From Prorocentrum cordatum (Eukaryota; Sar; Dinophyceae; Prorocentrales; Prorocentraceae), in assembly GCA_963575745.1 (NCBI GenBank), contig CAUYUJ010003681.1:245063-309062 (forward strand): a DNA stretch of 64,000 bases, written 5' to 3'. Shown here one piece after another: positions 1 through 64,000 of the stretch (positions are counted from its first letter, which is position 1; each line of letters starts with the position of its first letter). A model generated the notes under the pieces. The model had not been told where the DNA came from and did not search any database. It worked only from the letters and a program-made list of their open reading frames with translations. Both the position numbers and the translations under genes were made by a program.

Positions 1-104
1 TTCGGTGCAGGGCGTGACCCGTGTTGAGCACTGTCCGCCGCGGCCCGGCCTTCCTCGACCGGCGGGCGGAGGCAGCGCTGTCGCGGCATCGACAAGCAGA
101 GGAG

Positions 105-320
105 AAGGAGGAGGAGGAGGAGGAGGAGGAGGAGGAGGAGGAGGGGGAGGAGGAGGGGGAGGAGGAGGGGGAAGCGGAGGTGGAGGGGGTCGAGGAGGAG
201 AAGCATGGCGAGGAGGGGGACGATGGAGAAGGAGGCGTAGGACAATGAGGAGGAGGAGAAGGGGGAGGAGAAGGAGGAGGAGGAGGGGGACAAGGAGGAG
301 GAAGAGGAGGAGGAGGAGGG
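105..320. repeat. (GGA)n polypurine tract
   Basis: Almost pure purine run of GGA/GAG triplets on the plus strand. It creates long Glu-rich, Gly-rich and Arg-rich open frames by composition alone. Nothing gene-like is seen in the rest of 1-670. Confidence 0.9.
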
Positions 321-674
321 GCGTCTTTGAGATCGTCTGTTTGGTATTCTCTGGCGCGTAACTCTCCTTACCCGGGTAATGGTGATCGTATGTTGGGTGG
401 GGAGGGTTGGACCTGGCGCCCCCCTCCCATGCTGATGCTCGCGCGCATACTCTGGCAATCGCCGCGCACCCCCGCCTCGACGTGCCCCACCCCGCTCGAG
501 CGCCCCCCTCCGGGTCGCGGCCGCTGTCAGAGATGATGCGCAGCACCCCCCAGTTGCGGATGAGAATCAGGGGGCGGCGGGGTCGTCGGCAGTGCGAGGC
601 TCTGCAGAAGCCCGCCGCAGGCGTTTAATTTTCACAAAATGTGTCTAATAGCTTACAAATACTGCGCCGACCGA

Positions 675-860
675 TGCGGTAAATCAATGTGGGTGGGTCG
701 CGGGTTGGTCGTGGGTGGGTTGCGGGCGGTTCGCGGGGTGAGTCGCGGGTGGGTCGCGGGAGGGTCGCGGGGTGGTCGCGGGTGGGTCGCCGGGTGGTTG
801 TTGGTGGGTCGCGGGGTATGTCGAGGGTGGGTCGCGGGTAGATCGCGGGTGGAACGACAG
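675..860 (-). repeat. GGGTCGCGGGT satellite, short array
   Basis: Degenerate tandem copies of GGTCGCGGGTGG. This is the reverse complement of the GACCCACCCGC satellite that dominates 15.3-21.2 kb. Followed by A-rich CAACAA repeats (about 860-945). Confidence 0.85.
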
Positions 861-1054
861 CAATAAACAACAAACAACGCAAAAACAATTACAAAAACAC
901 ACCAACAATAACAACACCAACAATTACAATAAAAATGATAATCACAAGACAGTTCGCCGCTTGGACCCCACCGCCAGCCCAAACGGCGAGCATAAATCGG
1001 GCGTAGCCCCGCACGCATTCGAATGCCCACACTTGTTCCTCTCACTACTCGTAT

Positions 1055-1200
1055 TCCTCCCCGTCCTCCTCGCCATCCTGTTCGTCGTCGTCGTCCTCAT
1101 CCTCGTCCTCCTCCTCATCCTCCTCGTCTTCCTCGTCTTCTTCCTGCTCCAGCTCTTCCTCGTCGTCCTCGTCTAAGGCCTCGTCCTCGTTTCTCCTCTT
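1055..1200. repeat. Pyrimidine-rich TCC/TCG triplet tract
   Basis: Triplet-rich pyrimidine tract. The acidic (minus) and Leu-rich (plus) readings are compositional. Confidence 0.8.
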
Positions 1201-1272
1201 CTTCCCCCTGCTCATCCCCCATAGTTTTTCCCTGGGGTCGGCGACAGCGGCGGCAGCCTTGAAATTTAAGCA

Positions 1273-1757
1273 GTCTCCTATTGGTTGCGCCATAGGTTGC
1301 GCCCTCGGCGGCCGAGTATACAACCGTTTCCTATCGGTTGCGCGATAGGTTGCGCTTTCGGCGGCCGAGAATCAAACCATCTCCTATCGGTTGCGCCATC
1401 GGTTGCGCCCTCGGCGGCCGCGAATAAAGCCGTCTCCTATCGGTTGCGCCATCGGTTGCGCCCTCGACGGCCGAGAATAAGACCGTCTCCGATCCGTTGC
1501 GCCATAGGTTGCGCCCTCGGCGGCCGAGAATAAAACCGTCGCCTATCGGTTGCGCCATCGGTTGCGCCCTCGGCGGCAGAGAATAAAGCAGGACCCTCTC
1601 GGTTGCGCCATAGGCGGCGCCCTCGGCGGCCGAACATAGAACTGTCTCTTATCGGTTGCACCATCGTTTGCGCCCTCGGCGGCCGAGAATAAAACCGTCT
1701 CCGATCGGTTGCGCCATAGGTTGCCATTTGCGGCCGAGAATAAAACTGTCGCGTAAC
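1273..1757. repeat. 53-bp tandem repeat, about nine copies
   Basis: Unit reads roughly CTATCGGTTGCGCCAT, then a second GGTTGCGCC, then CTCGGCGGCCGAGAATAAA and a short CCGTCTC tail. Copies diverge by point changes and small indels. The core CTCGGCGGCCGAG is a near-palindrome. A 53-bp period is not a multiple of three, so the open frames across it are not conserved coding sequence. Confidence 0.88.
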
Positions 1758-2546
1758 GGGTGCGACCAGTCTGTTCAGCTCAGTTCAGTGAGTTTACTTT
1801 GCGAGAAACGAATTCGGGCTACGCCCGAAATAACAGCAACAATCATGTAAATTTGTTTCTGTTCGCGTGCCAATCAAGACGTAGATCCCAAACGCTCAAT
1901 ACCCGCCCTCTTCGTCTTCGATCGTACCCCCTTGGAGTATATCTTTCTTACCTGCAACGTGTATCGTATGTAGCCCCTACGGCAGGGGAAGAGAGGACGG
2001 ATGGAAGACAGGGCTCGAGCGGTAGCGCGTTTCCCAAGTAAGTCGGAAGATCGGCAAAAGCGAGAGCGTGATTCTTGAGTGTGTAGGGTGCGGCGCCTGA
2101 ATAAATTGCGATGAGCTCCCACGCGAGAGGGCGATTTCAGCATTCATTGTGAGGACGTCCCGCGCGAGAGAGCGATTTGGGAATCAGCTGTGAGTGAGGA
2201 ATTATCAGGCGGGATCCGCTGTTGTTGTAAACCGGGGGCTGAAGACACAATTCTGAGACCCCATATTGTCCCTGACTTTCTAATGAAGCAAAGCGAGGTG
2301 CGAGCCCCGGGAAGGGCTCTTCAAATTCAAAACAAAACGTGCCCCGGAGAGGGGATCAACAATCATTATTGTCCAGTAGTGAGAGGTCAACAACAACAGC
2401 AGCAGCAGCACCAACAACAACATCAACCTTCACCAACAACACCAACAACAACAATTGCAAGACCAGCAGCAACAACTGCAGCAACCTCAGCGACAACAAC
2501 GACACCAGCAATCCTCACCGTGGAACCTCACTTCAGCCACGCGCCC

Positions 2547-2578
<32 letters not shown>

Positions 2579-3900
2579 TGACCGTTCGGCCCCCTTCACT
2601 CTGACAAAACAAACAACAATGTCGGAGGGGCAAAGGGGGACAAGGGAAGAGCCATTTTCTCTTGCCATGCTGAGCAGTGTCGTGCTCGTGTCTTTGCTTG
2701 CCTTTTCAGCCCAGTACTCGTCTTCGTGGACGGGGGCACTGCGATTACGGATCGCAGGCAACCCTGAGCGATTGGAGAGGGCCGCCTCCGACGAGTCTCA
2801 CTGAGGCAGGTTGAGGGCCCGAGGACATCAATGTCTCCCGTCGTGCCTCTCCTCTCCTTTCTCCTCTTCCTCCCTACTCTCTGCGTTTGTCTCTTCCTCC
2901 TTCCGAACCTGCTTTGGTTTCTTGCCCACCAGGAAGGCCAGTGCCCGACAGACGCAACGACCGTCTCGCCCATGCGTTGCTTGACAGCCCGTCCAGCGTC
3001 AACGGGCATCGGGTCAGCTCAAGAAGTCGGGATACTTTGCGTGTTTTGTATTGCTTCGTCGGCGTGAACAGGCGAGGCTGACGAGGCGTGTGCAATGCCG
3101 CGAGTTAGCAGCCTATGTGTGCGGCAGGCTGTCCCTTCTCCAGGGCCTTGGCTTTGGAGTGTTGGAGCCGGGCCTTGCTCATCCCGCCTCAGAGAGTGGG
3201 CATTGGCACTTATGGGCAAGGACGTGTCGTGTAAGAGGTCACCATGGCTGTGGTCATCGCTGTTGTCAGGAAAATTGCGGCCAAGGGGGACAGGGTTCCA
3301 GTTCACGTTCTGCGCTCGCGCCTGTTCGCTGCCGCAGTCCAGAGCGCGACTTGACTGAACGAAAGGAGCTGGAAAGGCTTCAGTCGAGGGAAGTCGTGGA
3401 GCTGCAGTCCAGCGTCTCGCCTCACCCGTCCATCCCACTCCTTTCTCCCTCCCATCCTCGGCCCTCCTTGGAGGGGGTGCGGTGGCCCCCCGTCCGCTTG
3501 GGCCGCGGGGTGTCGATTCTTGAGCCTTCTTCGAGTCGTAGTGGCGGGGAGCCTCCTAAGGGAGATTTGCTGTATGCGACGGCGCTCGACCATGGAACCC
3601 TGGAGCATTCCGCAGGATTCCTTCCTCGCCCCCTTCCTTCTCCCGCCTCACCCTCTTGAACTGTCGAAATTTCTCCCGCATCGAAGGCAAAACTGGCCTG
3701 TCAGCAGGTGCCCCACGGACATGTCTTATCCCCTGATGGCCCCAGGGACCCGAAACAACCCTGGGACCTCAGGACCCCCAAAAGATCGACAAAGAGTGTG
3801 GCCCACGTTTTCCTCCAGCAGGATTTCCTGTCGCACGTGTCTGCTGTATGTTGTCCGTCCCCTCGCGAGGCCGCCCCGTGCTGTGCGGCAGCTGCGCCTG
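1758..3900. other. No gene recognised
   Basis: Contains CAA/CAG triplets (about 2388-2510) and a GA dinucleotide run (about 2549-2574). The open frames here have no recognisable domain, no consistent splice signals and biased composition. Confidence 0.5.
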
Positions 3901-3904
3901 ACGC

Positions 3905-4410
3905 AGCCGCCCTGCTATCCTGGCCTCTTCCTCCTCCTCGTCCCCTTCCTCGTCCTCCTCCTCACCGCCTGCTGAGAGCAAGGTTTCCTGTCGCATGTGC
4001 CTGCTGTGCAGCCCTCCTCCTCCTCCTCCCCCTCCTCCTCCTCCTCCTCCTCCTCCTCCTCCTCCTCCTCCTCCTCCTCCTCCTCCTCCTCCTGCCCTCG
4101 ACCGCGCCGGCCTCCCTGGGGAGCTCCTGCCCCCCCCCCATCGCGAGGCCGCCCCTGCCGCGCGGCAGCTGCGCCCGAAGCAGCCGCCCTCGAGCGGCCG
4201 CCCCGCCGCGGCGCCCGAGGCCGCCGCCCTCGCCCCCTCCGCGCGGGCGCCGCGGGCGCGGCGGCGGCGGCGGGCGTCCCCGTCCTGCCTCCCGGCTCCT
4301 CCTGCGTCTCCCGCTCCGCCCTGTGCCTCCCTCTCCGCCCTGGGCCTCCCTCTCCTCCGGAGTGCCTCCTCCTCCTCCTCCTCCTCCTCCTCCTCCTCCT
4401 CCTTCCCGTG
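3905..4410. repeat. (CCT)n tracts with GC-rich spacer
   Basis: Nearly pure CCT at 4014-4095 and again around 4367-4405, separated by GCC/GCG-rich sequence. All long frames on both strands here are low complexity (poly-Pro, Ser, Leu, Glu or Arg). Confidence 0.9.
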
Positions 4411-4944
4411 CCTCCTCCGGTGCCTCTCCCGCTCCTCCGGTGCCTCCCTCTCCCGCGGTGCCTCCTTTTCTCCTTTTGCATTCGGGGGACACAGAGCATG
4501 ACATCAGCGCAAACATTCGGAGGTTTGCGCGGGTTTCTCGCATCGGCGTCGGAGCCCCCCGGCGCGCTTCGGATCGGGTCCAGCGGCGATCCGAGAAATC
4601 AGCCCGGACCTCCAGAACTTTCCGTCGTCGTGTTGCTGCTCGTCGTCCTCGCCCTCCCACTCCTCGTCCTCCCACTCCTCCTGGACCTCCGATGACGGCG
4701 GCTGGCGCGGAGGGGACCAGAGAGGGTGTCCGAGGTGGGAGTCGGCGGCGCCTAATACAGACATGCTCGCGTCGAGAAACAAAAATCACGACAGGAGGTT
4801 TTGGTGGTTTTCGGCCTCTGGGGGCCCTCGCCGGGCCCCAGGACCGACAAGAAGATTCAGGATTCAAAACCGTCCCCGTGGGCGTCCGAGGTGGCATCTT
4901 TCGAGGAACCGTCGGCGGCATTAAGCATGAGCTGCCTGAGCTCC

Positions 4945-5057
4945 CCGCGCGGATCTCTCGGATCGGGGGTGGGCCCTCTGGCGGCGCCTCCAGCGCAGCC
5001 CCCGGCGCGCTCCACGCGCCACTGAGAGGGGCCCAGCACTGATCCGAGGAGACCGCG
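4945..5057. repeat. Imperfect foldback (hairpin) sequence
   Basis: The left part holds CCGCGCGGATCTCTCGGATC and GGGCCCTCT; the right part holds AGAGGGGCCC, then GATCCGAGGAGACCGCGCGG. The two halves can pair around a GGCGCCTCC-rich centre. A hairpin with a similar GGGCCC stem occurs at 43495-43605, suggesting a dispersed foldback family. Confidence 0.55.
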
Positions 5058-5699
5058 CGGACTGCGGACAGTCTGGTCATACCTACTGTTCTCTGTTCCT
5101 TTAGAGATGCGGGGGCGCCCAGCAGGTGGGTGAGAGCCAGGGTATGGGTGTGTGTGTGTGGACATCGTGGCTTTCAGCCACGGGCTATCCCAGATTGCAT
5201 GGGCTCATGCCCATACAGCGATTACTATTACTGCTACGGTTCGTCGTCTTATGTTGTTTGTTTTATGTTTCGGATTAACATTGTTCGTGCTATTAGTAAT
5301 GGTTTGTTGATACAATGTTTGCATTATGCTGATGAAGATCGTTACTACTATGCGTAGTATGCCTCTTCCTCGTCCTCTTGTTCTTCTCATTATTCTTTTT
5401 TTCTTCCTCGTTTTCGTCTCCTTCTTCTTATGTTTCTTTTTTTCATGGGGCCCTTGGCCCCTGCCCCCCTCGTCCGTGCACGTTCCTCAGGCCATGAGGC
5501 ACTATAACCCCCCTCTCCAATCCTGGCCCCACCTCGTCGGCGAGCCCGAGGGTCGCAGTCAGTCGCAGCAGAAAAACTGATGCGCGCCCGCAGGGGCCGC
5601 GGGCGACTGTCGCGCCTCGCGCGCCGCGGCCTCGGCCCAAGAGCTGCCCTTCTCGCACGGGGAGGCTGGAGGATTTCTCCGAATGGCTTAGGTGACCCG

Positions 5700-5832
5700 T
5701 CCTCCTCCTCGTACTCCTCCTCCTCCCTCCTCCTCCTCCTCCTCCACCTCCTCCTCCTCCATCTTCCTTCTCCTCCTCCTCCTCCTCCTCCTCCTCCTCC
5801 TCCTCCTCCTCCTCCTCCTCCTCCTCCTCCGG
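5700..5832. repeat. (CCT)n tract
   Basis: Long uninterrupted CCT run. Flanking sequence from 5060 to 7450 otherwise shows no recognisable gene. Confidence 0.9.
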
Positions 5833-5929
5833 GCCGGCACGGGAGCGCGCAGAGACCACCGCGCCTCGCGTTTCGCGCAGCGCGACGCACGAGAAGGGGG
5901 GACCTGAAGCGGAGGGTGCCGTGGCGAGT

Positions 5930-7450
5930 TGCGCAACGGGCCCCCCCCCCAAGGCTGTCCCGGCTGGCCTCAACGGGTCCCCAGAGAAGCCTGGGGCGGT
6001 CTCAACACCTTGGCGCCGTCTCCGGCGGCGTCTTTGAAGTGTCAAGACCGCCCCAGAATGCTCAGCGGGCCTGTTTTGGCCAGCAGGGACTGCCTACTAC
6101 CTGGGGGGCTCTCCGTGCGCAGCCCGAATCCGTACTGAGGCTGCCCTCGCATCCTCGCCGGGTCGGCCAACACTTGGCCAGTCTTGTCTGTCCGTTCCTC
6201 GGGCCTCTCCGCACGAGGCCTCCGCAGTCCGCCCGAGCATGGAAGTCCAAGGGGTTGGCGTCGAAGGGCGTCGAAGGTTTTCGGGGGGGCAGTGGATACG
6301 AGGAGGACGAGGAAGAGGCGGTGGAGGAGGGACAGGGGGAGGAGGAAGAGCGTAGAAAGCAGGAGGTGGAGTGCGAGGAGGTGCGGAGGCAGACGCAGCT
6401 CGAGCGACTCGGCCGGTCCCGTCCACTCCGTCCCGTGCACTGGAAGCAACAGCGACAATTCTTGCAGGGGGGAGATGCCAAGTCCTTACATGATTGCACC
6501 TGATCATCCTCGGCGCTCCAGCAGGATTGCTCTCTCGCCCCATCTCCACTCCGCACCGCGCATGGCGCTCGCCGTGTCCGGCCCCTGCCGTGCAGGTGGC
6601 AAGGCAGGGGATAGCCGTGACATGCAAACGCACGGGCAGGGGGACACACTGGATGGCTCGTGATAGGATCACCCGCCCACGCCCCCGCCCCCACACATAG
6701 GGCCACAAGAGGCAACCAAAGGTGGCCCAGAGGCGGCTGCACTCGGCACTCGGGGTCGGGTTCGAGGCCAGATTTGTCCTCCCCACGCAAGCAAGGAAAG
6801 GAAAAGACACTTCCACCAATGGTCCTATTGTGTTTATTTAGCAGGGGTCCCTGGGCAGAGAGGCCCGCGGGGGGGGGGTCTCTCCTGGCTCGTAGTTGCG
6901 GCCGTCTGGTCTACGTGTTGCGATGTTGTTGGGGGGGGGCCCTGGGGAGGTGAAGAGGTGAATGGTTGCCCTCGACTCTGTGTTTGGGCAGGCACAGTGG
7001 GCAAAAACAAGGAGATCGAGCAGTATGAGATGTCACTTCCCACGCATTTAGCGCGAGGTTGGCTCCCACGTTGTTTTTGCAGAGACAAGCTTGCCAGCTG
7101 AAGTGTGCCCGACCGTTTTTTGATTCATCGGTTCCCATGCGCATCGAACGCGATCTACGACGCGCATGCATCCCGAATGCCAAGCCCGACGTGACGTGTG
7201 AACTCCCTCACGCACGGGTTCCAGGTGTGATGTCCGTAGCCTAGGGCAAAGGCTCTTCTCAGCTCTACGGCTATGAGTGCTCCCGACAGGCTGTCTGTGG
7301 GCCTACCGATTGCCCGCCCTCAGTCTGACATGGGGTCAGTTGCAGGCCTAGCCCTACGAACTGGGCAACGCACAGGCTACCAATAGGCCTGCGCACAGCC
7401 CTACGAGCCTCCTGTCTGGCAGGTCGAAGACCTTCAGGGATCGGGCACCC
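5930..7450. other. No gene recognised
   Basis: GC-rich sequence without long simple repeats. Overlapping frames are open on both strands, but none shows a domain, a consistent splice structure or a clear protein-like composition. Confidence 0.45.
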
Positions 7451-7460
7451 CGCGGCTGGG

Positions 7461-7650
7461 GTGGATCCCCTCCAGCCCGGCACCCCTGGCGCCGCAGCGG
7501 CTCCGGCCGAGCAGGCCGCCCTGGACTCCGTGAAGGCCAAGCAGGAGGCCGCCCGGCGAGCCCTGGAGAAAGCGAAAGAGGCGGCAGACGCCCAGAGAGA
7601 GGAGGCCGCTGCCAAGGGTCGGGGCCCTGGGAGAGGGAGGGACGTGGGAG
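7461..7650 (+). pseudogene. Possible exon or gene fragment, Ala/Lys/Glu-rich helix
   Basis: One frame reads as an amphipathic helical stretch containing AEQAALDSVKAKQEAARRAL followed by EKAKEAADAQREEAAAKG. This looks more protein-like than anything else nearby. The frame then turns into Gly/Arg-rich and poly-Phe sequence, so the real unit would be an exon or fragment ending near 7620-7650. No partner exon, domain or splice signal could be assigned. It may be a remnant of a repeat-encoded protein. Confidence 0.3.
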
Positions 7651-8309
7651 GGGGGACAGCGGCAGGGCGAGGCGCTGCCTCCCGAGAAGCCCCAAATCCA
7701 GGCGCTTTCTCCTTCGCACGCCCATGCTTCTTCTTCTTCTTCTTCCGCTCTGCCTTCGCTGCCCGCTTCTTCCCCACCGCCCTCTTCATCTGGGTTGCTG
7801 TTGATATTGAACCTGATGCTGCTCCCGCTGCCCCTGCTGCTCATGGCACTGCTCCCGTCGTATTTCGTCCTGCTTCTGTTCCTCGTCATCGTTCTCCGCG
7901 CTTACCTGCGCCAGGGGGGAGCGTAAAGTCAAGCACTGTTGGGAGGATCCGTGTAGTACTTCATCAACGCTTCCCTCGTATCCTCGTTTGTTGGGACCTG
8001 TGCTTTGGGCCGCCGCCGCCGCCTCCGCAGCAACTGCTGCAACTTTGACGTCCAAGGGCTACATCCTTACTTAAATTCACCAGCCACTCCAATGCGTGCA
8101 GCTAGGTCTTCTTACTTGGGTTCCTTCAGGAATCGGATGGGTCAGCCGAGGTTTTGCCTGGTGCCCCCTGTGCGCTGGGTAGTTCAGCCGAGGTTTTGCC
8201 TTGTGTCCGCTGGTATTTGCCCATAGGTGCCTTGTCGGTGCCTTGTGCGCTGGGTGGGTCAGCCGAGATTTCGCCTGATGCGTGCTTGTGGGCGCCTTGT
8301 GCGCTCGGC

Positions 8310-8720
8310 TGCCGCATAACTTGCACCACATAGCTTATACCACATAGCTTGCACCGCATAACTAGCACCACACAGATACACCGCATAGCTTATATGGCAC
8401 AGCTTGCACAGGTAAGCTCTGTGTGCCTATCTGCATCTGTGTATACTGTACCGCCTAGCTTGTACGGCATAGCTTCCGCAGCATCACGTACGTCGCATAG
8501 CTTACACCTACACGTCATCACTTACACCACACAGTTCGCATCGTATAGCTCATACTACATAGCCTGCACTCATAACTGACACAGCATTTCCATATAGTTT
8601 GCATCGCATCGCTTGCACCTACATCCCATGACTCACAGCACACCGCTTGCATCGCATAGCTTACACTACATGCCTTGCACCTTATAGCCGTCACGCCCAT
8701 TGTGCAGCAATGCAAGGTGG
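8310..8720. repeat. Degenerate 11-14 bp tandem repeat (GCATAGCTTGCACC type)
   Basis: Many imperfect copies of CATAGCTT followed by ACACC or GCACC. Preceded at about 8130-8300 by repeats containing CAGCCGAGGTTTTGCCT, and followed by a GA run (8756-8790). Confidence 0.75.
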
Positions 8721-8754
8721 GTGAACGTCGTAACTTACACGAACAAACATTCAT

Positions 8755-8787
<33 letters not shown>

Positions 8788-8854
8788 AACAATACATCAA
8801 GACACAGCAGCCTTCGGCCCATCCTGCCACCGCGCCTGCATTCTAGGTCAGAGG

Positions 8855-9040
8855 CTTCCTGGATGCCTGTGGGGATCTCTTGGTGCCTCTTGGGCGCACC
8901 TCGGGGGCCTGTGGGGGAATCTTGGGGCCATGCTGGGGCGGCGGACTCAAAATGTCAGTTAGTGCTCCCCAACTTGGACCCGTGTTGGTGGCTCTTGGGC
9001 CGTTCTGGGGCGATCTTCGGCGTCTCTTGGGCCGCTTTGG
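8855..9040. repeat. GGCCTCTTGG-type periodic repeat, copy 1
   Basis: Roughly 10-nt periodic sequence built from CTTGGGGCC/GGCCTCTTGG words, with a short non-repetitive tail (about 9045-9120). Related arrays occur at 22795-23370, 42345-42960 and 45260-45770. Confidence 0.75.
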
Positions 9041-9745
9041 ACGCGCTGAAGTCCGAAAAGGCGGTAATGCGAAACTCATACAACAACCCACTGGTTTTGA
9101 CGATTTTGGCTCTTTCGGCAGCCGTCCAGAGCCTCAAGGACGGCGCAACGGGCGCCCAAGAGGGCTCCAGGACGGTCACCAGGGCCATCTGATAAATTTG
9201 TTTGACACGCATGTCCCGAACAACGCGCACTTGGCATCTTGAATATGTTGCACTTTGGCATGACACCTCATCATCTGAGTGCCTTGCACTGATTATGCTA
9301 TGTTGCACTGTGCTACATGTTGGTTCAACTGCGCGTTCGACAAGGGAGTCGAGGCACTCTCTCCTAGTCCCCCTCAGGCCCCTTTTGGTCTCCCAAGAGT
9401 TCCCGTGCTAGGATGTTATCAGCGGACAGTGCTAAGCGGAGCGCCACGGTTGAGGAATGTCGAATGCCGACCGGAGGAACCCGAGGGATCACATGAGCTG
9501 GAGCTGGCGCCGCCGCCGGCAGCACAGCTGACCCGTCCAACACAACACAGCAGGAGACCATCGAGAAGCGAGGCAATACAGTCCGAGGGTTGGAAGATAT
9601 CCCGGGGAGCTGCCAGGACTCCCGCTGGTGGTCGTGGGGCTGGAGCAGCTGGCACCAGTGGCTGAACCCTTGGGGATGGAGTGGCCCTGGGGGCGGAGGC
9701 ACGGCGAGCAGCTACTCCCAGAGCGTGGGCAAGACTTGCTCCCCC

Positions 9746-10313
9746 CCCCTCCTCCTCCTCCTCCTCCTCCTCCTCCTCCTCCTGGAGGGGGGAGGAGGAG
9801 GGGGAGGAGGAGGAGGGGGAGGAGGAGGAGGAGGAGGAGGAGGAGGAGGAGGAGGAGGAGGAGGAGGAGGAGGAGGAGGAGGAGGAGGAGGAGGAGGAGG
9901 AGGAGCGTGGCCCGGGGCGCGACGAGCCCATAGAGCGTGGGCAAGACCTGCTCCAGAGACGCCTCCACAGCCACGGTGGCGTGCTGGAGCGCCGCCGAGG
10001 CGAGGAGCCGGCGGCCGAGGCCCGGGGGCTGCTCCACTGCACCGAGTGGGAGGCCCTCCTCTCCTCCTCCTCCTCCTCCTCCTCCCTCCTCCTCCTCCTC
10101 CTCCTCCTCCTCCCTCCTCCTCCTCTCCTCCTCCTCCTCCTCCTCCTCTCCTCCTCCTCCTCCTCCCCTCCTCCTCCTCCTCCTCCTCCCTCCTCCTCCT
10201 CCTCCTCCCCCTCCTCCCTTTCCTCCTCCTCCTCCTCCTCCTCCTCCTCCTCCTCCTCCTCCTCCTCCTCCCCCTCCTCCCTTTCCTCCTCCTCCTCCTC
10301 CTCCTCCTCCTCC
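9746..10313. repeat. Mirror-like polypyrimidine/polypurine block
   Basis: Three blocks in series: (CCT)n at 9746-9782, (GGA)n at 9783-9906, then after about 145 bp of mixed sequence (CCT)n at 10053-10313. The GGA and CCT blocks are complementary and could form a long hairpin or triplex. All long frames through it are homopolymeric. Confidence 0.9.
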
Positions 10314-10554
10314 CCAGCTGCCGTGGCGCCGCCAGCAACATCGCCGCGCGGTGACAACCAGGGGCCTCAGGCGTGGCAGGGCTTCGACCGCCTCGACACG
10401 TGGAGCCCGAGCATGCGAAGGTCGCCGAAGAGGTCCAGCCTGGCCGCGGATGCTCAAGCAGGACGTGTGATAGACGAGTCTCGAGTGGAGCCCCAGGAGA
10501 GGATGATGCACGTCCAGGATGGACTGAACTCCCCTGGAGGTCTCGAGGCGCTGA

Positions 10555-11070
10555 TCTAGTATCGCAAGCAACGTCGTGGAGACCACGATGGCGACAAGGC
10601 GAACAGGGTTTTCAACCTCGCTTTTGAACATACGGAGAGCAAGAGCGGCGAGACTCTGATTCAATACGTGCTGCGCAGAGACATGGAGGTTAGAAAAGCC
10701 AGGAAGTATGGATTGGGCCTGCCCGACAGGGTCCAAATCGAGCTGTTGAAGGCGGGAAGTCCGCTAAGCGATTTGAGCATGATCATTCTGATGTCCATTC
10801 CACAGGGTCGAGAAGATCTGGGGTACACCAAGAATGCATTGATGAAGATAGACGTTCGGCGCATAGTACCCAGAGGAGACACTCGAAGAGGCCCAAGACG
10901 GGCAGAGGCGTTCGCAGCGAGACGACGTCGACGACTTCTGCGAGCAGGACGAGAGCCACGAGGACGTCGTGCTGTACGAGTTCTGGAAGGACGCCGTCCT
11001 GGAGGACGCCGACGCCGAGGCCGTGCATGCCGCCGTGGAGGCCCAGGACTTCGACGAAGAGCAGAGCGGC
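10555..11070 (+). pseudogene. Frameshifted gag-like retroelement fragment (tentative)
   Basis: An open stretch encodes ANRVFNLAFEHTESKSGETL, then IQYVLRRDMEVRKARKYGLG and LPDRVQIELLKAGSPLSDLS, up to about 10860. Protein-like sequence then continues in another frame with CEQDESHEDVVLYEFWKDAV and LEDADAEAVHAAVEAQDFDE, to about 11065. The helical, charged composition resembles the gag-like N-terminal regions of retrotransposon polyproteins that are abundant in dinoflagellates, but no protease, integrase or reverse transcriptase follows. I infer a decayed fragment with at least one frameshift near 10870. The family assignment is tentative. Confidence 0.45.
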
Positions 11071-11269
11071 ATTGTTGGTTTCCCCGTCTCATGGATTCCA
11101 CGGGGCGCCCGACTGCGTGGAAGTGCGTCCCAGGGTTGGTCCGGTGCGCCCGCGTGCTTCCGCGCCTTGCTGCCTCCATCTCGGCGCCACGGGGGCAGGA
11201 CGGCAGCAATGTGCCGGACCGCTGGCAGGCGGCGCTGGCCCGGCGTTTTTGCGGTCCGAATGGCCCAGT

Positions 11270-12340
11270 GCGTCAGGTCACTCTCCCTCCTGCTCCCCCC
11301 TCCTTTCCCCTCCCGCCTCCCTCTCCCCGTTTACCCTGCCCCTGTCCCCCTTTCTCCGCCCCCGCTCGCCCCTCCCTCCGCCCGGCCTCGCGGCCTCGGA
11401 GCAGGCGCAGTCGAAGCTACGCGCTCCGAAGGACGAGGACACCGTGGGGCCCGCAGGATCTGTCCGCGGCACACCGCTGCCCGCGGCCGAGGAGCGCCCT
11501 TCCCGCCCGAGTGGAGAGGAGGACGTTCGGCAAGACGCGCGGCGGGAGCAGAGGCCAGAGGGGGGGAGGCGGGGAAGGGAGGGGGGAGGAGGAGTGCAGG
11601 CGGAAGCGATCGTAGGAGTAGGCGCAGCGCTGCGCAGGTGGCCGATGATGAGATGGACGCTGAGGGGCAGCAAGAGGAGAGGGAGGCGTGGAGGCGGAGG
11701 AGGAGGAGGAGGCGGAGGAGGAGGAGGAGGAGGAGGAGGAGAAGGAGGAGTTGGAGGAGGAGGAGGACGAGATAGTGAGGAGACAGATCTGGGATGGGGG
11801 GTCGGTCGAGGATGCAAATGGGGACGAGGGCGAAATCACAAGCTTGGACCCGGAGGAGGAGGACTAGATAGGAGGACACTGGGAGCGGTACCATCAGCGA
11901 TGACAAGGATGAGGAGGAAGAGGATGAAGGTGCTGAGGATGAGGATTCGGAGGACTGGGAAGAGAAGGGGCAGGAAAGGAAGGATACTGAGATAGGAGAG
12001 TTGTCCTTCCCTGGGTTGCTCGTGCACCTTTGGTAGCTGGGGGTAATCCTATTTGGCGAACCCTGCGCCCGGTGAGGTTTGGGAGCCGGGGGATGTTGAG
12101 GAGGAGGAGGAGGAGGTGGGCGAGGATGTTGAGGGGGGGAGACGGCAAATGTTGAGGAGGAGCCTCCTCCTTCCTTCTCCTCGTGGTCCTCCTCCTCCTC
12201 TTCCTCCTCCCCCCCTGTTCCTCTTTCTCCTGCTCCTTCTCATCTCCCGCCTCCTCTCCCCCCTCCTCCTCACTCCTCCTCGTCCTCTTCCTCCCCTTCA
12301 CCCTCCTCCTCATCTCATGCTCCCCCTCATTCTCAGGGGT
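11270..12340. repeat. Low-complexity purine/pyrimidine sequence
   Basis: CCT-rich stretch (about 11280-11395), GGA-rich stretches (about 11670-11775 and 12094-12170) and CCT-rich stretch (12170-12330). No supportable gene. Confidence 0.7.
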
Positions 12341-12861
12341 CGCTCCGATGCCTCCGTTGTGGGGAGGTCGGATTGAAGTATTTTCTTTCTCTCCATCGTT
12401 GTTTGTTATCCGAATCCCCCCCCTTCATCCTCCAATGCTGCTGTTGCTGGTGGTCCTCCTCCTGTTCTCGGGTTGTATCACCTCCTCTTGTCGCTTGGTG
12501 TAATTTTGTATTGTCTTCACATGTCACAAGTCGCATTCGAATGCGTATTCTTTCTGTGCCGCTTACTGCCCCTCCTCTCACTTCTCTTACCCCTTCTCTC
12601 CAGGCGAAGTGCGGCGGACGGCCTGCGGAAGCCGGCCGATGGTAAACGGAAGCCGGCATATCAAGTCTAAATTGCATTTTGAAAAGATGGCCAAGGCGAA
12701 TGGATAACGGCCCTTGCGGAAGATGGCCAAGGCCATTGCAAAAGGGCTTTGGACAGTTGCGATTGGGCAACGGGCCTTGCGGAAGCAACACGTGCCAGGT
12801 AATGCTACAGCAGGGTATCCCAATTCACGCTTGTAGGACTTCCGATGTGTTTTTTGTCTGT

Positions 12862-12882
12862 CAAAAGCCACTTGGGCTCAAG
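12862..12882 (+). other. DinoSL spliced-leader relict (degenerate)
   Basis: AGCCACTTGGGCTCAAG matches the 3' part of the dinoflagellate spliced leader at 15 of 17 positions. It ends 24 nt before the ATG at 12906. Such relicts mark genes that passed through a trans-spliced mRNA. Confidence 0.55.
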
Positions 12883-12905
12883 AGGGCTAGCACCTAACAA
12901 CAAGC

Positions 12906-13124
12906 ATGGTTAAACATACTGCAGATGATGTTTTGCCACAGTGGTACAGGAGCCATTACCGGGAGGACTTTGAACATGGAGTCACATTCAAAGTTTCTAT
13001 GCCATCAGAACCGAGAGAGGAGTGCAGAGCAAGGCTGCCACAGGACGCTTTTCGCCGAGATGCGGAGCAACACGTTGATGTCGAACGCATGTTTCAGAAG
13101 CAGCAGTTGCTGATTGAGTCGTAG
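12906..13124 (+). CDS. Small ORF behind a spliced-leader relict, unknown function
   Basis: A 72-codon frame beginning MVKHTADDVLPQWYRSHYRE and ending QKQQLLIES. Composition is mixed and hydrophilic, unlike the repeat-derived frames around it. The DinoSL-like sequence immediately upstream is the main reason to list it. No domain is recognised. It could be a complete small protein, the first exon of a larger gene, or the 5' remnant of a retroposed cDNA. The following 300 bp show no further coding sequence. Confidence 0.35.
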   Translation: MVKHTADDVLPQWYRSHYREDFEHGVTFKVSMPSEPREECRARLPQDAFRRDAEQHVDVERMFQKQQLLIES

Positions 13125-13836
13125 CAGAAAGAGCAGGTCAATCATACAGTGCACACGCGTCCAACACACACGGCCCTTCGCCAAGCTGCTTAGTCAAGCC
13201 TCCTTGGTACTAGACGCCCCCCTCTGCTGTGCATCATCCTTGGCAAGATGAGGGCCCTCCCCGACACATTTCGTCAAGCTTTGTACTAGACCTGGTCTTG
13301 TCTAGTACCGAGGATGCTTGAGTCGATATTTTGTAGAGCAGGTCAGCGACTGAATAGCCACAACTGCAGAGGTTGTTGTAGGATTTTGATCCCATATTTT
13401 TAGGGACGTGGAGGATTTGACCGCGGCCCCTCCCGATTATGACCCAAGATGTTGCCCCTAAGTGGACTTCACATTGTTTTGTTGATGGGGCTGGTGGGGG
13501 GAGTCCTCATTGGTCTTGGCCGGCTGCCGGTCGCCTTGGGGAGGGGGTGCTTACTGACAGGGAACAGTGGTAAACCCTTCCCCAAAGGGGAAGAACGGGG
13601 TTTGGAAGAAAAAACAAACACTCACGCCCGAAAGGGCTGGTGGGATTGGTTTCACCGCTAAGTCTCGGTGCCCAACCGACCCAGGACGAGGCCGAAGCGG
13701 CGGAGCGTTGGAGCGGGGCCGGCCCGCAGGACGCGGCGCCAGCGCCCGTGGCGCGGGGCCCGGCGGTGGCGGCGGTGGACGAGAGTTCCAGCGAGCCAAA
13801 AGTGGGAAGGGGTGGGTCTCAGAGGAGCTTGGTGAC

Positions 13837-14016
13837 GGGCGACGGAGTCTAGTCTAATATTTCACATCCACTGCTCCCCGGCCAGGCCCATCCTGAACCC
13901 AGGAGCTGTGTACACGCCCTCCTGGCCAAGCCAGGAGGGCGTGGCGTATACACTGCTGCTGGGTTCAGGATTGGCCTGGCCAGGGAGCAGTGGATATGCT
14001 TAGATTTCGTCGCCCT
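13837..14016. mobile_element. Foldback MITE-like element, copy 1
   Basis: The ends form an imperfect inverted repeat of about 85 bp per arm. The outer part is GGGCGACG followed by ATCTA; the inner part is CATCCACTGCTCC, GGCCAGGCC and the CCCTCCTGGC centre. A second copy lies at 21397-21561. No coding capacity; probably mobilised in trans. Confidence 0.75.
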
Positions 14017-14019
14017 CAA

Positions 14020-15180
14020 GGGGTCATGCTAGTGATGCGTTCCACGAACTCCAGGATGTCCCACTGTCCCTGATGTTCCACAGGGGCTGCAGGAAGCGCG
14101 GCCGCTGGACACTCTGGAATGCCTGAGACGCATCCTGAGCCAGCCCTCTCATGGCATCATTCCCGTCCCAGTGTCTTGTCAGACGAGGGGGGAGGGGGGG
14201 GCGGGGGATTGTGGAAGGGGTGCTCCTGAATCTGGCGCGCACGCCTGGTCTCGGCCGCGCCGCCAGGCGCCTTCCTCGAGTCGGTAGCGCCTCCCAGCGC
14301 CAGAGGCGTGAGCTGAGTCGCTCTCCCCCTCCGTTGCTATCCCCCCCCCTCTTTTTCGTCCGCCCCGACTGGGGCTCTCAGGCAGGCCCAGGAGCAGCGA
14401 GATCAGAAGCCCTCAGCAGAGCGGCGCCCGATGCCTCCTCCAGACCCGGTGGTTCTAAGAGCTTCCCGCTTCGTCCTCACCTCGAGTTGTCCTCGTCCTG
14501 CCTTCGTCTCCGATTGGGACGGCGCAGCGTCGCAGTCCGAGAAGCAGCGCGAGCGGAGATCACCGCCATCGCCGCCGCCGTCGTCCTCGTCCTCGGCCCT
14601 TGCCCTGAAGACGAGGTATCGCTCCGAAGCGATTTTCGGACGAGCGTCACGCGGGGGACATGTTCTCAGAGGAGCGGCCTCCTGGTGACTGCTGGTGGAG
14701 GCCGCCAGGGCAGCCGCGTGGAAAGGGCACGTCGCGCCCGCGCGCCTTTCCTATTCGAGCAGCCTCGGGGCATCGGGCGAGCGGGGCCCGGGGGAGAGCT
14801 GGCGCACGGACGAGCGGCCGGAGGGGGAGGAGGAGATGGGGCAGCAGCGGCAGCCGGAGGAGCCGCCGCGAAGCAGGCGGATCCTGAGAGCAACGGGTCC
14901 CGAGGTCTTTTGGCCGATTTCGGGCTCCCACAGCCCTCTTCCCGGGCCTTCCTGGTCAGTGAGAGAGGGGCTCGGGCCGAAACGTTGGCCCTCGGAGAAC
15001 GCCCCAGGGGTCCAGGGCCCGTTTCCCTCAGGGGCCGCGCTCTTCCTGCCAGAGGAGCAGGAGCAGCAGCAGCAGTTGAGGGGGACGGATGGTGTAGCAG
15101 GAGGGGCAGCAACAGGAGGGACTCACGGGAGGGAACGAGGGGGCGGCGGAGGCCGTGGTGCTTGCTTACCCGCGAGCCCT
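14020..15180. other. No gene recognised
   Basis: GC-rich sequence with several overlapping open frames on both strands. None has a domain or convincing splice signals. Confidence 0.4.
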
Positions 15181-16514
15181 GGATAATCAGAGTGAGGGGG
15201 CCGAACGGTCATTCATTGTCCCTGGGTGCGTGGCTGAAGTGGGGATCCGGAGTGAGGATTCTGCTTGTTGCGTTGTTGTTGTTGCTGCTGTAATTGTTGA
15301 CGTTGTTGTTGTTGATGTTGTTGATGTTTGGCGTCGTCGTCCCACCCACGACCCAACCCGCGCCCGCGACCCAGCCCGCGACCCACCCCAAGACCCATCC
15401 CGCGACCGAACCCGCGACCCACCCCGCGACCCACCCCGCGACCGAACCCGCGACCCACCCCGACCCACCCGCGACCCATTTGCGACTCACCCGCGACCCA
15501 TTTGCGACCCACCCGCGAGCCACCCCGTGACCGAACCCGCGACCCACCCCGCGAACCACCCCGCGACCCAACCCGCGACCCACCCCGCGACCCACCCGCG
15601 ACCTTCCCGAGACTCACCCGCGACCAAACAGCGACCCACCCGCGACCCACCCGCGACCGACCCGCGACCCAACCCGCGACCCACCCGCGACCTACCCAAA
15701 TTGGTCTAACGATTTTATCGGCGCCTGCGGCGGGCTCGTTGTCAGAGTGAGGGGGCCGCACGGTTATTCATTGTCCCTGGGTGCGTAGCTGAAGTGGGGA
15801 TCCGTGGTGAGGATTCTGCTTGTTGCGTTGTTGCGGTGTTGTTATTTGTTTGTTGTCGTTATCCCACCCGCGACCCCACCCGCGACCCACCCCGCGACCC
15901 AACCCGCGACCCACCCCGCGACCACCCGCGACCCACCCGCGACCCAACCCGCGACCCACCCCGCGACCCACCCCGCGATCCATCCGCGAGCCACCCTGCG
16001 ACCCACCCCGCGATCCATACCGCGATCCACCGCGCGACCCACACCGCGACCCACCCGCGTAACTCGCGACCCACTTGCGACTCACCCCGACGACCCACCC
16101 ACCCGCGACCCACCCCGCGACCCTCCCGCGACCCACCCGCGACCCACCCCGCGACCCACCGCGACCCACCCGCGACCCCCGCGACCCACCCCGCGAATCG
16201 CGACCCACCCGCGACCCACCGACCCACCCGCGACCCAACCCACCCACCCGCGACCCACCCGACCCACCCGACCCACCCTGCGACCCACCCCGCGATCCAT
16301 ACCGCGACCCACGCCGCGACCCACCCGCGTAATTCGCGACCCACTTGCGACCCACCCGCGACCCACCTTGCGACCTACCCGCGACCCACCCGCGACCTAC
16401 CAGCGACCCACCCGCGACCCCGCCGCGACTAATTTGCGACCCACCCCGCGACCTACCCACATTGGTTCAACGAAGAAATCGGCGCCTTCCGCGGGCTCGT
16501 TGTATCATTTGTGA

Positions 16515-16875
16515 AACGTTGGCGCCTGCGGCGGCCTTCTCCAGAGTCTCGCAGACTGCCAACGCCCCCCCCGCCCCCTCACTATTATCCGCATCTGCGG
16601 CTTGCTACGCAAATCATATCCCTCTTCACTTCGTCGGGGGAGAGGGGCGGCAAGGCCGAACTGTACTATCGCGGGGGAAAGTTACGAACCGAAGTTGCCA
16701 TCTTCTTATGTTGAGTAGCAACTTAATCGAACACGTGTGGCATGGTAATGAGATTCTCACCGTTTCAGTTTTCGCAAGTCACGAACGTGTGCGACGGCGA
16801 TGGGATTCTCACAATTCCAGCTTCAGGACTCTCACGTGAAAGACTGCGGGACGCATTTTTCTCGACGAGAAGGAC
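16515..16875. repeat. About 360-bp segment of a roughly 1.1-kb higher-order duplication, copy 1
   Basis: From GCGGCCTTCTCCAGAGTCTC through CGAAGTTGCCATCTTCTTAT to the start of a GACCCACCC array. It recurs almost unchanged at about 17620-17985. A sequence reading GAGTCATGATGCT plus CAGTCTTCGCTGTTAGGTAA also occurs twice (17141 and 17557), bounding the duplicated unit. Confidence 0.8.
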
Positions 16876-17216
16876 CCACCCCGCGACCCACCCCGCGACC
16901 CACCCCGCGACCCACCCGCGACCCAACCCACACCCCACCCGCGACCAAGCCCGCGAGCCACCCCGCCACCCACCCCGCGACCCACCCGCGGCCCACCCCG
17001 CGACCCATCCCGCGACCCACCCGCGATCCACCCCGCGACCCACCCGCGACCTTCCCGAGACACACCCGCGACCCAACAGCGACCCACCCACGACCGACCC
17101 GCGACCAAACCCGCGACCCACCCGCGACCTACCCTGGGGAGTCATGATGCTGTCTCTTGAAATTATTAGACACCTATCAGTCTTCGCTGTTAGGTAAAAT
17201 ATTACATACATAAGCC

Positions 17217-17520
17217 TCAGCTGTGGATTCCCCATAGTCACTGGCGGCGCTGGGGGCCTCAGCCTCAGCCTCAGTGGTGCGTTCCCCATAGTCACTGGCG
17301 GCGCTGGGGGTCTCAGCCTCAGCCTCAGTGGTGCATTCCCCATAGTCACTGGCGGCGCTGGGGGCCTCAGCCTCAGCCTCAGTGGTGCGTTCCCCATAGT
17401 TACTGGCGGCGCTGGGGGCCTCAGCCTCAGCCTCAGTGGTGCATTCCCCATAGTCACTGGCGGCGCTGGGGGCCTCAGCCTCAGCCTCAGTGGTGCGTTC
17501 CCTATAGTCACTGGCGGATC
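17217..17520 (-). repeat. 54-bp minisatellite, open on the minus strand
   Basis: Five and a half copies of a 54-bp unit. On the minus strand each copy encodes PVTMGNAPLRLRLRPPAP. Differences between copies are mostly silent in that frame (AAC/AAT, AGG/AGA, GTG/GTA); one changes Met to Ile. Period and substitution pattern are compatible with coding on the minus strand, but the frame runs into the satellite downstream. It may be an exon or simply a minisatellite. Confidence 0.6.
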
Positions 17521-19269
17521 CGCGGATTCTCCCCGGATCCTGCCCGGACCCCCCTGGGGAGTCATGATGCTTTCTTTTCAGACCGTTAGAAACCTTTCAG
17601 TCTTCGCTGTTAGGTAATTTTGGCGTCTGCGGCAGCCTTCTCCAGAGTCTCGCAGGCTGCCGACGCCCCCCCCGCCCCCTCACTATTATCCGCATCTGCG
17701 GCTTGCTACGTAAATCATATCCCCCTTCACTTCGTCGGGGGAGAGGCGGCAAGGCCGAACTATATCATCGTGGGGGTAGTTACGAACCGAAGTTGCCATC
17801 TTCTTATGTTGAGTAGCAGCATCATCGAAACCGTGTGGCATGGCAATGGGGTTCTCACCATTTCAGTTTTCGCAAGTCACGAACGTGTGCGACGGCGGTG
17901 GGGTTCTCACCATTTCAGCTTCAAAACTCTTACGCGAAAGACTGCGGGAAACATCTTCCTCGGCGAGAAGGACTCACCCCGAGACCCACCCCGCGACCCA
18001 CCCCGCGACCCACCCCGCGACCCACCCCGCGACCCACCCGCGACCCAACCCGCGACCCACACCGCGACCCAATCCGCGACCCACCCCCCGACCCACCCCA
18101 CGACCCACCCCGCGACCCACCCCGCGACCCACCCCGCGACCCACCCGCGACCCAACCCGCGACCCCCGCGACCCACCCCGCGAACCAACAGCGACTCAAC
18201 CACGACCGACCCGCGACCCATCCGCAACCCAACCCGCGACCCACCCCGCGACCCACCCGCGACCTACCCACATTGGTTTAACGAAAATAGCGGCGCCTGC
18301 GGCGGGCTCGTTGTCAGAGTGAAGGGGCCGAACAGTCATTCATTGTCTTTGGGTGAATGGCTGAAGTGGGGATCCGTGATGAGGATTCTGCTTGTTGCGC
18401 AATTGCGTTGATGTTGTTTGGTGTCGTCGGCCCACCCCGCGACCCACCCCGCGACCCACCTCGCGACCCACCCCGCGACCCACCCCGCGACCTACCCGCG
18501 ACCCCCGCCCGCGACCCCCGCGACCCAACAGCGACCCACCCGTAACCCAACCCGCGACCCACCCCGCGACCCACCCGCGACCTACCCACATTGGTTTAAC
18601 GACAAAATCGGCGCATGCGGCGGGCTCGTTGTCAGAGTGACGGGGCCGAACAGTCATTCATTGTCTTTGGGTGAATGGCTGAAGTGGGAATCCGTGGTGA
18701 GGATTCTGTTGTTGCGTAATTGCGTTGTTGTTGCTTGTTGGTTGTCGTCGTCCCACCCGCGACCCACCCGCGACACACCCCGCCACCCACCCCGCGACCC
18801 ACCCCGCGACCCACGCCGCGACCCACCCCGCGACCCACCCGTAATCCACCCCGCGACCCACCCCGCGAACCACCTTGCGACCCACACCGCGACCCACCCG
18901 TGTAACTCACGACCCAACCCGCGACCCACCCCGCGACCCACCCGCGACCCACACCGCGACTCACCCGCGACCCAACGGCGACCCACCCGCAACCCATTTT
19001 CGACCCACCCGCGACCCACCCGCGACCTACCCACATGGTTTAGCGAAAAAATCGGTGCCTGCGGCGGGCTTCTCCAGAGTCTCGCAGACTGCCGACGTAC
19101 CCACCGCCCCCTCACTCTCATCCGCATCTGTCGGGTGCTACGTCAGAGTGAGGGGGCTGAACCGAATTGTCAGTCACTGTCCCTGGCTGCGTGGCTGAAG
19201 TGGAATTCCGCGATGCGGGTTCTTGTTGATGTTGTTGCTGCTGCTGTTGTTGTTGTTTTCTGATTTCTG

Positions 19270-19983
19270 ATTTAATAATTATTGTTGATCCCCCCCCACT
19301 TGTGCATACTGTTTTTTCTCAATCAAAGTGTGCCTCTCGACGCTCGCACCCTGTTTTTTTTGACAGGGAAAGTCTTCCTGCTCAAACTGGGCCCCTGGCC
19401 CCCCCGTTACAACAACAACGGCTCCCGCTTGAGACTTCCTTGCAATTTAGCCAGGACCCCCGCTCCCGCCCGAGACTTCCTCGCATTTTTTATTTAGGAA
19501 TCGCGCTCTCGCTTTGGACTTCCTTACAATTTATTCAGGAATCGCTCTCCCGGCGCTCTGGAGTCGCGCTCTCGCTGGAGACTTGCTTGCAACTTACTGA
19601 AGAATGGCCTTGCGTTGGAATTTCCTGCACTTTGCCCAAGCGCCGCGCTCCCGACACCCAGGCACCCAGGAGTCGCGCCCGTTGTGGCCCCATGTGCATG
19701 CCCTTCGTGGCCCCGCTGTCGCCATTTGTGTCCCCCTCACTGTCCTACGTGGCCCAGTTGCTACCCTCAGTGGCCCCATAGTTGCCTTCTGTGGCCCCGC
19801 ATTATCTGCACTTCGTGGCCCCCGCTCGTTCGCGCTCTTCGTGGCCCCATACGCATTCCCTTCGTGTCCCCGCTGTCGCCCTTCGTGGCCTACTTCGTGC
19901 CCTTCGTGGCCCTGCTGTCGTTCTCTCTCGCTCTCGCTTTCGCTCGTCGTCGCCGTCGTCGTCGTCGTCGCCGTCGTCTTCAA

Positions 19984-20028
<45 letters not shown>

Positions 20029-20530
20029 GGTCAGTCCCCTGCTCGTCCCTCTTGGGGTCGGGTCGATGGTCCGCGTCCGCCCCGCCGATCAGCGCTGCCG
20101 CTGGCCAGGCCGACGGTCCGCGGCCGCCCCGCCGCTTGCCGGGGCCCGGCCTGCAGGGAAGAAAGGTATACCCCCCAAAAGGCGTTCGATCGAAGACGAA
20201 GAGGGCGGGTATCGAGGGTTTGGGAAATACGCGTTATTGGACACTCGAGCATATAAGGGCGAACAGTCTTAAAATGGTTGTTGTTGCTGTTGCTGTTGCT
20301 GTTGCTGTTGTTGTTGTTGTTGTTGCTGTTGCTGTTGTTGTTTTTGTGTTTGTTGTAATTGATGTGTTGTTTGTTGTTGGTGTTGTTGTTGTTGTTGGTG
20401 TTGTTGTTGTTGTTGCTGCTGCTGCTGTTGTTGTTGTTGTTGTTGGTGGTGGTGGTGTTGTTGTTGTTGTTGGTGTTGTTGTTGTTGTTGTTGTTGTGGT
20501 TGTGGTTGTTGTTGTTGTTTGTTATCGTCG
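19270..20530. repeat. CGTGGCCCC-type repeat, then (GTC)n and (GTT)n tracts
   Basis: Degenerate repeats of CCCTTCGTGGCCCC at about 19590-19925, TCG/GTC triplets at about 19945-20030 and GTT/GCT triplets at about 20275-20525. No supportable gene. Confidence 0.75.
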
Positions 20531-21240
20531 TCCCACCCGCGACCTGCCCCGCGACCAGCCCGCGACCCACCCCGGGACCCACCCGCGACCCACCCGCGAC
20601 CCACCCCGCGACCCACCCGCGACCCACTCCGCGACCCACCCGCGACCCACCCGCGACCCACCCGCGACCCACCCGCGACCCACCCGCGACCCACCCCGAG
20701 ACCCCCCTGGCGATCCACCCGCGACCCACCAGCGACCCACCCGCGACCCACCCCGCGACCCACCCGCGACCCACCCGCGACCCACCGCGACCCACCCGCG
20801 ACCCACCCGCGACCCATCCGCGACCCACCCAATATTTTCGGCGCCTGCGGCGCGTTTCTTATGCATTCGTTCCAGGTTGTTCCAGGTGGAGAACCTGCGA
20901 CCTTCAATCAGAATGTTTGGCGCTTGCGGCGGGCTGTTTCTGAATTCCTTCCAGGTGGAGGTGGGGAGCCCGCGACCCACCCGCGACCCAAACTACGTTC
21001 ATTGAACAAGCCAAAACTTCGGCGCCTGCGGCGGATTTCTTTTGCATCGGCGACCCACGCGCGACCCACTGGCGACCCATCCCGAGACCCACCCGCGACC
21101 CACCCCGCGACCCACTCGCGAGCAACCCGCGACCCACCCGCGACCCACCGCGACCCACCTGCGACCCACCCAAAATTTTCGGTGCCTGCGGCGGGCTTCT
21201 TTTGCATTCGTTCCAGGCTTCTTGTGCATTCGTGAAGGCC
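20530..21240. repeat. GACCCACCC satellite, further arrays with recurring spacer
   Basis: Arrays at about 20530-20835, 20975-20995 and 21045-21175. The spacer contains TTTTCGGCGCCTGCGGCG and CATTCGTTCCAGG, repeated three times. Same satellite family as 15-19 kb. Confidence 0.8.
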
Positions 21241-21396
21241 ACGAGGTCCGCCCCGGCTCGATGCCCGCGTCGCCCGCGCCCGCCCCCTCACTCTTGTCCG
21301 CACTTGCGGGGTGCTGCGTATCATTTCAGTGCGCTCCGTGGCCCCCCCCCCTCGTCCTCGCACATGCCTCGGGCCATGATGCGCCAACCTCCCTCT

Positions 21397-21561
21397 AGGG
21401 CGACGATATCTATACATATCCACTGCTCCCGGCCAGGCCAATCCTGGGCCCAAGAACCGTGTATACGCCCTCCTGGCTTGGCCAGGGAGGCATGTACACC
21501 GCTCCTGGGCCCAGGATGGGCCTGGCCAGGAGCAGTGGATATGCATAGATCTCGTCGCCCT
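21397..21561. mobile_element. Foldback MITE-like element, copy 2
   Basis: The left end AGGGCGACGATATCTATACA pairs with the right end TGCATAGATCTCGTCGCCCT. Inside are CATATCCACTGCTCC and GGAGCAGTGGATATG. Both arms and centre match the copy at 13837-14016, defining a dispersed family. Confidence 0.78.
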
Positions 21562-21569
21562 ATCCCTCT

Positions 21570-22330
21570 TCCTCCCCCACCTCGTCGGCACACGCGAGAC
21601 GGCCACCTCCCGCCGTGCAGGCGGGGACGCTCCGGGGGAACAAGACCTGTCCTCGCCGCGGCTCCCTCCCCCTCTATGGCCACCCGCCGCCCCCCCGTCG
21701 CCGCCCTGGGAGCGGGGAGGTCGTGGCCCCGCCGGGGCAGCGCACGCCGCCGCCCACGCAGATGGTTTCGCCCGCCGACCACGTGAAAGGCGTGCGGCCC
21801 TCCCCTCCCGGGGCCCTTTCCACTCGCTCTGGGCGTGCCGGAGGCGTCCAGGAGTGGCGTGAGGGCCAGGGGCGTGTCGATGTCTCTGAGCTTCTCTGAG
21901 CTTCTGAGCTCTGAGAGGTCTCTGAGCGTGTCGATGTCTCTGAGCTTCGTGGCCGTGGTCAGGACGTCTCTGAGCTGCCGCGGCCCCGCCCCGCTTTTTC
22001 AGAGCGTCCCCTCGGGCCATGATGCGCTCGCCCCCCTCTTCATGACCCGAGCGGGTCCGCGCGGGTCAGGAGGAAGGGGACGGCCAGGAGGAGGTCAATG
22101 GGGGAGCCTCCTCGGGCGCCCAGCGCTGCCTGCGGCAGGTCCCGCCACCGTGGCAGCGCAGCGCTCAGCGTGGTGATCTCTCGAGTGCCGCCGAGAAGAC
22201 CGTCGCCTGTGACACGTGTCGCCCTTTTTGGAGGAGTAGGAGGAGCCGAAAGACAACAAGGGTTATGATGAGCAGAAGTTGGAGGAGGAAGAATAGGGCG
22301 AGGAGGAGGACGACGACGCATGTGCCGTCC
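21570..22330. other. No gene recognised
   Basis: GC-rich; contains a short direct repeat of GTGTCGATGTCTCTGAGCTT (about 21875-21945). Open frames are not protein-like. Confidence 0.4.
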
Positions 22331-22339
22331 CCAGAAAAG

Positions 22340-22615
22340 GGAGGAATATGAGGCGGAGGAAGAGGAGGAGCAGGAGGAGGAGGAGGAGGAGAAGGGGGGA
22401 GGAGGAGGAGGGGGGAGGAGGAGTACGTCGAGGAGGAGGACGAAGAACGCGGAGAAAACGAAGAGGATGAAGGTCGCCATTGGAGGAGCAGGAGGAGGAG
22501 GTGGAGCTAAGGCAGACTGCAACAAAGCAGACGACGAGGAGGAAGAGGAGAAGGAGGAGGAGGGGGAGGAGATTGTGAGGAGGAGGAGGAGGACGAGAAG
22601 GAGGAGGATGGTCGT
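22340..22615. repeat. (GGA)n-rich tract
   Basis: Purine-rich GGA/GAG triplets interrupted by short mixed sequence. Confidence 0.85.
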
Positions 22616-22794
22616 TACACGTGACACATTGTCGTCCCCAGAAAAAGGGGGTTGTAGAAAGGGATGAGTCGGAGAAGAAGGAGGCGGCCCTTTTTGCATT
22701 CAGCCTTCATCGAGACATACTGCAATGTCTGTGCCGCGTCAGGGTGTCTATCTTCGTTTTCGTCGTCGTCGTCTTCCTATTCCAATGTGATTCA

Positions 22795-23370
22795 TTCCTC
22801 CTTTCTTGGAGCCTCCTGGGGGCCTCTTGAAAGCCTCTTTGGGATAGCTTGGGGCGTCTTGAGGCTCTCTTTGGGGTTCCTTTGGCCGTCTCAGAGCGCT
22901 GTTTGCCCGTCCGGCGCCTTCGGAGTTCGTTTTGGGGCTTCTCTGTGCCGTCTTGGGGTCCTCTTGGGGCCATTGGGTCGTCTTAGCGCCGTCTTTGGGC
23001 CATCTTGGGGCCGTCTTGGAGACATCTCGGGCCATCTTGGGGCAGTACTTGGCGGTCTTGTGGCAAAGTTGGGCCGTCCTGGGGCCAGTTTGGAGGCCTC
23101 TGAAGCCGTGCTGGAGTGTCGGAAACCCGAAAAGTCGAGAACTGTTAAACCAGTCAGAGAAATGAGGAGCACAATGGTTTGGACATCTTCGGGCCATCCT
23201 GGGGGCTCTCTTGGAAGCCCTCTTGGGCCGTCTTGGGGGTCGTCTTGAGGCCATATTGGGCCGTCTTGGGTCATCTTGCGCTGTTGGGAAGTCTTTTGGG
23301 CCATCCTGGCGGCCTTGGTCGCGTTGCCTGGACTGTCTTGGGTCTTACCTTGGGCATCTCAGGGATGGGC
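22795..23370. repeat. GGCCTCTTGG-type periodic repeat, copy 2
   Basis: About 570 bp of words such as CTTGGGGCCGTCTTGG. The minus-strand frames give RPQDGPKTAQRRP-like Pro/Arg/Gln-rich translation. Interrupted once by a non-repetitive segment (about 23105-23180), as in the other arrays of this family. Confidence 0.8.
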
Positions 23371-23540
23371 AGGGGCGCCCAGAAAGCCCCGGGAGTGGGC
23401 GGGTTGCATCACTGCGCTACCAGGAGGGGCCGCCCCCCTGGAAGATCAAGACAACCTGACCAGCGCTAGGTACTCCACCGCGTCGCATCGTGCAGGGAGC
23501 ACGGTGGCGGCGGGTCTCTTTCATGCTTTCAAGGTTTGGG

Positions 23541-23656
23541 TCTGCAAAAAAAAAAAAACCTGGATTGCAAAACAAACCCCTTTTGAACGAAGGATTGCAA
23601 AAAAAAACCTTTTTTTGCAATCTTTTTTTTGCGATCCTTTTTTTGCAATCCTTCGA
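23541..23656. repeat. A/T homopolymer-rich inverted repeat
   Basis: CGAAGGATTGC followed by an A run pairs with a T run followed by GCAATCCTTCG. Several GATTGC-A(n) and T(n)-GCAATC copies are present, so the segment can fold into a long A:T-rich hairpin. Confidence 0.75.
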
Positions 23657-23894
23657 GCAAGCCATGTACTCGTATCTGCTTCAGCAGGGGTACACGTCTA
23701 AGAAGCAGTAGCTCCAAGCGGTCAAGGGCGCCCAGACAGCGATCCAGAGGCTCACACAACAACCCAAGGCCATCTTGAGCCCCCCCGTATCGTCATGGAC
23801 GGAGCATAGAGCAGCGAATGGTTTCTCGTCGATTCTAGGTTGGCTGGGGCCTGTCTTGGGCGCCCGCTTCCTGGGTCAGTTTAGGGAATTTGTC

Positions 23895-23923
23895 GTCATC
23901 ATCGTCGTCACCGCCATCATCAT

Positions 23924-23954
<31 letters not shown>

Positions 23955-24420
23955 AGCATCATCAGCATCATCATCATCACCACCATCATCATCATAGTCA
24001 TCGTCGTCAGCAGCATCACCAGCATGAGCAACAGTATTGGCATCAACATCAGCATCATCATCAACATCATCATCATCATCGTCATCATCATCATCTTCCT
24101 CGCCATTATCAAGAACACAATTGTCGTCGCCATTGTCATCGTCATCGTCACCGTCACCTACATAATCAACATCACCATCCCCAATCAGCACCATCAGCAC
24201 CATCATCATCATCATCACCATCATCATCATAATCATCATCATCATCAGCATCATCATCATCATCATCAGCATCATCATTAGCATCATCAGCATCATCATC
24301 ATCGTCGTCGTCGTGATTATCACTGTCATCGCCATCGTCATCGACATGGTCGTCGCCATCGTCGTCGTCCATCGTCGTAGTCGCCGTCCTCGTCGTCACC
24401 GTCATTGCAACTTGATCAGA
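23895..24420. repeat. (CAT/ATC)n triplet tract
   Basis: About 520 bp of CAT/TCA/CGT triplets encoding poly-His/Ile/Ser on one strand and Asp/Met-rich frames on the other. Confidence 0.9.
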
Positions 24421-24499
24421 AGTCGTTGTGGCAGTCTTGAGAGGAGCCAGGCTGCCGTCGTTGATGAGCCTGTTTGCCACCACCACCATAAGTTGGAGG

Positions 24500-24885
24500 G
24501 GGGAAGGAGGGGGAGGAGGAGGAGGAGGAGGAGGAGGAGGAGGAGGAGGACGAGGAGGAGGACGAAGAGGAGGCGGAGGAGGAGGAGGAGGAGGAGGAGG
24601 ACGACCCCCCCCTCCAACTTTGGTGGTGGTGGAAAGCACGCCCATCAGTCGCGGGGAAGCCACGCAGGCCCTCTCGAGCTCGTCGCGTGCAGGCCCATCT
24701 CTCCTCGGGCGGCGGGCGGCCCTGGCCCCTCGAGGGGCGGCCCTGGGTCGCCGCGAGGCCGTGGGAGGCCCCGCCCCCCGTCCTCCTCCTCCTCCTCCTC
24801 CTCCTCCTCCTCCTCCTTCCTTCCTCCTCCTCCTCCTCCTCCTCCTCCTCCTCCTCCTCCTCCTCCTCCTCCTCCTCCTGGGAGG
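24500..24885. repeat. (GGA)n followed by (CCT)n
   Basis: GGA at about 24500-24602 and CCT at about 24780-24882, complementary and separated by about 180 bp, giving another potential long hairpin. Confidence 0.88.
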
Positions 24886-25472
24886 CCGAGGAAGCTGGCA
24901 GACAGCGGCGAAAGAGGCGCAATAATGACGATGCAACGCCGAAGACTTTGCACACTGGGCCGCGGGCTCTCACTGGTGATCGTCACGGTTCTCTTCTGCG
25001 GCGTCCCGCCTGCCCCGGGTCTTCTTAGACGGGATTGTTTTCTTTCCTTCCTTGCTGGGAGGCCGAGGGGGCTTCGAAGGGCTCCCACCCCAAACGTGCA
25101 GAAGTCACGGTCAGGAGCTCTTGGTCAGCGTGTCGCTCCGCCGGTGCTGGCACACCGCGCTTTGGCGCGACACGCTATTCAGAACCCAGCCCACAGGCGT
25201 CAGCGTCCCAATCCTTTCCGAGCCTCCCACCCCGCGGAGCGGAGCGACACGCTATCCGCTTGCAAGGCGTGTCGCCAGGGCCGCCGCCGCGGCACGTCAT
25301 GCAAAAGTCCCCTACCGTAGATGTTGCGGCATCCGAGGTCCACGCATGATGTGACCTGATGCTGCACAAGTATTCTCGCATGGGCTTGCTCCAGAAAGGG
25401 GCCCGCCTTCGGCGCGTGTCGCCTTCAGCGGAACCGCCGGCGGAAGTCCATGTTTTGGAGGCAGGGTTATCT

Positions 25473-25638
25473 CACCACCCACCAAACCACCCCAACCCAA
25501 CCCGAAGGCTCATATTTACCCTCGATTTCCAGTGGGGGGGGGTCGGGTAACATCGAAAAGACACATGTGGAACCCTTACCCCCCCCAAGCCGAAATTCGG
25601 GTCTTCGGGTTGGGTTGGGGTGGTCTGGTAGGTGGTCA
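25473..25638. mobile_element. Foldback element with about 35-bp inverted repeats
   Basis: Left arm begins ACCACCCACCAAACCACCCC and continues AACCCAACCCGAAG. Right arm is CTTCGGGTTGGGTT followed by GGGGTGGTCTGGTAGGTGGT. The internal 90 bp are non-coding. MITE-like. Confidence 0.7.
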
Positions 25639-25704
25639 TGTCTGGAGCCACGTCTCGCTGTCTGGCATCCTGCCACCCGACCTTGGACAGAGCCCTGACC
25701 GTCA

Positions 25705-26230
25705 TGCATTGTCGAGGGTCCTACGGTAGGTTCGCGTCGTGTCGACCCGCGGCGACCCCCGCCCGCGGCGTTTAACGTTGAATGCCGCCGGCGACCCAGA
25801 ATCGGTCGATGTTGAACGATTGGACGTTGCGGGAACGGCCGATCGTTCAAGGTTGAACGATCCCCGCGGTGTCAGAAACCAACGCTGGGGTCGACACGAC
25901 GCGAACCTGCCGTACCTTGGTCCGCACCTGCGGTGGGTTCGTGACGTGCCGACGCGGCGGCAACCCCGCCACGGGCGTTCAAGCTTGCACGCCGCCGCCA
26001 GCCCAGAACATAGAACGATTCGGCGATCGCAAAGCCGCCCATCGTTCAACAAGGGCGCCCTCGAGGGCGCGAAGTTATTCGCGCTTCGCGCTTCGCGGTT
26101 CGGCTTCGATTCCTCCTCTTCCTCCTCTTCTCCCCTGGGAGGCGGCGCGAGAGCGCGAAGTTATTCGCACTTCGCGCTTCGCGCAGCGCGAAGCGCGAAG
26201 CTGGGAGCCCTTGTTCAAGGCTGAACAATC
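25705..26230. repeat. Cluster of inverted and direct repeats around GTTGAACGATC
   Basis: GGTAGGTTCGCGTCGTGTCG near 25722 is mirrored by CGACACGACGCGAACCTGCC near 25892. Copies of GTTCAAGGTTGAACGATCC and of GCGAAGTTATTCGC recur to 26225. Probably nested foldback elements. No gene. Confidence 0.55.
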
Positions 26231-26574
26231 CACCGAGCGTCAGAGACCAGGGCAGCGGTCCTCACGACGTGACCCTGCCGCACTCTCGCCTGCTCCCGCG
26301 TGGCAGGTCTGGCATTGCCGGCCGCCAAGGGGCCCGCCACGCTGTCGAAGTCCACGGCTCCCAAGCCGCCAGCCGGCCAGCCGGCGGCCAGCTCAGTCGC
26401 AGTGTCCAAGTTGGGCAGCTCCGCGGCAGCTCCACCTCTCCGCAAGGCAGCTGGCCTAGCTGACTGCTCCCCTCGTGCGCTCGGGGAGTTGAGGTCGTGT
26501 CTGCACGCGCGCCGATCGTGCTGTGTGCTTCGGGCGTAATTCGCGTTTGCGTGCCTGTGCTGCACTCGCACGTG

Positions 26575-26665
26575 CGCGCGCGTGTGTCTGTGTGTGTATG
26601 TGTGTGTGTGTGTCTGCGGGTGTGCGTGTGTGTGTGCGTCTTTGTGTGCGTGCGTGTGTTTCTTT
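26575..26665. repeat. (TG)n microsatellite
   Basis: TGTG/GCGT dinucleotide-rich run. Confidence 0.85.
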
Positions 26666-26819
26666 TCAAGTTTGTGACAGGTACCTTAGCCATAGGTGGT
26701 CTTTGCACGCACATAGTTACAACGTCGTGGCACAATAAAAGCTAAGAGTGCCCGAGCAGGGGCGGCGGAACAGGCTGATATGTCAAGCAAGTTCGAATTC
26801 TGACGTAGGCTGGCTTTCG

Positions 26820-26912
26820 GCGAGGCAGCCTTCCCAGGTGGGGTGGCACCAACAGCCTTCCCAGGTGGGGTCGCTCCAACAGCCTTCCCAGGTGGGGTGA
26901 CTCCAACAGCCC
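26820..26912 (-). repeat. 27-bp minisatellite, open on the minus strand
   Basis: Three copies of a 27-bp unit encoding AVGATPPGK on the minus strand. The frame continues upstream and downstream without stops for 99 codons (26686-26985). Possibly a short exon; no partner found. Confidence 0.45.
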
Positions 26913-27210
26913 TCCTGGATATTAGCACGCTTTGCCTCATATCCTGAGTAAGCAAGGGTGCTTGCTTCGATCTTCCTCCGTTCATTGCTGTTGTCTGCTC
27001 TAGCTATGTTTTCAGATTGTTGGCTTATGTCGACAAGCTATGTTCAGAGATTGTAGTGCACAGGTTGTGGGTTTACAGTCCTGGCCATGGCACGGACAAG
27101 TTGCTGATTGTCATGTGCAGTTAGCTCGGCAGATGGAAAACGGAATCCAAGGCCGTCGGTGCCGTGTTGCTGTTGCCTTTGTTCTTCATTCACGTCTACT
27201 TGCTCTTCGC

Positions 27211-27440
27211 CATCGCGTGTGTGTGTGTGTACGTGTGTGTGTTTGTTTGTGTCTGGCGCCTCCTTTTCCCTCTCTCTGTATGGTGGCCGAATTCGCGTTC
27301 GTTTATCTTCTAACGCTTTATTCATCGCCAGCGCAGTCACTCTGCCTAGTCGCCGACGCCAAAGTGTGTGTGTGTGTGTGTGTGTGCGTGTGTGCGTGTG
27401 TGTGTGTGTGTGAGTGTGTGTGTGTGTGTGTGTGTGCGCG
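27211..27440. repeat. (TG)n microsatellites
   Basis: TG-rich runs at about 27215-27252 and 27363-27440. Confidence 0.85.
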
Positions 27441-27911
27441 AGCTGCAGCGGCGGGATCGGCGCGCGCGCGGAAAAATGCGCACAGCGGCAGCGGGACCCA
27501 TGTCCCATCGCTGCTCACTGAGCCGTAGAAGAGGGAGTTTGAGGCAGGCGTCGTCAATTTCAGCGCTGGGAACAGAGTGTGTAAAGCCCACCTTCTTGGC
27601 GACGCCCGTCTGTGCGGCTTACGTCGAAGGTGCGTACTGCGTGCAGGCAGGGGACACCACGTTAATCCCTGGATGTGGTTGGCAGCGTCGACATGTTACC
27701 GTGTTTAAGCTTCCGAGGTTAAGTTGCATGCCAGTATTTGTTTCTCGATTTCCCCGTTCCCTTCTCCGCCCCTCCTCCCTGAGAACAGCGAGTCGCCGCG
27801 CACTGGCGAGCGCGGACGCACTACCGGTTCCTTTCTCCTCTCCTCTCCGTCTCCTTCTTTCCCTCCTGCCCTCGCTCATATCGCGCGCCTCCTTTCCACA
27901 CTACACCTTAG

Positions 27912-28062
27912 GCGATGCTTAAGAAAACCTAAGTTTTCGTCCTGAGTCTCGATTATTCTTAACTTTTCAATGTAAATCCCAAGATTTTGATAGAAGTTCT
28001 GGGTTTTATTCACTTTCTGAGACTATGAATTTCTTAACCCATGATTTCTTAAGCACTTCGCA
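27912..28062. mobile_element. AT-rich MITE-like element
   Basis: Left end GCGATGCTTAAGAAA is mirrored by right end TTTCTTAAGCACTTCGC. The 150-bp interior is markedly AT-richer than its surroundings and includes a further TTCTTAACCCATGATTTC. No coding capacity. Confidence 0.55.
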
Positions 28063-28200
28063 GGGTGTACACCTCTTCTTCCCCACCTCCCTTCCCAGGA
28101 GAGATCGGAAGGAGACTCTGATCGTCGCGCCCGCTCGCAGTCTCGGATATACCCCGAGGCACCAGGGCCCGAGGCCGCCGCAGCCGCTCCGCCCGATCCC

Positions 28201-28810
28201 ATGCCCCCCGCCGGGAAGGCCGCAGGCGTGAACGCGACGCCCCCTGGACCAGCTGCCCCCCCGGGCATCTTCAGCTTCCCCGGCACACCTGCGCCCGCGT
28301 CCACGGCAGCGCGGCCTCCCGCCGGGAAGGCCGCAGGCGTGAACGCGACGCCCCTTGGACCCCGCCCGGGCATCTTCGGCTCCCCCGGCACACCTGCGCC
28401 GCAGCCCCCCGCTGGGAAGGCCGCAGGCGTGAACGCGACGCCCCTCGGACCCCGCCCGGGCATCTTCGGCTCCCCTGGCACACCTGCGCCCGCGGCCACG
28501 GCATCGCAGCCCCCCGCTGGGAAGGCCGCAGGCGTGAACGCGACGCCCCTTGGACCCCGCCCGGGCATCTTCAGCTCCCCTGGCACACCTGCGCCGCAGC
28601 CCCCCGCTGGGAAGACCGCAGGCGTGAACGCGACGCCCCTTGGACCCCGCCCGGGCATCTTCGGTTCCCCCGGCACACCTGCGCCCGCGGCCACGGCATC
28701 GCAGCCCCCCGCTGGGAAGGCCGCAGGCGTGAACGCGACGCCCCTTGGACCCCGCCCGGGCATCTTCGGCTCCCCTGGCACACCTGCGCCCGCGGCCACG
28801 GCAGCGGCAG
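28201..28810 (+). CDS. Possible Pro/Gly/Ala-rich repeat protein segment (in-frame minisatellite)
   Basis: Six copies of a unit encoding PPAGKAAGVNATPLGPRP followed by GIFGSPGTPAP. Start-to-start distances are 111, 90, 105, 90 and 105 bp, all multiples of three. Two alternating lengths differ by an AATAS-type linker. Differences between copies are mostly silent in this plus-strand frame (CTC/CTT Leu, CCC/CCT Pro, GCC/GCT Ala, GGC/GGT Gly), which suggests past selection on the protein. The frame stays open to 29352 but loses repeat character after about 28810. The minus strand is also open, so the coding strand is inferred. True start and flanking exons are unknown; no domain beyond low-complexity repeats. 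Confidence 0.4.
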
Positions 28811-29734
28811 CGCCAGAGGCGGCGATGCAGTCGCCTGTTTCCGCCTTGACCGAGCCTGCGAAGCATTCGTGCATCCGGCGTTTCCAAGAAGACCACGGCG
28901 AACGTTTGCCCAGAGTTTCGGACTCCCCGTGTCCACCATCTCGGCCCTCGGAGCCCCCTTGGATCGACCCGGCTCGAAAGTCCTCTATGCAACAAAGTAT
29001 CGGGCCAACAGGTCAAAAGCCCCGACTCCACGATTTGTTTTTCGACGGCGCAGGTCTGGTCAGAATTTGTTTGCCTGCTATACGTTGTTTTGGGAGGGGA
29101 TCTTCGAGGGAGCGCGCGGGCGCGCGAGGATTGCACAGGAAAGTGATAGCGTGGTCCGTTTCAGAGAGCGCCCGTCTCATCTTACTGATCCTGCCATTGC
29201 TCCTACCCCTGCGCGTGCTCTTGTCCTCATGTTGCTCATCAAGCTACTCCTGCAAGTCCTGCTTCTCCTGGTCCTCCGCCTTCTCCTGGTCTTCCCGTTC
29301 CCGCTCCTGTGTCTGCTGCTCCGGGTCCCGCATTCGGATGTTCATGGAATAACTCAGGATCGTCATTGTTTATTTAGTTTACGTCCACTGCGCGAGTGCA
29401 GCGCAGCTAGTTTGGCACAGTCCGGCATTCTGTCGCACCAATGACACCCCGTCGTGTCTGCACAAGTGGGAAAGAGGAACAGGGGTGAGGAGGACAATGA
29501 GGCGCAGGTGGAAGACACGCGCATGGAGTAGGCACCGCCAGCGCAATGGGAACGTTTGCAGATGTGCATCGTCATGCTACGCTTGCATATCATGCTTGTG
29601 CCTGCCAGTCATGAGGTGGCAAGTATTTAATCGCTTCGCTCACTCCGCCAGCCCGTATTGTGCCATCGCAGGCGTTTGCCTGCGCGTTCGTGGCCTCCTG
29701 GAGGCCGTTCGTGGGCCTCTTGGAGGCTCCTTTT
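28811..29734. other. No further gene recognised
   Basis: Leu-rich frames in 29160-29330 arise from CTC/CTG-rich sequence. The stretch ends with one GGGCCTCTTGGAGG word immediately before the left end of the 12.6-kb transposon. Confidence 0.4.
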
Positions 29735-29779
29735 CTTGAATCACCGCCCTGCTTCGTAAGCAGGATAGGTATGTTATAA
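29735..29779 (+). repeat. Element L left terminal inverted repeat
   Basis: CTTGAATC at the outermost eight positions, GCAGGAT at 26-32 and GTTATAA at 39-45, colinear with the right end. Confidence 0.8.
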
Positions 29780-30065
29780 GTGGTTATATGTAGTTAGTAT
29801 GTTACTTATAAGCAAGTTATATGTTGCCTATGTTAGTTATAACGTGCCTAACTAGTTAGGAAGTTATGCTAACAGGATAGATAGGTTAGGATAACCTATT
29901 CAAGTGGTTGGGCTGGTTAATAAGTAGGTTAGCTAACTACTTACCGTAACCATGCTAAGTAACTTCAACAGCTTAGCATAACCAGTTATAACTTACTTAG
30001 CTAACCCTTAGTAAGTACTTAGCTAACCTACTTACCCAAGGGCCGCTAAGTAGGTTAGCGCCCCC
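29755..30065. repeat. Element L left subterminal repeat region
   Basis: AT-rich sequence dense in TTATAA, AGGTTAGCTAAC and AAGTAGGTTAGC words. A perfect GCTAAGTAGGTTAGC is at 30045-30059. By analogy with other large DNA transposons these are candidate transposase-binding sites. Confidence 0.7.
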
Positions 30066-30188
30066 CAAGAAACCTTGAATCTAGGTGGTCCCGCACGCGT
30101 TTTTCGGGCAGCATCGGCCTGATTTTGGAATTATTCTGCAATATTTTTTCCTGAAGTTCGAAGATTTGTGCAAAGGCGCCCCGTCGGT

Positions 30189-30208
30189 CATAGACATTTG
30201 GGCTCAAG
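30189..30208 (+). other. DinoSL relict upstream of gene A
   Basis: CATAGACATTTGGGCTCAAG matches the DinoSL 3' 20 nt at 17 positions. It ends 53 nt before the ATG of gene A. Confidence 0.7.
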
Positions 30209-30260
30209 CCTTTCGGCGGAGCCCCTTTGCGCTCCCAGCGCCCACCTTTCCTTCAGCAGG

Positions 30261-33200
30261 ATGACCGATTTCAAGTGTGAGCCAGGGCTGGACTGGACCA
30301 CGGAAAAAAACTTAAGAGATGTGGCTCCGAGAATTAATGCGACGTGCGCAGAGATGTTGAGCAACGACGTGCACAGTAAGCAGAAGCGTGCCGCAGCTGA
30401 CCAAATCCTGAAACTGCTCGGAGATCACGGTCTGCTATACAGGACGTGGGAGAAACCAGACAAGGTAGCCCCACACCCGAGGAACAGGTGGGGGCTTGGA
30501 TTAGTAGCACACAGCGTACACGCATTGTTGCACAAGATATCCAACCACGGCTTCTCTTACAGCGAGGCCAACACATGCGTCGCATTCGAGGTGAGCCCGA
30601 ACCGCGAGAAGTTCGAGGACCTGGCCACCTTCCAGTTCGACCTGGCCAGTGGGTCAGACGGGATGCTGCCCCACATATTGAAACAAGACATGCGCCTTCT
30701 GACAGTGGCCGCCTCCCACACTAACGGGACATTGCGCATTGTGAACAACGAGTGCATTTGTTGCGACTGGACGAGGGAGTTCGCGAACGAGGACGGGAAG
30801 ATATGTAAAACCAAAGTCTTGGAGAAATGTGCGTCCCTCAGAGAGCCTCTTGAGAAGGGGCTGGAGTGGCAAGTGATTCGACACCAAGTTGAAGAAGTGT
30901 GCCCCGAGCTACCGACGTTCTTGGCGGACGCCTTCAACAAAACCCACGGGTCCAACCAGGAGCTCACTGAGGTCGGACTCTTGTTGCAGATCCACAAGAG
31001 TGCGCAGATGAACATCAAGGCACTTCGGTAAACCTGCGTTGCCGATGCTGGTGCTACCTATCCCCCCTCCTCTTTGTGTGGTCATCATCCTCAACCTCCC
31101 CCCACTCCGTCAGCTCCCTCCTCCTCCTCCTCTCATCCTCCTCCTCCTCCTTCTGCTTCTCTTCCTCGTCATTCTCAGTATGATCCTCCTCCTCCTCCTC
31201 CTCCTCCTCCTCCTCCTCCTCCTCCTCCTCCCAGTGCTGCTTCCCCCTCAGGCTTTCAAGGACCCCAAGTGGGATGCCATCGCTGCTGACTTGGGGAAGG
31301 AGAGCTCGGGCATGGAGCCTCTGATCTCGGCAATGTGCTTGTTTGTCGGCAAGTGGTCAGGGGGCAGTGACGCCCACTTCCTCGAGGACCTCAGGGAGTT
31401 TTCCAATGGCTTGAAGTTTTCGCGGAAGGTTGGAGCTCAGACTTGGAAGTCGTTGGCGGAGCTCGAGTTCCTCCAGGGGCCAGAATACATATTGAGTTTG
31501 GCAAAGGCGTGCATAACATCACCAGAAAGCTTCAGCAAGAACAACGAGAGCAAGCTCTTGTCGTCGGCGGATTTCTCCGCCATCGGAGGCAAGCTGAAAC
31601 CGCAGTGCATCGAGGCAGTGGCCAGGATCAGATGTGCAAGGGAGTACTTGAATAAGTTCAAAGAGTTGCCACCCGCGTTCGTTTCTAAGATCATGGGGGA
31701 CCTCCAGGTTCGTTTGGTGATGACAATCCACAACAAGCGCGCCAAGACCCGTGCGACGTTCTCCTCGACGGCTGACTGCGCGCAGGCCTTCCTCAAGGAG
31801 CTCTACAACAAGTTCCCCGACACCAAGTCTGTGAAGCCCCCCTGGGAGTATGATGAGGTGGTCTCGCCCAAACAAGAGAAAGGCTTGGTGGAGTTCGGCG
31901 CCACAGGGCTCACGGCCACGGCGGTGCAGTCCATGGGCTTCGTGATTGGCACTTGGGTCCAAAAGAAGGACGACGAGATGAATATCAAGTACCAGGTCAA
32001 GGAGCTGACGGACACCGTGGCGAAGCTGACCAGCCAGGCCGACCCCTTCCTGGAGACGGACTCCGAGACCATCGAGGTGGCCTTCGACGCCATGGCCGAC
32101 GGCTTCAAGGCGCATCCGCTACCATTGTCACCTATCGGTACACATACATAGTGGGGATAGGGTTGGCTCCACCATGTGATACATATGTACACATCTGTGG
32201 GCTTGTATGTATCTGTATATATATGTATATATATGTATATGTGGATATTTGGTAGATGGGGTATTGTATGTGTACGCACATATATGTGGTATGTAGGGTG
32301 CACAGTGTGGTTTGCTGTACACACACCTACATGTACAATTGTGTATATATGGATGCCAAATATGCTTAGCATGTGTACGCAACTATATAGTGGAAAATGC
32401 ACAACATATATATATATAGAGAGAGATAGGGTGGCGATGGCATAGAACGAAGTAGTACACCTAGAGAGGAAGGGCGAAACCATAAATGATAGAGATATTG
32501 ACAACTTACCCCCATACAACACATTGGTTTGAGTAAGTTGCGTTCCCCAAATCGAACAGCAAACCTTCGGGATCAAGAAAAACTTGCCAACCAACGAAAC
32601 CAGCATCCGGGATGGCCTCCTCCCAACATCCATTCTCCCCCCCGTCCTTTCCACCGCCAGGTGTTCGTCCCCAACGACAAGCTGGTGGCTTCGCTGTCGG
32701 AGCACGGCCCGATGGAGCCGACAGCGTTGCCCACAGGGGGGCAGAGGAGGAGGAGGAGGAGGAGGAAGCAGAGGAGGAGGAGGAGGATGAGGAGGATGAG
32801 GAGGACTTGAAGAGGTAAGACGGAGTAACAGGAGGGAGGAGGGGCTATCAGGAGGGAGCGGAGAAGCGAAGGAAGAGGAGGGAGGAGGAGGAGGGAGGAA
32901 GGATGAGAAGGGTAGGGAGGAGGTAGGAGGGAGGGAGGAGGAGGAGGAGGAGGAGGAGGAGGAGGAGGAGGAGGGAGGAGGAGGAGGGAGGAGACAGAGG
33001 AATGATGAAGGGGAGGAAAGGGGCCCGTCCGCGCATAGGAGCACAAGGACATCATGATTGACAAGGCCCGCTCGGCTGTCAAGGCCGCCCTTTATGCTGC
33101 CTTCGAGAACTGTCATGATGTGAATCTAGAGGTTCAGTATTCGTTGTCACCGAAAACTGTGTGTGAAGGTTTGTTCGCTACCTCGCGATTTAAGCCTGGT

Positions 33201-33722
33201 GGCCTTGTGCTGGTGCCTCTCTCCCCCGTGATTGGCGTCGGCGAAAAGGTGCCGACTGGCGCAGTAGAAGTGGACTTGAGGTCTTCCTTCGAAGGGCTCC
33301 CCTGCAAAATGTGGATTGTGCCAAAGCTCGACCTCCCAGCTGCGACCAACGGGGGAGCCAAGAGTAAGGACCCGTTTCTGTGCCCTTTCTTTGCCGCGCA
33401 GCCAGCCAAGGACTCATCAATTGCAAACGTTGTTTGGAGTAGCTTTCCAGTGGTCGTCCAGTGCAGTCGCGGGCCTGCTGGGCCGAGAAGGTCCAGCACT
33501 TCTATCGAGATCCAGATCCCGACCCTCACAAATGTGAAGGCAATTGAGAAAGACTGTGAGATTTTGCGCCCCCCTGAGCTCCCCTCGGGCCCTGTGAAGC
33601 GCCGCGCCGAGACGGCGAGTTGCAGCGAGGCTGAAGCGCCCGCCCCGAAAGCCTCTAAGGGCCCCGCGGGCCGTGGTGCTGCGAAGGGCAGGGGTCGCGC
33701 CCGCGGGAGGGGGCGCCCGTAG
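30261..33722 (+). CDS. Gene A: cargo protein of unknown function, four exons
   Basis: Proposed exons 30261-31019, 31252-32109, 32661-32699 and 33039-33722, about 779 aa. The first two introns begin GC after AAG (AAG|GCAC, AAG|GCGC) and end CAG|G, keeping phase 0. Intron 1 ends in (CCT)n, intron 2 is AT-rich with TATATG repeats, and intron 3 is (GGA)n-rich. Intron 3 lies between two GGAGCAC copies, giving ASLSEH-KDIMIDKARS; its exact edge is ambiguous. The first 540 residues are mixed helical, with a Cys cluster NNECICCDW in exon 1. The C-terminus is basic and ends KGRGRARGRGRP, similar to an AT-hook, so nucleic-acid binding is possible. First gene of element L. No known family is assigned with confidence. 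An upstream in-frame ATG at 30168 precedes the spliced-leader relict and is rejected. Confidence 0.7.
32830..33005. repeat. (GGA)n tract inside gene A intron 3
   Basis: Purine-rich triplets filling most of the intron. Confidence 0.85.
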
Positions 33723-33771
33723 ACAGCAGTCCCTTCACCTCCTCAGATAATAAATCCTATCTCTCACGCCC

Positions 33772-34060
33772 TCAATGATATTCATGTTTGATGTTGGTCG
33801 TGGCTGGCCGTGGCGATCTTGCGTATCTCTCTTGGCTGTCATCGCGAAGGCGGTGCAGCCATTGTTTCCAGACCCGTTCGCTTGTCAGATGCGAGTGCGA
33901 ATCCAACGCAGCGGTGTCCTGTACGGACTCGCGCAAGCAGGGAGGAGGAGGAGGAGGAGGAGGAGGAGGAGGAGGAGGAGGAGGAGGAGGATGGAAGGAG
34001 GAGGAAGAGGAGGAGGAGGGGAAGAGGAGGAAGAAGTGGAATACGCGTCCGCTGCAGAGA
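33772..34060. repeat. Intergenic (GGA)n-rich sequence between genes A and B
   Basis: GGA run at about 33940-34040 in otherwise unremarkable sequence. Open frames are compositional. Confidence 0.8.
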
Positions 34061-34487
34061 GAGAAAAACAAACGACAAAACAAGCCATAAAAATCGGTCT
34101 TCAACACCACCGTCCTCCCCAAACGGTTTTACGAGAACCCCAAATCGTATACGGGTTACTTGGGCTGTCTAAACCGTCCTCAAGTACCGCATCCTTCCAG
34201 TTACTTCTGCTGCTGCTGTCCCTCCCGCCCTCCTTATAGCATCAGTTCTCCCCCAACTTATCATGCCCCTCCTCGGTCTATCGCTATCGCTATCGCTATC
34301 GGCTCGATGTCCTGTCGGACGCAGCCGTCCGCGCGGCCGGGGCTACACGCGCGCGCCCGAAGCGCGTAGGGGGGGCCACCCCCCGACACAGACCCCCGCC
34401 AGGAGGACAAGGGGAAAGCCGCCAGGGCTTCGCAAGGGGAGGGGCGGGGGCAGAAAAGGGCCGAGAAAAATTTTTTGGGGGGGGGCT

Positions 34488-34645
34488 CCCGGAGGCCAAG
34501 ACAGCCCGCTGCACTTAAGGGGCCCTTAAGTGCAGCGGATCTGCTCCTCCTTCGGGGGGGTCCCCGGAGGCCAAGACAGCCCGCTGCACTTAAGGGGCCT
34601 TTAAGTGCAGCGGATCTGCTCCTCCTTCGGGGGGGCTCCCGGAGA
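34488..34645. repeat. 75-bp tandem repeat containing a 33-nt perfect-stem hairpin
   Basis: Two copies, each beginning CCCGGAGGCCAAGACAG, with a third partial copy. The hairpin arms are CCGCTGCACTTAAGG and CCTTAAGTGCAGCGG (34506-34538 and 34581-34613). The second copy differs by one C-to-T in the loop side. Located upstream of gene B. Confidence 0.85.
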
Positions 34646-34679
34646 GGCCGCATGGGGGTGGCAAGATGGAGTGCGCATG

Positions 34680-34760
34680 GTGTAGCAGTGTACACACACG
34701 CACGCACACATACACTCACGCACGCACGCACGCACACACACGCACACATGCACTCAGAGT
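34680..34760. repeat. (CACG/CA)n microsatellite
   Basis: ACACGCACGCACAC-type run between the hairpin repeats and gene B. Confidence 0.8.
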
Positions 34761-34913
34761 TCCTATGCACGCTAAAGGGATGGAGAGAGAGAGCGAGCGA
34801 CAATCCTACGCATATCATCACAACGCATTCGCCTGCACAGAACAGTCGCCATCGCCATACCATCCACAACCCAAACGCATTAGCCATCGCCACGCACCAT
34901 TACCATCGCAGTT

Positions 34914-34933
34914 CCTTAGCCGTGTTGGCTCAG
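34914..34933 (+). other. DinoSL relict upstream of gene B
   Basis: CCTTAGCCGTGTTGGCTCAG matches DinoSL apart from a few substitutions. It ends 38 nt before the ATG. Confidence 0.72.
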
Positions 34934-34970
34934 ATCAGTGGTCACTAGCACTCGCGTTGGCGTTGGTTCA

Positions 34971-35678
34971 ATGTCTGTCAAACTCGACCGTGGGTATACC
35001 GCGGTCTGCATTGGTGATGCGAACGAGCGCCAGACGCCTTTCAACTCCTGGATGGTGAAGACGGAGACCGTCGACGGAGTCGAAGTTGTCAAGTGCAACA
35101 AGCAGGACAAGAAGTTCTGCTCCATGCTCAAGGGTCACTTCGCGATGCATGACTACCTGGTGAAGCTTCGGAACAAGGCTGCGGACCTTCTCATGCACCA
35201 GGCCGACGTTGCCAACGACCCCCTGGCCGACGATGGAGATTCAGACGACGGTGGTGCTGCAGAGCATCGGGTTCCCAAGAGGCCGAGAAAGGACTGCATC
35301 GACGACATCCCGAACCTGATCACTCTCGACGTCGTCTACGACGGAGGTGCTCGTTGTTCCATTCGTGTGGTGCCCGAGGCGAACCCGCGTCGCAAGCTGC
35401 GGATGGAGCTCACCAAGGAGAACATCAACCTGCTCACCAAGCAGCCAGACGACACTTCGCATGACGAATTCATTCCTGACCTTGACGGCATCGAGCACGT
35501 CGTGTGGTTGACCAGCCGCAGCTCCGTCCAGACGACCTACTACAGCGAGACCTTCGGCAGGTGGTGCACGAAATCGATGAAGGTGCGCGCTGGGCCAGAT
35601 ATGCAGGAGCGTGTGACCCGCGCCGCCAATTCCCTAGCTTTTTTTCGCTCGGAGCACCACCACGAACCCGACCAGTAG
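34971..35678 (+). CDS. Gene B: 235-aa cargo protein, unknown function
   Basis: Single open exon from MSVKLDRGYTAVCIG to SEHHHEPDQ. ATG at 34971 is chosen because the spliced-leader relict ends 38 nt upstream. The central part (about residues 80-110) is acidic, then basic (HRVPKRPRKD), which may be a nuclear localisation signal. The last 60 residues (VVWLTSRSSVQTTYYSETFG onward) look like three beta strands followed by a helix. This is loosely reminiscent of AP2-type DNA-binding domains, but the similarity is too weak to name the family. Lies between genes A and C of element L and is transcribed in the same direction. Confidence 0.7.
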   Translation: MSVKLDRGYTAVCIGDANERQTPFNSWMVKTETVDGVEVVKCNKQDKKFCSMLKGHFAMHDYLVKLRNKAADLLMHQADVANDPLADDGDSDDGGAAEHRVPKRPRKDCIDDIPNLITLDVVYDGGARCSIRVVPEANPRRKLRMELTKENINLLTKQPDDTSHDEFIPDLDGIEHVVWLTSRSSVQTTYYSETFGRWCTKSMKVRAGPDMQERVTRAANSLAFFRSEHHHEPDQ

Positions 35679-35950
35679 GGACACTGGCTGGGGCTATGGC
35701 AGACGATGGGCGTCAAGCCACTACGCGCAGTCGGTGTCGTGCGACGGTACATACTAAACTCGTACCATTTCATCGCACGGTACCGTTCAGTATGCGTCCT
35801 GATGTGGGTGCAGGCATCCTACACACAGCTAGTTGATGGTAAGGTCGAGGGGGCGACCTCGTGAAAAAAACATCATCTTAGTCAACACCACCATCACCAA
35901 TCATGTCCCAAGCAGGTACAAGTTTGACGTCATAGCGCCAACCCATCAGC

Positions 35951-36208
35951 GAAGCATGAGATGTTCGAACTAGCCAGCGGCTAGTTCGAGCAATTGCTCG
36001 AACTAGCCAGCGTCATGTTCGAGCAATTCCTCGAACTAGCCAGCGTCATGTTCGAACTCACCACTCCATCATGATCAGATGGAGTGAACACACGGAGGTT
36101 GGTTCGAACTAGCCAGCGTCATGTTCGAGCAATTGCTCGAACATGACGCTGGATAGTTCGAGCAATTGCTCGAACTAGCCGCTGGATAGTTCGAACATCT
36201 TGTGCTTC
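35951..36208. mobile_element. Foldback element with about 78-bp arms between genes B and C
   Basis: The left arm begins GAAGCATGAGATGTTCGAAC and the right arm ends GTTCGAACATCTTGTGCTTC. Each arm contains the palindrome TTCGAGCAATTGCTCGAA or a variant and the word CTAGCCAGCGTCATG. The short centre (CACCACTCCATCATGATCAG) is unrelated. Probably a MITE inside element L, or a multi-site regulatory palindrome array. Confidence 0.78.
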
Positions 36209-36486
36209 TAATGGTATGTCCCGTCTGACTGTGACGGCCGACTCCATAAGTGAAGATCTGGCTCGCCCTTCAGCATCATCGTCATCCTCCTCGTCCTCGT
36301 CATCGGTATCCTCATCATCCTCCTGGTCATCATCCTCCTTCTATCCCTCCTGTTCACTCACCACCCTCCTGAACTCATCACCCTCCTATATGAGCACGAA
36401 ACACAGCCCACATCCTGCCATAAATCTTCGTTCTCAGGCCGCCCCCGCCCCCAAACCAAATCAGGATAAATCAGGTCGGGCCTCCG

Positions 36487-36507
36487 CCTTAGCCATTTTG
36501 GCCCAAA
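36487..36507 (+). other. DinoSL relict upstream of gene C
   Basis: CCTTAGCCATTTTGGCCCAA matches DinoSL at all but two of its first 20 positions. It ends 65 nt before the ATG of gene C. The clearest relict in the window. Confidence 0.82.
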
Positions 36508-36571
36508 TCCCCGTCTGAACGTCGCCGTGCTTTGTATACACTGTGAGGGCTTGCACTGTACGTCAGGCACG

Positions 36572-38364
36572 ATGGCTGCGCCCCAACGTCCTGCTGATGC
36601 GCTTATCAACATGTTGAGGCAGAGAGTCGGTTTCATTAATTCTCAGCTCGCTGCGGGTGTTCAGCTCGCTGGGATGATGGACGGGCAAGCGACTGCAGTG
36701 ATCTCGGACATCCAAAACACGGTTGGCCTCGACATACCCGCCGCGACCTTAGTGACCCAAGAGGTCACGGGTGGACCGTGGACGCCAACCCAGAAGAGTC
36801 GGATCGCTCTTGCCCTCTCGAATCAAGTGGCTCATGGAGCACCGACGGCAGGACGGAATCGAGCAGTGCAGAATGTCCCTGCACTCGAACACTTCTTCAC
36901 CATCGACGATTGGCAGACGATCGAGAATCCAGACTTCTCTTGGGACCCGAAGTTGAAGATCGTCGGGGAACGGATGTGGAAACTCGGTATCACATGCCCT
37001 TCGGAATCATGCCTCAAGCGAAGCATTGCGATAGTGTGTTACAAGGGGGGTAAAGGCCCAGTGCATCCTACCGAGATGGTGGCGATGGCCCAGACCCTGA
37101 AGCGGATCATCAAGGGTATCGACAATGCGAGCACGGGCTGGCCGTTCCACCACATTCCGACCTACCCTATGGATCCGACTGCGCTCCCCCCTGGAGTCTA
37201 CGAGCTCGCCTTCCAGTCGACGGCTGGCCCGATCACCCCGCCTGATTGGAACCATGCCGACTTTGATAATGTGGTCAGGCACGTGCCCATCAGGAAGACC
37301 CACAAGGAGCTGAGGCCTGACCAGAACTCTGCGATCGTCCCCTTCGGCAACCCCTCTCCACCGAGGCCCCCCCAATCGCTGCAGAGCATGTTCGTTGACC
37401 CGAACCAAGCCATGGCTATGCTGGGTGGAATCATGAGTGCTGCCATGGGCCGTGGGTTCCCAGGAGGCGGCCTGGGGCCTCCAGGAGGCGACCAGGGCCA
37501 ATCGCAGGCGGGCTTGATTCAGTTCTGCGAGCCCGCGTCGAGGAGGCTGGCCAGCAAACGCTCGTTGTCGGCTACCACGCTGCCGCTCATGGGTCATGGT
37601 GGTGCTGACGACATCGCCAAGCTGTCCGACGTGGACTCCGAGGCGGCCTCTGGAGCGGCTCCAAGCGTGGTTGCTGGTGGTATCCTCGCCCCTGCTGGTG
37701 TCGCAGCCCCAACCACGGCAGCGACAGCCGCCCCAGCCCTCGCGTCCAAGACGGACCTCGACGAGGCAGAGGCCCTCGAGCAACAGTTCATCGACGCTGC
37801 CACTTCGAAGGGCAAGGCCAAGGGCAAGGCCAAGGGCAAGGCCAAGGGCAAGGCCAAGGGCAAGGCCAAGCCCAAGGCCAAGCCCAAGTCCCCTGCCTCG
37901 CCCAAGGACTCCACGCCGAAGGCCAAGGTCAAGGTCGATGCCACGCGCACCCCAGGCAGTGGACCCCCCCGCCCCCGACGCCGATCACTCCCCCTCTAGC
38001 CCCTAGGAGAAGGATTGGAACGGGGAGGAATGAAGGATGGACGACGGAATCAAGGATGAGGGCCCCCTTTCCCCTTCTTCTCAACCCCCCTACTGCTCCT
38101 TCTCTGGGTGTGAGGGGGACGAACGGCGTCGGGGGCAGGGGGTCCACACCCGCAGGCAAGCTCAAGACCTTCGATTACAAGCAGTGGCTCAACCCCAAGG
38201 ACATCTTGGGGCGCTCGCGCAATGCTTTCACGTGCCGCGCGTACAAGGGCGCCCAGGCAGCTGCGAGGAGTATGGGTTGGAGCGATGAGGAAGCTATCAC
38301 GGTGGCCCGCATCGCACTGGGCAAGGCGGGCGAGGTATACACAAAGCATGGGCACAAGAAGTGA
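36572..38364 (+). CDS. Gene C: about 530-aa cargo protein with Lys/Ala-rich tail, unknown function
   Basis: Exon 1 is 36572-37955 and exon 2 is 38156-38364. The 200-bp intron starts GC (CCAG|GCAG) and ends GCAG|GC. Joining gives TRTPGKLKTFDYKQWLNPKD and stays in frame to the TGA. Residues about 1-260 are a globular region (helical start, then PALEHFFTIDDWQTIENPDF). The middle is low complexity, with Gly/Pro and Ala-rich linkers. Residues about 411-445 repeat GKAK/PKAK, like a histone-H1-type tail and probably nucleic-acid binding. The conserved-looking end runs AFTCRAYKGAQAAARSMGWS to KHGHKK. ATG at 36572 rather than 36527 is preferred because the codon context follows the spliced-leader relict. 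No family named. Confidence 0.72.
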
Positions 38365-38799
38365 TGAGGGGCACACCCCAGTATGAGAATTCGTTGCTGG
38401 CATTTGTGTCCGATGATGGTCTCCAGGTCTCCAGGGAGCTCGAGGCCTTACCTGCATGCACGTTGGTTCAGCTGTGGGTAGACACAGTGCGTCGTACACT
38501 CGAGCGTTGCAAATCTAGACCATGGGCGTCGTGCGCTTTGAAGCGCGCCGCGCTCGAGGACAGGCATAGACCTGCGTCTGTCAGTACCTGGCTCACTCCT
38601 CGTATAAGCTGGCGGGCGCAAGAGACAACACTGATCCTTGCTAGTGGGCGCAAGGGACAACACTGAACCTTGCTAACTCTGTTGGGCCACAGTAGTGCAG
38701 CAGTTACAAGTAGCGTAGGACAAAAAAACGAATCATCGCCATCACCATCCCCATCATCATACCATCATCACAAGCACCACCACCCTCATACCCTCAGTC

Positions 38800-39090
38800 T
38801 CGCGTATTTCCGACTACACACACGCATATTCTTTCACACAGACTCACTTACGCTCAGACCACTCATACACAGACTCGCCCACAGTCAGAACTACTCACAG
38901 CTCGCACGGACTCGCTCATAGTCGGACCACTCACACTCACATTTACTCCGCCTCAGACTCGCTTGCGCACATATTCACTCGCACGCAGACCGACTCACAC
39001 TCAGATTCGCTGATACCCGACTCACTCGGTCAGACTCAGACTCTCACACGCAGACTCACTCACACTCAGACTCAAACATGCTCATACTCA
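38800..39090. repeat. Degenerate CAGACTCACTCACA repeat
   Basis: Imperfect tandem copies of ACTCACTCACACTCAGACT. Lies between gene C and the transposase gene. No coding sequence. Confidence 0.8.
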
Positions 39091-39243
39091 GACGGCCCAT
39101 GGCCACCGTGACGCAATCCCGAGTGCAAAGGACATGCTATAGATGTTGCTGGCTCCGTTGAACCCGTCGCCGCGGGGAACAACCAGACTGACATTCTAAC
39201 ACTGTCGGCCTCCTCCCCTCCAGGCTCCTCCCCCCCTCCTTCC

Positions 39244-39264
39244 CGCAGCCGTTTTGGCTGAAGG
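39244..39264 (+). other. DinoSL relict upstream of the element L transposase
   Basis: CCGCAGCCGTTTTGGCTGAA followed by G matches DinoSL at 18 of 21 positions. It ends 73 nt before the ATG at 39337. Confidence 0.72.
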
Positions 39265-39336
39265 CTTTGAGCTTCGCCACTCGTTGTGATATGACGTCCA
39301 TACATATTACTTCCTTACAGATTTCAAGACACACCA

Positions 39337-41559
39337 ATGTCTAAGCGACAGAAACTTGCCGACTGGGGGAAAGATGCTTACGTTTCTGCTTCAGCAATGT
39401 CAAAGCTTTTAAACACCGTCGAGGCTGAGGGCTTACCAGACGCCTTCTCTCCGAGCTCCATCGCGAGGGACAGGATTCGCACGGCGTCGCAAATGACAGA
39501 TTTTGGGCCACTGGTACAAGCTATATCTGTTCCTTGCGGAGAGTCCTCATTGGATCTGTGGGTTCAACACCCATTTGCATTTCTGCAGGTGGCTGCACGG
39601 GAATCCATTCCATTCAATCGCTTCCTGAGAGAAGCCTTGGATAAGAGCTCGAACCAGCTATCTATTTGCATATACAACGACGAAATAACTCCTGGTAATC
39701 CTATAAAAGAGGCAAATAAAAGAAAGCTGCAAGCCATTTACAACGCACCCACACTGGCGATGTAGGACCATGGGGTTCCCTCCTCATTTCCCGTATCACC
39801 CCCTCCCTCTTCGTCAATGGCCTCCTCCTCCTCCTGAGCTCTTGATCCAGAGCACGTCCTCCCCGTCATTCCTTCTTTCCCCCTCTCCCTCCACAGGGTG
39901 CTCCTTCGCCAATGTGGGTGCGTTGCCCTCTACTGGAGCGTCAGAGAATTCAACTTCCCAGCCTTGTGTTGCGAAACTTTGTGGTTCACGGCTTGTACCT
40001 TGCGCAGCACTCGAGAGAAGGAGTTCCCAGGGAATCTTTCGGAAGTGATGCGGCACGTCTTGAAGTTATTTTTTGGAAGGCCTTCCAAGGCAGACCTTCG
40101 AGATGGCATCATGTTGAAACTGGAGGGCGAGTCGGCAGCTCGCCTTGTACGTGGAGGCCTTTCGATTATGTTAGCCGATGAGAGAGCGCACAAGTTTAGC
40201 CTTGAGTGCAAAGGATCGGGAGGCCACAAAGTATGCATGCTTTGCAAGAACGTGATCAATACTAGCTCAACTAGGTGTCCTACTGGCGTTGGTGGATATA
40301 TGGTGCCTATGACAGAGACGGATGTGACAAAGTTTGAGCTGCAGACTGCAAGCTCGATACGAGGTATCCAAGCGCTTCTTCGGCAAAGGTCGTTGGTCTC
40401 ACCAGGTGCACTGAAGGATCTCCAAAGCAATATTGGTTTCAACTACGTCGAAACTGGCATGCTCCAGGATCCGTTCTTGAATATTGATGTGCCTGCAGTT
40501 GTAGCATGGGATTTCATGCACCTTTATCTTTGCGACGGAGTCTTCACAGTTGAATTTAAAGCATTGATGGCGTATTTGGCACCACTCAAATTAGGAGGAA
40601 AAACGCTTGACGAATACTTGCAGCACTGGCAAAGCCCCCTGGCGTATGGAAGTGCCAAAGAGGTCTGTCGCAAGCACAAAGACAACGGTGTTGGCGGCTG
40701 CGCGAGCGAACAGCTCACCGTGGCGCCCATACTTGAAAAGTACCTGCTGGACGTCGTCTCTAAACATCCGAGTGTTTGCAGAATGGTTGTGGAGAGTGGT
40801 GTAGCTTTATGTCGCGCGGTCGCATTGGTCTCAATGGCTAACTCGGGCCTGGTTACGGGCACAGAGTTGGGCGACGCCGTGATTGGGCACCTCGAGGCCC
40901 ATAAAACAGCTTGGGGCGACTCCATCTGGAGACCTAAGCACCACTGGGCACTTCATTTGCCCGCCCAGTTCATCAGGCACCAGTGCCTGATGGGCACCTT
41001 CCTACACGAAAGGAAACATAGATTCGTCAAGAGATATGCCGACGCAAGGCACAATACCAAGAACTTCGACAAAGGCCTTATGGAGGAGGTCACATGCCAA
41101 GCGCTATATGACATTCGGTCTGAATTTCTGCGGCCAGAGTTGATGCACCCTCGTCAGGCAAGCAAAAAAATGAGAGACGTCATATGGGATATGTTCCCAC
41201 GCTTTTGGGGACAGGAGGTGGTGACATCCAAGTGTTGCAGCATACGGGCCAGAGCAGTGCAGGTGGGAGACTTAGTATCCTTTGATGATGGGCACGCCAT
41301 CTGCTTCGGCAAACTAATTTTTTTCGCAAAGTGTTGCGACTCTGTTTTCGCATGCATATCTGTATGGCCAGTGGAGCGTCTATTAGACGACAGGGTTGCC
41401 CTATGCAGGCACGAGGTTGCACCAAAGCTCGTGCACATCTCTACGGTAATCGAGTCAATGATTTTTTGGCCGTGCGATGTTGGCAAGGTGTCTCAGGTCC
41501 TTCTGTCTCCGAAATTTTTCCACAAGGTAAATGATAGCTTCTGTTTGCAGCGGGGGTGA
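39337..41559 (+). CDS. Element L DDE-type transposase
   Basis: Two open segments: 39337-about 39760 and about 39897-41559. An intron or break lies between; the exact junction is unresolved because segment 1 ends LQAIYNAPTLAM-stop while segment 2 enters near VALYWSVREF. Features in order: CIYNDEITPGN (Asp 115 of segment 1), a zinc-knuckle-like HKVCMLCKN, AWDFMHLYLCDGV (second Asp) and HWALHLPAQF, then GTFLHERKHRFVKRY (Glu). This D...CxxC...D...H-E order matches the large CACTA/Plavaka-type DDE transposases with a D-x-x-H-x-x-x-L motif and a late HE motif. Catalytic residues are inferred from pattern only. It is the 3'-most gene of element L. Segment 2 is uninterrupted for about 550 codons, so the copy may be functional if splicing is correct. 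Confidence 0.75.
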
Positions 41560-42135
41560 ACCCGCACGCGCCTCCAGCGTCCAAGCCTCCTCCTCCTCAT
41601 CATCATCGTCATCATCACCGTCACCAAGAGAAACACCACCATCATCATCATCACAATTTCCCAACATCCCCCATCTCCACGAACTGCATGTTTCACACTG
41701 TATCGTGCGCGCAATGTGCACGTGAGGCATTGCCAGACTGAAGGTATGCATGTGGGTTTGCTGCTCAGCCCGTGCGATCGCCCAAAAAAGAAAAAAAACG
41801 ATTCAATGAATGCCCGAGGCCGCCGCCCACGGAACTCTCTACAGCACTCCTCCCTCATTCCTCCTCTGCGCTGCACCGCAGGCCCGAGGCCCTGTGTCCC
41901 CAATTTCTGTCGTGAAGGTGGCGGATTCCCCCTTTTCCTACTCCGTCCTCCGTCCTCCCTCCTCCCCCCCAAACTCCTCCTCCTCCCTCCTCCTCCTTCC
42001 TTCTTTCTCCTTCCTCCTCCTCCTCCTCCTCCTCTTCTTCTTCCAGCCCCTCCTCCTCCTCCTCTTTTTCGCTTCTCGCGTCCACTTTTTTCTTCGGGGC
42101 GATGCCTTCGGCAGCGCAAAACTGAGCACAACAGA
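41560..42135. repeat. Element L 3' low-complexity sequence
   Basis: CAT triplets at about 41590-41660 and CCT-rich sequence at about 41950-42065. No gene between the transposase and the right subterminal repeats. Confidence 0.75.
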
Positions 42136-42300
42136 GCCTGGCTAACCAGGTTAGCGAACCCACGCTAAGTAGGTTAGCCCTGTAGGGCTAAGTAGGTTAG
42201 CCAGGTTAGGGTAACCTACTTGCGAACTGCTTAAGTTCAAGCCGCTATCCTAGGATAACAACCAGGTTAGCTAACCCACCTAAGCCCCCTGTGAAGTGGT
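42135..42300. repeat. Element L right subterminal repeat region
   Basis: Perfect GCTAAGTAGGTTAGC at 42164-42178 and 42187-42201, plus GGTTAGCTAACC-type words. Same motif and same orientation as at the left end (30045-30059). Confidence 0.75.
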
Positions 42301-42344
42301 TATAACCACACGATCCTGCATAGCAAGCCCCCCGACGATTCAAG
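42300..42344 (-). repeat. Element L right terminal inverted repeat
   Basis: Read inward on the minus strand it begins CTTGAATC, with GCAGGAT at 26-32 and GTTATAA at 39-45, colinear with the left end. Followed by TT. Confidence 0.8.
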
Positions 42345-42960
42345 TTGGGCCTCTTGGAAGTATTTCTGGGACCTCCTGGGACGCCACGGGGTCCTCATGG
42401 GGGCATCTTTGGGGTCTCTTGGGGCCGCTCGGGGGCCTCTTGGGGGCTTCTTGGGGGGCGCCTGGGGCCTTCAGGGACCTCTTTGCGCCTAGAGCTCGAC
42501 ATGTCCGTCCGGGTCCCTCGTCTGGGCCCGCCCTTGGAGCTGTCTTGGGAGCCTCTTCGGCAATCTTGGAGGCCTCTGGGGCTGTATCGGGGCCCTCTGG
42601 GGCCGCCCTGGGCGCTCTAGGAGGTCTCTCGGGCCGTGTTGGGGCGATCCTGGAAGCCCCCTGGGCCGTCTTGGAGCGCTGGTAAGCCGAACAGGCGAGA
42701 ACGCCAAAAACCTTCAAACATTAGAGGAACATCGCAAATTTCTGCATCTGTGGGGCCTCTTGGGAGGTCTCTTGGGGGCCTCTCGGGGAGTCTTGACGGC
42801 GCTTTGGGCTGACTGGAGGCCGTCATTGGCGTCGTGGATCGCTCTTAGACCGTCTCGGACCATGTTGAGCTCTCTTGGAGGCCACTTGGAACGCTCCTGG
42901 AGCGCTCTTGGTAGCCTGGCCGGGACCTGCCCGGGACCCTGCCGGGATACTTTTTGTCCG
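42345..42960. repeat. GGCCTCTTGG-type periodic repeat, copy 3
   Basis: Begins TTGGGCCTCTTGG directly at the element L boundary. Interrupted by a non-repetitive block (about 42680-42750). Confidence 0.8.
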
Positions 42961-43494
42961 GGGACCCGCAGGGGCGGCCCCGCGCGCGCGAACAAGACAT
43001 ATTGTTAACCAGTTGCCGGAGATCTTAGCACGCCTTTGGCCCGTTGGGCCGGCGAATTGCGACAGGACTTTCGTTTAGGCTCCGACCCCTCACGGTTCCT
43101 CGAACGTCTTGCGCAAGGCTGGCCAGCGTACCCCGACTAGATAAAGCGACATATTGTCAGAAGTGTCCCAAGTCTTTCGAGATTTATAGTTGTTGACAAG
43201 AGTGTGAAGCATTCGCGCGCGGCACCCTACGCTAGAGCACCGTCGACGACGTCGAAGTCGGCATTGGCACCGCAAGCGAGACAATGAGCTGGCGCCGGCA
43301 GGGGATGGGGGGAGGTCACTTCCTGAGCAGGGATCTCAGGCAACCGATTGCCCTGTGCTCCCCGCGCCTGAGCACTCGACGTGCCTGGAGATCTGGGTGG
43401 CAGAGGTGCCGTTCTTCCTCGGGATCCGTTCGACGATTCCTGAGCGGGCGAGGGAGGTACATCGCTGCAGAAGAAGCGCCACAAACATAAACTT

Positions 43495-43605
43495 TTGGCG
43501 CTCCGCGCGGATTTCCTGGATCCGCGCTGGGCCCCCCCCCGGCGGCGCCTCCGGTGCCGCTCCTGGCGCGCGGAGCGCGCCAGGGAGGGGGGCCCAGCGC
43601 CAGGT
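43495..43605. repeat. GC-rich foldback sequence
   Basis: CGCGCTGGGCCCCCCCC on the left pairs with GGGGGGCCCAGCGCC on the right around a GGCGCGCGGAGCGCGCC inner hairpin. Similar in plan to 4945-5057. Confidence 0.65.
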
Positions 43606-43873
43606 TCACTAGTGGAGTGCACGGCGTTCCTCCGCACCAGGTTCCTGAGGCGTCTGCGGTCGGAGAATCGGGCCGGACGAAAGGGGGGGATTGGGAAAGG
43701 GGGCGGGTACGAAATTTGCTGCATGCAGCTGGTTTCGGCCCCACAGAGAGGCGCCGGGAAAATCAGCTACGTGAGCTGATTCTCAACCCCCCTTTGCTCA
43801 AGCAGTGGCGAAGCATCCCGGCTCGCTGACAGCCCCACCAAACATTGTTCAAAGAACCTTATCTGGTTCCCAC

Positions 43874-43990
43874 GAAATGTTCTTAGAACATTTCTGGCGG
43901 GGACTGTCTTGTTTTAGCACATCGGGTTTATGTTCTAAGTACATCGCGTGTGTTCTTATAACATTTCTGGGTTCTAAGAACATGTCGTGG
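43874..43990. repeat. ATGTTCTTAGAACAT palindrome cluster
   Basis: GAAATGTTCT and AGAACATTTC flank a single base at 43874-43894. Further ATGTTCTAAG, TTCTTATAACATTTC and GGTTCTAAGAACATG follow to about 43985. No gene association seen. Confidence 0.7.
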
Positions 43991-44290
43991 TATATACGGT
44001 ATGACTTTAAGAATGCCGGGACGGTCGGTCCCTGCTCAATTTGCTATCCCCCCCTTTTCGCCCGACCCGAGAGAAGAGACTGAGTGACGGCTGCGTGGGA
44101 CTCGGCGCCGGGCTCGTCGACGGGCGCGCGCGGCCCCGGCGGCCCAGGCGGTCTGTGCTGCCCGGCGGCGGAGAGGGAGCGAGGCCGGGTTCGAAGGGGG
44201 GAAGTGAACACACAGACGCAGGGAATCGTCGATCCCCCTGAAGACATGGGAAAAGATGGGAAGGGTGGGGGGGGGGGAGACAAGAACCCA

Positions 44291-44292
<2 letters not shown>

Positions 44293-44339
<47 letters not shown>

Positions 44340-44340
44340 T
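44293..44340. repeat. (TA)n microsatellite
   Basis: Uninterrupted TA run of about 44 bp. Confidence 0.95.
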
Positions 44341-45259
44341 ATGGGAACATCTCGGGGATCCTGTTGTTCGTGTCTATTTGTTTGTGTGTCCCAGGGCCTC
44401 TTCAAAGGTGGAGCCAAGAGATAACGTCGAGCGCGCAGGCGGGAAGCAAGGGCTGGCGGGCAGGCAGGCGAGTCATGAGTCCTTGCCCTCCTCGTCGTCG
44501 TCCTCCTCGTCTCCTTCCTCCCGTTCGGCCTTCTGTTCCCCTTCATCATGCCATCTTCATTTAGGCATGGCGGAGGTTTGCTCTGCCATTGCAGCGTCCT
44601 GTGCTACGAGGGTTACTGCAGCAGGTCTTCCTGGTTCTAAGGCTCACGCCGCATCGCTGACCTCCCGGGGTCTTTCGGCTCCCCGAGAATTTGTCCACTG
44701 TCGCCACGGAGCAACGCTTGCCAATGCCAGCGTGTTCCCCCAGGGACCAGTGGAACCAGAGGTGTCCGTCAGCCTGGTGTCGGTTTCGGGCGCTCGCGTC
44801 TGCTGTTCCATAATGTGTTTATGTTGCTGCTCGATCCCATCCACATAGGAGTCTTGGTCGTGATGGTGCTGCTCCGATGGTGCTGCTGTGATGGTGGGGA
44901 TGATGCGCGCAGGCCCCGTTGGTCCCTAGTTGTCAAGTGAGGTGCCTCCCGAGAGCTCTCTGGATGCCTGTCGGAAGCTACACGCAGGGCTTCGGCACGC
45001 GCTGTCTGTCTCCCAGAGCAGATAAGTCCGTCTCCGAAGGAGGATGAAGAGGAAGGATGAGGAGGAAGGGGAGGAGGATGGACGAGGAGGGAGGAAGGGT
45101 CGCAAGGGCAGGTGTACAAGAGGACCAGAGCTTGTCACGCAATCAAGATCAAGACAGCTGGGCATTATGGTTGTTGTTGCTGTGAGAAACTGGATTCATC
45201 GCGCTTCGCCGGGTGCACGTCCACAGCGCGCAGGGCATGGGCATTTGGATGTCTCCTGT

Positions 45260-45770
45260 GAGCCTATTGGAGGCCTCTTGGGGGCTTCTTGGGGTCGGGC
45301 TTCTTGGGCCATCTTGACACCTTCGGCGGCGTCGTGGGCCGTCTTCGGACGCTTTGGAGCCGTCTGGCGCATTCGGAGGCCCTTTTGTGGCGGCCTCTTT
45401 GGAGCCGTTTTGGGGGCCTCCTGGGCTGGGCCACCTTGGAGCCCTCTTGGTCCGTTTCGAGGCCCTCTTGAGTGCTTCCTTGGCCGTCTTGGGGCCCTCT
45501 TGGAGGCTTCTCGGGCCGCCTTGGAGCGATCTTCGGGTCCTCCTGGGCCGTCTTGGACGCTTTCAAATCCAGAATGTGCATCTGCTGAACACGCCAGCCT
45601 CCCAAGAGAATGTGGCGATCACTGCTGGTTGGGGCCCTCTTGGGAGTTCTCTTGGAGCCTTCTGGGGGCGTCTTGAAGGCTTCCCTGGCTGTCGTGAGAC
45701 CATCTTGGGCCGTCTTGTAACCTCCTTGGGCCAGTTCGAGGCCGTCTGAGGCCGTCCGGGAGCCCGGGGG
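45260..45770. repeat. GGCCTCTTGG-type periodic repeat, copy 4
   Basis: Same 10-nt periodicity as the other arrays, with a non-repetitive block at about 45565-45625. Ends near the presumed edge of the DIRS-like retroelement. Confidence 0.8.
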
Positions 45771-45928
45771 AGGGGCGTTTGAGGGGGTGACAGTCTCGCA
45801 CGCCGAGTGTAGTTTCCGAAGTGTTGGCGCATTGTCATGGCACCGCTTTCGTTTCCAGTGCCACGATTGCTGCGCTACTACTGACGATCTTATGCTTACT
45901 ACCCTCACTTTCGCTAGCAAAGCCACAC

Positions 45929-46472
45929 ATTCGCTGAGCACCCCGCTCACCCATAGCTGGGTTGCGTCTGCAACCACAGCGTTGGGTGCGCGCCGAAGCC
46001 TGCGCCGCGCCGAGAGGGCGCGGGCGCCACGAGGTCTCGGTGCTGGTCGCAGCACGACCCAGCAACGGGCGAGAAATGGGGTGGGCACGGGCGGGTCGAA
46101 TCCCGAGCGCGGGGCGCGCGCCCCAGGCACACACAAACCTGTGGTACCTGCGCGCGGCCGCGGCGGGCAGCGGCCGCGCGCGGGGGCGCGCGGGCCTGCC
46201 CACATCGCTGCGGCGCGCCGCGGCGCGCGCGAGCCAAGCGGCGGCGCGGCGACTGCTCGCGCCTGCGTCCGCCGCGTGCGCCTGGGGCCAGCGAATGTGT
46301 GCGATGGAACCAGGGGCCGAACTCGTTCCATACACACAAATTCGCTGAGCACCCCGCTCACCCGTAGCTGGGTTGCGTCTGCAACCACAGCGTTGGGCGC
46401 GCGCCGAAGCCTGCTCTGCGCCGAGAGGGCGCGGGCGCCACGAGGCTTCGGTGCTGGTCGCAGCACGACCCA
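45929..46472. repeat. 133-bp direct repeats beside the tyrosine recombinase
   Basis: 45929-46061 and 46340-46472 are equal in length and differ at only a few positions. Both begin ATTCGCTGAGCACCCCGCTC and end GTGCTGGTCGCAGCACGACC. DIRS/Ngaro retroelements end in split direct or inverted repeats rather than LTRs, so these are probably terminal repeats of the interrupted retroelement. The 278-bp spacer contains extreme GC-rich alternating sequence. Confidence 0.7.
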
Positions 46473-46562
46473 ATGCAACGATGCGACCAGCGCCGTGCGC
46501 CGCTCACCCGTTGCGCACGCGGAGCGCGGCGCTCGGGCGCGCGCCGGGATGTCGCAGCCACA

Positions 46563-47090
46563 CTAGGTGTCTGAGCTGCTGTCAGAGCTGTCCGAGCAGT
46601 CGGACGCGGCGTTGCGCGCGGCCGCTACCCTCTCACTTTCGACCCGGACGCGGTCGATGTAAGCCAGGTGGGCGTTCGACGCCCAGCCTCCACGTTCCTT
46701 CGTTACTGCGGTCGGTGCACCCGCGCGATCGATGTCATCGGCGTGCCCCCTTGTGCGCGCGAGAGGGGCGGAGGGATGTGCGCGCCGAGTCGCGCGGGCG
46801 GTCGCGGGTCGCGACCTTCGTATGTCGTGGGTGCCGAATAGGTTGGCACTGTCTACGCCTATCCTGGACAATAGGGACCGAAGGATACGCCGGGCATCCG
46901 ACCCTGAGAACTGCGCGAACGGCTGAGTGCCTACTGCTGTGCCGCGCAGCACCGGGGGCAGCGCATGCACGGCGCGCGTCGCGGCGTGCGCGCGGCACCA
47001 ACACCTCCGGCGGAGTATCGACGCGCACGGCTTGTTCTTCCGTCTTGGCCTTGGCAACCAGAGGAGTGCTTCGTCTGCCGATATGGCCAA
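46563..47090 (-). CDS. Tyrosine recombinase, C-terminal catalytic part
   Basis: The last 175 codons carry the family's hallmark: THDIRRSR (His-x-x-Arg, residues 88-91), then KERGGWASNAHLAYIDR (Trp 136 at the second His/Trp position, nucleophile Tyr 144), and a Ser/Asp-rich tail SDCSDSSDSSSDT. The first catalytic Arg (box A) would lie upstream and is not seen in this frame, so the N-terminal half is lost, frameshifted or in sequence near 47100-47370. In DIRS-like elements this enzyme integrates the circular cDNA. The 133-bp repeats follow 90 bp downstream. Probably non-functional. Confidence 0.68.
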   Translation of the reverse strand: MAISADEALLWLPRPRRKNKPCASILRRRCWCRAHAATRAVHALPPVLRGTAVGTQPFAQFSGSDARRILRSLLSRIGVDSANLFGTHDIRRSRPATARATRRAHPSAPLARTRGHADDIDRAGAPTAVTKERGGWASNAHLAYIDRVRVESERVAAARNAASDCSDSSDSSSDT

Positions 47091-47534
47091 CTCCGCCTAG
47101 CGCGTTCGGCGCGTGCGCGGGTGCCCCAGCGCGCGCGCTTCCAGACGGCGCGGCCCGCCGCGCGGCCGCGCGACAGAGTGTTGCCGCACCACCAGATGGG
47201 TAAACACTCGGATGGTATGCGAAGCAGGAATATGCACGTAATTAGAAACATGGTGGATGCCACCTGCGCGACCGCTGGGTTGACTGGCGAATGCCGCGCG
47301 GCGGCCCCGCCTTTTCTTCTTCGCTGCGACCATGTAGGCCAAGTAATTGCGCAAACATAGCGTCACGAACGAAGCGCGGTTCGCGTGGCGCGTGTCCGCC
47401 GCGCCGCACGATGGCTGCCTTGGCCTTCCTGGGCGCGCGACGCGCGGCCTCGCGCGCGCGGTGGCGCGGGGGGCCGACGCCGGAGCAGCCGTCTGTTGCC
47501 GTTGGCGCTCGTGTCCAGGCGTAGCACTTCGCAG

Positions 47535-47770
47535 GCTGTCAGGGGTAACTCGGGTCAGGGATAACTCGGGTCAGGGATAACTCGGGTTCGTTTTTCGGGA
47601 ATCCGAACCCGAATTGCCCCGGGCCCGAGTTGCCCCGGATATTTCGGGCGCCCAGAGCCCCGAATCATCGGGGATCACTCGGGGCAGGGTTAACTCGGGT
47701 TCGTTTTCCGGGAACCCAAACCCGAGTTACCTCGGACCCGAGTTACCCCGGATAACTCGGGCGTCCAAGG
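47535..47770. repeat. ACTCGGG tandem/inverted repeat inside the retroelement
   Basis: Three GATAACTCGGGTCAGG-type copies, then a larger duplicated unit containing AACTCGGGTTCGTTTT(C)CGGG and AACCCGAGTTACC (inverted). The two halves repeat about 115 bp apart. Probably a small repeat insertion between RNase H and recombinase. Confidence 0.65.
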
Positions 47771-47774
47771 CTGT

Positions 47775-48892
47775 CTGCACGCGCCCGCAATCATTCCGGA
47801 ACGTGCCCGCGCAAGAGAAAGTGCCCGACCAGCACAACAGATCGTCCTGGGCGCACGCCGCAGATTATAGGAGTCTGCGGGCCGCGCAGGAGGGGTTGCG
47901 CGGATTGGTCGCGCCTCGCTGGGCGGCAGCGCGAGATGCCGGTCACGTCCGAGTGCGTCTATCGCAAAATTGAGCCAGCACCGCGCGCCGCTCTTCGAAG
48001 ATTGGCGGGTGGATGGTAAAGTGCTGACCAGGACCTCCAATCGGGCCCGTTCCGCCCATTCGCGCCGCTCCCCCTGCGAGGGCACGGGGCGCGCAAGCCA
48101 CTGCGCCTTGCGGGTGGCGAGGGCGGCCCTGGCCGCGGCATCGCCCTTTCGAATGCAGGCGCTATCGCTGTCAGGCGCTCTGGAGAACGGCTCCGCGCAT
48201 CCCCGCTACGCGCGGAAGAGGGCCCCGCGGTGCACAGGCGATCGAGCTCCGACAGGAGGGGTGCTGGCAGGACATGCAGGTCCGCGATGCACCTCAGCAG
48301 CGCCCCGACGAGATCCTGGCGGGTCTCGAACCCTTGCTCCGCCAGTACGCTGGCCGCACGCGCGACATCGGAGGCGCCCCCTGCGCGCCGGCGGGCGCGC
48401 GCGCGCACGCCGCGGGCGAGCCAGCCGAGCAACCTTTTATTCCGCGCTAGTGTAAACCGCGGGCGAGGCGAACCGATGCGACACTGCCTGTGCGGCGAAG
48501 ACGCCGACCCGCGCCCGCGCGCGCCGCTCGCCTAGAAAACGCTTCACGCCTCTTGATATGCCGGTCACCGCGTCGCGCACAGGGGGGCGGCCCCGGGGGC
48601 GGTCGGGCCAGCGCGGCCACCCGCGCGAGTCGACGGCACTCTTCGCTCGTGCCAGCCCGATCGCACCAGCAGGCGGTTTCGCCGCCGCGCCCCTGCAGCT
48701 GCGTGAGAGAACAGCAGCCATGCCGAACGCATAGAACCGCGGCCTCGGCCGCCGCCGCATCGCTGAAACGCCCTGGGAAGCTACGGCGAAAGTCGCGGGC
48801 GAGCTCCATCTTGCGCAATGCCGGCTAGCGTGGCAGCCGGTTCCGCTTGCGCGCGCGCGCGCCCCGCGGTGCGCGCACGCGGGGCAGTCTTA
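47775..48892 (-). pseudogene. Decayed retroelement coding sequence between RNase H and recombinase
   Basis: GC-rich minus-strand frames without stops but with Arg/Ala/Pro-rich translation. One protein-like stretch is AEQGFETRQDLVGALLRCIA near 48300. This interval should contain the remainder of RNase H and the recombinase N-terminus. No motif can be assigned, so treat as remnants. Confidence 0.4.
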
Positions 48893-49254
48893 CTAACATG
48901 CAGCACTCGCGGGCGGCGGCCCACAGCGGAAGGCCTCCGCGAGTTGTGCACGGACCCTCTTTCCCCCCAGGCGCGAGAGCAAATCCCGCTCCCCGCGGCT
49001 GGGAAGGTCGGCCAGGTTCCTTGCCGACTCCACGCGCTCTATCCACGCGTGGACCTGCCGCGGCGGCGTGGCCGCGCGCGCGTGTCTGGCGGCGCGCGGT
49101 TGCCGCGCTGCCTGGAGCGCCACTACCGCCGACCAGAATTGGTGCGCGAGAAAATTGTGGTCGCGTGACTTTGCGGCGCCCTTCCTGAAGTGCACTCAGC
49201 GACGCTGTTGTCTGAGAAGAAGACCACGCGGCGGCCGGCGAGCGCGCGTGCCCA
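48893..49254 (-). pseudogene. RNase H domain, C-terminal part of the retroelement polyprotein
   Basis: Begins at the element R junction with WARALAGRRVVFFSDNSVAE, where FFSDN is the third acidic residue of RNase H. After a frameshift it continues HFRKGAAKSRDHNFLAHQFW and WIERVESARNLADLPSRGE. The last motif (S/A-x-N-x-A-D-x-P-S-R-G) is the typical end of RNase H in dinoflagellate and DIRS-type retroelements. The frameshift lies at GAGTGCACTTC (about 49195-49205). The matching upstream half ends at 62743. Confidence 0.75.
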
Positions 49255-49289
49255 CCCTGAGGGTGGATCGGTCCAGTTTTCGGACCTAC
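49255..49289 (+). repeat. Element R left terminal inverted repeat
   Basis: CCCTGAGGGTGGATCGGTCC onward. Preceded by target CA. Confidence 0.85.
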
Positions 49290-49315
49290 GGAAAACAGGT
49301 CCAGTTCGCAAGATA

Positions 49316-49585
49316 ACATAAATCATGTTAAAAGCAAAAACGGACAGGTTTTATATTAAATTGCAAAACTGGACCTTTTTAATGCTAAAGCGTAAAACTT
49401 GAGTTTTTTATGTTAAATAGCAAAACTGGACCTTTTTTGTGTTAAAACGCAAAACTTGACTTTTTTGGGTTAAAGCGCAAAGCTGGACCTTTTTTTGGGT
49501 TAAAGCGCAAAGCTTGACCTTTTTTGGTTTAAACGCAAAGATAACTTTCTTTTTGCTACGACGCAAAACTTACCTTTATTTGTCA
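49316..49585. repeat. Element R left subterminal repeats
   Basis: About eight copies of a 28-30 bp unit, consensus near GTTAAAGCGCAAAACTGGAC followed by CTTTTTTT. AT-rich against the GC-rich surroundings. Candidate transposase-binding sites. Confidence 0.85.
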
Positions 49586-49679
49586 GCCGAAGCGCAACAG
49601 TGGACGCATGCTGTGTTTGCGCGTAAAAGACTGACGCAACTTAAGCCTCTCGTGCAAACTTGTCGACATATGTTGTTCA

Positions 49680-50190
49680 TCTGCTCCTCCTCCCTTTTCC
49701 TCCCTCCCCCCCGTCCTCCTCCTCCTTCCCTCCTCCTCCTCCTCCATTCATCCTCCTCCTTTTTCTTCTCATCTTCCCTCCTCCGTCTCCTCCTCCTCCT
49801 CTTCCTCCTCCTTCTCCTCCTCCTCCTCCTCCTTCCTCCTCCTCCTCCTCGTCCGCCTCTTCTTGTTCCTCATCCTCCTCCTCCTCCTTTTCCTCCTCCT
49901 CTTCCTCCTCTTCCTCCTCCTCCTCCTCCTCCTCTTCCTCCCTCTGCCTCTTCCTTCTCCTCCTCCTCCGCCTCCTCTCCGTTCCCCTTCTCCTGGGGGA
50001 TATTGCGACGACCTCTCAAGCGAAACCCAGCGAAGCGGCTAGCGAGTCAAGCTAATGTCCGCGGAGGCTGTCAATGCCACAGATTGCGACGACGTCTCAG
50101 GCGGAACTCACTCGAAACGGCCCTCCGCGGACCAGGGGGCGTTGCGGCTTCAGATTGCGACGATGTCTCCAGAGAAATCGCCAGGTGGCG
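49680..50190. repeat. (CCT)n tract and about 70-bp degenerate repeat
   Basis: CCT-rich to about 49990, then three copies of ATTGCGACGAC(C/G)TCTC-type sequence at about 50002, 50084 and 50154. Confidence 0.75.
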
Positions 50191-50302
50191 GTAACAGCGC
50201 CAGCTGACAGAATAGGAAAACTGAGAATCGAGGCGTATTATTTTTTTGCAGCTGAACCTGCAGAGCGGCGAGGTTGCTGCGGCGTCGGTCGAGGCCCAAA
50301 TC

Positions 50303-51002
50303 CTTACTTGCCATCGGCCTCTGCTGGGGCTTTGCCAGCCTTCGCGCGGGCCTCGTCGGCCTCTTCGTCTATGAGTTCGAAAATATCATTGTGTACTTGT
50401 CGCGCCCTGGGGCCCCAAGAGTATCTCGCAGAAGCGCTCCAGATGTCTGGGGGGAGGGACGTTTCAACGGATGGGTCGAGGAGCCCCCCCCCCCCCCCTC
50501 CCCCCCCCCCGCCACTCGCATTCTCACAAGTTCCGCCCCGCGCATTCCAACTTTCGTCTCAGCGAGTACGGGAGGGAAGAAGAGAGCGCGAGGGATGGGG
50601 CGGGAGGTCATCGAACCAAACGTTGAAACTACCCTTGCCTGGCTGGCTCTCGTTCGGGATCGGCGCATCGATCCCAAGCTGCCTGCAACCGCGCAGGATA
50701 GTTCCTCGTTGCTCGCACCCGAAAGCATTCACGTAGATAATCCCCAAGGATTCAGCCCACTCTCTCCTCTCAAGTTCTGCTGCTGTTTTCTGAGTCTTTC
50801 GGGGGTCGTCGGGCTCGGGGCCGGAGGGCGCGGGTTGGGAGTCGGGCTGGGCGTTAGGCGCCGTTCTTTCGGACCTCTCAGACGGGAAGAACGGGGCGAA
50901 CGGAGCGATCGGGGCTTCTTGTTCAGCTTGTTCGTTACCAGAGCCGTCGGTCTCTAATTCGTCGCGCATTGTTTTAGATTTTGAGTTGGCACCGTTGCTC
51001 AT
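50303..51002 (-). CDS. Gene Z: cargo protein of unknown function, two exons
   Basis: Exon 1 runs from ATG at 51002 (MSNGANSKSKTMRDELETDG) to about 50607. Exon 2 runs from about 50443 to the TAA at 50303. Joining at a shared GAC gives FNVWFDDIWSASARYSWGPR and then DIFELIDEEADEARAKAGK. The intron contains two long G runs; its borders are not GT-AG and are uncertain by a few bases. About 178 aa: a disordered, acidic, Pro-rich N-terminal half (SERSERTAPNAQPDSQPAPS) followed by a helical region with ELERREWAESLGIIYVNAFG. No known domain. It lies downstream of the transposase in element R, a position with no counterpart gene in element L. Confidence 0.6.
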
Positions 51003-51099
51003 TCGGCAAATCTCTGTTCGAACTTCGTTGGTCGGAGGTGTGATCAAACTGGGGTCTTTCGGGGATCTCTCGAGTCGACGGCCGCGCAATGGGACGGCC

Positions 51100-51380
51100 G
51101 CAGATCGGGCGGAGTTAGAACAGGAAGGGTGGCATAAGGATTTGAGAAGGGGAAGTGGGAAGTGGTAGTAGGAAGAAGAAGTAGGAAGGGGAGTAATTGA
51201 TGTGATAAGGACCCAGGCTCAGTATGACAGGGTGGTCAAGGGGGAGCGGTGAGATTTCTGTGAGAGTTCGGTGAGCTGTCGGTGAGATTTGCTTCTTTGT
51301 GCAGCGTGGAGGCCAGAGGGGGAAGGGGTCGGGTCGGTGGGGGGCAGTAGGAGGAGGAGAAGGCAAGAAGAGGAGGATGA
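51100..51380. other. No gene recognised
   Basis: Short stretch upstream of gene Z on the minus strand; no spliced-leader relict was found here. Confidence 0.4.
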
Positions 51381-52480
51381 CGGTCCTCCTCCTCCGCCCC
51401 CCCTCCTCCATCACCTCCTCCTTCTCCTCCTCCTCCTCCTCTACCTTCTCATCTTCCTCCTCCTCTTCCTCCTCCTGCTGCCCCTCCTCCTCATCTCCCC
51501 CCCCTCCCCGTCCTTCTCCTCCTCCTCCGCCTCCTCCTCCTCCTTCTCCTCCTCCCAATCAACATCATCATCAGCATCATCATCATCATCATCATCAGCA
51601 TCATCATCATCCCCCTCATCCTCCTCCTGCCCCTCATCTCCGCCTCCTCCTCCGCATCCTCCTCCTGCCCTTCCTCCTCCCCCCCCTCCTCCTACTCCTC
51701 CTCCTCCTCCTCCTCCTCCTGACCCTCGTCATCATCCTCCTTTTCCTCCTCCTCCTTCTCCTCCTCCTCCCCCCCCCCCCCCTGCTCCTCCCCTAGTATC
51801 TTCCTCCTGCCCCTCCTCCCTCGCCCCCCCCCCCCCCCCCCCCCACACCACCACCACCACCACCACCACCACCCCACCACCACCACCACCACCACCACCA
51901 CCACCACCACCACCACCACCACCACCACCACCACCACCACCACACCCCCCACCCACCCCCCACCCCCACCCTCCCCCTCCCCCTCCTCCTCCTCATCCCC
52001 CTCCCCCCCCTCCTCCTCCTCCTCCTCCTCCTCCTCCTCCTCCTCCTCCTCCTCCTCCTCCTCCTCCTCCTCCTCCTCCTCCCCTCCTCATCCTCCTCAT
52101 CCCCCTCCCCCCCCCCTCCTCCCCCTCCTCCTCCTCCTCCTCCTCCTCCTCCTCCTCCTCCTCCTCCTCCTCCCCTCCTCCTCCTCCTCCCCCTCCTCCT
52201 CCTCCTCCTCCTCCTCCTCCCCTTCCTCCTCCTCCCCCCCCCCCATCCTCCTCCTGCCTGCTCATCTCACTCTTCCTCCTCCTCCTCCTCCTCCTCCTCC
52301 TCCACTTCATCCCCCGCCGCCATCTCATCCTCCTCCTGTCCCTCGCCCTCATCCTCCTCGTGCTCCTCGTCCTCCTCCTCCTCCTCCTCCTCCTTCGCCT
52401 CCTTCTCCTTCTCCTCATCCTCCTCCTGCCCCTCATCCTCATCCTCCCCCTGCTCAGTTTCTCTTCTTCCCCTCATCATT
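51380..52480. repeat. 1.1-kb polypyrimidine block: (CCT)n, (CAT)n, (CCA)n
   Basis: CCT at 51390-51560, CAT at 51560-51615, CCT and C runs at 51620-51840, CCA at 51845-51940, then CCT to 52480. All frames are homopolymeric (poly-Pro, Ser, Leu, Trp or Gly). Confidence 0.92.
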
Positions 52481-52554
52481 TCCTCCACCGCTGCGGGCGC
52501 TGCCGCAAAGGGGAGGGCCACCCCTGACCTTTCAGAGGAGAAGGGTGGATGGAG

Positions 52555-52830
52555 GACGGGAGGAGGAGGAGGAGTGAGGAGGATTTGGAGGAGGAGGAGG
52601 AGGAGGAGAAGGAGAAGGAGGAGGAGGAAGAGGAGGAGGTTGAAGAGGAGAAGGTGGAGGAGGAGGTGGAGGAGGGGGCATGAGGGAGCGATGGGGGCAT
52701 GGTGAGGAGGTTGGAGAAGGATGAGCAGGCGGAGGAGGAGGAAGGAGGAGGAGGAGGAGGAGGAGGAGGCAGAGGAGGGAGGAGGAGGAGGAGGAGGAGG
52801 AGGAGGAGGAGGAGGAGGAGGGAAGTGACC
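52555..52830. repeat. (GGA)n polypurine block
   Basis: Complementary to the preceding CCT block and separated from it by about 75 bp of mixed sequence, so the pair can form a very long hairpin. Confidence 0.9.
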
Positions 52831-52862
52831 CACCCCTGACCTGGCCCAGCGAAAATGGCCTC

Positions 52863-52990
52863 CCGTTGGGGCCCTCAGGGGCTCTCATGAACTCCAGGGG
52901 GCTCTCATGAACTCCAGGGGCTCTCATGAACTGCAGGTGCTCCCAGGGGCTCTCATGAACTCCTCAGGGGGGCTCTCATGAACTCCAGGC
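52863..52990. repeat. GGGCTCTCATGAACTCCAGG tandem repeat
   Basis: About five copies of a 21-28 bp unit, variably spaced. The central TCATGA is a palindrome. Confidence 0.85.
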
Positions 52991-53219
52991 GGCATCCTCG
53001 GACCCCCCGAACAACTGGCCTATCAGGCAGTCATGGGGCCCGGTTCCTTGAACAACGTGACATGTCTTTATTGTTTTTAGTTGTTTTAGCACATGCCCTG
53101 CACGAGGAAACGCAGGCGTCAGCGTCAGCCGTCGAGGCTGCAAGCAACGCGACTGTATCACGAGTGGGCCAGAATCGAGTTCAGTTCCTTCTCCTCCTCC
53201 CCCCCACCTCATCCATTGA

Positions 53220-53350
53220 ATTTCCGCCTGCGTCGTTCAGTTGTTCCTCCTCCACCTCCTTCTCCCCCTCCCCCTCCTTCGCCCTCCTCCTCCTCCTCCT
53301 CCTCCTCCTCCTTCTCCTCCTCCTTCTCCTCCTCCTTTTTCCTTCTCCTC
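53220..53350. repeat. (CCT)n tract
   Basis: Immediately 3' of the element R transposase stop codon (minus strand). No coding sequence between 52990 and 53445 is recognised. Confidence 0.85.
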
Positions 53351-53445
53351 CTGTATCATCTCTGGGCTCGGCGTCGAACCCAGGGTTAAATCTGAAACCG
53401 TGCCCGCCCACACTCGTAGGCAGCATTGCCCATGAGCTTGAAACA

Positions 53446-55942
53446 TCAGCGCCCAGGCTGGACGCCGCTAGCGTTGCTCCCGTGAAAGAAGCGCTGTTGG
53501 CCGACCGCCATGTCGCCTTGCAAATCTATCCTCTCGAAGAGCCGTATCTCCCAGTGTGTTTTGTGAACGTTCGCAGCTGCAACCGCAGCGTGAAGATTTA
53601 AACTCTCGTGTAGGAACGTCGCATACTTCATGGGATTTCCATAACGTGGTATACGGCGTACCATGTGTACCCAGAAGTGATGTTTGTAAATGAATGGTAT
53701 ACCTGCAGACCTGATGAAATGCAAATGGCGCATACAATTGTCCATCAGCTTTCTGGCTGTATCGTGTGACGGCATTGCAGGCGCACCCTTTAGGTCCGCC
53801 ATAAACAATGTCAAAGACCTACATGCCCCTGTGAGATCAAACGTATGTGCAAATCTGTTCGAGAACTCCAAACATACATCGGGCGCCCATGGGAGCAACG
53901 CATTCGTCTCTGAGCCCATTGTAGACAGAGTTGGCGCCGCCGCATTTCCTATCACTCATTTCTGCCACCCACATATCCTATAGTTTAGCGGAACATCATT
54001 TCGATCGTACCAGTCGTCTAAATGCTCGGACAATCGTTCCAAGGTTACTTCAGTTATGACATGATGGCCCCCCCCCCCTAACGTTGAACGCATTCCCTTC
54101 GATAATCGCCCACATCGCACTGGAGATAATCCGCTGATGTACCCCCAAGTAGAGAATATGGATGACGTCGAGGACGAACGTGAGAGATGGCGTTGTTAGC
54201 GTGCGGGTGCTGAACAAAGGGTTGCGATATAGCATTGCATCGATGCATGCTTGCCCGTAACACCTCCCCCTCCAGAACGTAACTCTTGCAGGGAGTTGCA
54301 ACGCTGAAAACTCGCCGACATCTGGAAGAGCTTGGCTTGGCACGATGCGGTCGCCTGCCTCCAGCTGGCAACCAGTGGCCACAACTGGTCGAGACAGGGA
54401 ACGGCCCCTGACCCTGTCTAACCTGCGGTCCCAGAACAAGCCACCGTCTGAAATCACCTTGCGACGTCTTGCGTGCAAACTCGTTGGCATTAGCTACTGG
54501 GTGCATTCGACGAAGTGGGCGGGAAAACGGTGCCCCACTCAAAGCGTGAAACGCGCGACAAACACAACCCACGGGATGCAAACCGATCGCACCAGAAGCT
54601 TGGGACAGTGCGAACGAGTTTACACGCAGATGTCGCCTTCATCCGATCGCTCTCATTCCTGAGATGAACGGTAATCTCGCACAGCCTACAGTTGTCGTCG
54701 TATTCGTGCCCGCCCACGCACCCCCATGTATCGTGCCGCAGCGCGACGTCGTGGTATGTATGCATGTTATCAGAAAAAGTGTTGCACATCCAACATGGGT
54801 GGAAACCGCTTCCCAAACCTCTCAGGCCGAACGTTACACTTTGCTCCATAAGATCCCCCTTAATCCAGATGAGAGCGCCACGCCGAAGAGGTGAGCCAGC
54901 AAGACTAGAACGGTGGCTGCCTGTTGGCCAAGGGCCCCCAGTGTGGGTTTCACGTGGGCATTGGCCCGCCAGCAAAGACTCGAACCCCCACGCCAGGGAA
55001 AGCATGACTGGGTAAACGGTGCACCAGCCCCTGCACCCGCATTTGCAGAGCTCACTTTTTCTCTGGATTGCCAGGGTGCGCCGTTTGTTCTGGGGGAGGA
55101 GGTGGACGAAAAAAACCAGTCAAAGAGTCTGCTTTGCCCGTGCGGTCGCTTCGGGTGTAAATCTGATACCATCCACGTATATAGGAGGAAGGAAGCACAT
55201 ACAGGTCGCATATCTTTGCCCCCCCCCCCCTCCCCTTCCGAAGCGAGACGGGGGAGGGCGACTAAGAACACCGACTTGTAATTGCGTTCCCCCCCCCCAT
55301 TACAGTGAGCACAGCAACGGCTTCTGAGGAGCACGTCGGGCGACAGCGGGATGCCAGCTATAAAATCTTGGAATTGTGCGAACTCCTCATTTCTAGACAA
55401 GTTATCTTCACTCAACTCGGGGTCCTGATCGATCTGTTGTTCAATCGCTTCGAACACTGGGATCCTGGGGAGAAGCTCCGTTGCCCGACCAGCGTTTTTT
55501 CGCAGACTGGCACCTCAATGTAATAGTAATCTGAAGCTGGCCTCCGAGGTATTACCGTGTCGAGATGTTTCTGGAAATTTCCGCCCGTGTTCTTGGGGCC
55601 CATTGCGAGCCGTTGGACATCCCCTTGTGCGCCAGCCTGCTTTGCCCAGAACGCTACAATGCACAGATCCGTAGCCGTCATCGGCTTGGAGCCAGCGTAC
55701 ATTCCCAACAGGTAGCGAAACAGCTGATTCCCTGCATCTCGCTTTGCCTGCTCTCTGCGCTCATGCTCTTGCCTCTGTGCACCCCAATCCATATCAGAAA
55801 CAGCTGGGTCTACCTGTGCCAAGAGAGGGCTACTGATCGAGTAGCACTGAAATCTGGCTCCAGCGTGCTGCCCCGACGCTGGCGCACCGTGAGAAAGTGG
55901 GAGGTCCTGGATCCTGGGGTTCGTCCCTGGCGAAATCACCAT
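53446..55942 (-). pseudogene. Element R DDE-type transposase, frame-interrupted
   Basis: Starts at MVISPGTNPRIQDLPLSHG. In order: SKPMTATDLCIVAFWAKQAG, PVFEAIEQQIDQDPEL, IYVDGIRFT (candidate first Asp, near 55172), ELCKCGCRGWCTVYP (Cys cluster, near 55035), LIWIKGDL and FHPCWMC, LDVIHILYLGV (second Asp, near 54168), KHHFWVHMVRR, then YATFLHESLN (Glu, near 53607). Frame changes occur at a T6 run (55495-55500), an A7 run (55109-55115) and a C11 run (54068-54078); these are plus-strand letters. A TGA interrupts at 53956-53958. At least one intron probably lies around 54480-54600. Same superfamily as the element L transposase, but distant. The homopolymer breaks could be assembly errors; the TGA is harder to explain that way. 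Confidence 0.72.
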
Positions 55943-56039
55943 CGGCGTTAAACTTTGCGTTCGTTCTCAACAATTCCAGTCCCGTAACGTGCCGAACCGT
56001 TTTTTCTGGGAAACGACCAGACACCCTTGGGCAAACTCG

Positions 56040-56215
56040 GTTTTTCCGAATCTCATCGAAATCTCACCGGAATCTCACCTGAATCTCACCGGTTTCTCAT
56101 CGGTCAAATCTCATCGCTTGGAGGTGCACAAAACCTGTAAAATAATATGTTTTCGGCAAAATCTCACCGGAATCTCATCGGTTTCTCATCAAAATCTCAC
56201 CGCTCGAATTTTCGA
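56040..56215. repeat. ATCTCACCGGA 11-nt periodic repeat, copy 1
   Basis: Tandem AATCTCACCGG/TTTCTCATCGG words between the transposase and gene Y. The same word family recurs between genes Y and X (59035-59150). Confidence 0.85.
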
Positions 56216-56249
56216 GGATCGTTCGGTCTGGGCCGCTCGATTTCAAGAT

Positions 56250-56470
56250 TTTCCAGTTCCGAGGCTTCCAGGAAGCCTCGCGTCAGAAATTTTCAGGATT
56301 TTCTATTTCCGAGGCCTCCAGGGGCACTCAGTTCAAGAATTTCCACGTCTGAGGCCTCCAGAGGCCCTCAGAGGCATCCCGAGGCCTCCTGAGGAGACTT
56401 CGAGCCCCTCTGAGGCCCATCGATGCTTCCCGAAGCCCCCTGAGGGCACTTCGAAGCCCCCCGAACTTCG
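56250..56470. repeat. GAGGCCTCCAGG-type degenerate repeat
   Basis: Repeated GAGGCCTC(C/T)(A/T)GG words continuing from the preceding array. Confidence 0.7.
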
Positions 56471-56484
56471 AGGCCTCTGGAAGA

Positions 56485-56640
56485 AGGGAGGCGGCGGGGG
56501 AGGAGGAGGAGGAGGAGGAGGAGGAGGGGGAGGAGGAGGAGGAGGAGGAGGAGGAGGAGGATGAGGGGGGGAGGAGGAGGCAGGAGGGAGGAGGAGGAGG
56601 AGCAGGAGGAGGAGGAGGAGGACGAGCAGGAGGAGGAGGG
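56485..56640. repeat. (GGA)n tract
   Basis: Between the transposase start and gene Y stop; purine triplets only. Confidence 0.9.
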
Positions 56641-56710
56641 TATGATAAGGACGAGCGGAGGAGATATTAGTTGCGACTCTCAAGTCGCAGCAAGCTGCAA
56701 GCAGGCCAGC

Positions 56711-58956
56711 CTACTTCTTGGTCTTGCGCGCCTCGTGCATCTCTTGGATGCACGCCACCTCCTTCTGCAACTGGGTCACGACGGCCTTCAGCGCGTCGTG
56801 CACCCTGATCAGCACGCGCGTCCACTCGGTGCCTGCGATGCTCGCCTTCACGGTGCCGAAGTCCTTGACGATGAACGGGGTGACGTCATCCGTCCCACCA
56901 ACAGCCTCCTGCCTATCCATGGCGTCTGTCAAAGCCTTTGTGTTCGCATCATTGTTCGCCCAAGACCACTCTGCCTTCTCGCTGATCTGCTTCAGGAGCG
57001 TCTCGCCCCTCGACTTGTTCTGGCCGAATACGATGAGCAGGTTCTTGAGCTCGAGCTCTTTCTTCCTCACTAGCTTCATGCGCTGCTTCTTCTGCTCCTT
57101 GCTCTCGTGATCGGGCGGGTCCAGGGCCTTCTCTGGGTCTTCAGGCTGCGGTGGGGTGGGTGGGGCTGCAGCCGCCTCAGCAGCAGCCTCTGCACTCGCC
57201 TCGGCCTCGCGCGAGCGCCTCGAGCGCCTGGCGTCTTGACCGTCACTGCCAGCGCTGGATGGCTGAGGGCCCAGCGTACGCGTCTTGCCACGGTTGAGGC
57301 CGCCGATCGCATCCCTGAACTTCTCCATCAAGTCGCCCTGGTTACCCTTGTCATTTTCGAGCTCGCGCCACGCATTCTCTAACTTGTTCTTGAAGCCCTT
57401 CTTGCAGTAGAGGTACTCCAGGCGCTTGCCCCACGTGTTGCACTGCACCCAGGGCGCGCCCAACGTGGCACAGGCTAGAACGATGTTGAGCGCCGCGGTC
57501 GCGCCCGACTGCGTGATGCCGACGCCCGACTCCTTGCCACAAATGACCTCGAACGGCTCGTAGGTCCCCCACTCGAGGCGGGCCTCCGACTGCGTCCGAA
57601 TCTTCTGCCGTGCGAGGGGGCTGCGCAACATCCAACGGGCTCGATGCGATTAGGTGGCCATTGTGACAGGTCGAAGCCCCTGACCCCATGACCCCAGGAC
57701 CCCTCGAAGTCCAGGACCCCAGGATTCCGACCCCGAGTTGTCAATAAATCCGCCAGCCTAATCGCAACGATCGGGGTGGACATTGCGCGACCCCCAGGCC
57801 TCTCAACCATGTGTTCCTCCCACTTCTCGTCGACCCACTTCAGCCTCACGGCCTCCTTCTCCTCGTTGGACTTGGCCTTCTTGTACTTCGCTGCCCAGTC
57901 CTTGTTCGAAACGCACATGCGCTCGAACTTGCTGTGGATGGCCGTGCGCGTCTTTGCTTGTCGAGTCTTGCGCGCCTCGTTGAGCACGGGGTTGAAGCTG
58001 GTCTCATCGTCGTCGTCGAGATCCTTCTTCGACTGCTGCTGCTGGCCCTTGAAGAGCCTGTCGAGCTGCATGCTGAGGTGGTTGAGCGAGTCGGCGTTGG
58101 GGACGAAGCCTGGATCTGCAGGAAGCGTGCTCAGAACCCCACCAGCCTCATATGGCAGTGTCTCCGCGTTCTGCGTCTGCTGCCCCAGCTGCTTGATGCC
58201 GATCCGCTCGAGGCTCTTCGCGCTCATCTGCTCGATGCCGATGCTGTCGAGGGCGCCACTGCTCATCTCTGCAATGCCGATCCCCTGAGCATCCTTCTTG
58301 CTCATCTGCGAGATGCCAATCCCCTCAGTCTCCTTCTGGCCCATCTGCTCCACGCCGATGCTCGCCTCCGTCACAGAACCGCTGGCTGCCGCTGTCAGGC
58401 GATCCGCCTCACGACTGACGCTGGGCTGGCGGCTGCCACCGTGATCGCTCGCGTACTTGATGCAAGAGCCTGCGCTGGCATCACCGTCTGCTGAAGCTGC
58501 GATGGCTGAAGCTGTGGACTCGCGCTGCGCCAGACCGTCGTCGAGCACGGGCGCCTGCGGCGTCGGTGCGCTCGGTGCTGCCTGAGCTGCCTGAGGAGGA
58601 GGAGGAGGAGGAGGAGGAGGAGGAGGAGGAGGAGGAGGAGGAGTGAGGGAGTGGGGAGTGAGGAGGAGGAGGAGGAGGGAGGAGGAGGAGAGGGAGGAGG
58701 AGAGGAGAGGAGGGGGAGGAGGGGGAGGAGGGGTAGGAGGAGGCCTCTGGGGGAAGGAGGAGGAGGATGAGGAGGGGGAGGAGGGGGAGGAGGGGTAGGA
58801 GGAGGCCTCTGGCGCATCGCCCACCTCGGCCTTCTGGGTGGCCTCTGCGTCGGCCTGGCCGGCGCTCAGCTGCTGGGGCTCCTTGCGCGGGCGAGGATGG
58901 GGGAGGTAGACGAAAATATGGTAACTCAAATCCGCCAGATCAGATCCCCTTGACAA
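56711..58956 (-). CDS. Gene Y: cargo protein with 13-aa repeats, unknown function, multi-exon
   Basis: Two long open segments: 58956-about 57800 and about 57610-56711, joined by an intron whose exact borders are unresolved. A second intron, filled with GGA on the plus strand, probably lies at about 58595-58800. The N-terminal part is Gln/Ala/Pro-rich. At 58170-58365 are five 13-residue repeats, for example IGVEQMGQKETEG, IGISQMSKKDAQG and IGIAEMSSGALDS. Next comes a Lys/Glu-rich coiled region (AAKYKKAKSNEEKEAVRLKW). The second segment has a conserved-looking LEWGTYEPFEVICGKESGVG, an Arg-rich basic stretch (DARRSRRSREAEA), long helices, and the end EMHEARKTKK. The true first exon may be upstream of 58956. 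No domain name can be given. Confidence 0.6.
58595..58800. repeat. (GGA)n tract within gene Y, probably intronic
   Basis: GGA runs on the plus strand at 58595-58640 and 58660-58800. Reading through would give poly-Pro/Ser on the minus strand. Confidence 0.85.
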
Positions 58957-59034
58957 CTTTAGAATACTCCTCGATCTCTCTGCCCTCGATCCCTCATCAG
59001 ATGGGGGGGGGGCATGGTGTCAGATATGGCGCAC

Positions 59035-59150
59035 CTCAGCGGGGTCTCACCGAAACCGCACCGAAGTCCCACCAAAGTCTCACCGAAATTTCACCGAAAT
59101 CAAATCTCACCGAAACCTCACCGAAGTTTCACCGAAGTCTCACCGCTTGT
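59035..59150. repeat. TCTCACCGAAA 11-nt periodic repeat, copy 2
   Basis: TCTCACCGAAACC and TTTCACCGAAGT words in tandem, upstream of gene Y and downstream of gene X. Followed by CCT at about 59205-59300. Confidence 0.85.
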
Positions 59151-59442
59151 TGTGAGGGGTATAAGGATGTTACATGTGGCGTGCCTGAGGCGTAGGTCCT
59201 CCTTATCTTCCTCCTCCTCCTCCTCCTCCTCCTTGGATGTCAGATGTGGCGCACAGCCTCCTTATCCGTCTCCTCCTCCTCCTCCTCCTCCTCCTCCTAG
59301 TCGGCCCCAGCTGGGCCCATTTCCTTGGTTTACTGCCGGCCCGAGGGCCCCAGGTCCAGCCCGCGCCCACTTGTTTTTTCATGGTAGCGGAGCCCCTACT
59401 AAGCCAGCTTCGCTTTGAGCTGGCTTGAAAAGTGACCTGACC

Positions 59443-61299
59443 TCATGAGTCGGTCGCTGACTCATCAGAGTGCCCCGCAGCATCCCTCGCCATCTGCAGC
59501 AACATCTCGGCGCACTCCAGGTTGCTCTTCTTGGGCGGGGCGCCCATCTCGCTGGTGAAATCCGAGGCAGCCCGCTTCGCGTGGGTTATGTAGAGGCCCC
59601 CCTGCGACGCGGCGTTCTGGATGATCATGTTGGGCCTCGCTGGACTGGGCCCCTCCCGCTTGCGATCCTTCTTCTCCTTCTTGCCAGTGTTCCGCTTTGC
59701 CTCGTTATTTTCCGTCTCTTCCTGCTTCGCCTTCGGCGTGTTCTGCTCGGTGTTAGCGGCCGTCGCGGCTCGGGCTCCAAGGTCATGTCCATCGGCCTCA
59801 GTGGCGACCGTGTTCTTTTCGCCCGTGTCGTCAGCTACCTTCTCGAGCTTGGCGTCCTTGTCGTCATGCTAGTCGATCTTCGTCTTGTCCACCGCCTTTC
59901 GAGGACGTTTCTTCGCGGGCTCTTGCTTCTTCTCATCGGACTTCACGGTGTCCTCTTTGTCTGAGCCGCCGTCTCCAGTCTCGCCCTTGCCGTTCGCAAC
60001 CTCGAGCGCCAAGTTCATCTCCTTCAGCAGCTCCAACTCCGCGATGTTCGCCTGCTCCTTGGTCTTGACCTCCCCCGACGACATCGGCTTCACGACCCTC
60101 GCCTCCATACCAGCAACGGCCAAGTCCTCAGACCTGAACACCCCGCAGGTGACCTGAGTCTGCTGCTCCCCCCTGCCATCAGGATACTTCCTGAGCGCGC
60201 GGACGATGCGATGCTCACCTCGGTCCTCCCCGACCGCGATGAACACCTTTCCGCCGTCGGGCATGGGCATTGACGGCCGCTTCACGCGACCGCCGCCTTG
60301 AGCTTTGACAGCGCTCTCCCACACCTCAGGGTACTCCCGCGTGTCCCTGCCGCCATCCCATATAGCGCGCCGCCAGCCCGGCCTCGGAGTCTCCACGCTC
60401 TCTGGAGGGTCGCCCCTCGCTCTGCCCTTCATGATGCGAACCGCCTGCGTCCTGAACTCGTCGAGCTTGAAGATGTGCTGGGCTGTGACCTTCGACGCAG
60501 GCGCCTTCTCCTTGTTGTCGTGCGGATCCGCCCCGGCCGCCTCGAGATCATCGCCGCTCCCCGCGGTCTCCTCGTCCTGGCCTGCATCGTCGCCTTCGGC
60601 AGCACCTCCGAAGCCGTTCTCCTTCGGGGGTCCCCCACTCTTCCTTCTCCTCCTCCTCCTCCTCCTCCTCTTCCTCCTCCTTCTCCCCCTCCGCCTCCTC
60701 CTCCTCCTCCCCCCCCTCCTCTTCCCCTCCATCCTCATTATTCTTCTCCTCTTCCTCCTCCTCCTCGTCTGCCTCCCCATTGAAGTGGCCACGAACTCCT
60801 TCAGCGCATCTGCGAACCACTTCGGGATCTTCTTCCGGCGGAACTGCGATCCCGCGTGGCGGCCGAGCGTCCGCAGCTTGGACGCAATGTCAGCCACGCA
60901 CTGCTTGTGCACGGGCGACTTGGGGTCCTGAAGGAACTCCCAGATGGCATCGCCCTTCTTGCTCACAATCACGTTCCCGATCGCCGCCTCCGCCACCTTC
61001 TTGCCGATCGCGCAGCTGGCGATGTTCTGGCGGATGTCGCCGACCAGCTTGATGTTATTCAGGAAGCTATCCTTGTACTGGCTTTTCATGTGCTTCGAGA
61101 GGTCCGCACCGTAGACCAGCCAATCTACCTTGTCCATGTGGGCGGAGATCAGCTTCTGCACGAGCTCCACGTCGCCGCTGATCGACGACGCTGCCCCCTC
61201 GGCGTCGTCATCCTCAGCAGCCGCTGGCGCTGCTGGTGCAGCTGCAGGTGGAGCTGGCGCAGCCGTCGCTGCAGCAGCGGGGCGCTTCTTAGGTGCCAT
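59443..61299 (-). pseudogene. Gene X: cargo protein with one in-frame TAG, unknown function
   Basis: A single frame runs 619 codons from ATG at 61299 (MAPKKRPAAAATAAP) to TGA at 59443, broken only by TAG at codon 477 (59869-59871). Coding character continues past it (HDDKDAKLEKVADDTGEKN, then KKEKKDRKREGPSPARPN and MIIQNAASQGGLYITHAKRA), so I treat it as one gene. N-terminus Ala/Pro-rich; then a helical region ELVQKLISAHMDKVDWLVYG to KKIPKWFADALKEFVATS. A GGA-derived Arg-rich stretch at 60640-60785 may be an intron. A compact segment around PDGGKVFIAVGEDRGEHRIV follows, then a charged Lys-rich tail with KKRPRKAVDKTK, probably nuclear. No known family. First gene of element R. Confidence 0.62.
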
Positions 61300-61334
61300 G
61301 CGTCCTGAAAAGCGCGATGGCCCTGTCAAAGAAG

Positions 61335-61352
61335 CTCGAGACATGGGTACGG
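61335..61352 (-). other. Possible DinoSL relict upstream of gene X
   Basis: On the minus strand CCGTACCCATGTCTCGAG aligns with DinoSL at 15 of 18 positions if a 3-nt deletion is allowed. It ends 36 nt before the gene X ATG, the same spacing range as in element L. Weaker than the element L relicts. Confidence 0.4.
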
Positions 61353-61424
61353 ACGTGGAGGAGGGTGACGCTAACGCTCCATGATGCGCACCACCAGTGC
61401 TGCGATGCGCCCTCACCCCTGTGA

Positions 61425-61535
61425 TGACGTTTCGATGCATCGTCGATGCATCGAGGATGGCGCACATCGCGATGCATCGTCGATTGAAGACCAGGGTAAA
61501 CTTGCGATGCATCGCCGATGCTGCCACTCGCAATC
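61425..61535. repeat. GATGCATCG palindrome cluster upstream of gene X
   Basis: CGATGCATCGTCGATGCATCG plus further CGATGCATCG copies, about eight half-sites within 110 bp. Each half contains the palindrome CGATGCATCG. Might be a regulatory array or another repeat. Confidence 0.75.
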
Positions 61536-61549
61536 CGATATCCACGAGG

Positions 61550-62450
61550 TCACACCTGACCCCGCCCTTTAGTATTTCCCTCCACGCTGTCCTGGCTCTC
61601 GAGCTTGGGCTTCTTGCTCAGCGGCTCATCGTCGGAGCTGATCACGGAAGGGATCACCTCCTCGCGGGCGGCGGGGCGATTGCGCCGTCATCATCGTCCT
61701 CCTCCTCCTTCCTCCTCCTTCCTCCTCCTCCTCCTCCTGCTCCTCCTCCTCCTCCTCCCCCTCTCCCCAATCTATCCTCGGGCTTCGGGTGGCCGCGCAT
61801 GGCCAACTCGATCGAGTCCTCCACGCACTCGGGCTCGGGACTGCTGTCTGGCACATCAGGAACAGCGCGGCGTCGATCCTTACTCTCCTCGATCGTTCTC
61901 GGGCTCGCGGGCTGCGTCGGGGGGGCAGGATCGAACGGCGTGGCGTCGAAGGCCTCCACATCCGTTGGGGTCTGCCTGCCGCTGTTGGGTGCTGGGCTGC
62001 GCGTGCTTGCTGGGGTTCGCGCCTCGGCCGTCGGACACTCCTCGTCAAGCTTCTTGGGCCCGCTCGGCTGGGATGCTGACATCTGCATTCTGGCAGCGGA
62101 GCGTCTCGGGGCGAAAGACAAGCTTTGAATCGGCCGTAACTGGTGGATCTCGGGCACCACTGCCTCGAGCATAATGTTGCGGACAACGGGGCGACAACGA
62201 TGGGCCCGAACGGTTGAGAGAGAACAACATTCATCCGTGTTGGCGTCACATCTGACATACGCCCTCGGCACAACATCTGCTGACCACTGGAGTCTTCCTG
62301 GGTTTCGCGGTGGGGTTTGTGGTCGGGGTTCCGCCACACAGGGGGTATTTCTGCTAAATCTGATACAGCTTTGCTTTGATTGAAACGAATGCGCGCGGCG
62401 CTGAGGCAAGAACTTCATTTTTGGCGATCGTACCTCCTCCGTCCTCATGT
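61550..62450. other. Element R 5' region, no clear gene
   Basis: Contains a CCT tract (about 61695-61765). A minus-strand frame (about 62448-61800) has some protein-like composition (PNSGRQTPTDVEAFDATPFD) and might be an exon, but no start, partner or domain was identified. Confidence 0.35.
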
Positions 62451-62454
62451 TCTG

Positions 62455-62700
62455 GGCCCAACGAAACTAGATCTTGTTTTTATGATATGTTTAAATTGGC
62501 AGCTCTTTCATGTCAAAAGAAAACTAGATCTTTGTTATGTTAAAAGACAAGCTGGACCTATTTTTTATGTTATGAAGCAAATTGTTTTTTAATATTAAAA
62601 GAAAACTGGACCTTTTTTTTAGGTTAAACGAAAAACTGGATCTTTTCGTATGTTAAAAGAAAAACTGGACCTAAAAAAAAGGTCCAGTTTTGGAAATGCA
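62455..62700. repeat. Element R right subterminal repeats
   Basis: About seven copies of a unit close to GTTAAAAGAAAAACTGGACC followed by TTTTTT, in the same plus-strand orientation as the left-end array. One inverted copy next to the TIR forms AAAACTGGACC...GGTCCAGTTTT. Confidence 0.85.
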
Positions 62701-62707
62701 AAAACAA

Positions 62708-62742
62708 GTGGGTCCGGAAAGTGGACCCATCCACCCTCAGGG
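62708..62742 (-). repeat. Element R right terminal inverted repeat
   Basis: Read inward CCCTGAGGGTGGATGGGTCC. Outside it lies target CA (62743-62744). Confidence 0.85.
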
Positions 62743-64000
62743 CACGTGGACAGAGCCACGCACTGCGCCAGCATCTCGAGCGCCGCGATCTGCTGATCAT
62801 TGCGGGCGCGTAATCCGCTGCACCAATCGCGTAACGCCCGACGCGCGCGCGCCGCGGGCCGTCGCGCTGAGACCTGAGAAATTCTTCTGGCGGGGCCATG
62901 TCGGCCCACTCGAACGTGTCTTCTGTGAATAAAATTGCGGCGAGTCGCGCCGGGCTGCCGCGGGCGTCCGCCAGCGCGAGCACCGGCGGGCGCGCGTCGC
63001 GGCATCGCCAGGGCCGCGCGCGGGCGATGTCCCGTGCCAGTACGTCTCGCCACCAGCGCAGCGCGTCGCTCGCGCGTCCCGCGAGGCGGGGCAGGGAACC
63101 GTATGCCTGGTCGAAGAGCGGTCGCACCATCGAGCGCCCGGCGCGCTCGAACACGTGGCAGCATGCCCACGACAGGCGACCTGCCATCTTCGACGCCTCG
63201 CCGGCCGTGGGCGCGCCTGACCTCAAGGCGCCGTCGATGACGGCAATCCACTGCTTTACTTTATCGTCGTCGGGCTTGACGCGGAAGCCCGATGCCGACG
63301 ACCGGACGCGCAGCCCCAGGATCACGATCGACGGGCACCACGCCATGTTTCGGTCCTGCATGGCGCTGGGCCCGAGGAGAGCGCGCACCAGCCTCGCAAA
63401 GCACTTGTCGGCGTGCTCCGCGAGGCCCTTCCTTTCAACCGAGAAGAAGTCGTCAACGTAGCGCAACGCCGGGAGCCACAGCAGCTTGCGCGCCGCGGCC
63501 GCCAGGAAGGCGCCCGCGCGCTCCCATCCGTGCACGCAGGCCAGGCCCCCGAAAGGCAGCGTGATGTGCTGGGCGGCCATGACACGCCCGCGCAGGCGGT
63601 AGGTTACCCATGCGACCGCGCGGTGCCTAGGCAGGACCGGCACGCGCCTGAAGGCGGAGCCCACGTCCGCTCTCCAAAATTCGAGCTCAATCGAAATCTG
63701 CGCGCGCGCACGGGATTGACGCGCCACTGCAGGCTGGATTGCGCGCGGCGCACCTCCTCGTGAAAGGCACTTGCCAGTGCAACCAACTGGTCTATCGTGT
63801 CGTGGCGCCATTTTTCCTCCACGCTGGTAGCGCCGTTGACCCTCGCGCGAGAATAGTCGTCGACGCATCGCACCTGCGCTGCGGCGCGCGGGCGCGGCCG
63901 ACGCCAGGCCGCGCGGCGCGCAAGCCTTTGGGGAGCCGTCTGGCTTGTTCCCCTGCACCACTGAGAAGCGAGGTGCCAAAATCTCATCGTGCAGTGCCAA
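62743..64000 (-). pseudogene. Reverse transcriptase and N-terminal RNase H of the DIRS-like element
   Basis: Partial, running off the window. Motifs in order: CVDDYSRARVNGATSVEEKW (fingers region, near 63850, in another frame), EFWRADVGSAFRRVPVLPRH (first catalytic Asp), ITLPFGGLACVHGW, LRYVDDFFSVER (YVDD active site, near 63455), KMAGRLSWACCHVFERAGRS (thumb/connection), then RNase H with LALADARG (first Asp) and QQIAALEMLAQCVALST (Glu). Frameshifts are needed near 63700 and near 62830, so it is inactive. The final residues join directly to WARALAGRRVVFFSDN at 49254 when element R is removed. YVDD with the LPFG motif and the partner recombinase supports DIRS-like rather than LTR or LINE origin. 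Confidence 0.78.

Follow-up and report, generated by a model that had tools for sequence, protein, structure and literature searches.

RAG1 is the enzyme that assembles the vertebrate antibody genes, and the target-site duplication of RAG and Transib is 5 bp. Plant CACTA (En/Spm) elements combine a transposase with an accessory gene and have subterminal repeats, features in which family 1 of the elements described here resembles them. In the part of PMC12730594 that was available, RAG1 is joined with EnSpm/CACTA, Mirage, Chapaev, Transib, Plavaka, ESTA and Lanisha in the CACTA-Mirage-Chapaev-Transib-RAG1 (CMCT) group, with duplications of 2-5 bp and, in most cases, 5'-CA..TG-3' termini. The element compared with them here was found in Prorocentrum cordatum, in a window of 64,000 nucleotides (the whole stretch of DNA analysed) on contig C3681. 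It is very probably a cut-and-paste transposon of 13,488 bp that entered a single copy of an abundant retroelement, with duplication of CA, and that carries genes A and B and a DDE transposase gene, C, of the RAG1-like CMCT type. The insertion itself is ordinary biology and very well documented. The surprise is the identity of the element, which belongs to an abundant family that includes intact and almost identical copies, has a transposase predicted to be RAG1-like and lacks a Pfam entry.

The element proper occupies positions 49,255-62,742, or 49,253-62,744 when both CA copies are included. The best ungapped 35-base pairing of the two ends has 31 matches and falls exactly at 49,255 and 62,742, while the runner-up between two 3-kb end regions has 26 of 35; this bears out the 35-bp inverted repeat with 31 matches and an outside CA at each end that the initial annotation had described. 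The left terminal inverted repeat (49,255-49,289, plus strand) begins CCCTGAGGGTGG and is found at the same end of the copy in contig C15009 and, altered, in that of contig C2336. The right one (62,708-62,742, minus strand) is defined by its pairing with the left. The two copies of the target-site duplication CA lie at 49,253-49,254 and 62,743-62,744 and correspond to a single CA in empty sites. Subterminal repeats of 28-30 bp and AAAACTGGACCTTTTTT type (repeat family D15) are present as eight units at 49,344-49,580 and three units at 62,528-62,647, both on the plus strand, and repeat analysis gave long TCC/GGA simple-repeat tracts within the element at 51,384-52,821.

Empty sites were sought in a genome of 4,128,499,153 bases in 21,875 contigs. 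At least 37 places matched only the left flank of a left-border query, at 100% (40 scored of 91 candidates), the remaining three of the 40 being the window and two other element ends; with the right-border query at least 37 places matched the right flank only (40 scored of 92 candidates). When the left and right tables were compared, the two flanks abutted at a minimum of 24 genome places with a 100% match and a single CA, the flank matches overlapping by 3 bases, which are CA and a chance C. Fourteen loci were fetched, representing 13 distinct sites because L008 and L013 are the same site. The joined flanks aligned over about 1,600 bp at 96.0-97.4% in all five left-flank loci fetched (L004-L008). 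The exact 48-nt single-CA junction was found in 12 of the 14 loci (L012 and L014 differ), and the predicted continuous peptide in 13 of them, or 12 of the 13 distinct sites; at L012 the junction, also with one CA, is shorter and the predicted frame is lacking. The element thus inserted with CA duplicated. Uninterrupted retroelement copies with a single CA, which had been proposed as the confirming observation, exist, and the continuous frame expected on removal of the element and one CA is the one carried by these copies.

The interrupted host frame is on the minus strand, with its upstream part at 62,743-63,260 (the reverse transcriptase motif YVDD, then an RNase H-like part) and its downstream part, from FFSDN onward, at 48,825-49,254. 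The gene had been named as RNase H. Its continuous frame stands, whereas the name derives from motifs recognised by eye after YVDD (an Asp strand, a Glu in a helix before the insertion, FFSDN and NLADLPSR), and searches of Pfam and PDB with the host frame gave no meaningful match. The missing Pfam match is unsurprising, since the reverse transcriptase of Symbiodinium DIRS elements also aligns poorly with Pfam, according to the portion of PMC5890265 consulted. The host retroelement may be DIRS-like.

A query of the element's first 100 bases matched three places in the genome, all of them ends of full-length copies, in a search that skips very common words. The C15009 copy is 94.6% identical to the window copy and has a CG duplication. 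The C2336 copy has a TG duplication and is 95.4% identical, a value raised by a stretch in which it does not differ from the window copy; two of the first nine bases of its left end are changed, and this border is placed by alignment. The pair of ends therefore occurs in different flanks, each time with its own 2-bp duplication, as had been suggested as a check, and the end pairing, the single-CA empty sites and these duplications elsewhere together uphold borders fixed to the base.

A second family is represented by an element of 16,716 bp on contig C16653 (98,065-114,780) with CCCAGAGGGT ends and 28 of 35 end bases paired. Its gene order, A (363 aa), B (580 aa) and C (745 aa), is that of the window copy, and its transposase is about 50% identical to that of the window. 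The terminal sequences of the two families are CCCTGAGGG and CCCAGAGGG. Four copies of family 2 were readable at both ends, with the duplications AA, TT, TG and TT. Counting the three copies of family 1 as well, the duplication is exactly 2 bp in seven of seven copies and extends to 3 in none; seven such two-base matches would arise by chance with a probability near 6e-9 at 60% GC. Left out of the count were C13789 (left end reads N), C2385 (the contig ends) and C2747, an 81% relative whose far end was searched for but not found, the best candidates having 12 mismatches.

Three genes on the same strand, A, B and C, are demonstrated in the window copy by their conservation in the distant C16653 relative. 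Gene A is a 582-aa open frame (59,872-61,617, minus strand) encoding a candidate accessory protein, with 33% identity over 175 aa to the C16653 gene A (E 1.7e-16). Gene B, also a candidate accessory gene (56,714-59,019, minus strand), consists of two overlapping frames (57,478-59,019 and 56,714-57,649) similar to the 580-aa protein; its conserved part, 57,329-57,643, is 48% identical over 112 aa to the C16653 gene B (E 3e-25). The transposase gene C (53,467-55,732, minus strand) is broken, with stops as well as frame changes. Its pieces lie in several frames and are 35-52% identical to the intact 745-aa relative by tblastn, the four main ones being 47-56% identical to the C16653 counterpart. 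A further 270-aa frame (61,657-62,466, minus strand), open at full length in two of three copies, is putatively coding.

Genes A and B had no curated Pfam match, and gene A had no match at E <= 0.001 among 7,989 scored candidates from 5.8 billion proteins. Ten stop-to-stop open reading frames gave only weak Pfam matches to unrelated families (best E 0.0012), and for two of the three minus-strand frames, scanned whole, there was no match. The initial reading of a very large DNA transposon with cargo stands as regards the transposon, but the cargo consists of three conserved genes that belong to the lineage of the element, and no host-type passenger gene was found inside it in the searches made. 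No clear selection was seen, because dN/dS was 0.5-1.3 over the open frames tested when the window copy was compared with that of C15009, a range to be expected if copies drift after insertion, and because most differences among the intact relatives change the protein.

The open transposase piece at 54,493-55,119 had at least 150 matches in the genome, all at E 1.8e-25 or better and 33-100% identical. These are the matches scored and listed from 3,749 first-look candidates; they represent 148 places, as two pairs overlap, and include the window and its two sister copies. An intact 745-aa frame is present at six loci, with about 50% identity to the open piece of the window. Among these loci there are 4-47 differences in 2,235 nt and 3-40 amino acid changes, most nucleotide differences altering the protein, and these intact transposases in nearly identical copies suggest a recent spread of the lineage in the genome. 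The broken frame of the window had no match among 901 candidates in the protein database. The 745-aa protein had 33 metagenome relatives (7,993 scored), all listed without a Pfam domain.

The family alignment and tblastn placed the predicted catalytic motifs of the window copy, all on the minus strand: the first Asp in YVDGIRF (55,159-55,179), the second Asp in IKGDLMEQ (54,841-54,864) and the Glu in HESLN (53,596-53,610). The cysteine motif CKCGCRGWCT of the family is at 55,018-55,047, the C(2)C motif HPCWMC at 54,784-54,801 and the H(3)H motif HHFWVHM at 53,662-53,682. In an alignment of 37 rows, counting those with a letter at the position, the first Asp was conserved in 34/34, the second in 35/36 and the Glu in 14/18, C295 and C298 in 35/36 each, H605 in 16/22 and H609 in 16/21; the H(3)H and Glu positions are less fully represented than those of Asp and Cys. 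In several metagenomic rows the final part looks like unrelated sequence.

The structure was modelled for the relative P0003, which is 33% identical to the 209-aa piece of the window. Its predicted catalytic residues are D171, D275 and E629, the counterparts in P0034 being D174, D279 and E698, and C295, C298, H605 and H609 are candidates for a zinc site like that of RAG1. The alignment used for the model leaves out P0004 and P0025 of the 33 relatives, both of which are kept in the 37-row alignment. Foldseek matched the model to RAG1 with low TM-scores of 0.37-0.40 by query and an rmsd of 12-14 A over the whole length, and the predicted shape of the family is closest to RAG1. At the level of motifs and model, the family combines the DDE, C(2)C and H(3-4)H set of the CMCT group with a RAG1-like predicted fold. 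No significant sequence match was found to any PDB chain, RAG1 included; the transposase profile gave four matches to PDB sequences at E <= 10, three to a kinase and one to a designed protein.

Explanations other than a separate transposon lineage were also weighed. The whole insertion could be a giant introner, with its ends as splice sites (start GG|GTGGAT, end CTCAG|GG) and 12 nt left in frame. The right end does read CCACCCTCAG|GG, 10 nt and the 2-bp duplication make up the 12 nt, and AGG is the usual acceptor in P. cordatum (79.7%, in the part of PMC10666404 available). This is nevertheless very unlikely, as all three left-end candidates are the ends of full-length copies and none is short (very common words being skipped). 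An assembly join in place of a real event is extremely improbable: the 2-bp duplication is perfect, the element's own ends are exactly at the borders, and two other copies have the same ends with other flanks and other duplications. What could speak for a join is that 53,205-58,620 (5.4 kb) shows no difference from the C2336 copy, the remainder diverging by 4-11% in most 500-base bins, and that the P. cordatum assembly described in the excerpt of PMC10666404, the likely source of the present sequence, is a MaSuRCA hybrid. A false join inside the element would, however, leave the borders untouched. The identical stretch, which could come from gene conversion or from assembly reuse of one sequence, matters because the transposase of the window lies inside it. 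Simple-repeat tracts are found at both of its edges, and one 500-base bin, in such a tract, aligns badly between the two copies.

It is also unlikely, though less so than an introner or a join, that the element is a regular member of CACTA/EnSpm with a transposase that has simply diverged in sequence. No Pfam transposase family was found at E <= 1 in 8 proteins or in any of the 32 aligned members (PF02992 is Pfam's model of the CACTA transposase). The ends do not start with CAC, the CAC..GTG termini and 3-bp duplication of EnSpm/CACTA being replaced by other ends and 2 bp in all seven copies, and no subterminal repeats were seen by eye in 400 bases of each end in family 2. These points stand against the short duplication, the family-1 subterminal repeats and the accessory genes beside the transposase, which would all suit CACTA/EnSpm, as would the C(2)C and H(3-4)H motifs, common to EnSpm in the part of PMC12730594 at hand. 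The same source, as far as available, gives 0-, 2- or 3-bp duplications for relatives in the PHIS group, and a different superfamily that also makes 2-bp duplications, for example ISL2EU of that group, would fit in this respect but is highly improbable.

On the preferred reading of a cut-and-paste transposon with a RAG1-like transposase, the C protein would pair the CCCTGAGGG ends, aided by the subterminal repeats, cut the element out and join it to the two target strands at points offset by 2 bp; repair of this stagger would give the 2-bp duplication. A and/or B may be DNA-binding or regulatory partners of C, although their accessory roles are guesses. As its gene C is broken, the window copy is predicted to be unable to supply its own transposase and would now be dependent on other copies or dead.

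A new lineage of the RAG1 group in an alga-type genome, if real, would broaden the phylogeny surrounding the recombinase of the vertebrate immune system and show the reach of the RAG1 fold when cuts are spaced differently, here by 2 bp. The transposase family, which has no curated Pfam match, may account for some of the repeats that fill giant algal genomes, and since intact, nearly identical copies exist it is directly testable.

Compared with the CMCT group, the element has the D-D-E residues, C(2)C and H(3-4)H between the second D and the E, a 2-bp duplication and a RAG1/Transib-like predicted fold, but it ends in CCC..GGG instead of 5'-CA..TG-3' and differs in its CCCWGAGGGT ends, its three-gene A-B-C set, the lack of a Pfam-level match and possibly its CKCGCRGWCT motif. 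RAG1 and ProtoRAG (BbRAGL) are separated from it by an identity of 11% and a duplication that is 2 bp in seven of seven copies and not the 5 bp of Transib/ProtoRAG. No RAG2-like gene was identified in the element by the Pfam searches, in which A and B had no curated match. Plant CACTA (En/Spm) elements differ in termini and duplication length, the element having no Pfam transposase match. The fungal Plavaka A shares the 2-bp duplication and belongs to the same clade, but has the unlike ends TGT..ACA (in the part of PMC12730594 available), and no Plavaka was among the Pfam hits. Because motifs, fold and duplication agree with the group while the termini do not and no Pfam model matches, the element is placed as a divergent lineage in or beside CMCT and is not called EnSpm, Transib or RAG. 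The lineage is apparently undescribed in the open-access literature; Repbase may hold such families under another name. More tentatively, and with the balance slightly against it, it may be a separate RAG1-related superfamily, abundant in dinoflagellate-type genomes and among the large families that contributed to the size of the 4.1-Gb genome; with its own CCCWGAGGGT ends, 2-bp duplications and A-B-C genes, this superfamily would stand as far from EnSpm as Transib does.

The element in the window (49,255-62,742) and another full-length copy of it, on contig C2336, are without any difference over 5.4 kb (window 53205-58620). Outside this block the two copies diverge by 4-11% in most bins. The identity could be the result of gene conversion or of assembly reuse.

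Both ends of the element resemble splice sites, with a donor-like sequence (GG|GTGGAT) at window 49255-49268 and an acceptor-like sequence (CCACCCTCAG|GG) at 62731-62742. Splicing at these two positions would leave 12 nt, in frame and with the duplication included. Subterminal repeats of 28-30 bp are found at both ends of family 1, the window element and its full-length copies (window 49344-49580 and 62528-62647); visual inspection of 400 bases at each end of family 2, the 16.7-kb relative and its copies, showed no such repeats.

The 16.7-kb relative has, downstream of the transposase, an open frame of 350 amino acids (L058:3330-4379), which is possibly a true passenger gene. The frame gave no match in Pfam and PDB sequence searches, nor in the window with tblastn at E <= 1e-4. 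The six intact 745-aa transposase frames (L030-L034 and L038), relatives of the broken transposase in the window, differ among themselves by 4-47 nucleotides, resulting in 3-40 amino acid changes. Most of the nucleotide differences alter the protein, which is unusual if selection keeps the copies working.

Repeated units are found elsewhere in the window. A 53-bp unit is present in about nine copies at 1273-1764, and an 11-12-bp unit of the CCCACCCGCGA type forms several distinct arrays, each of at most about 600 bp, spread over 6 kb (15363-21171). A 195-bp unit with sub-units of 90 and 105 bp occurs three times at 28203-28811, with matches of 93-97%, and its copies lie within long open frames on both strands.
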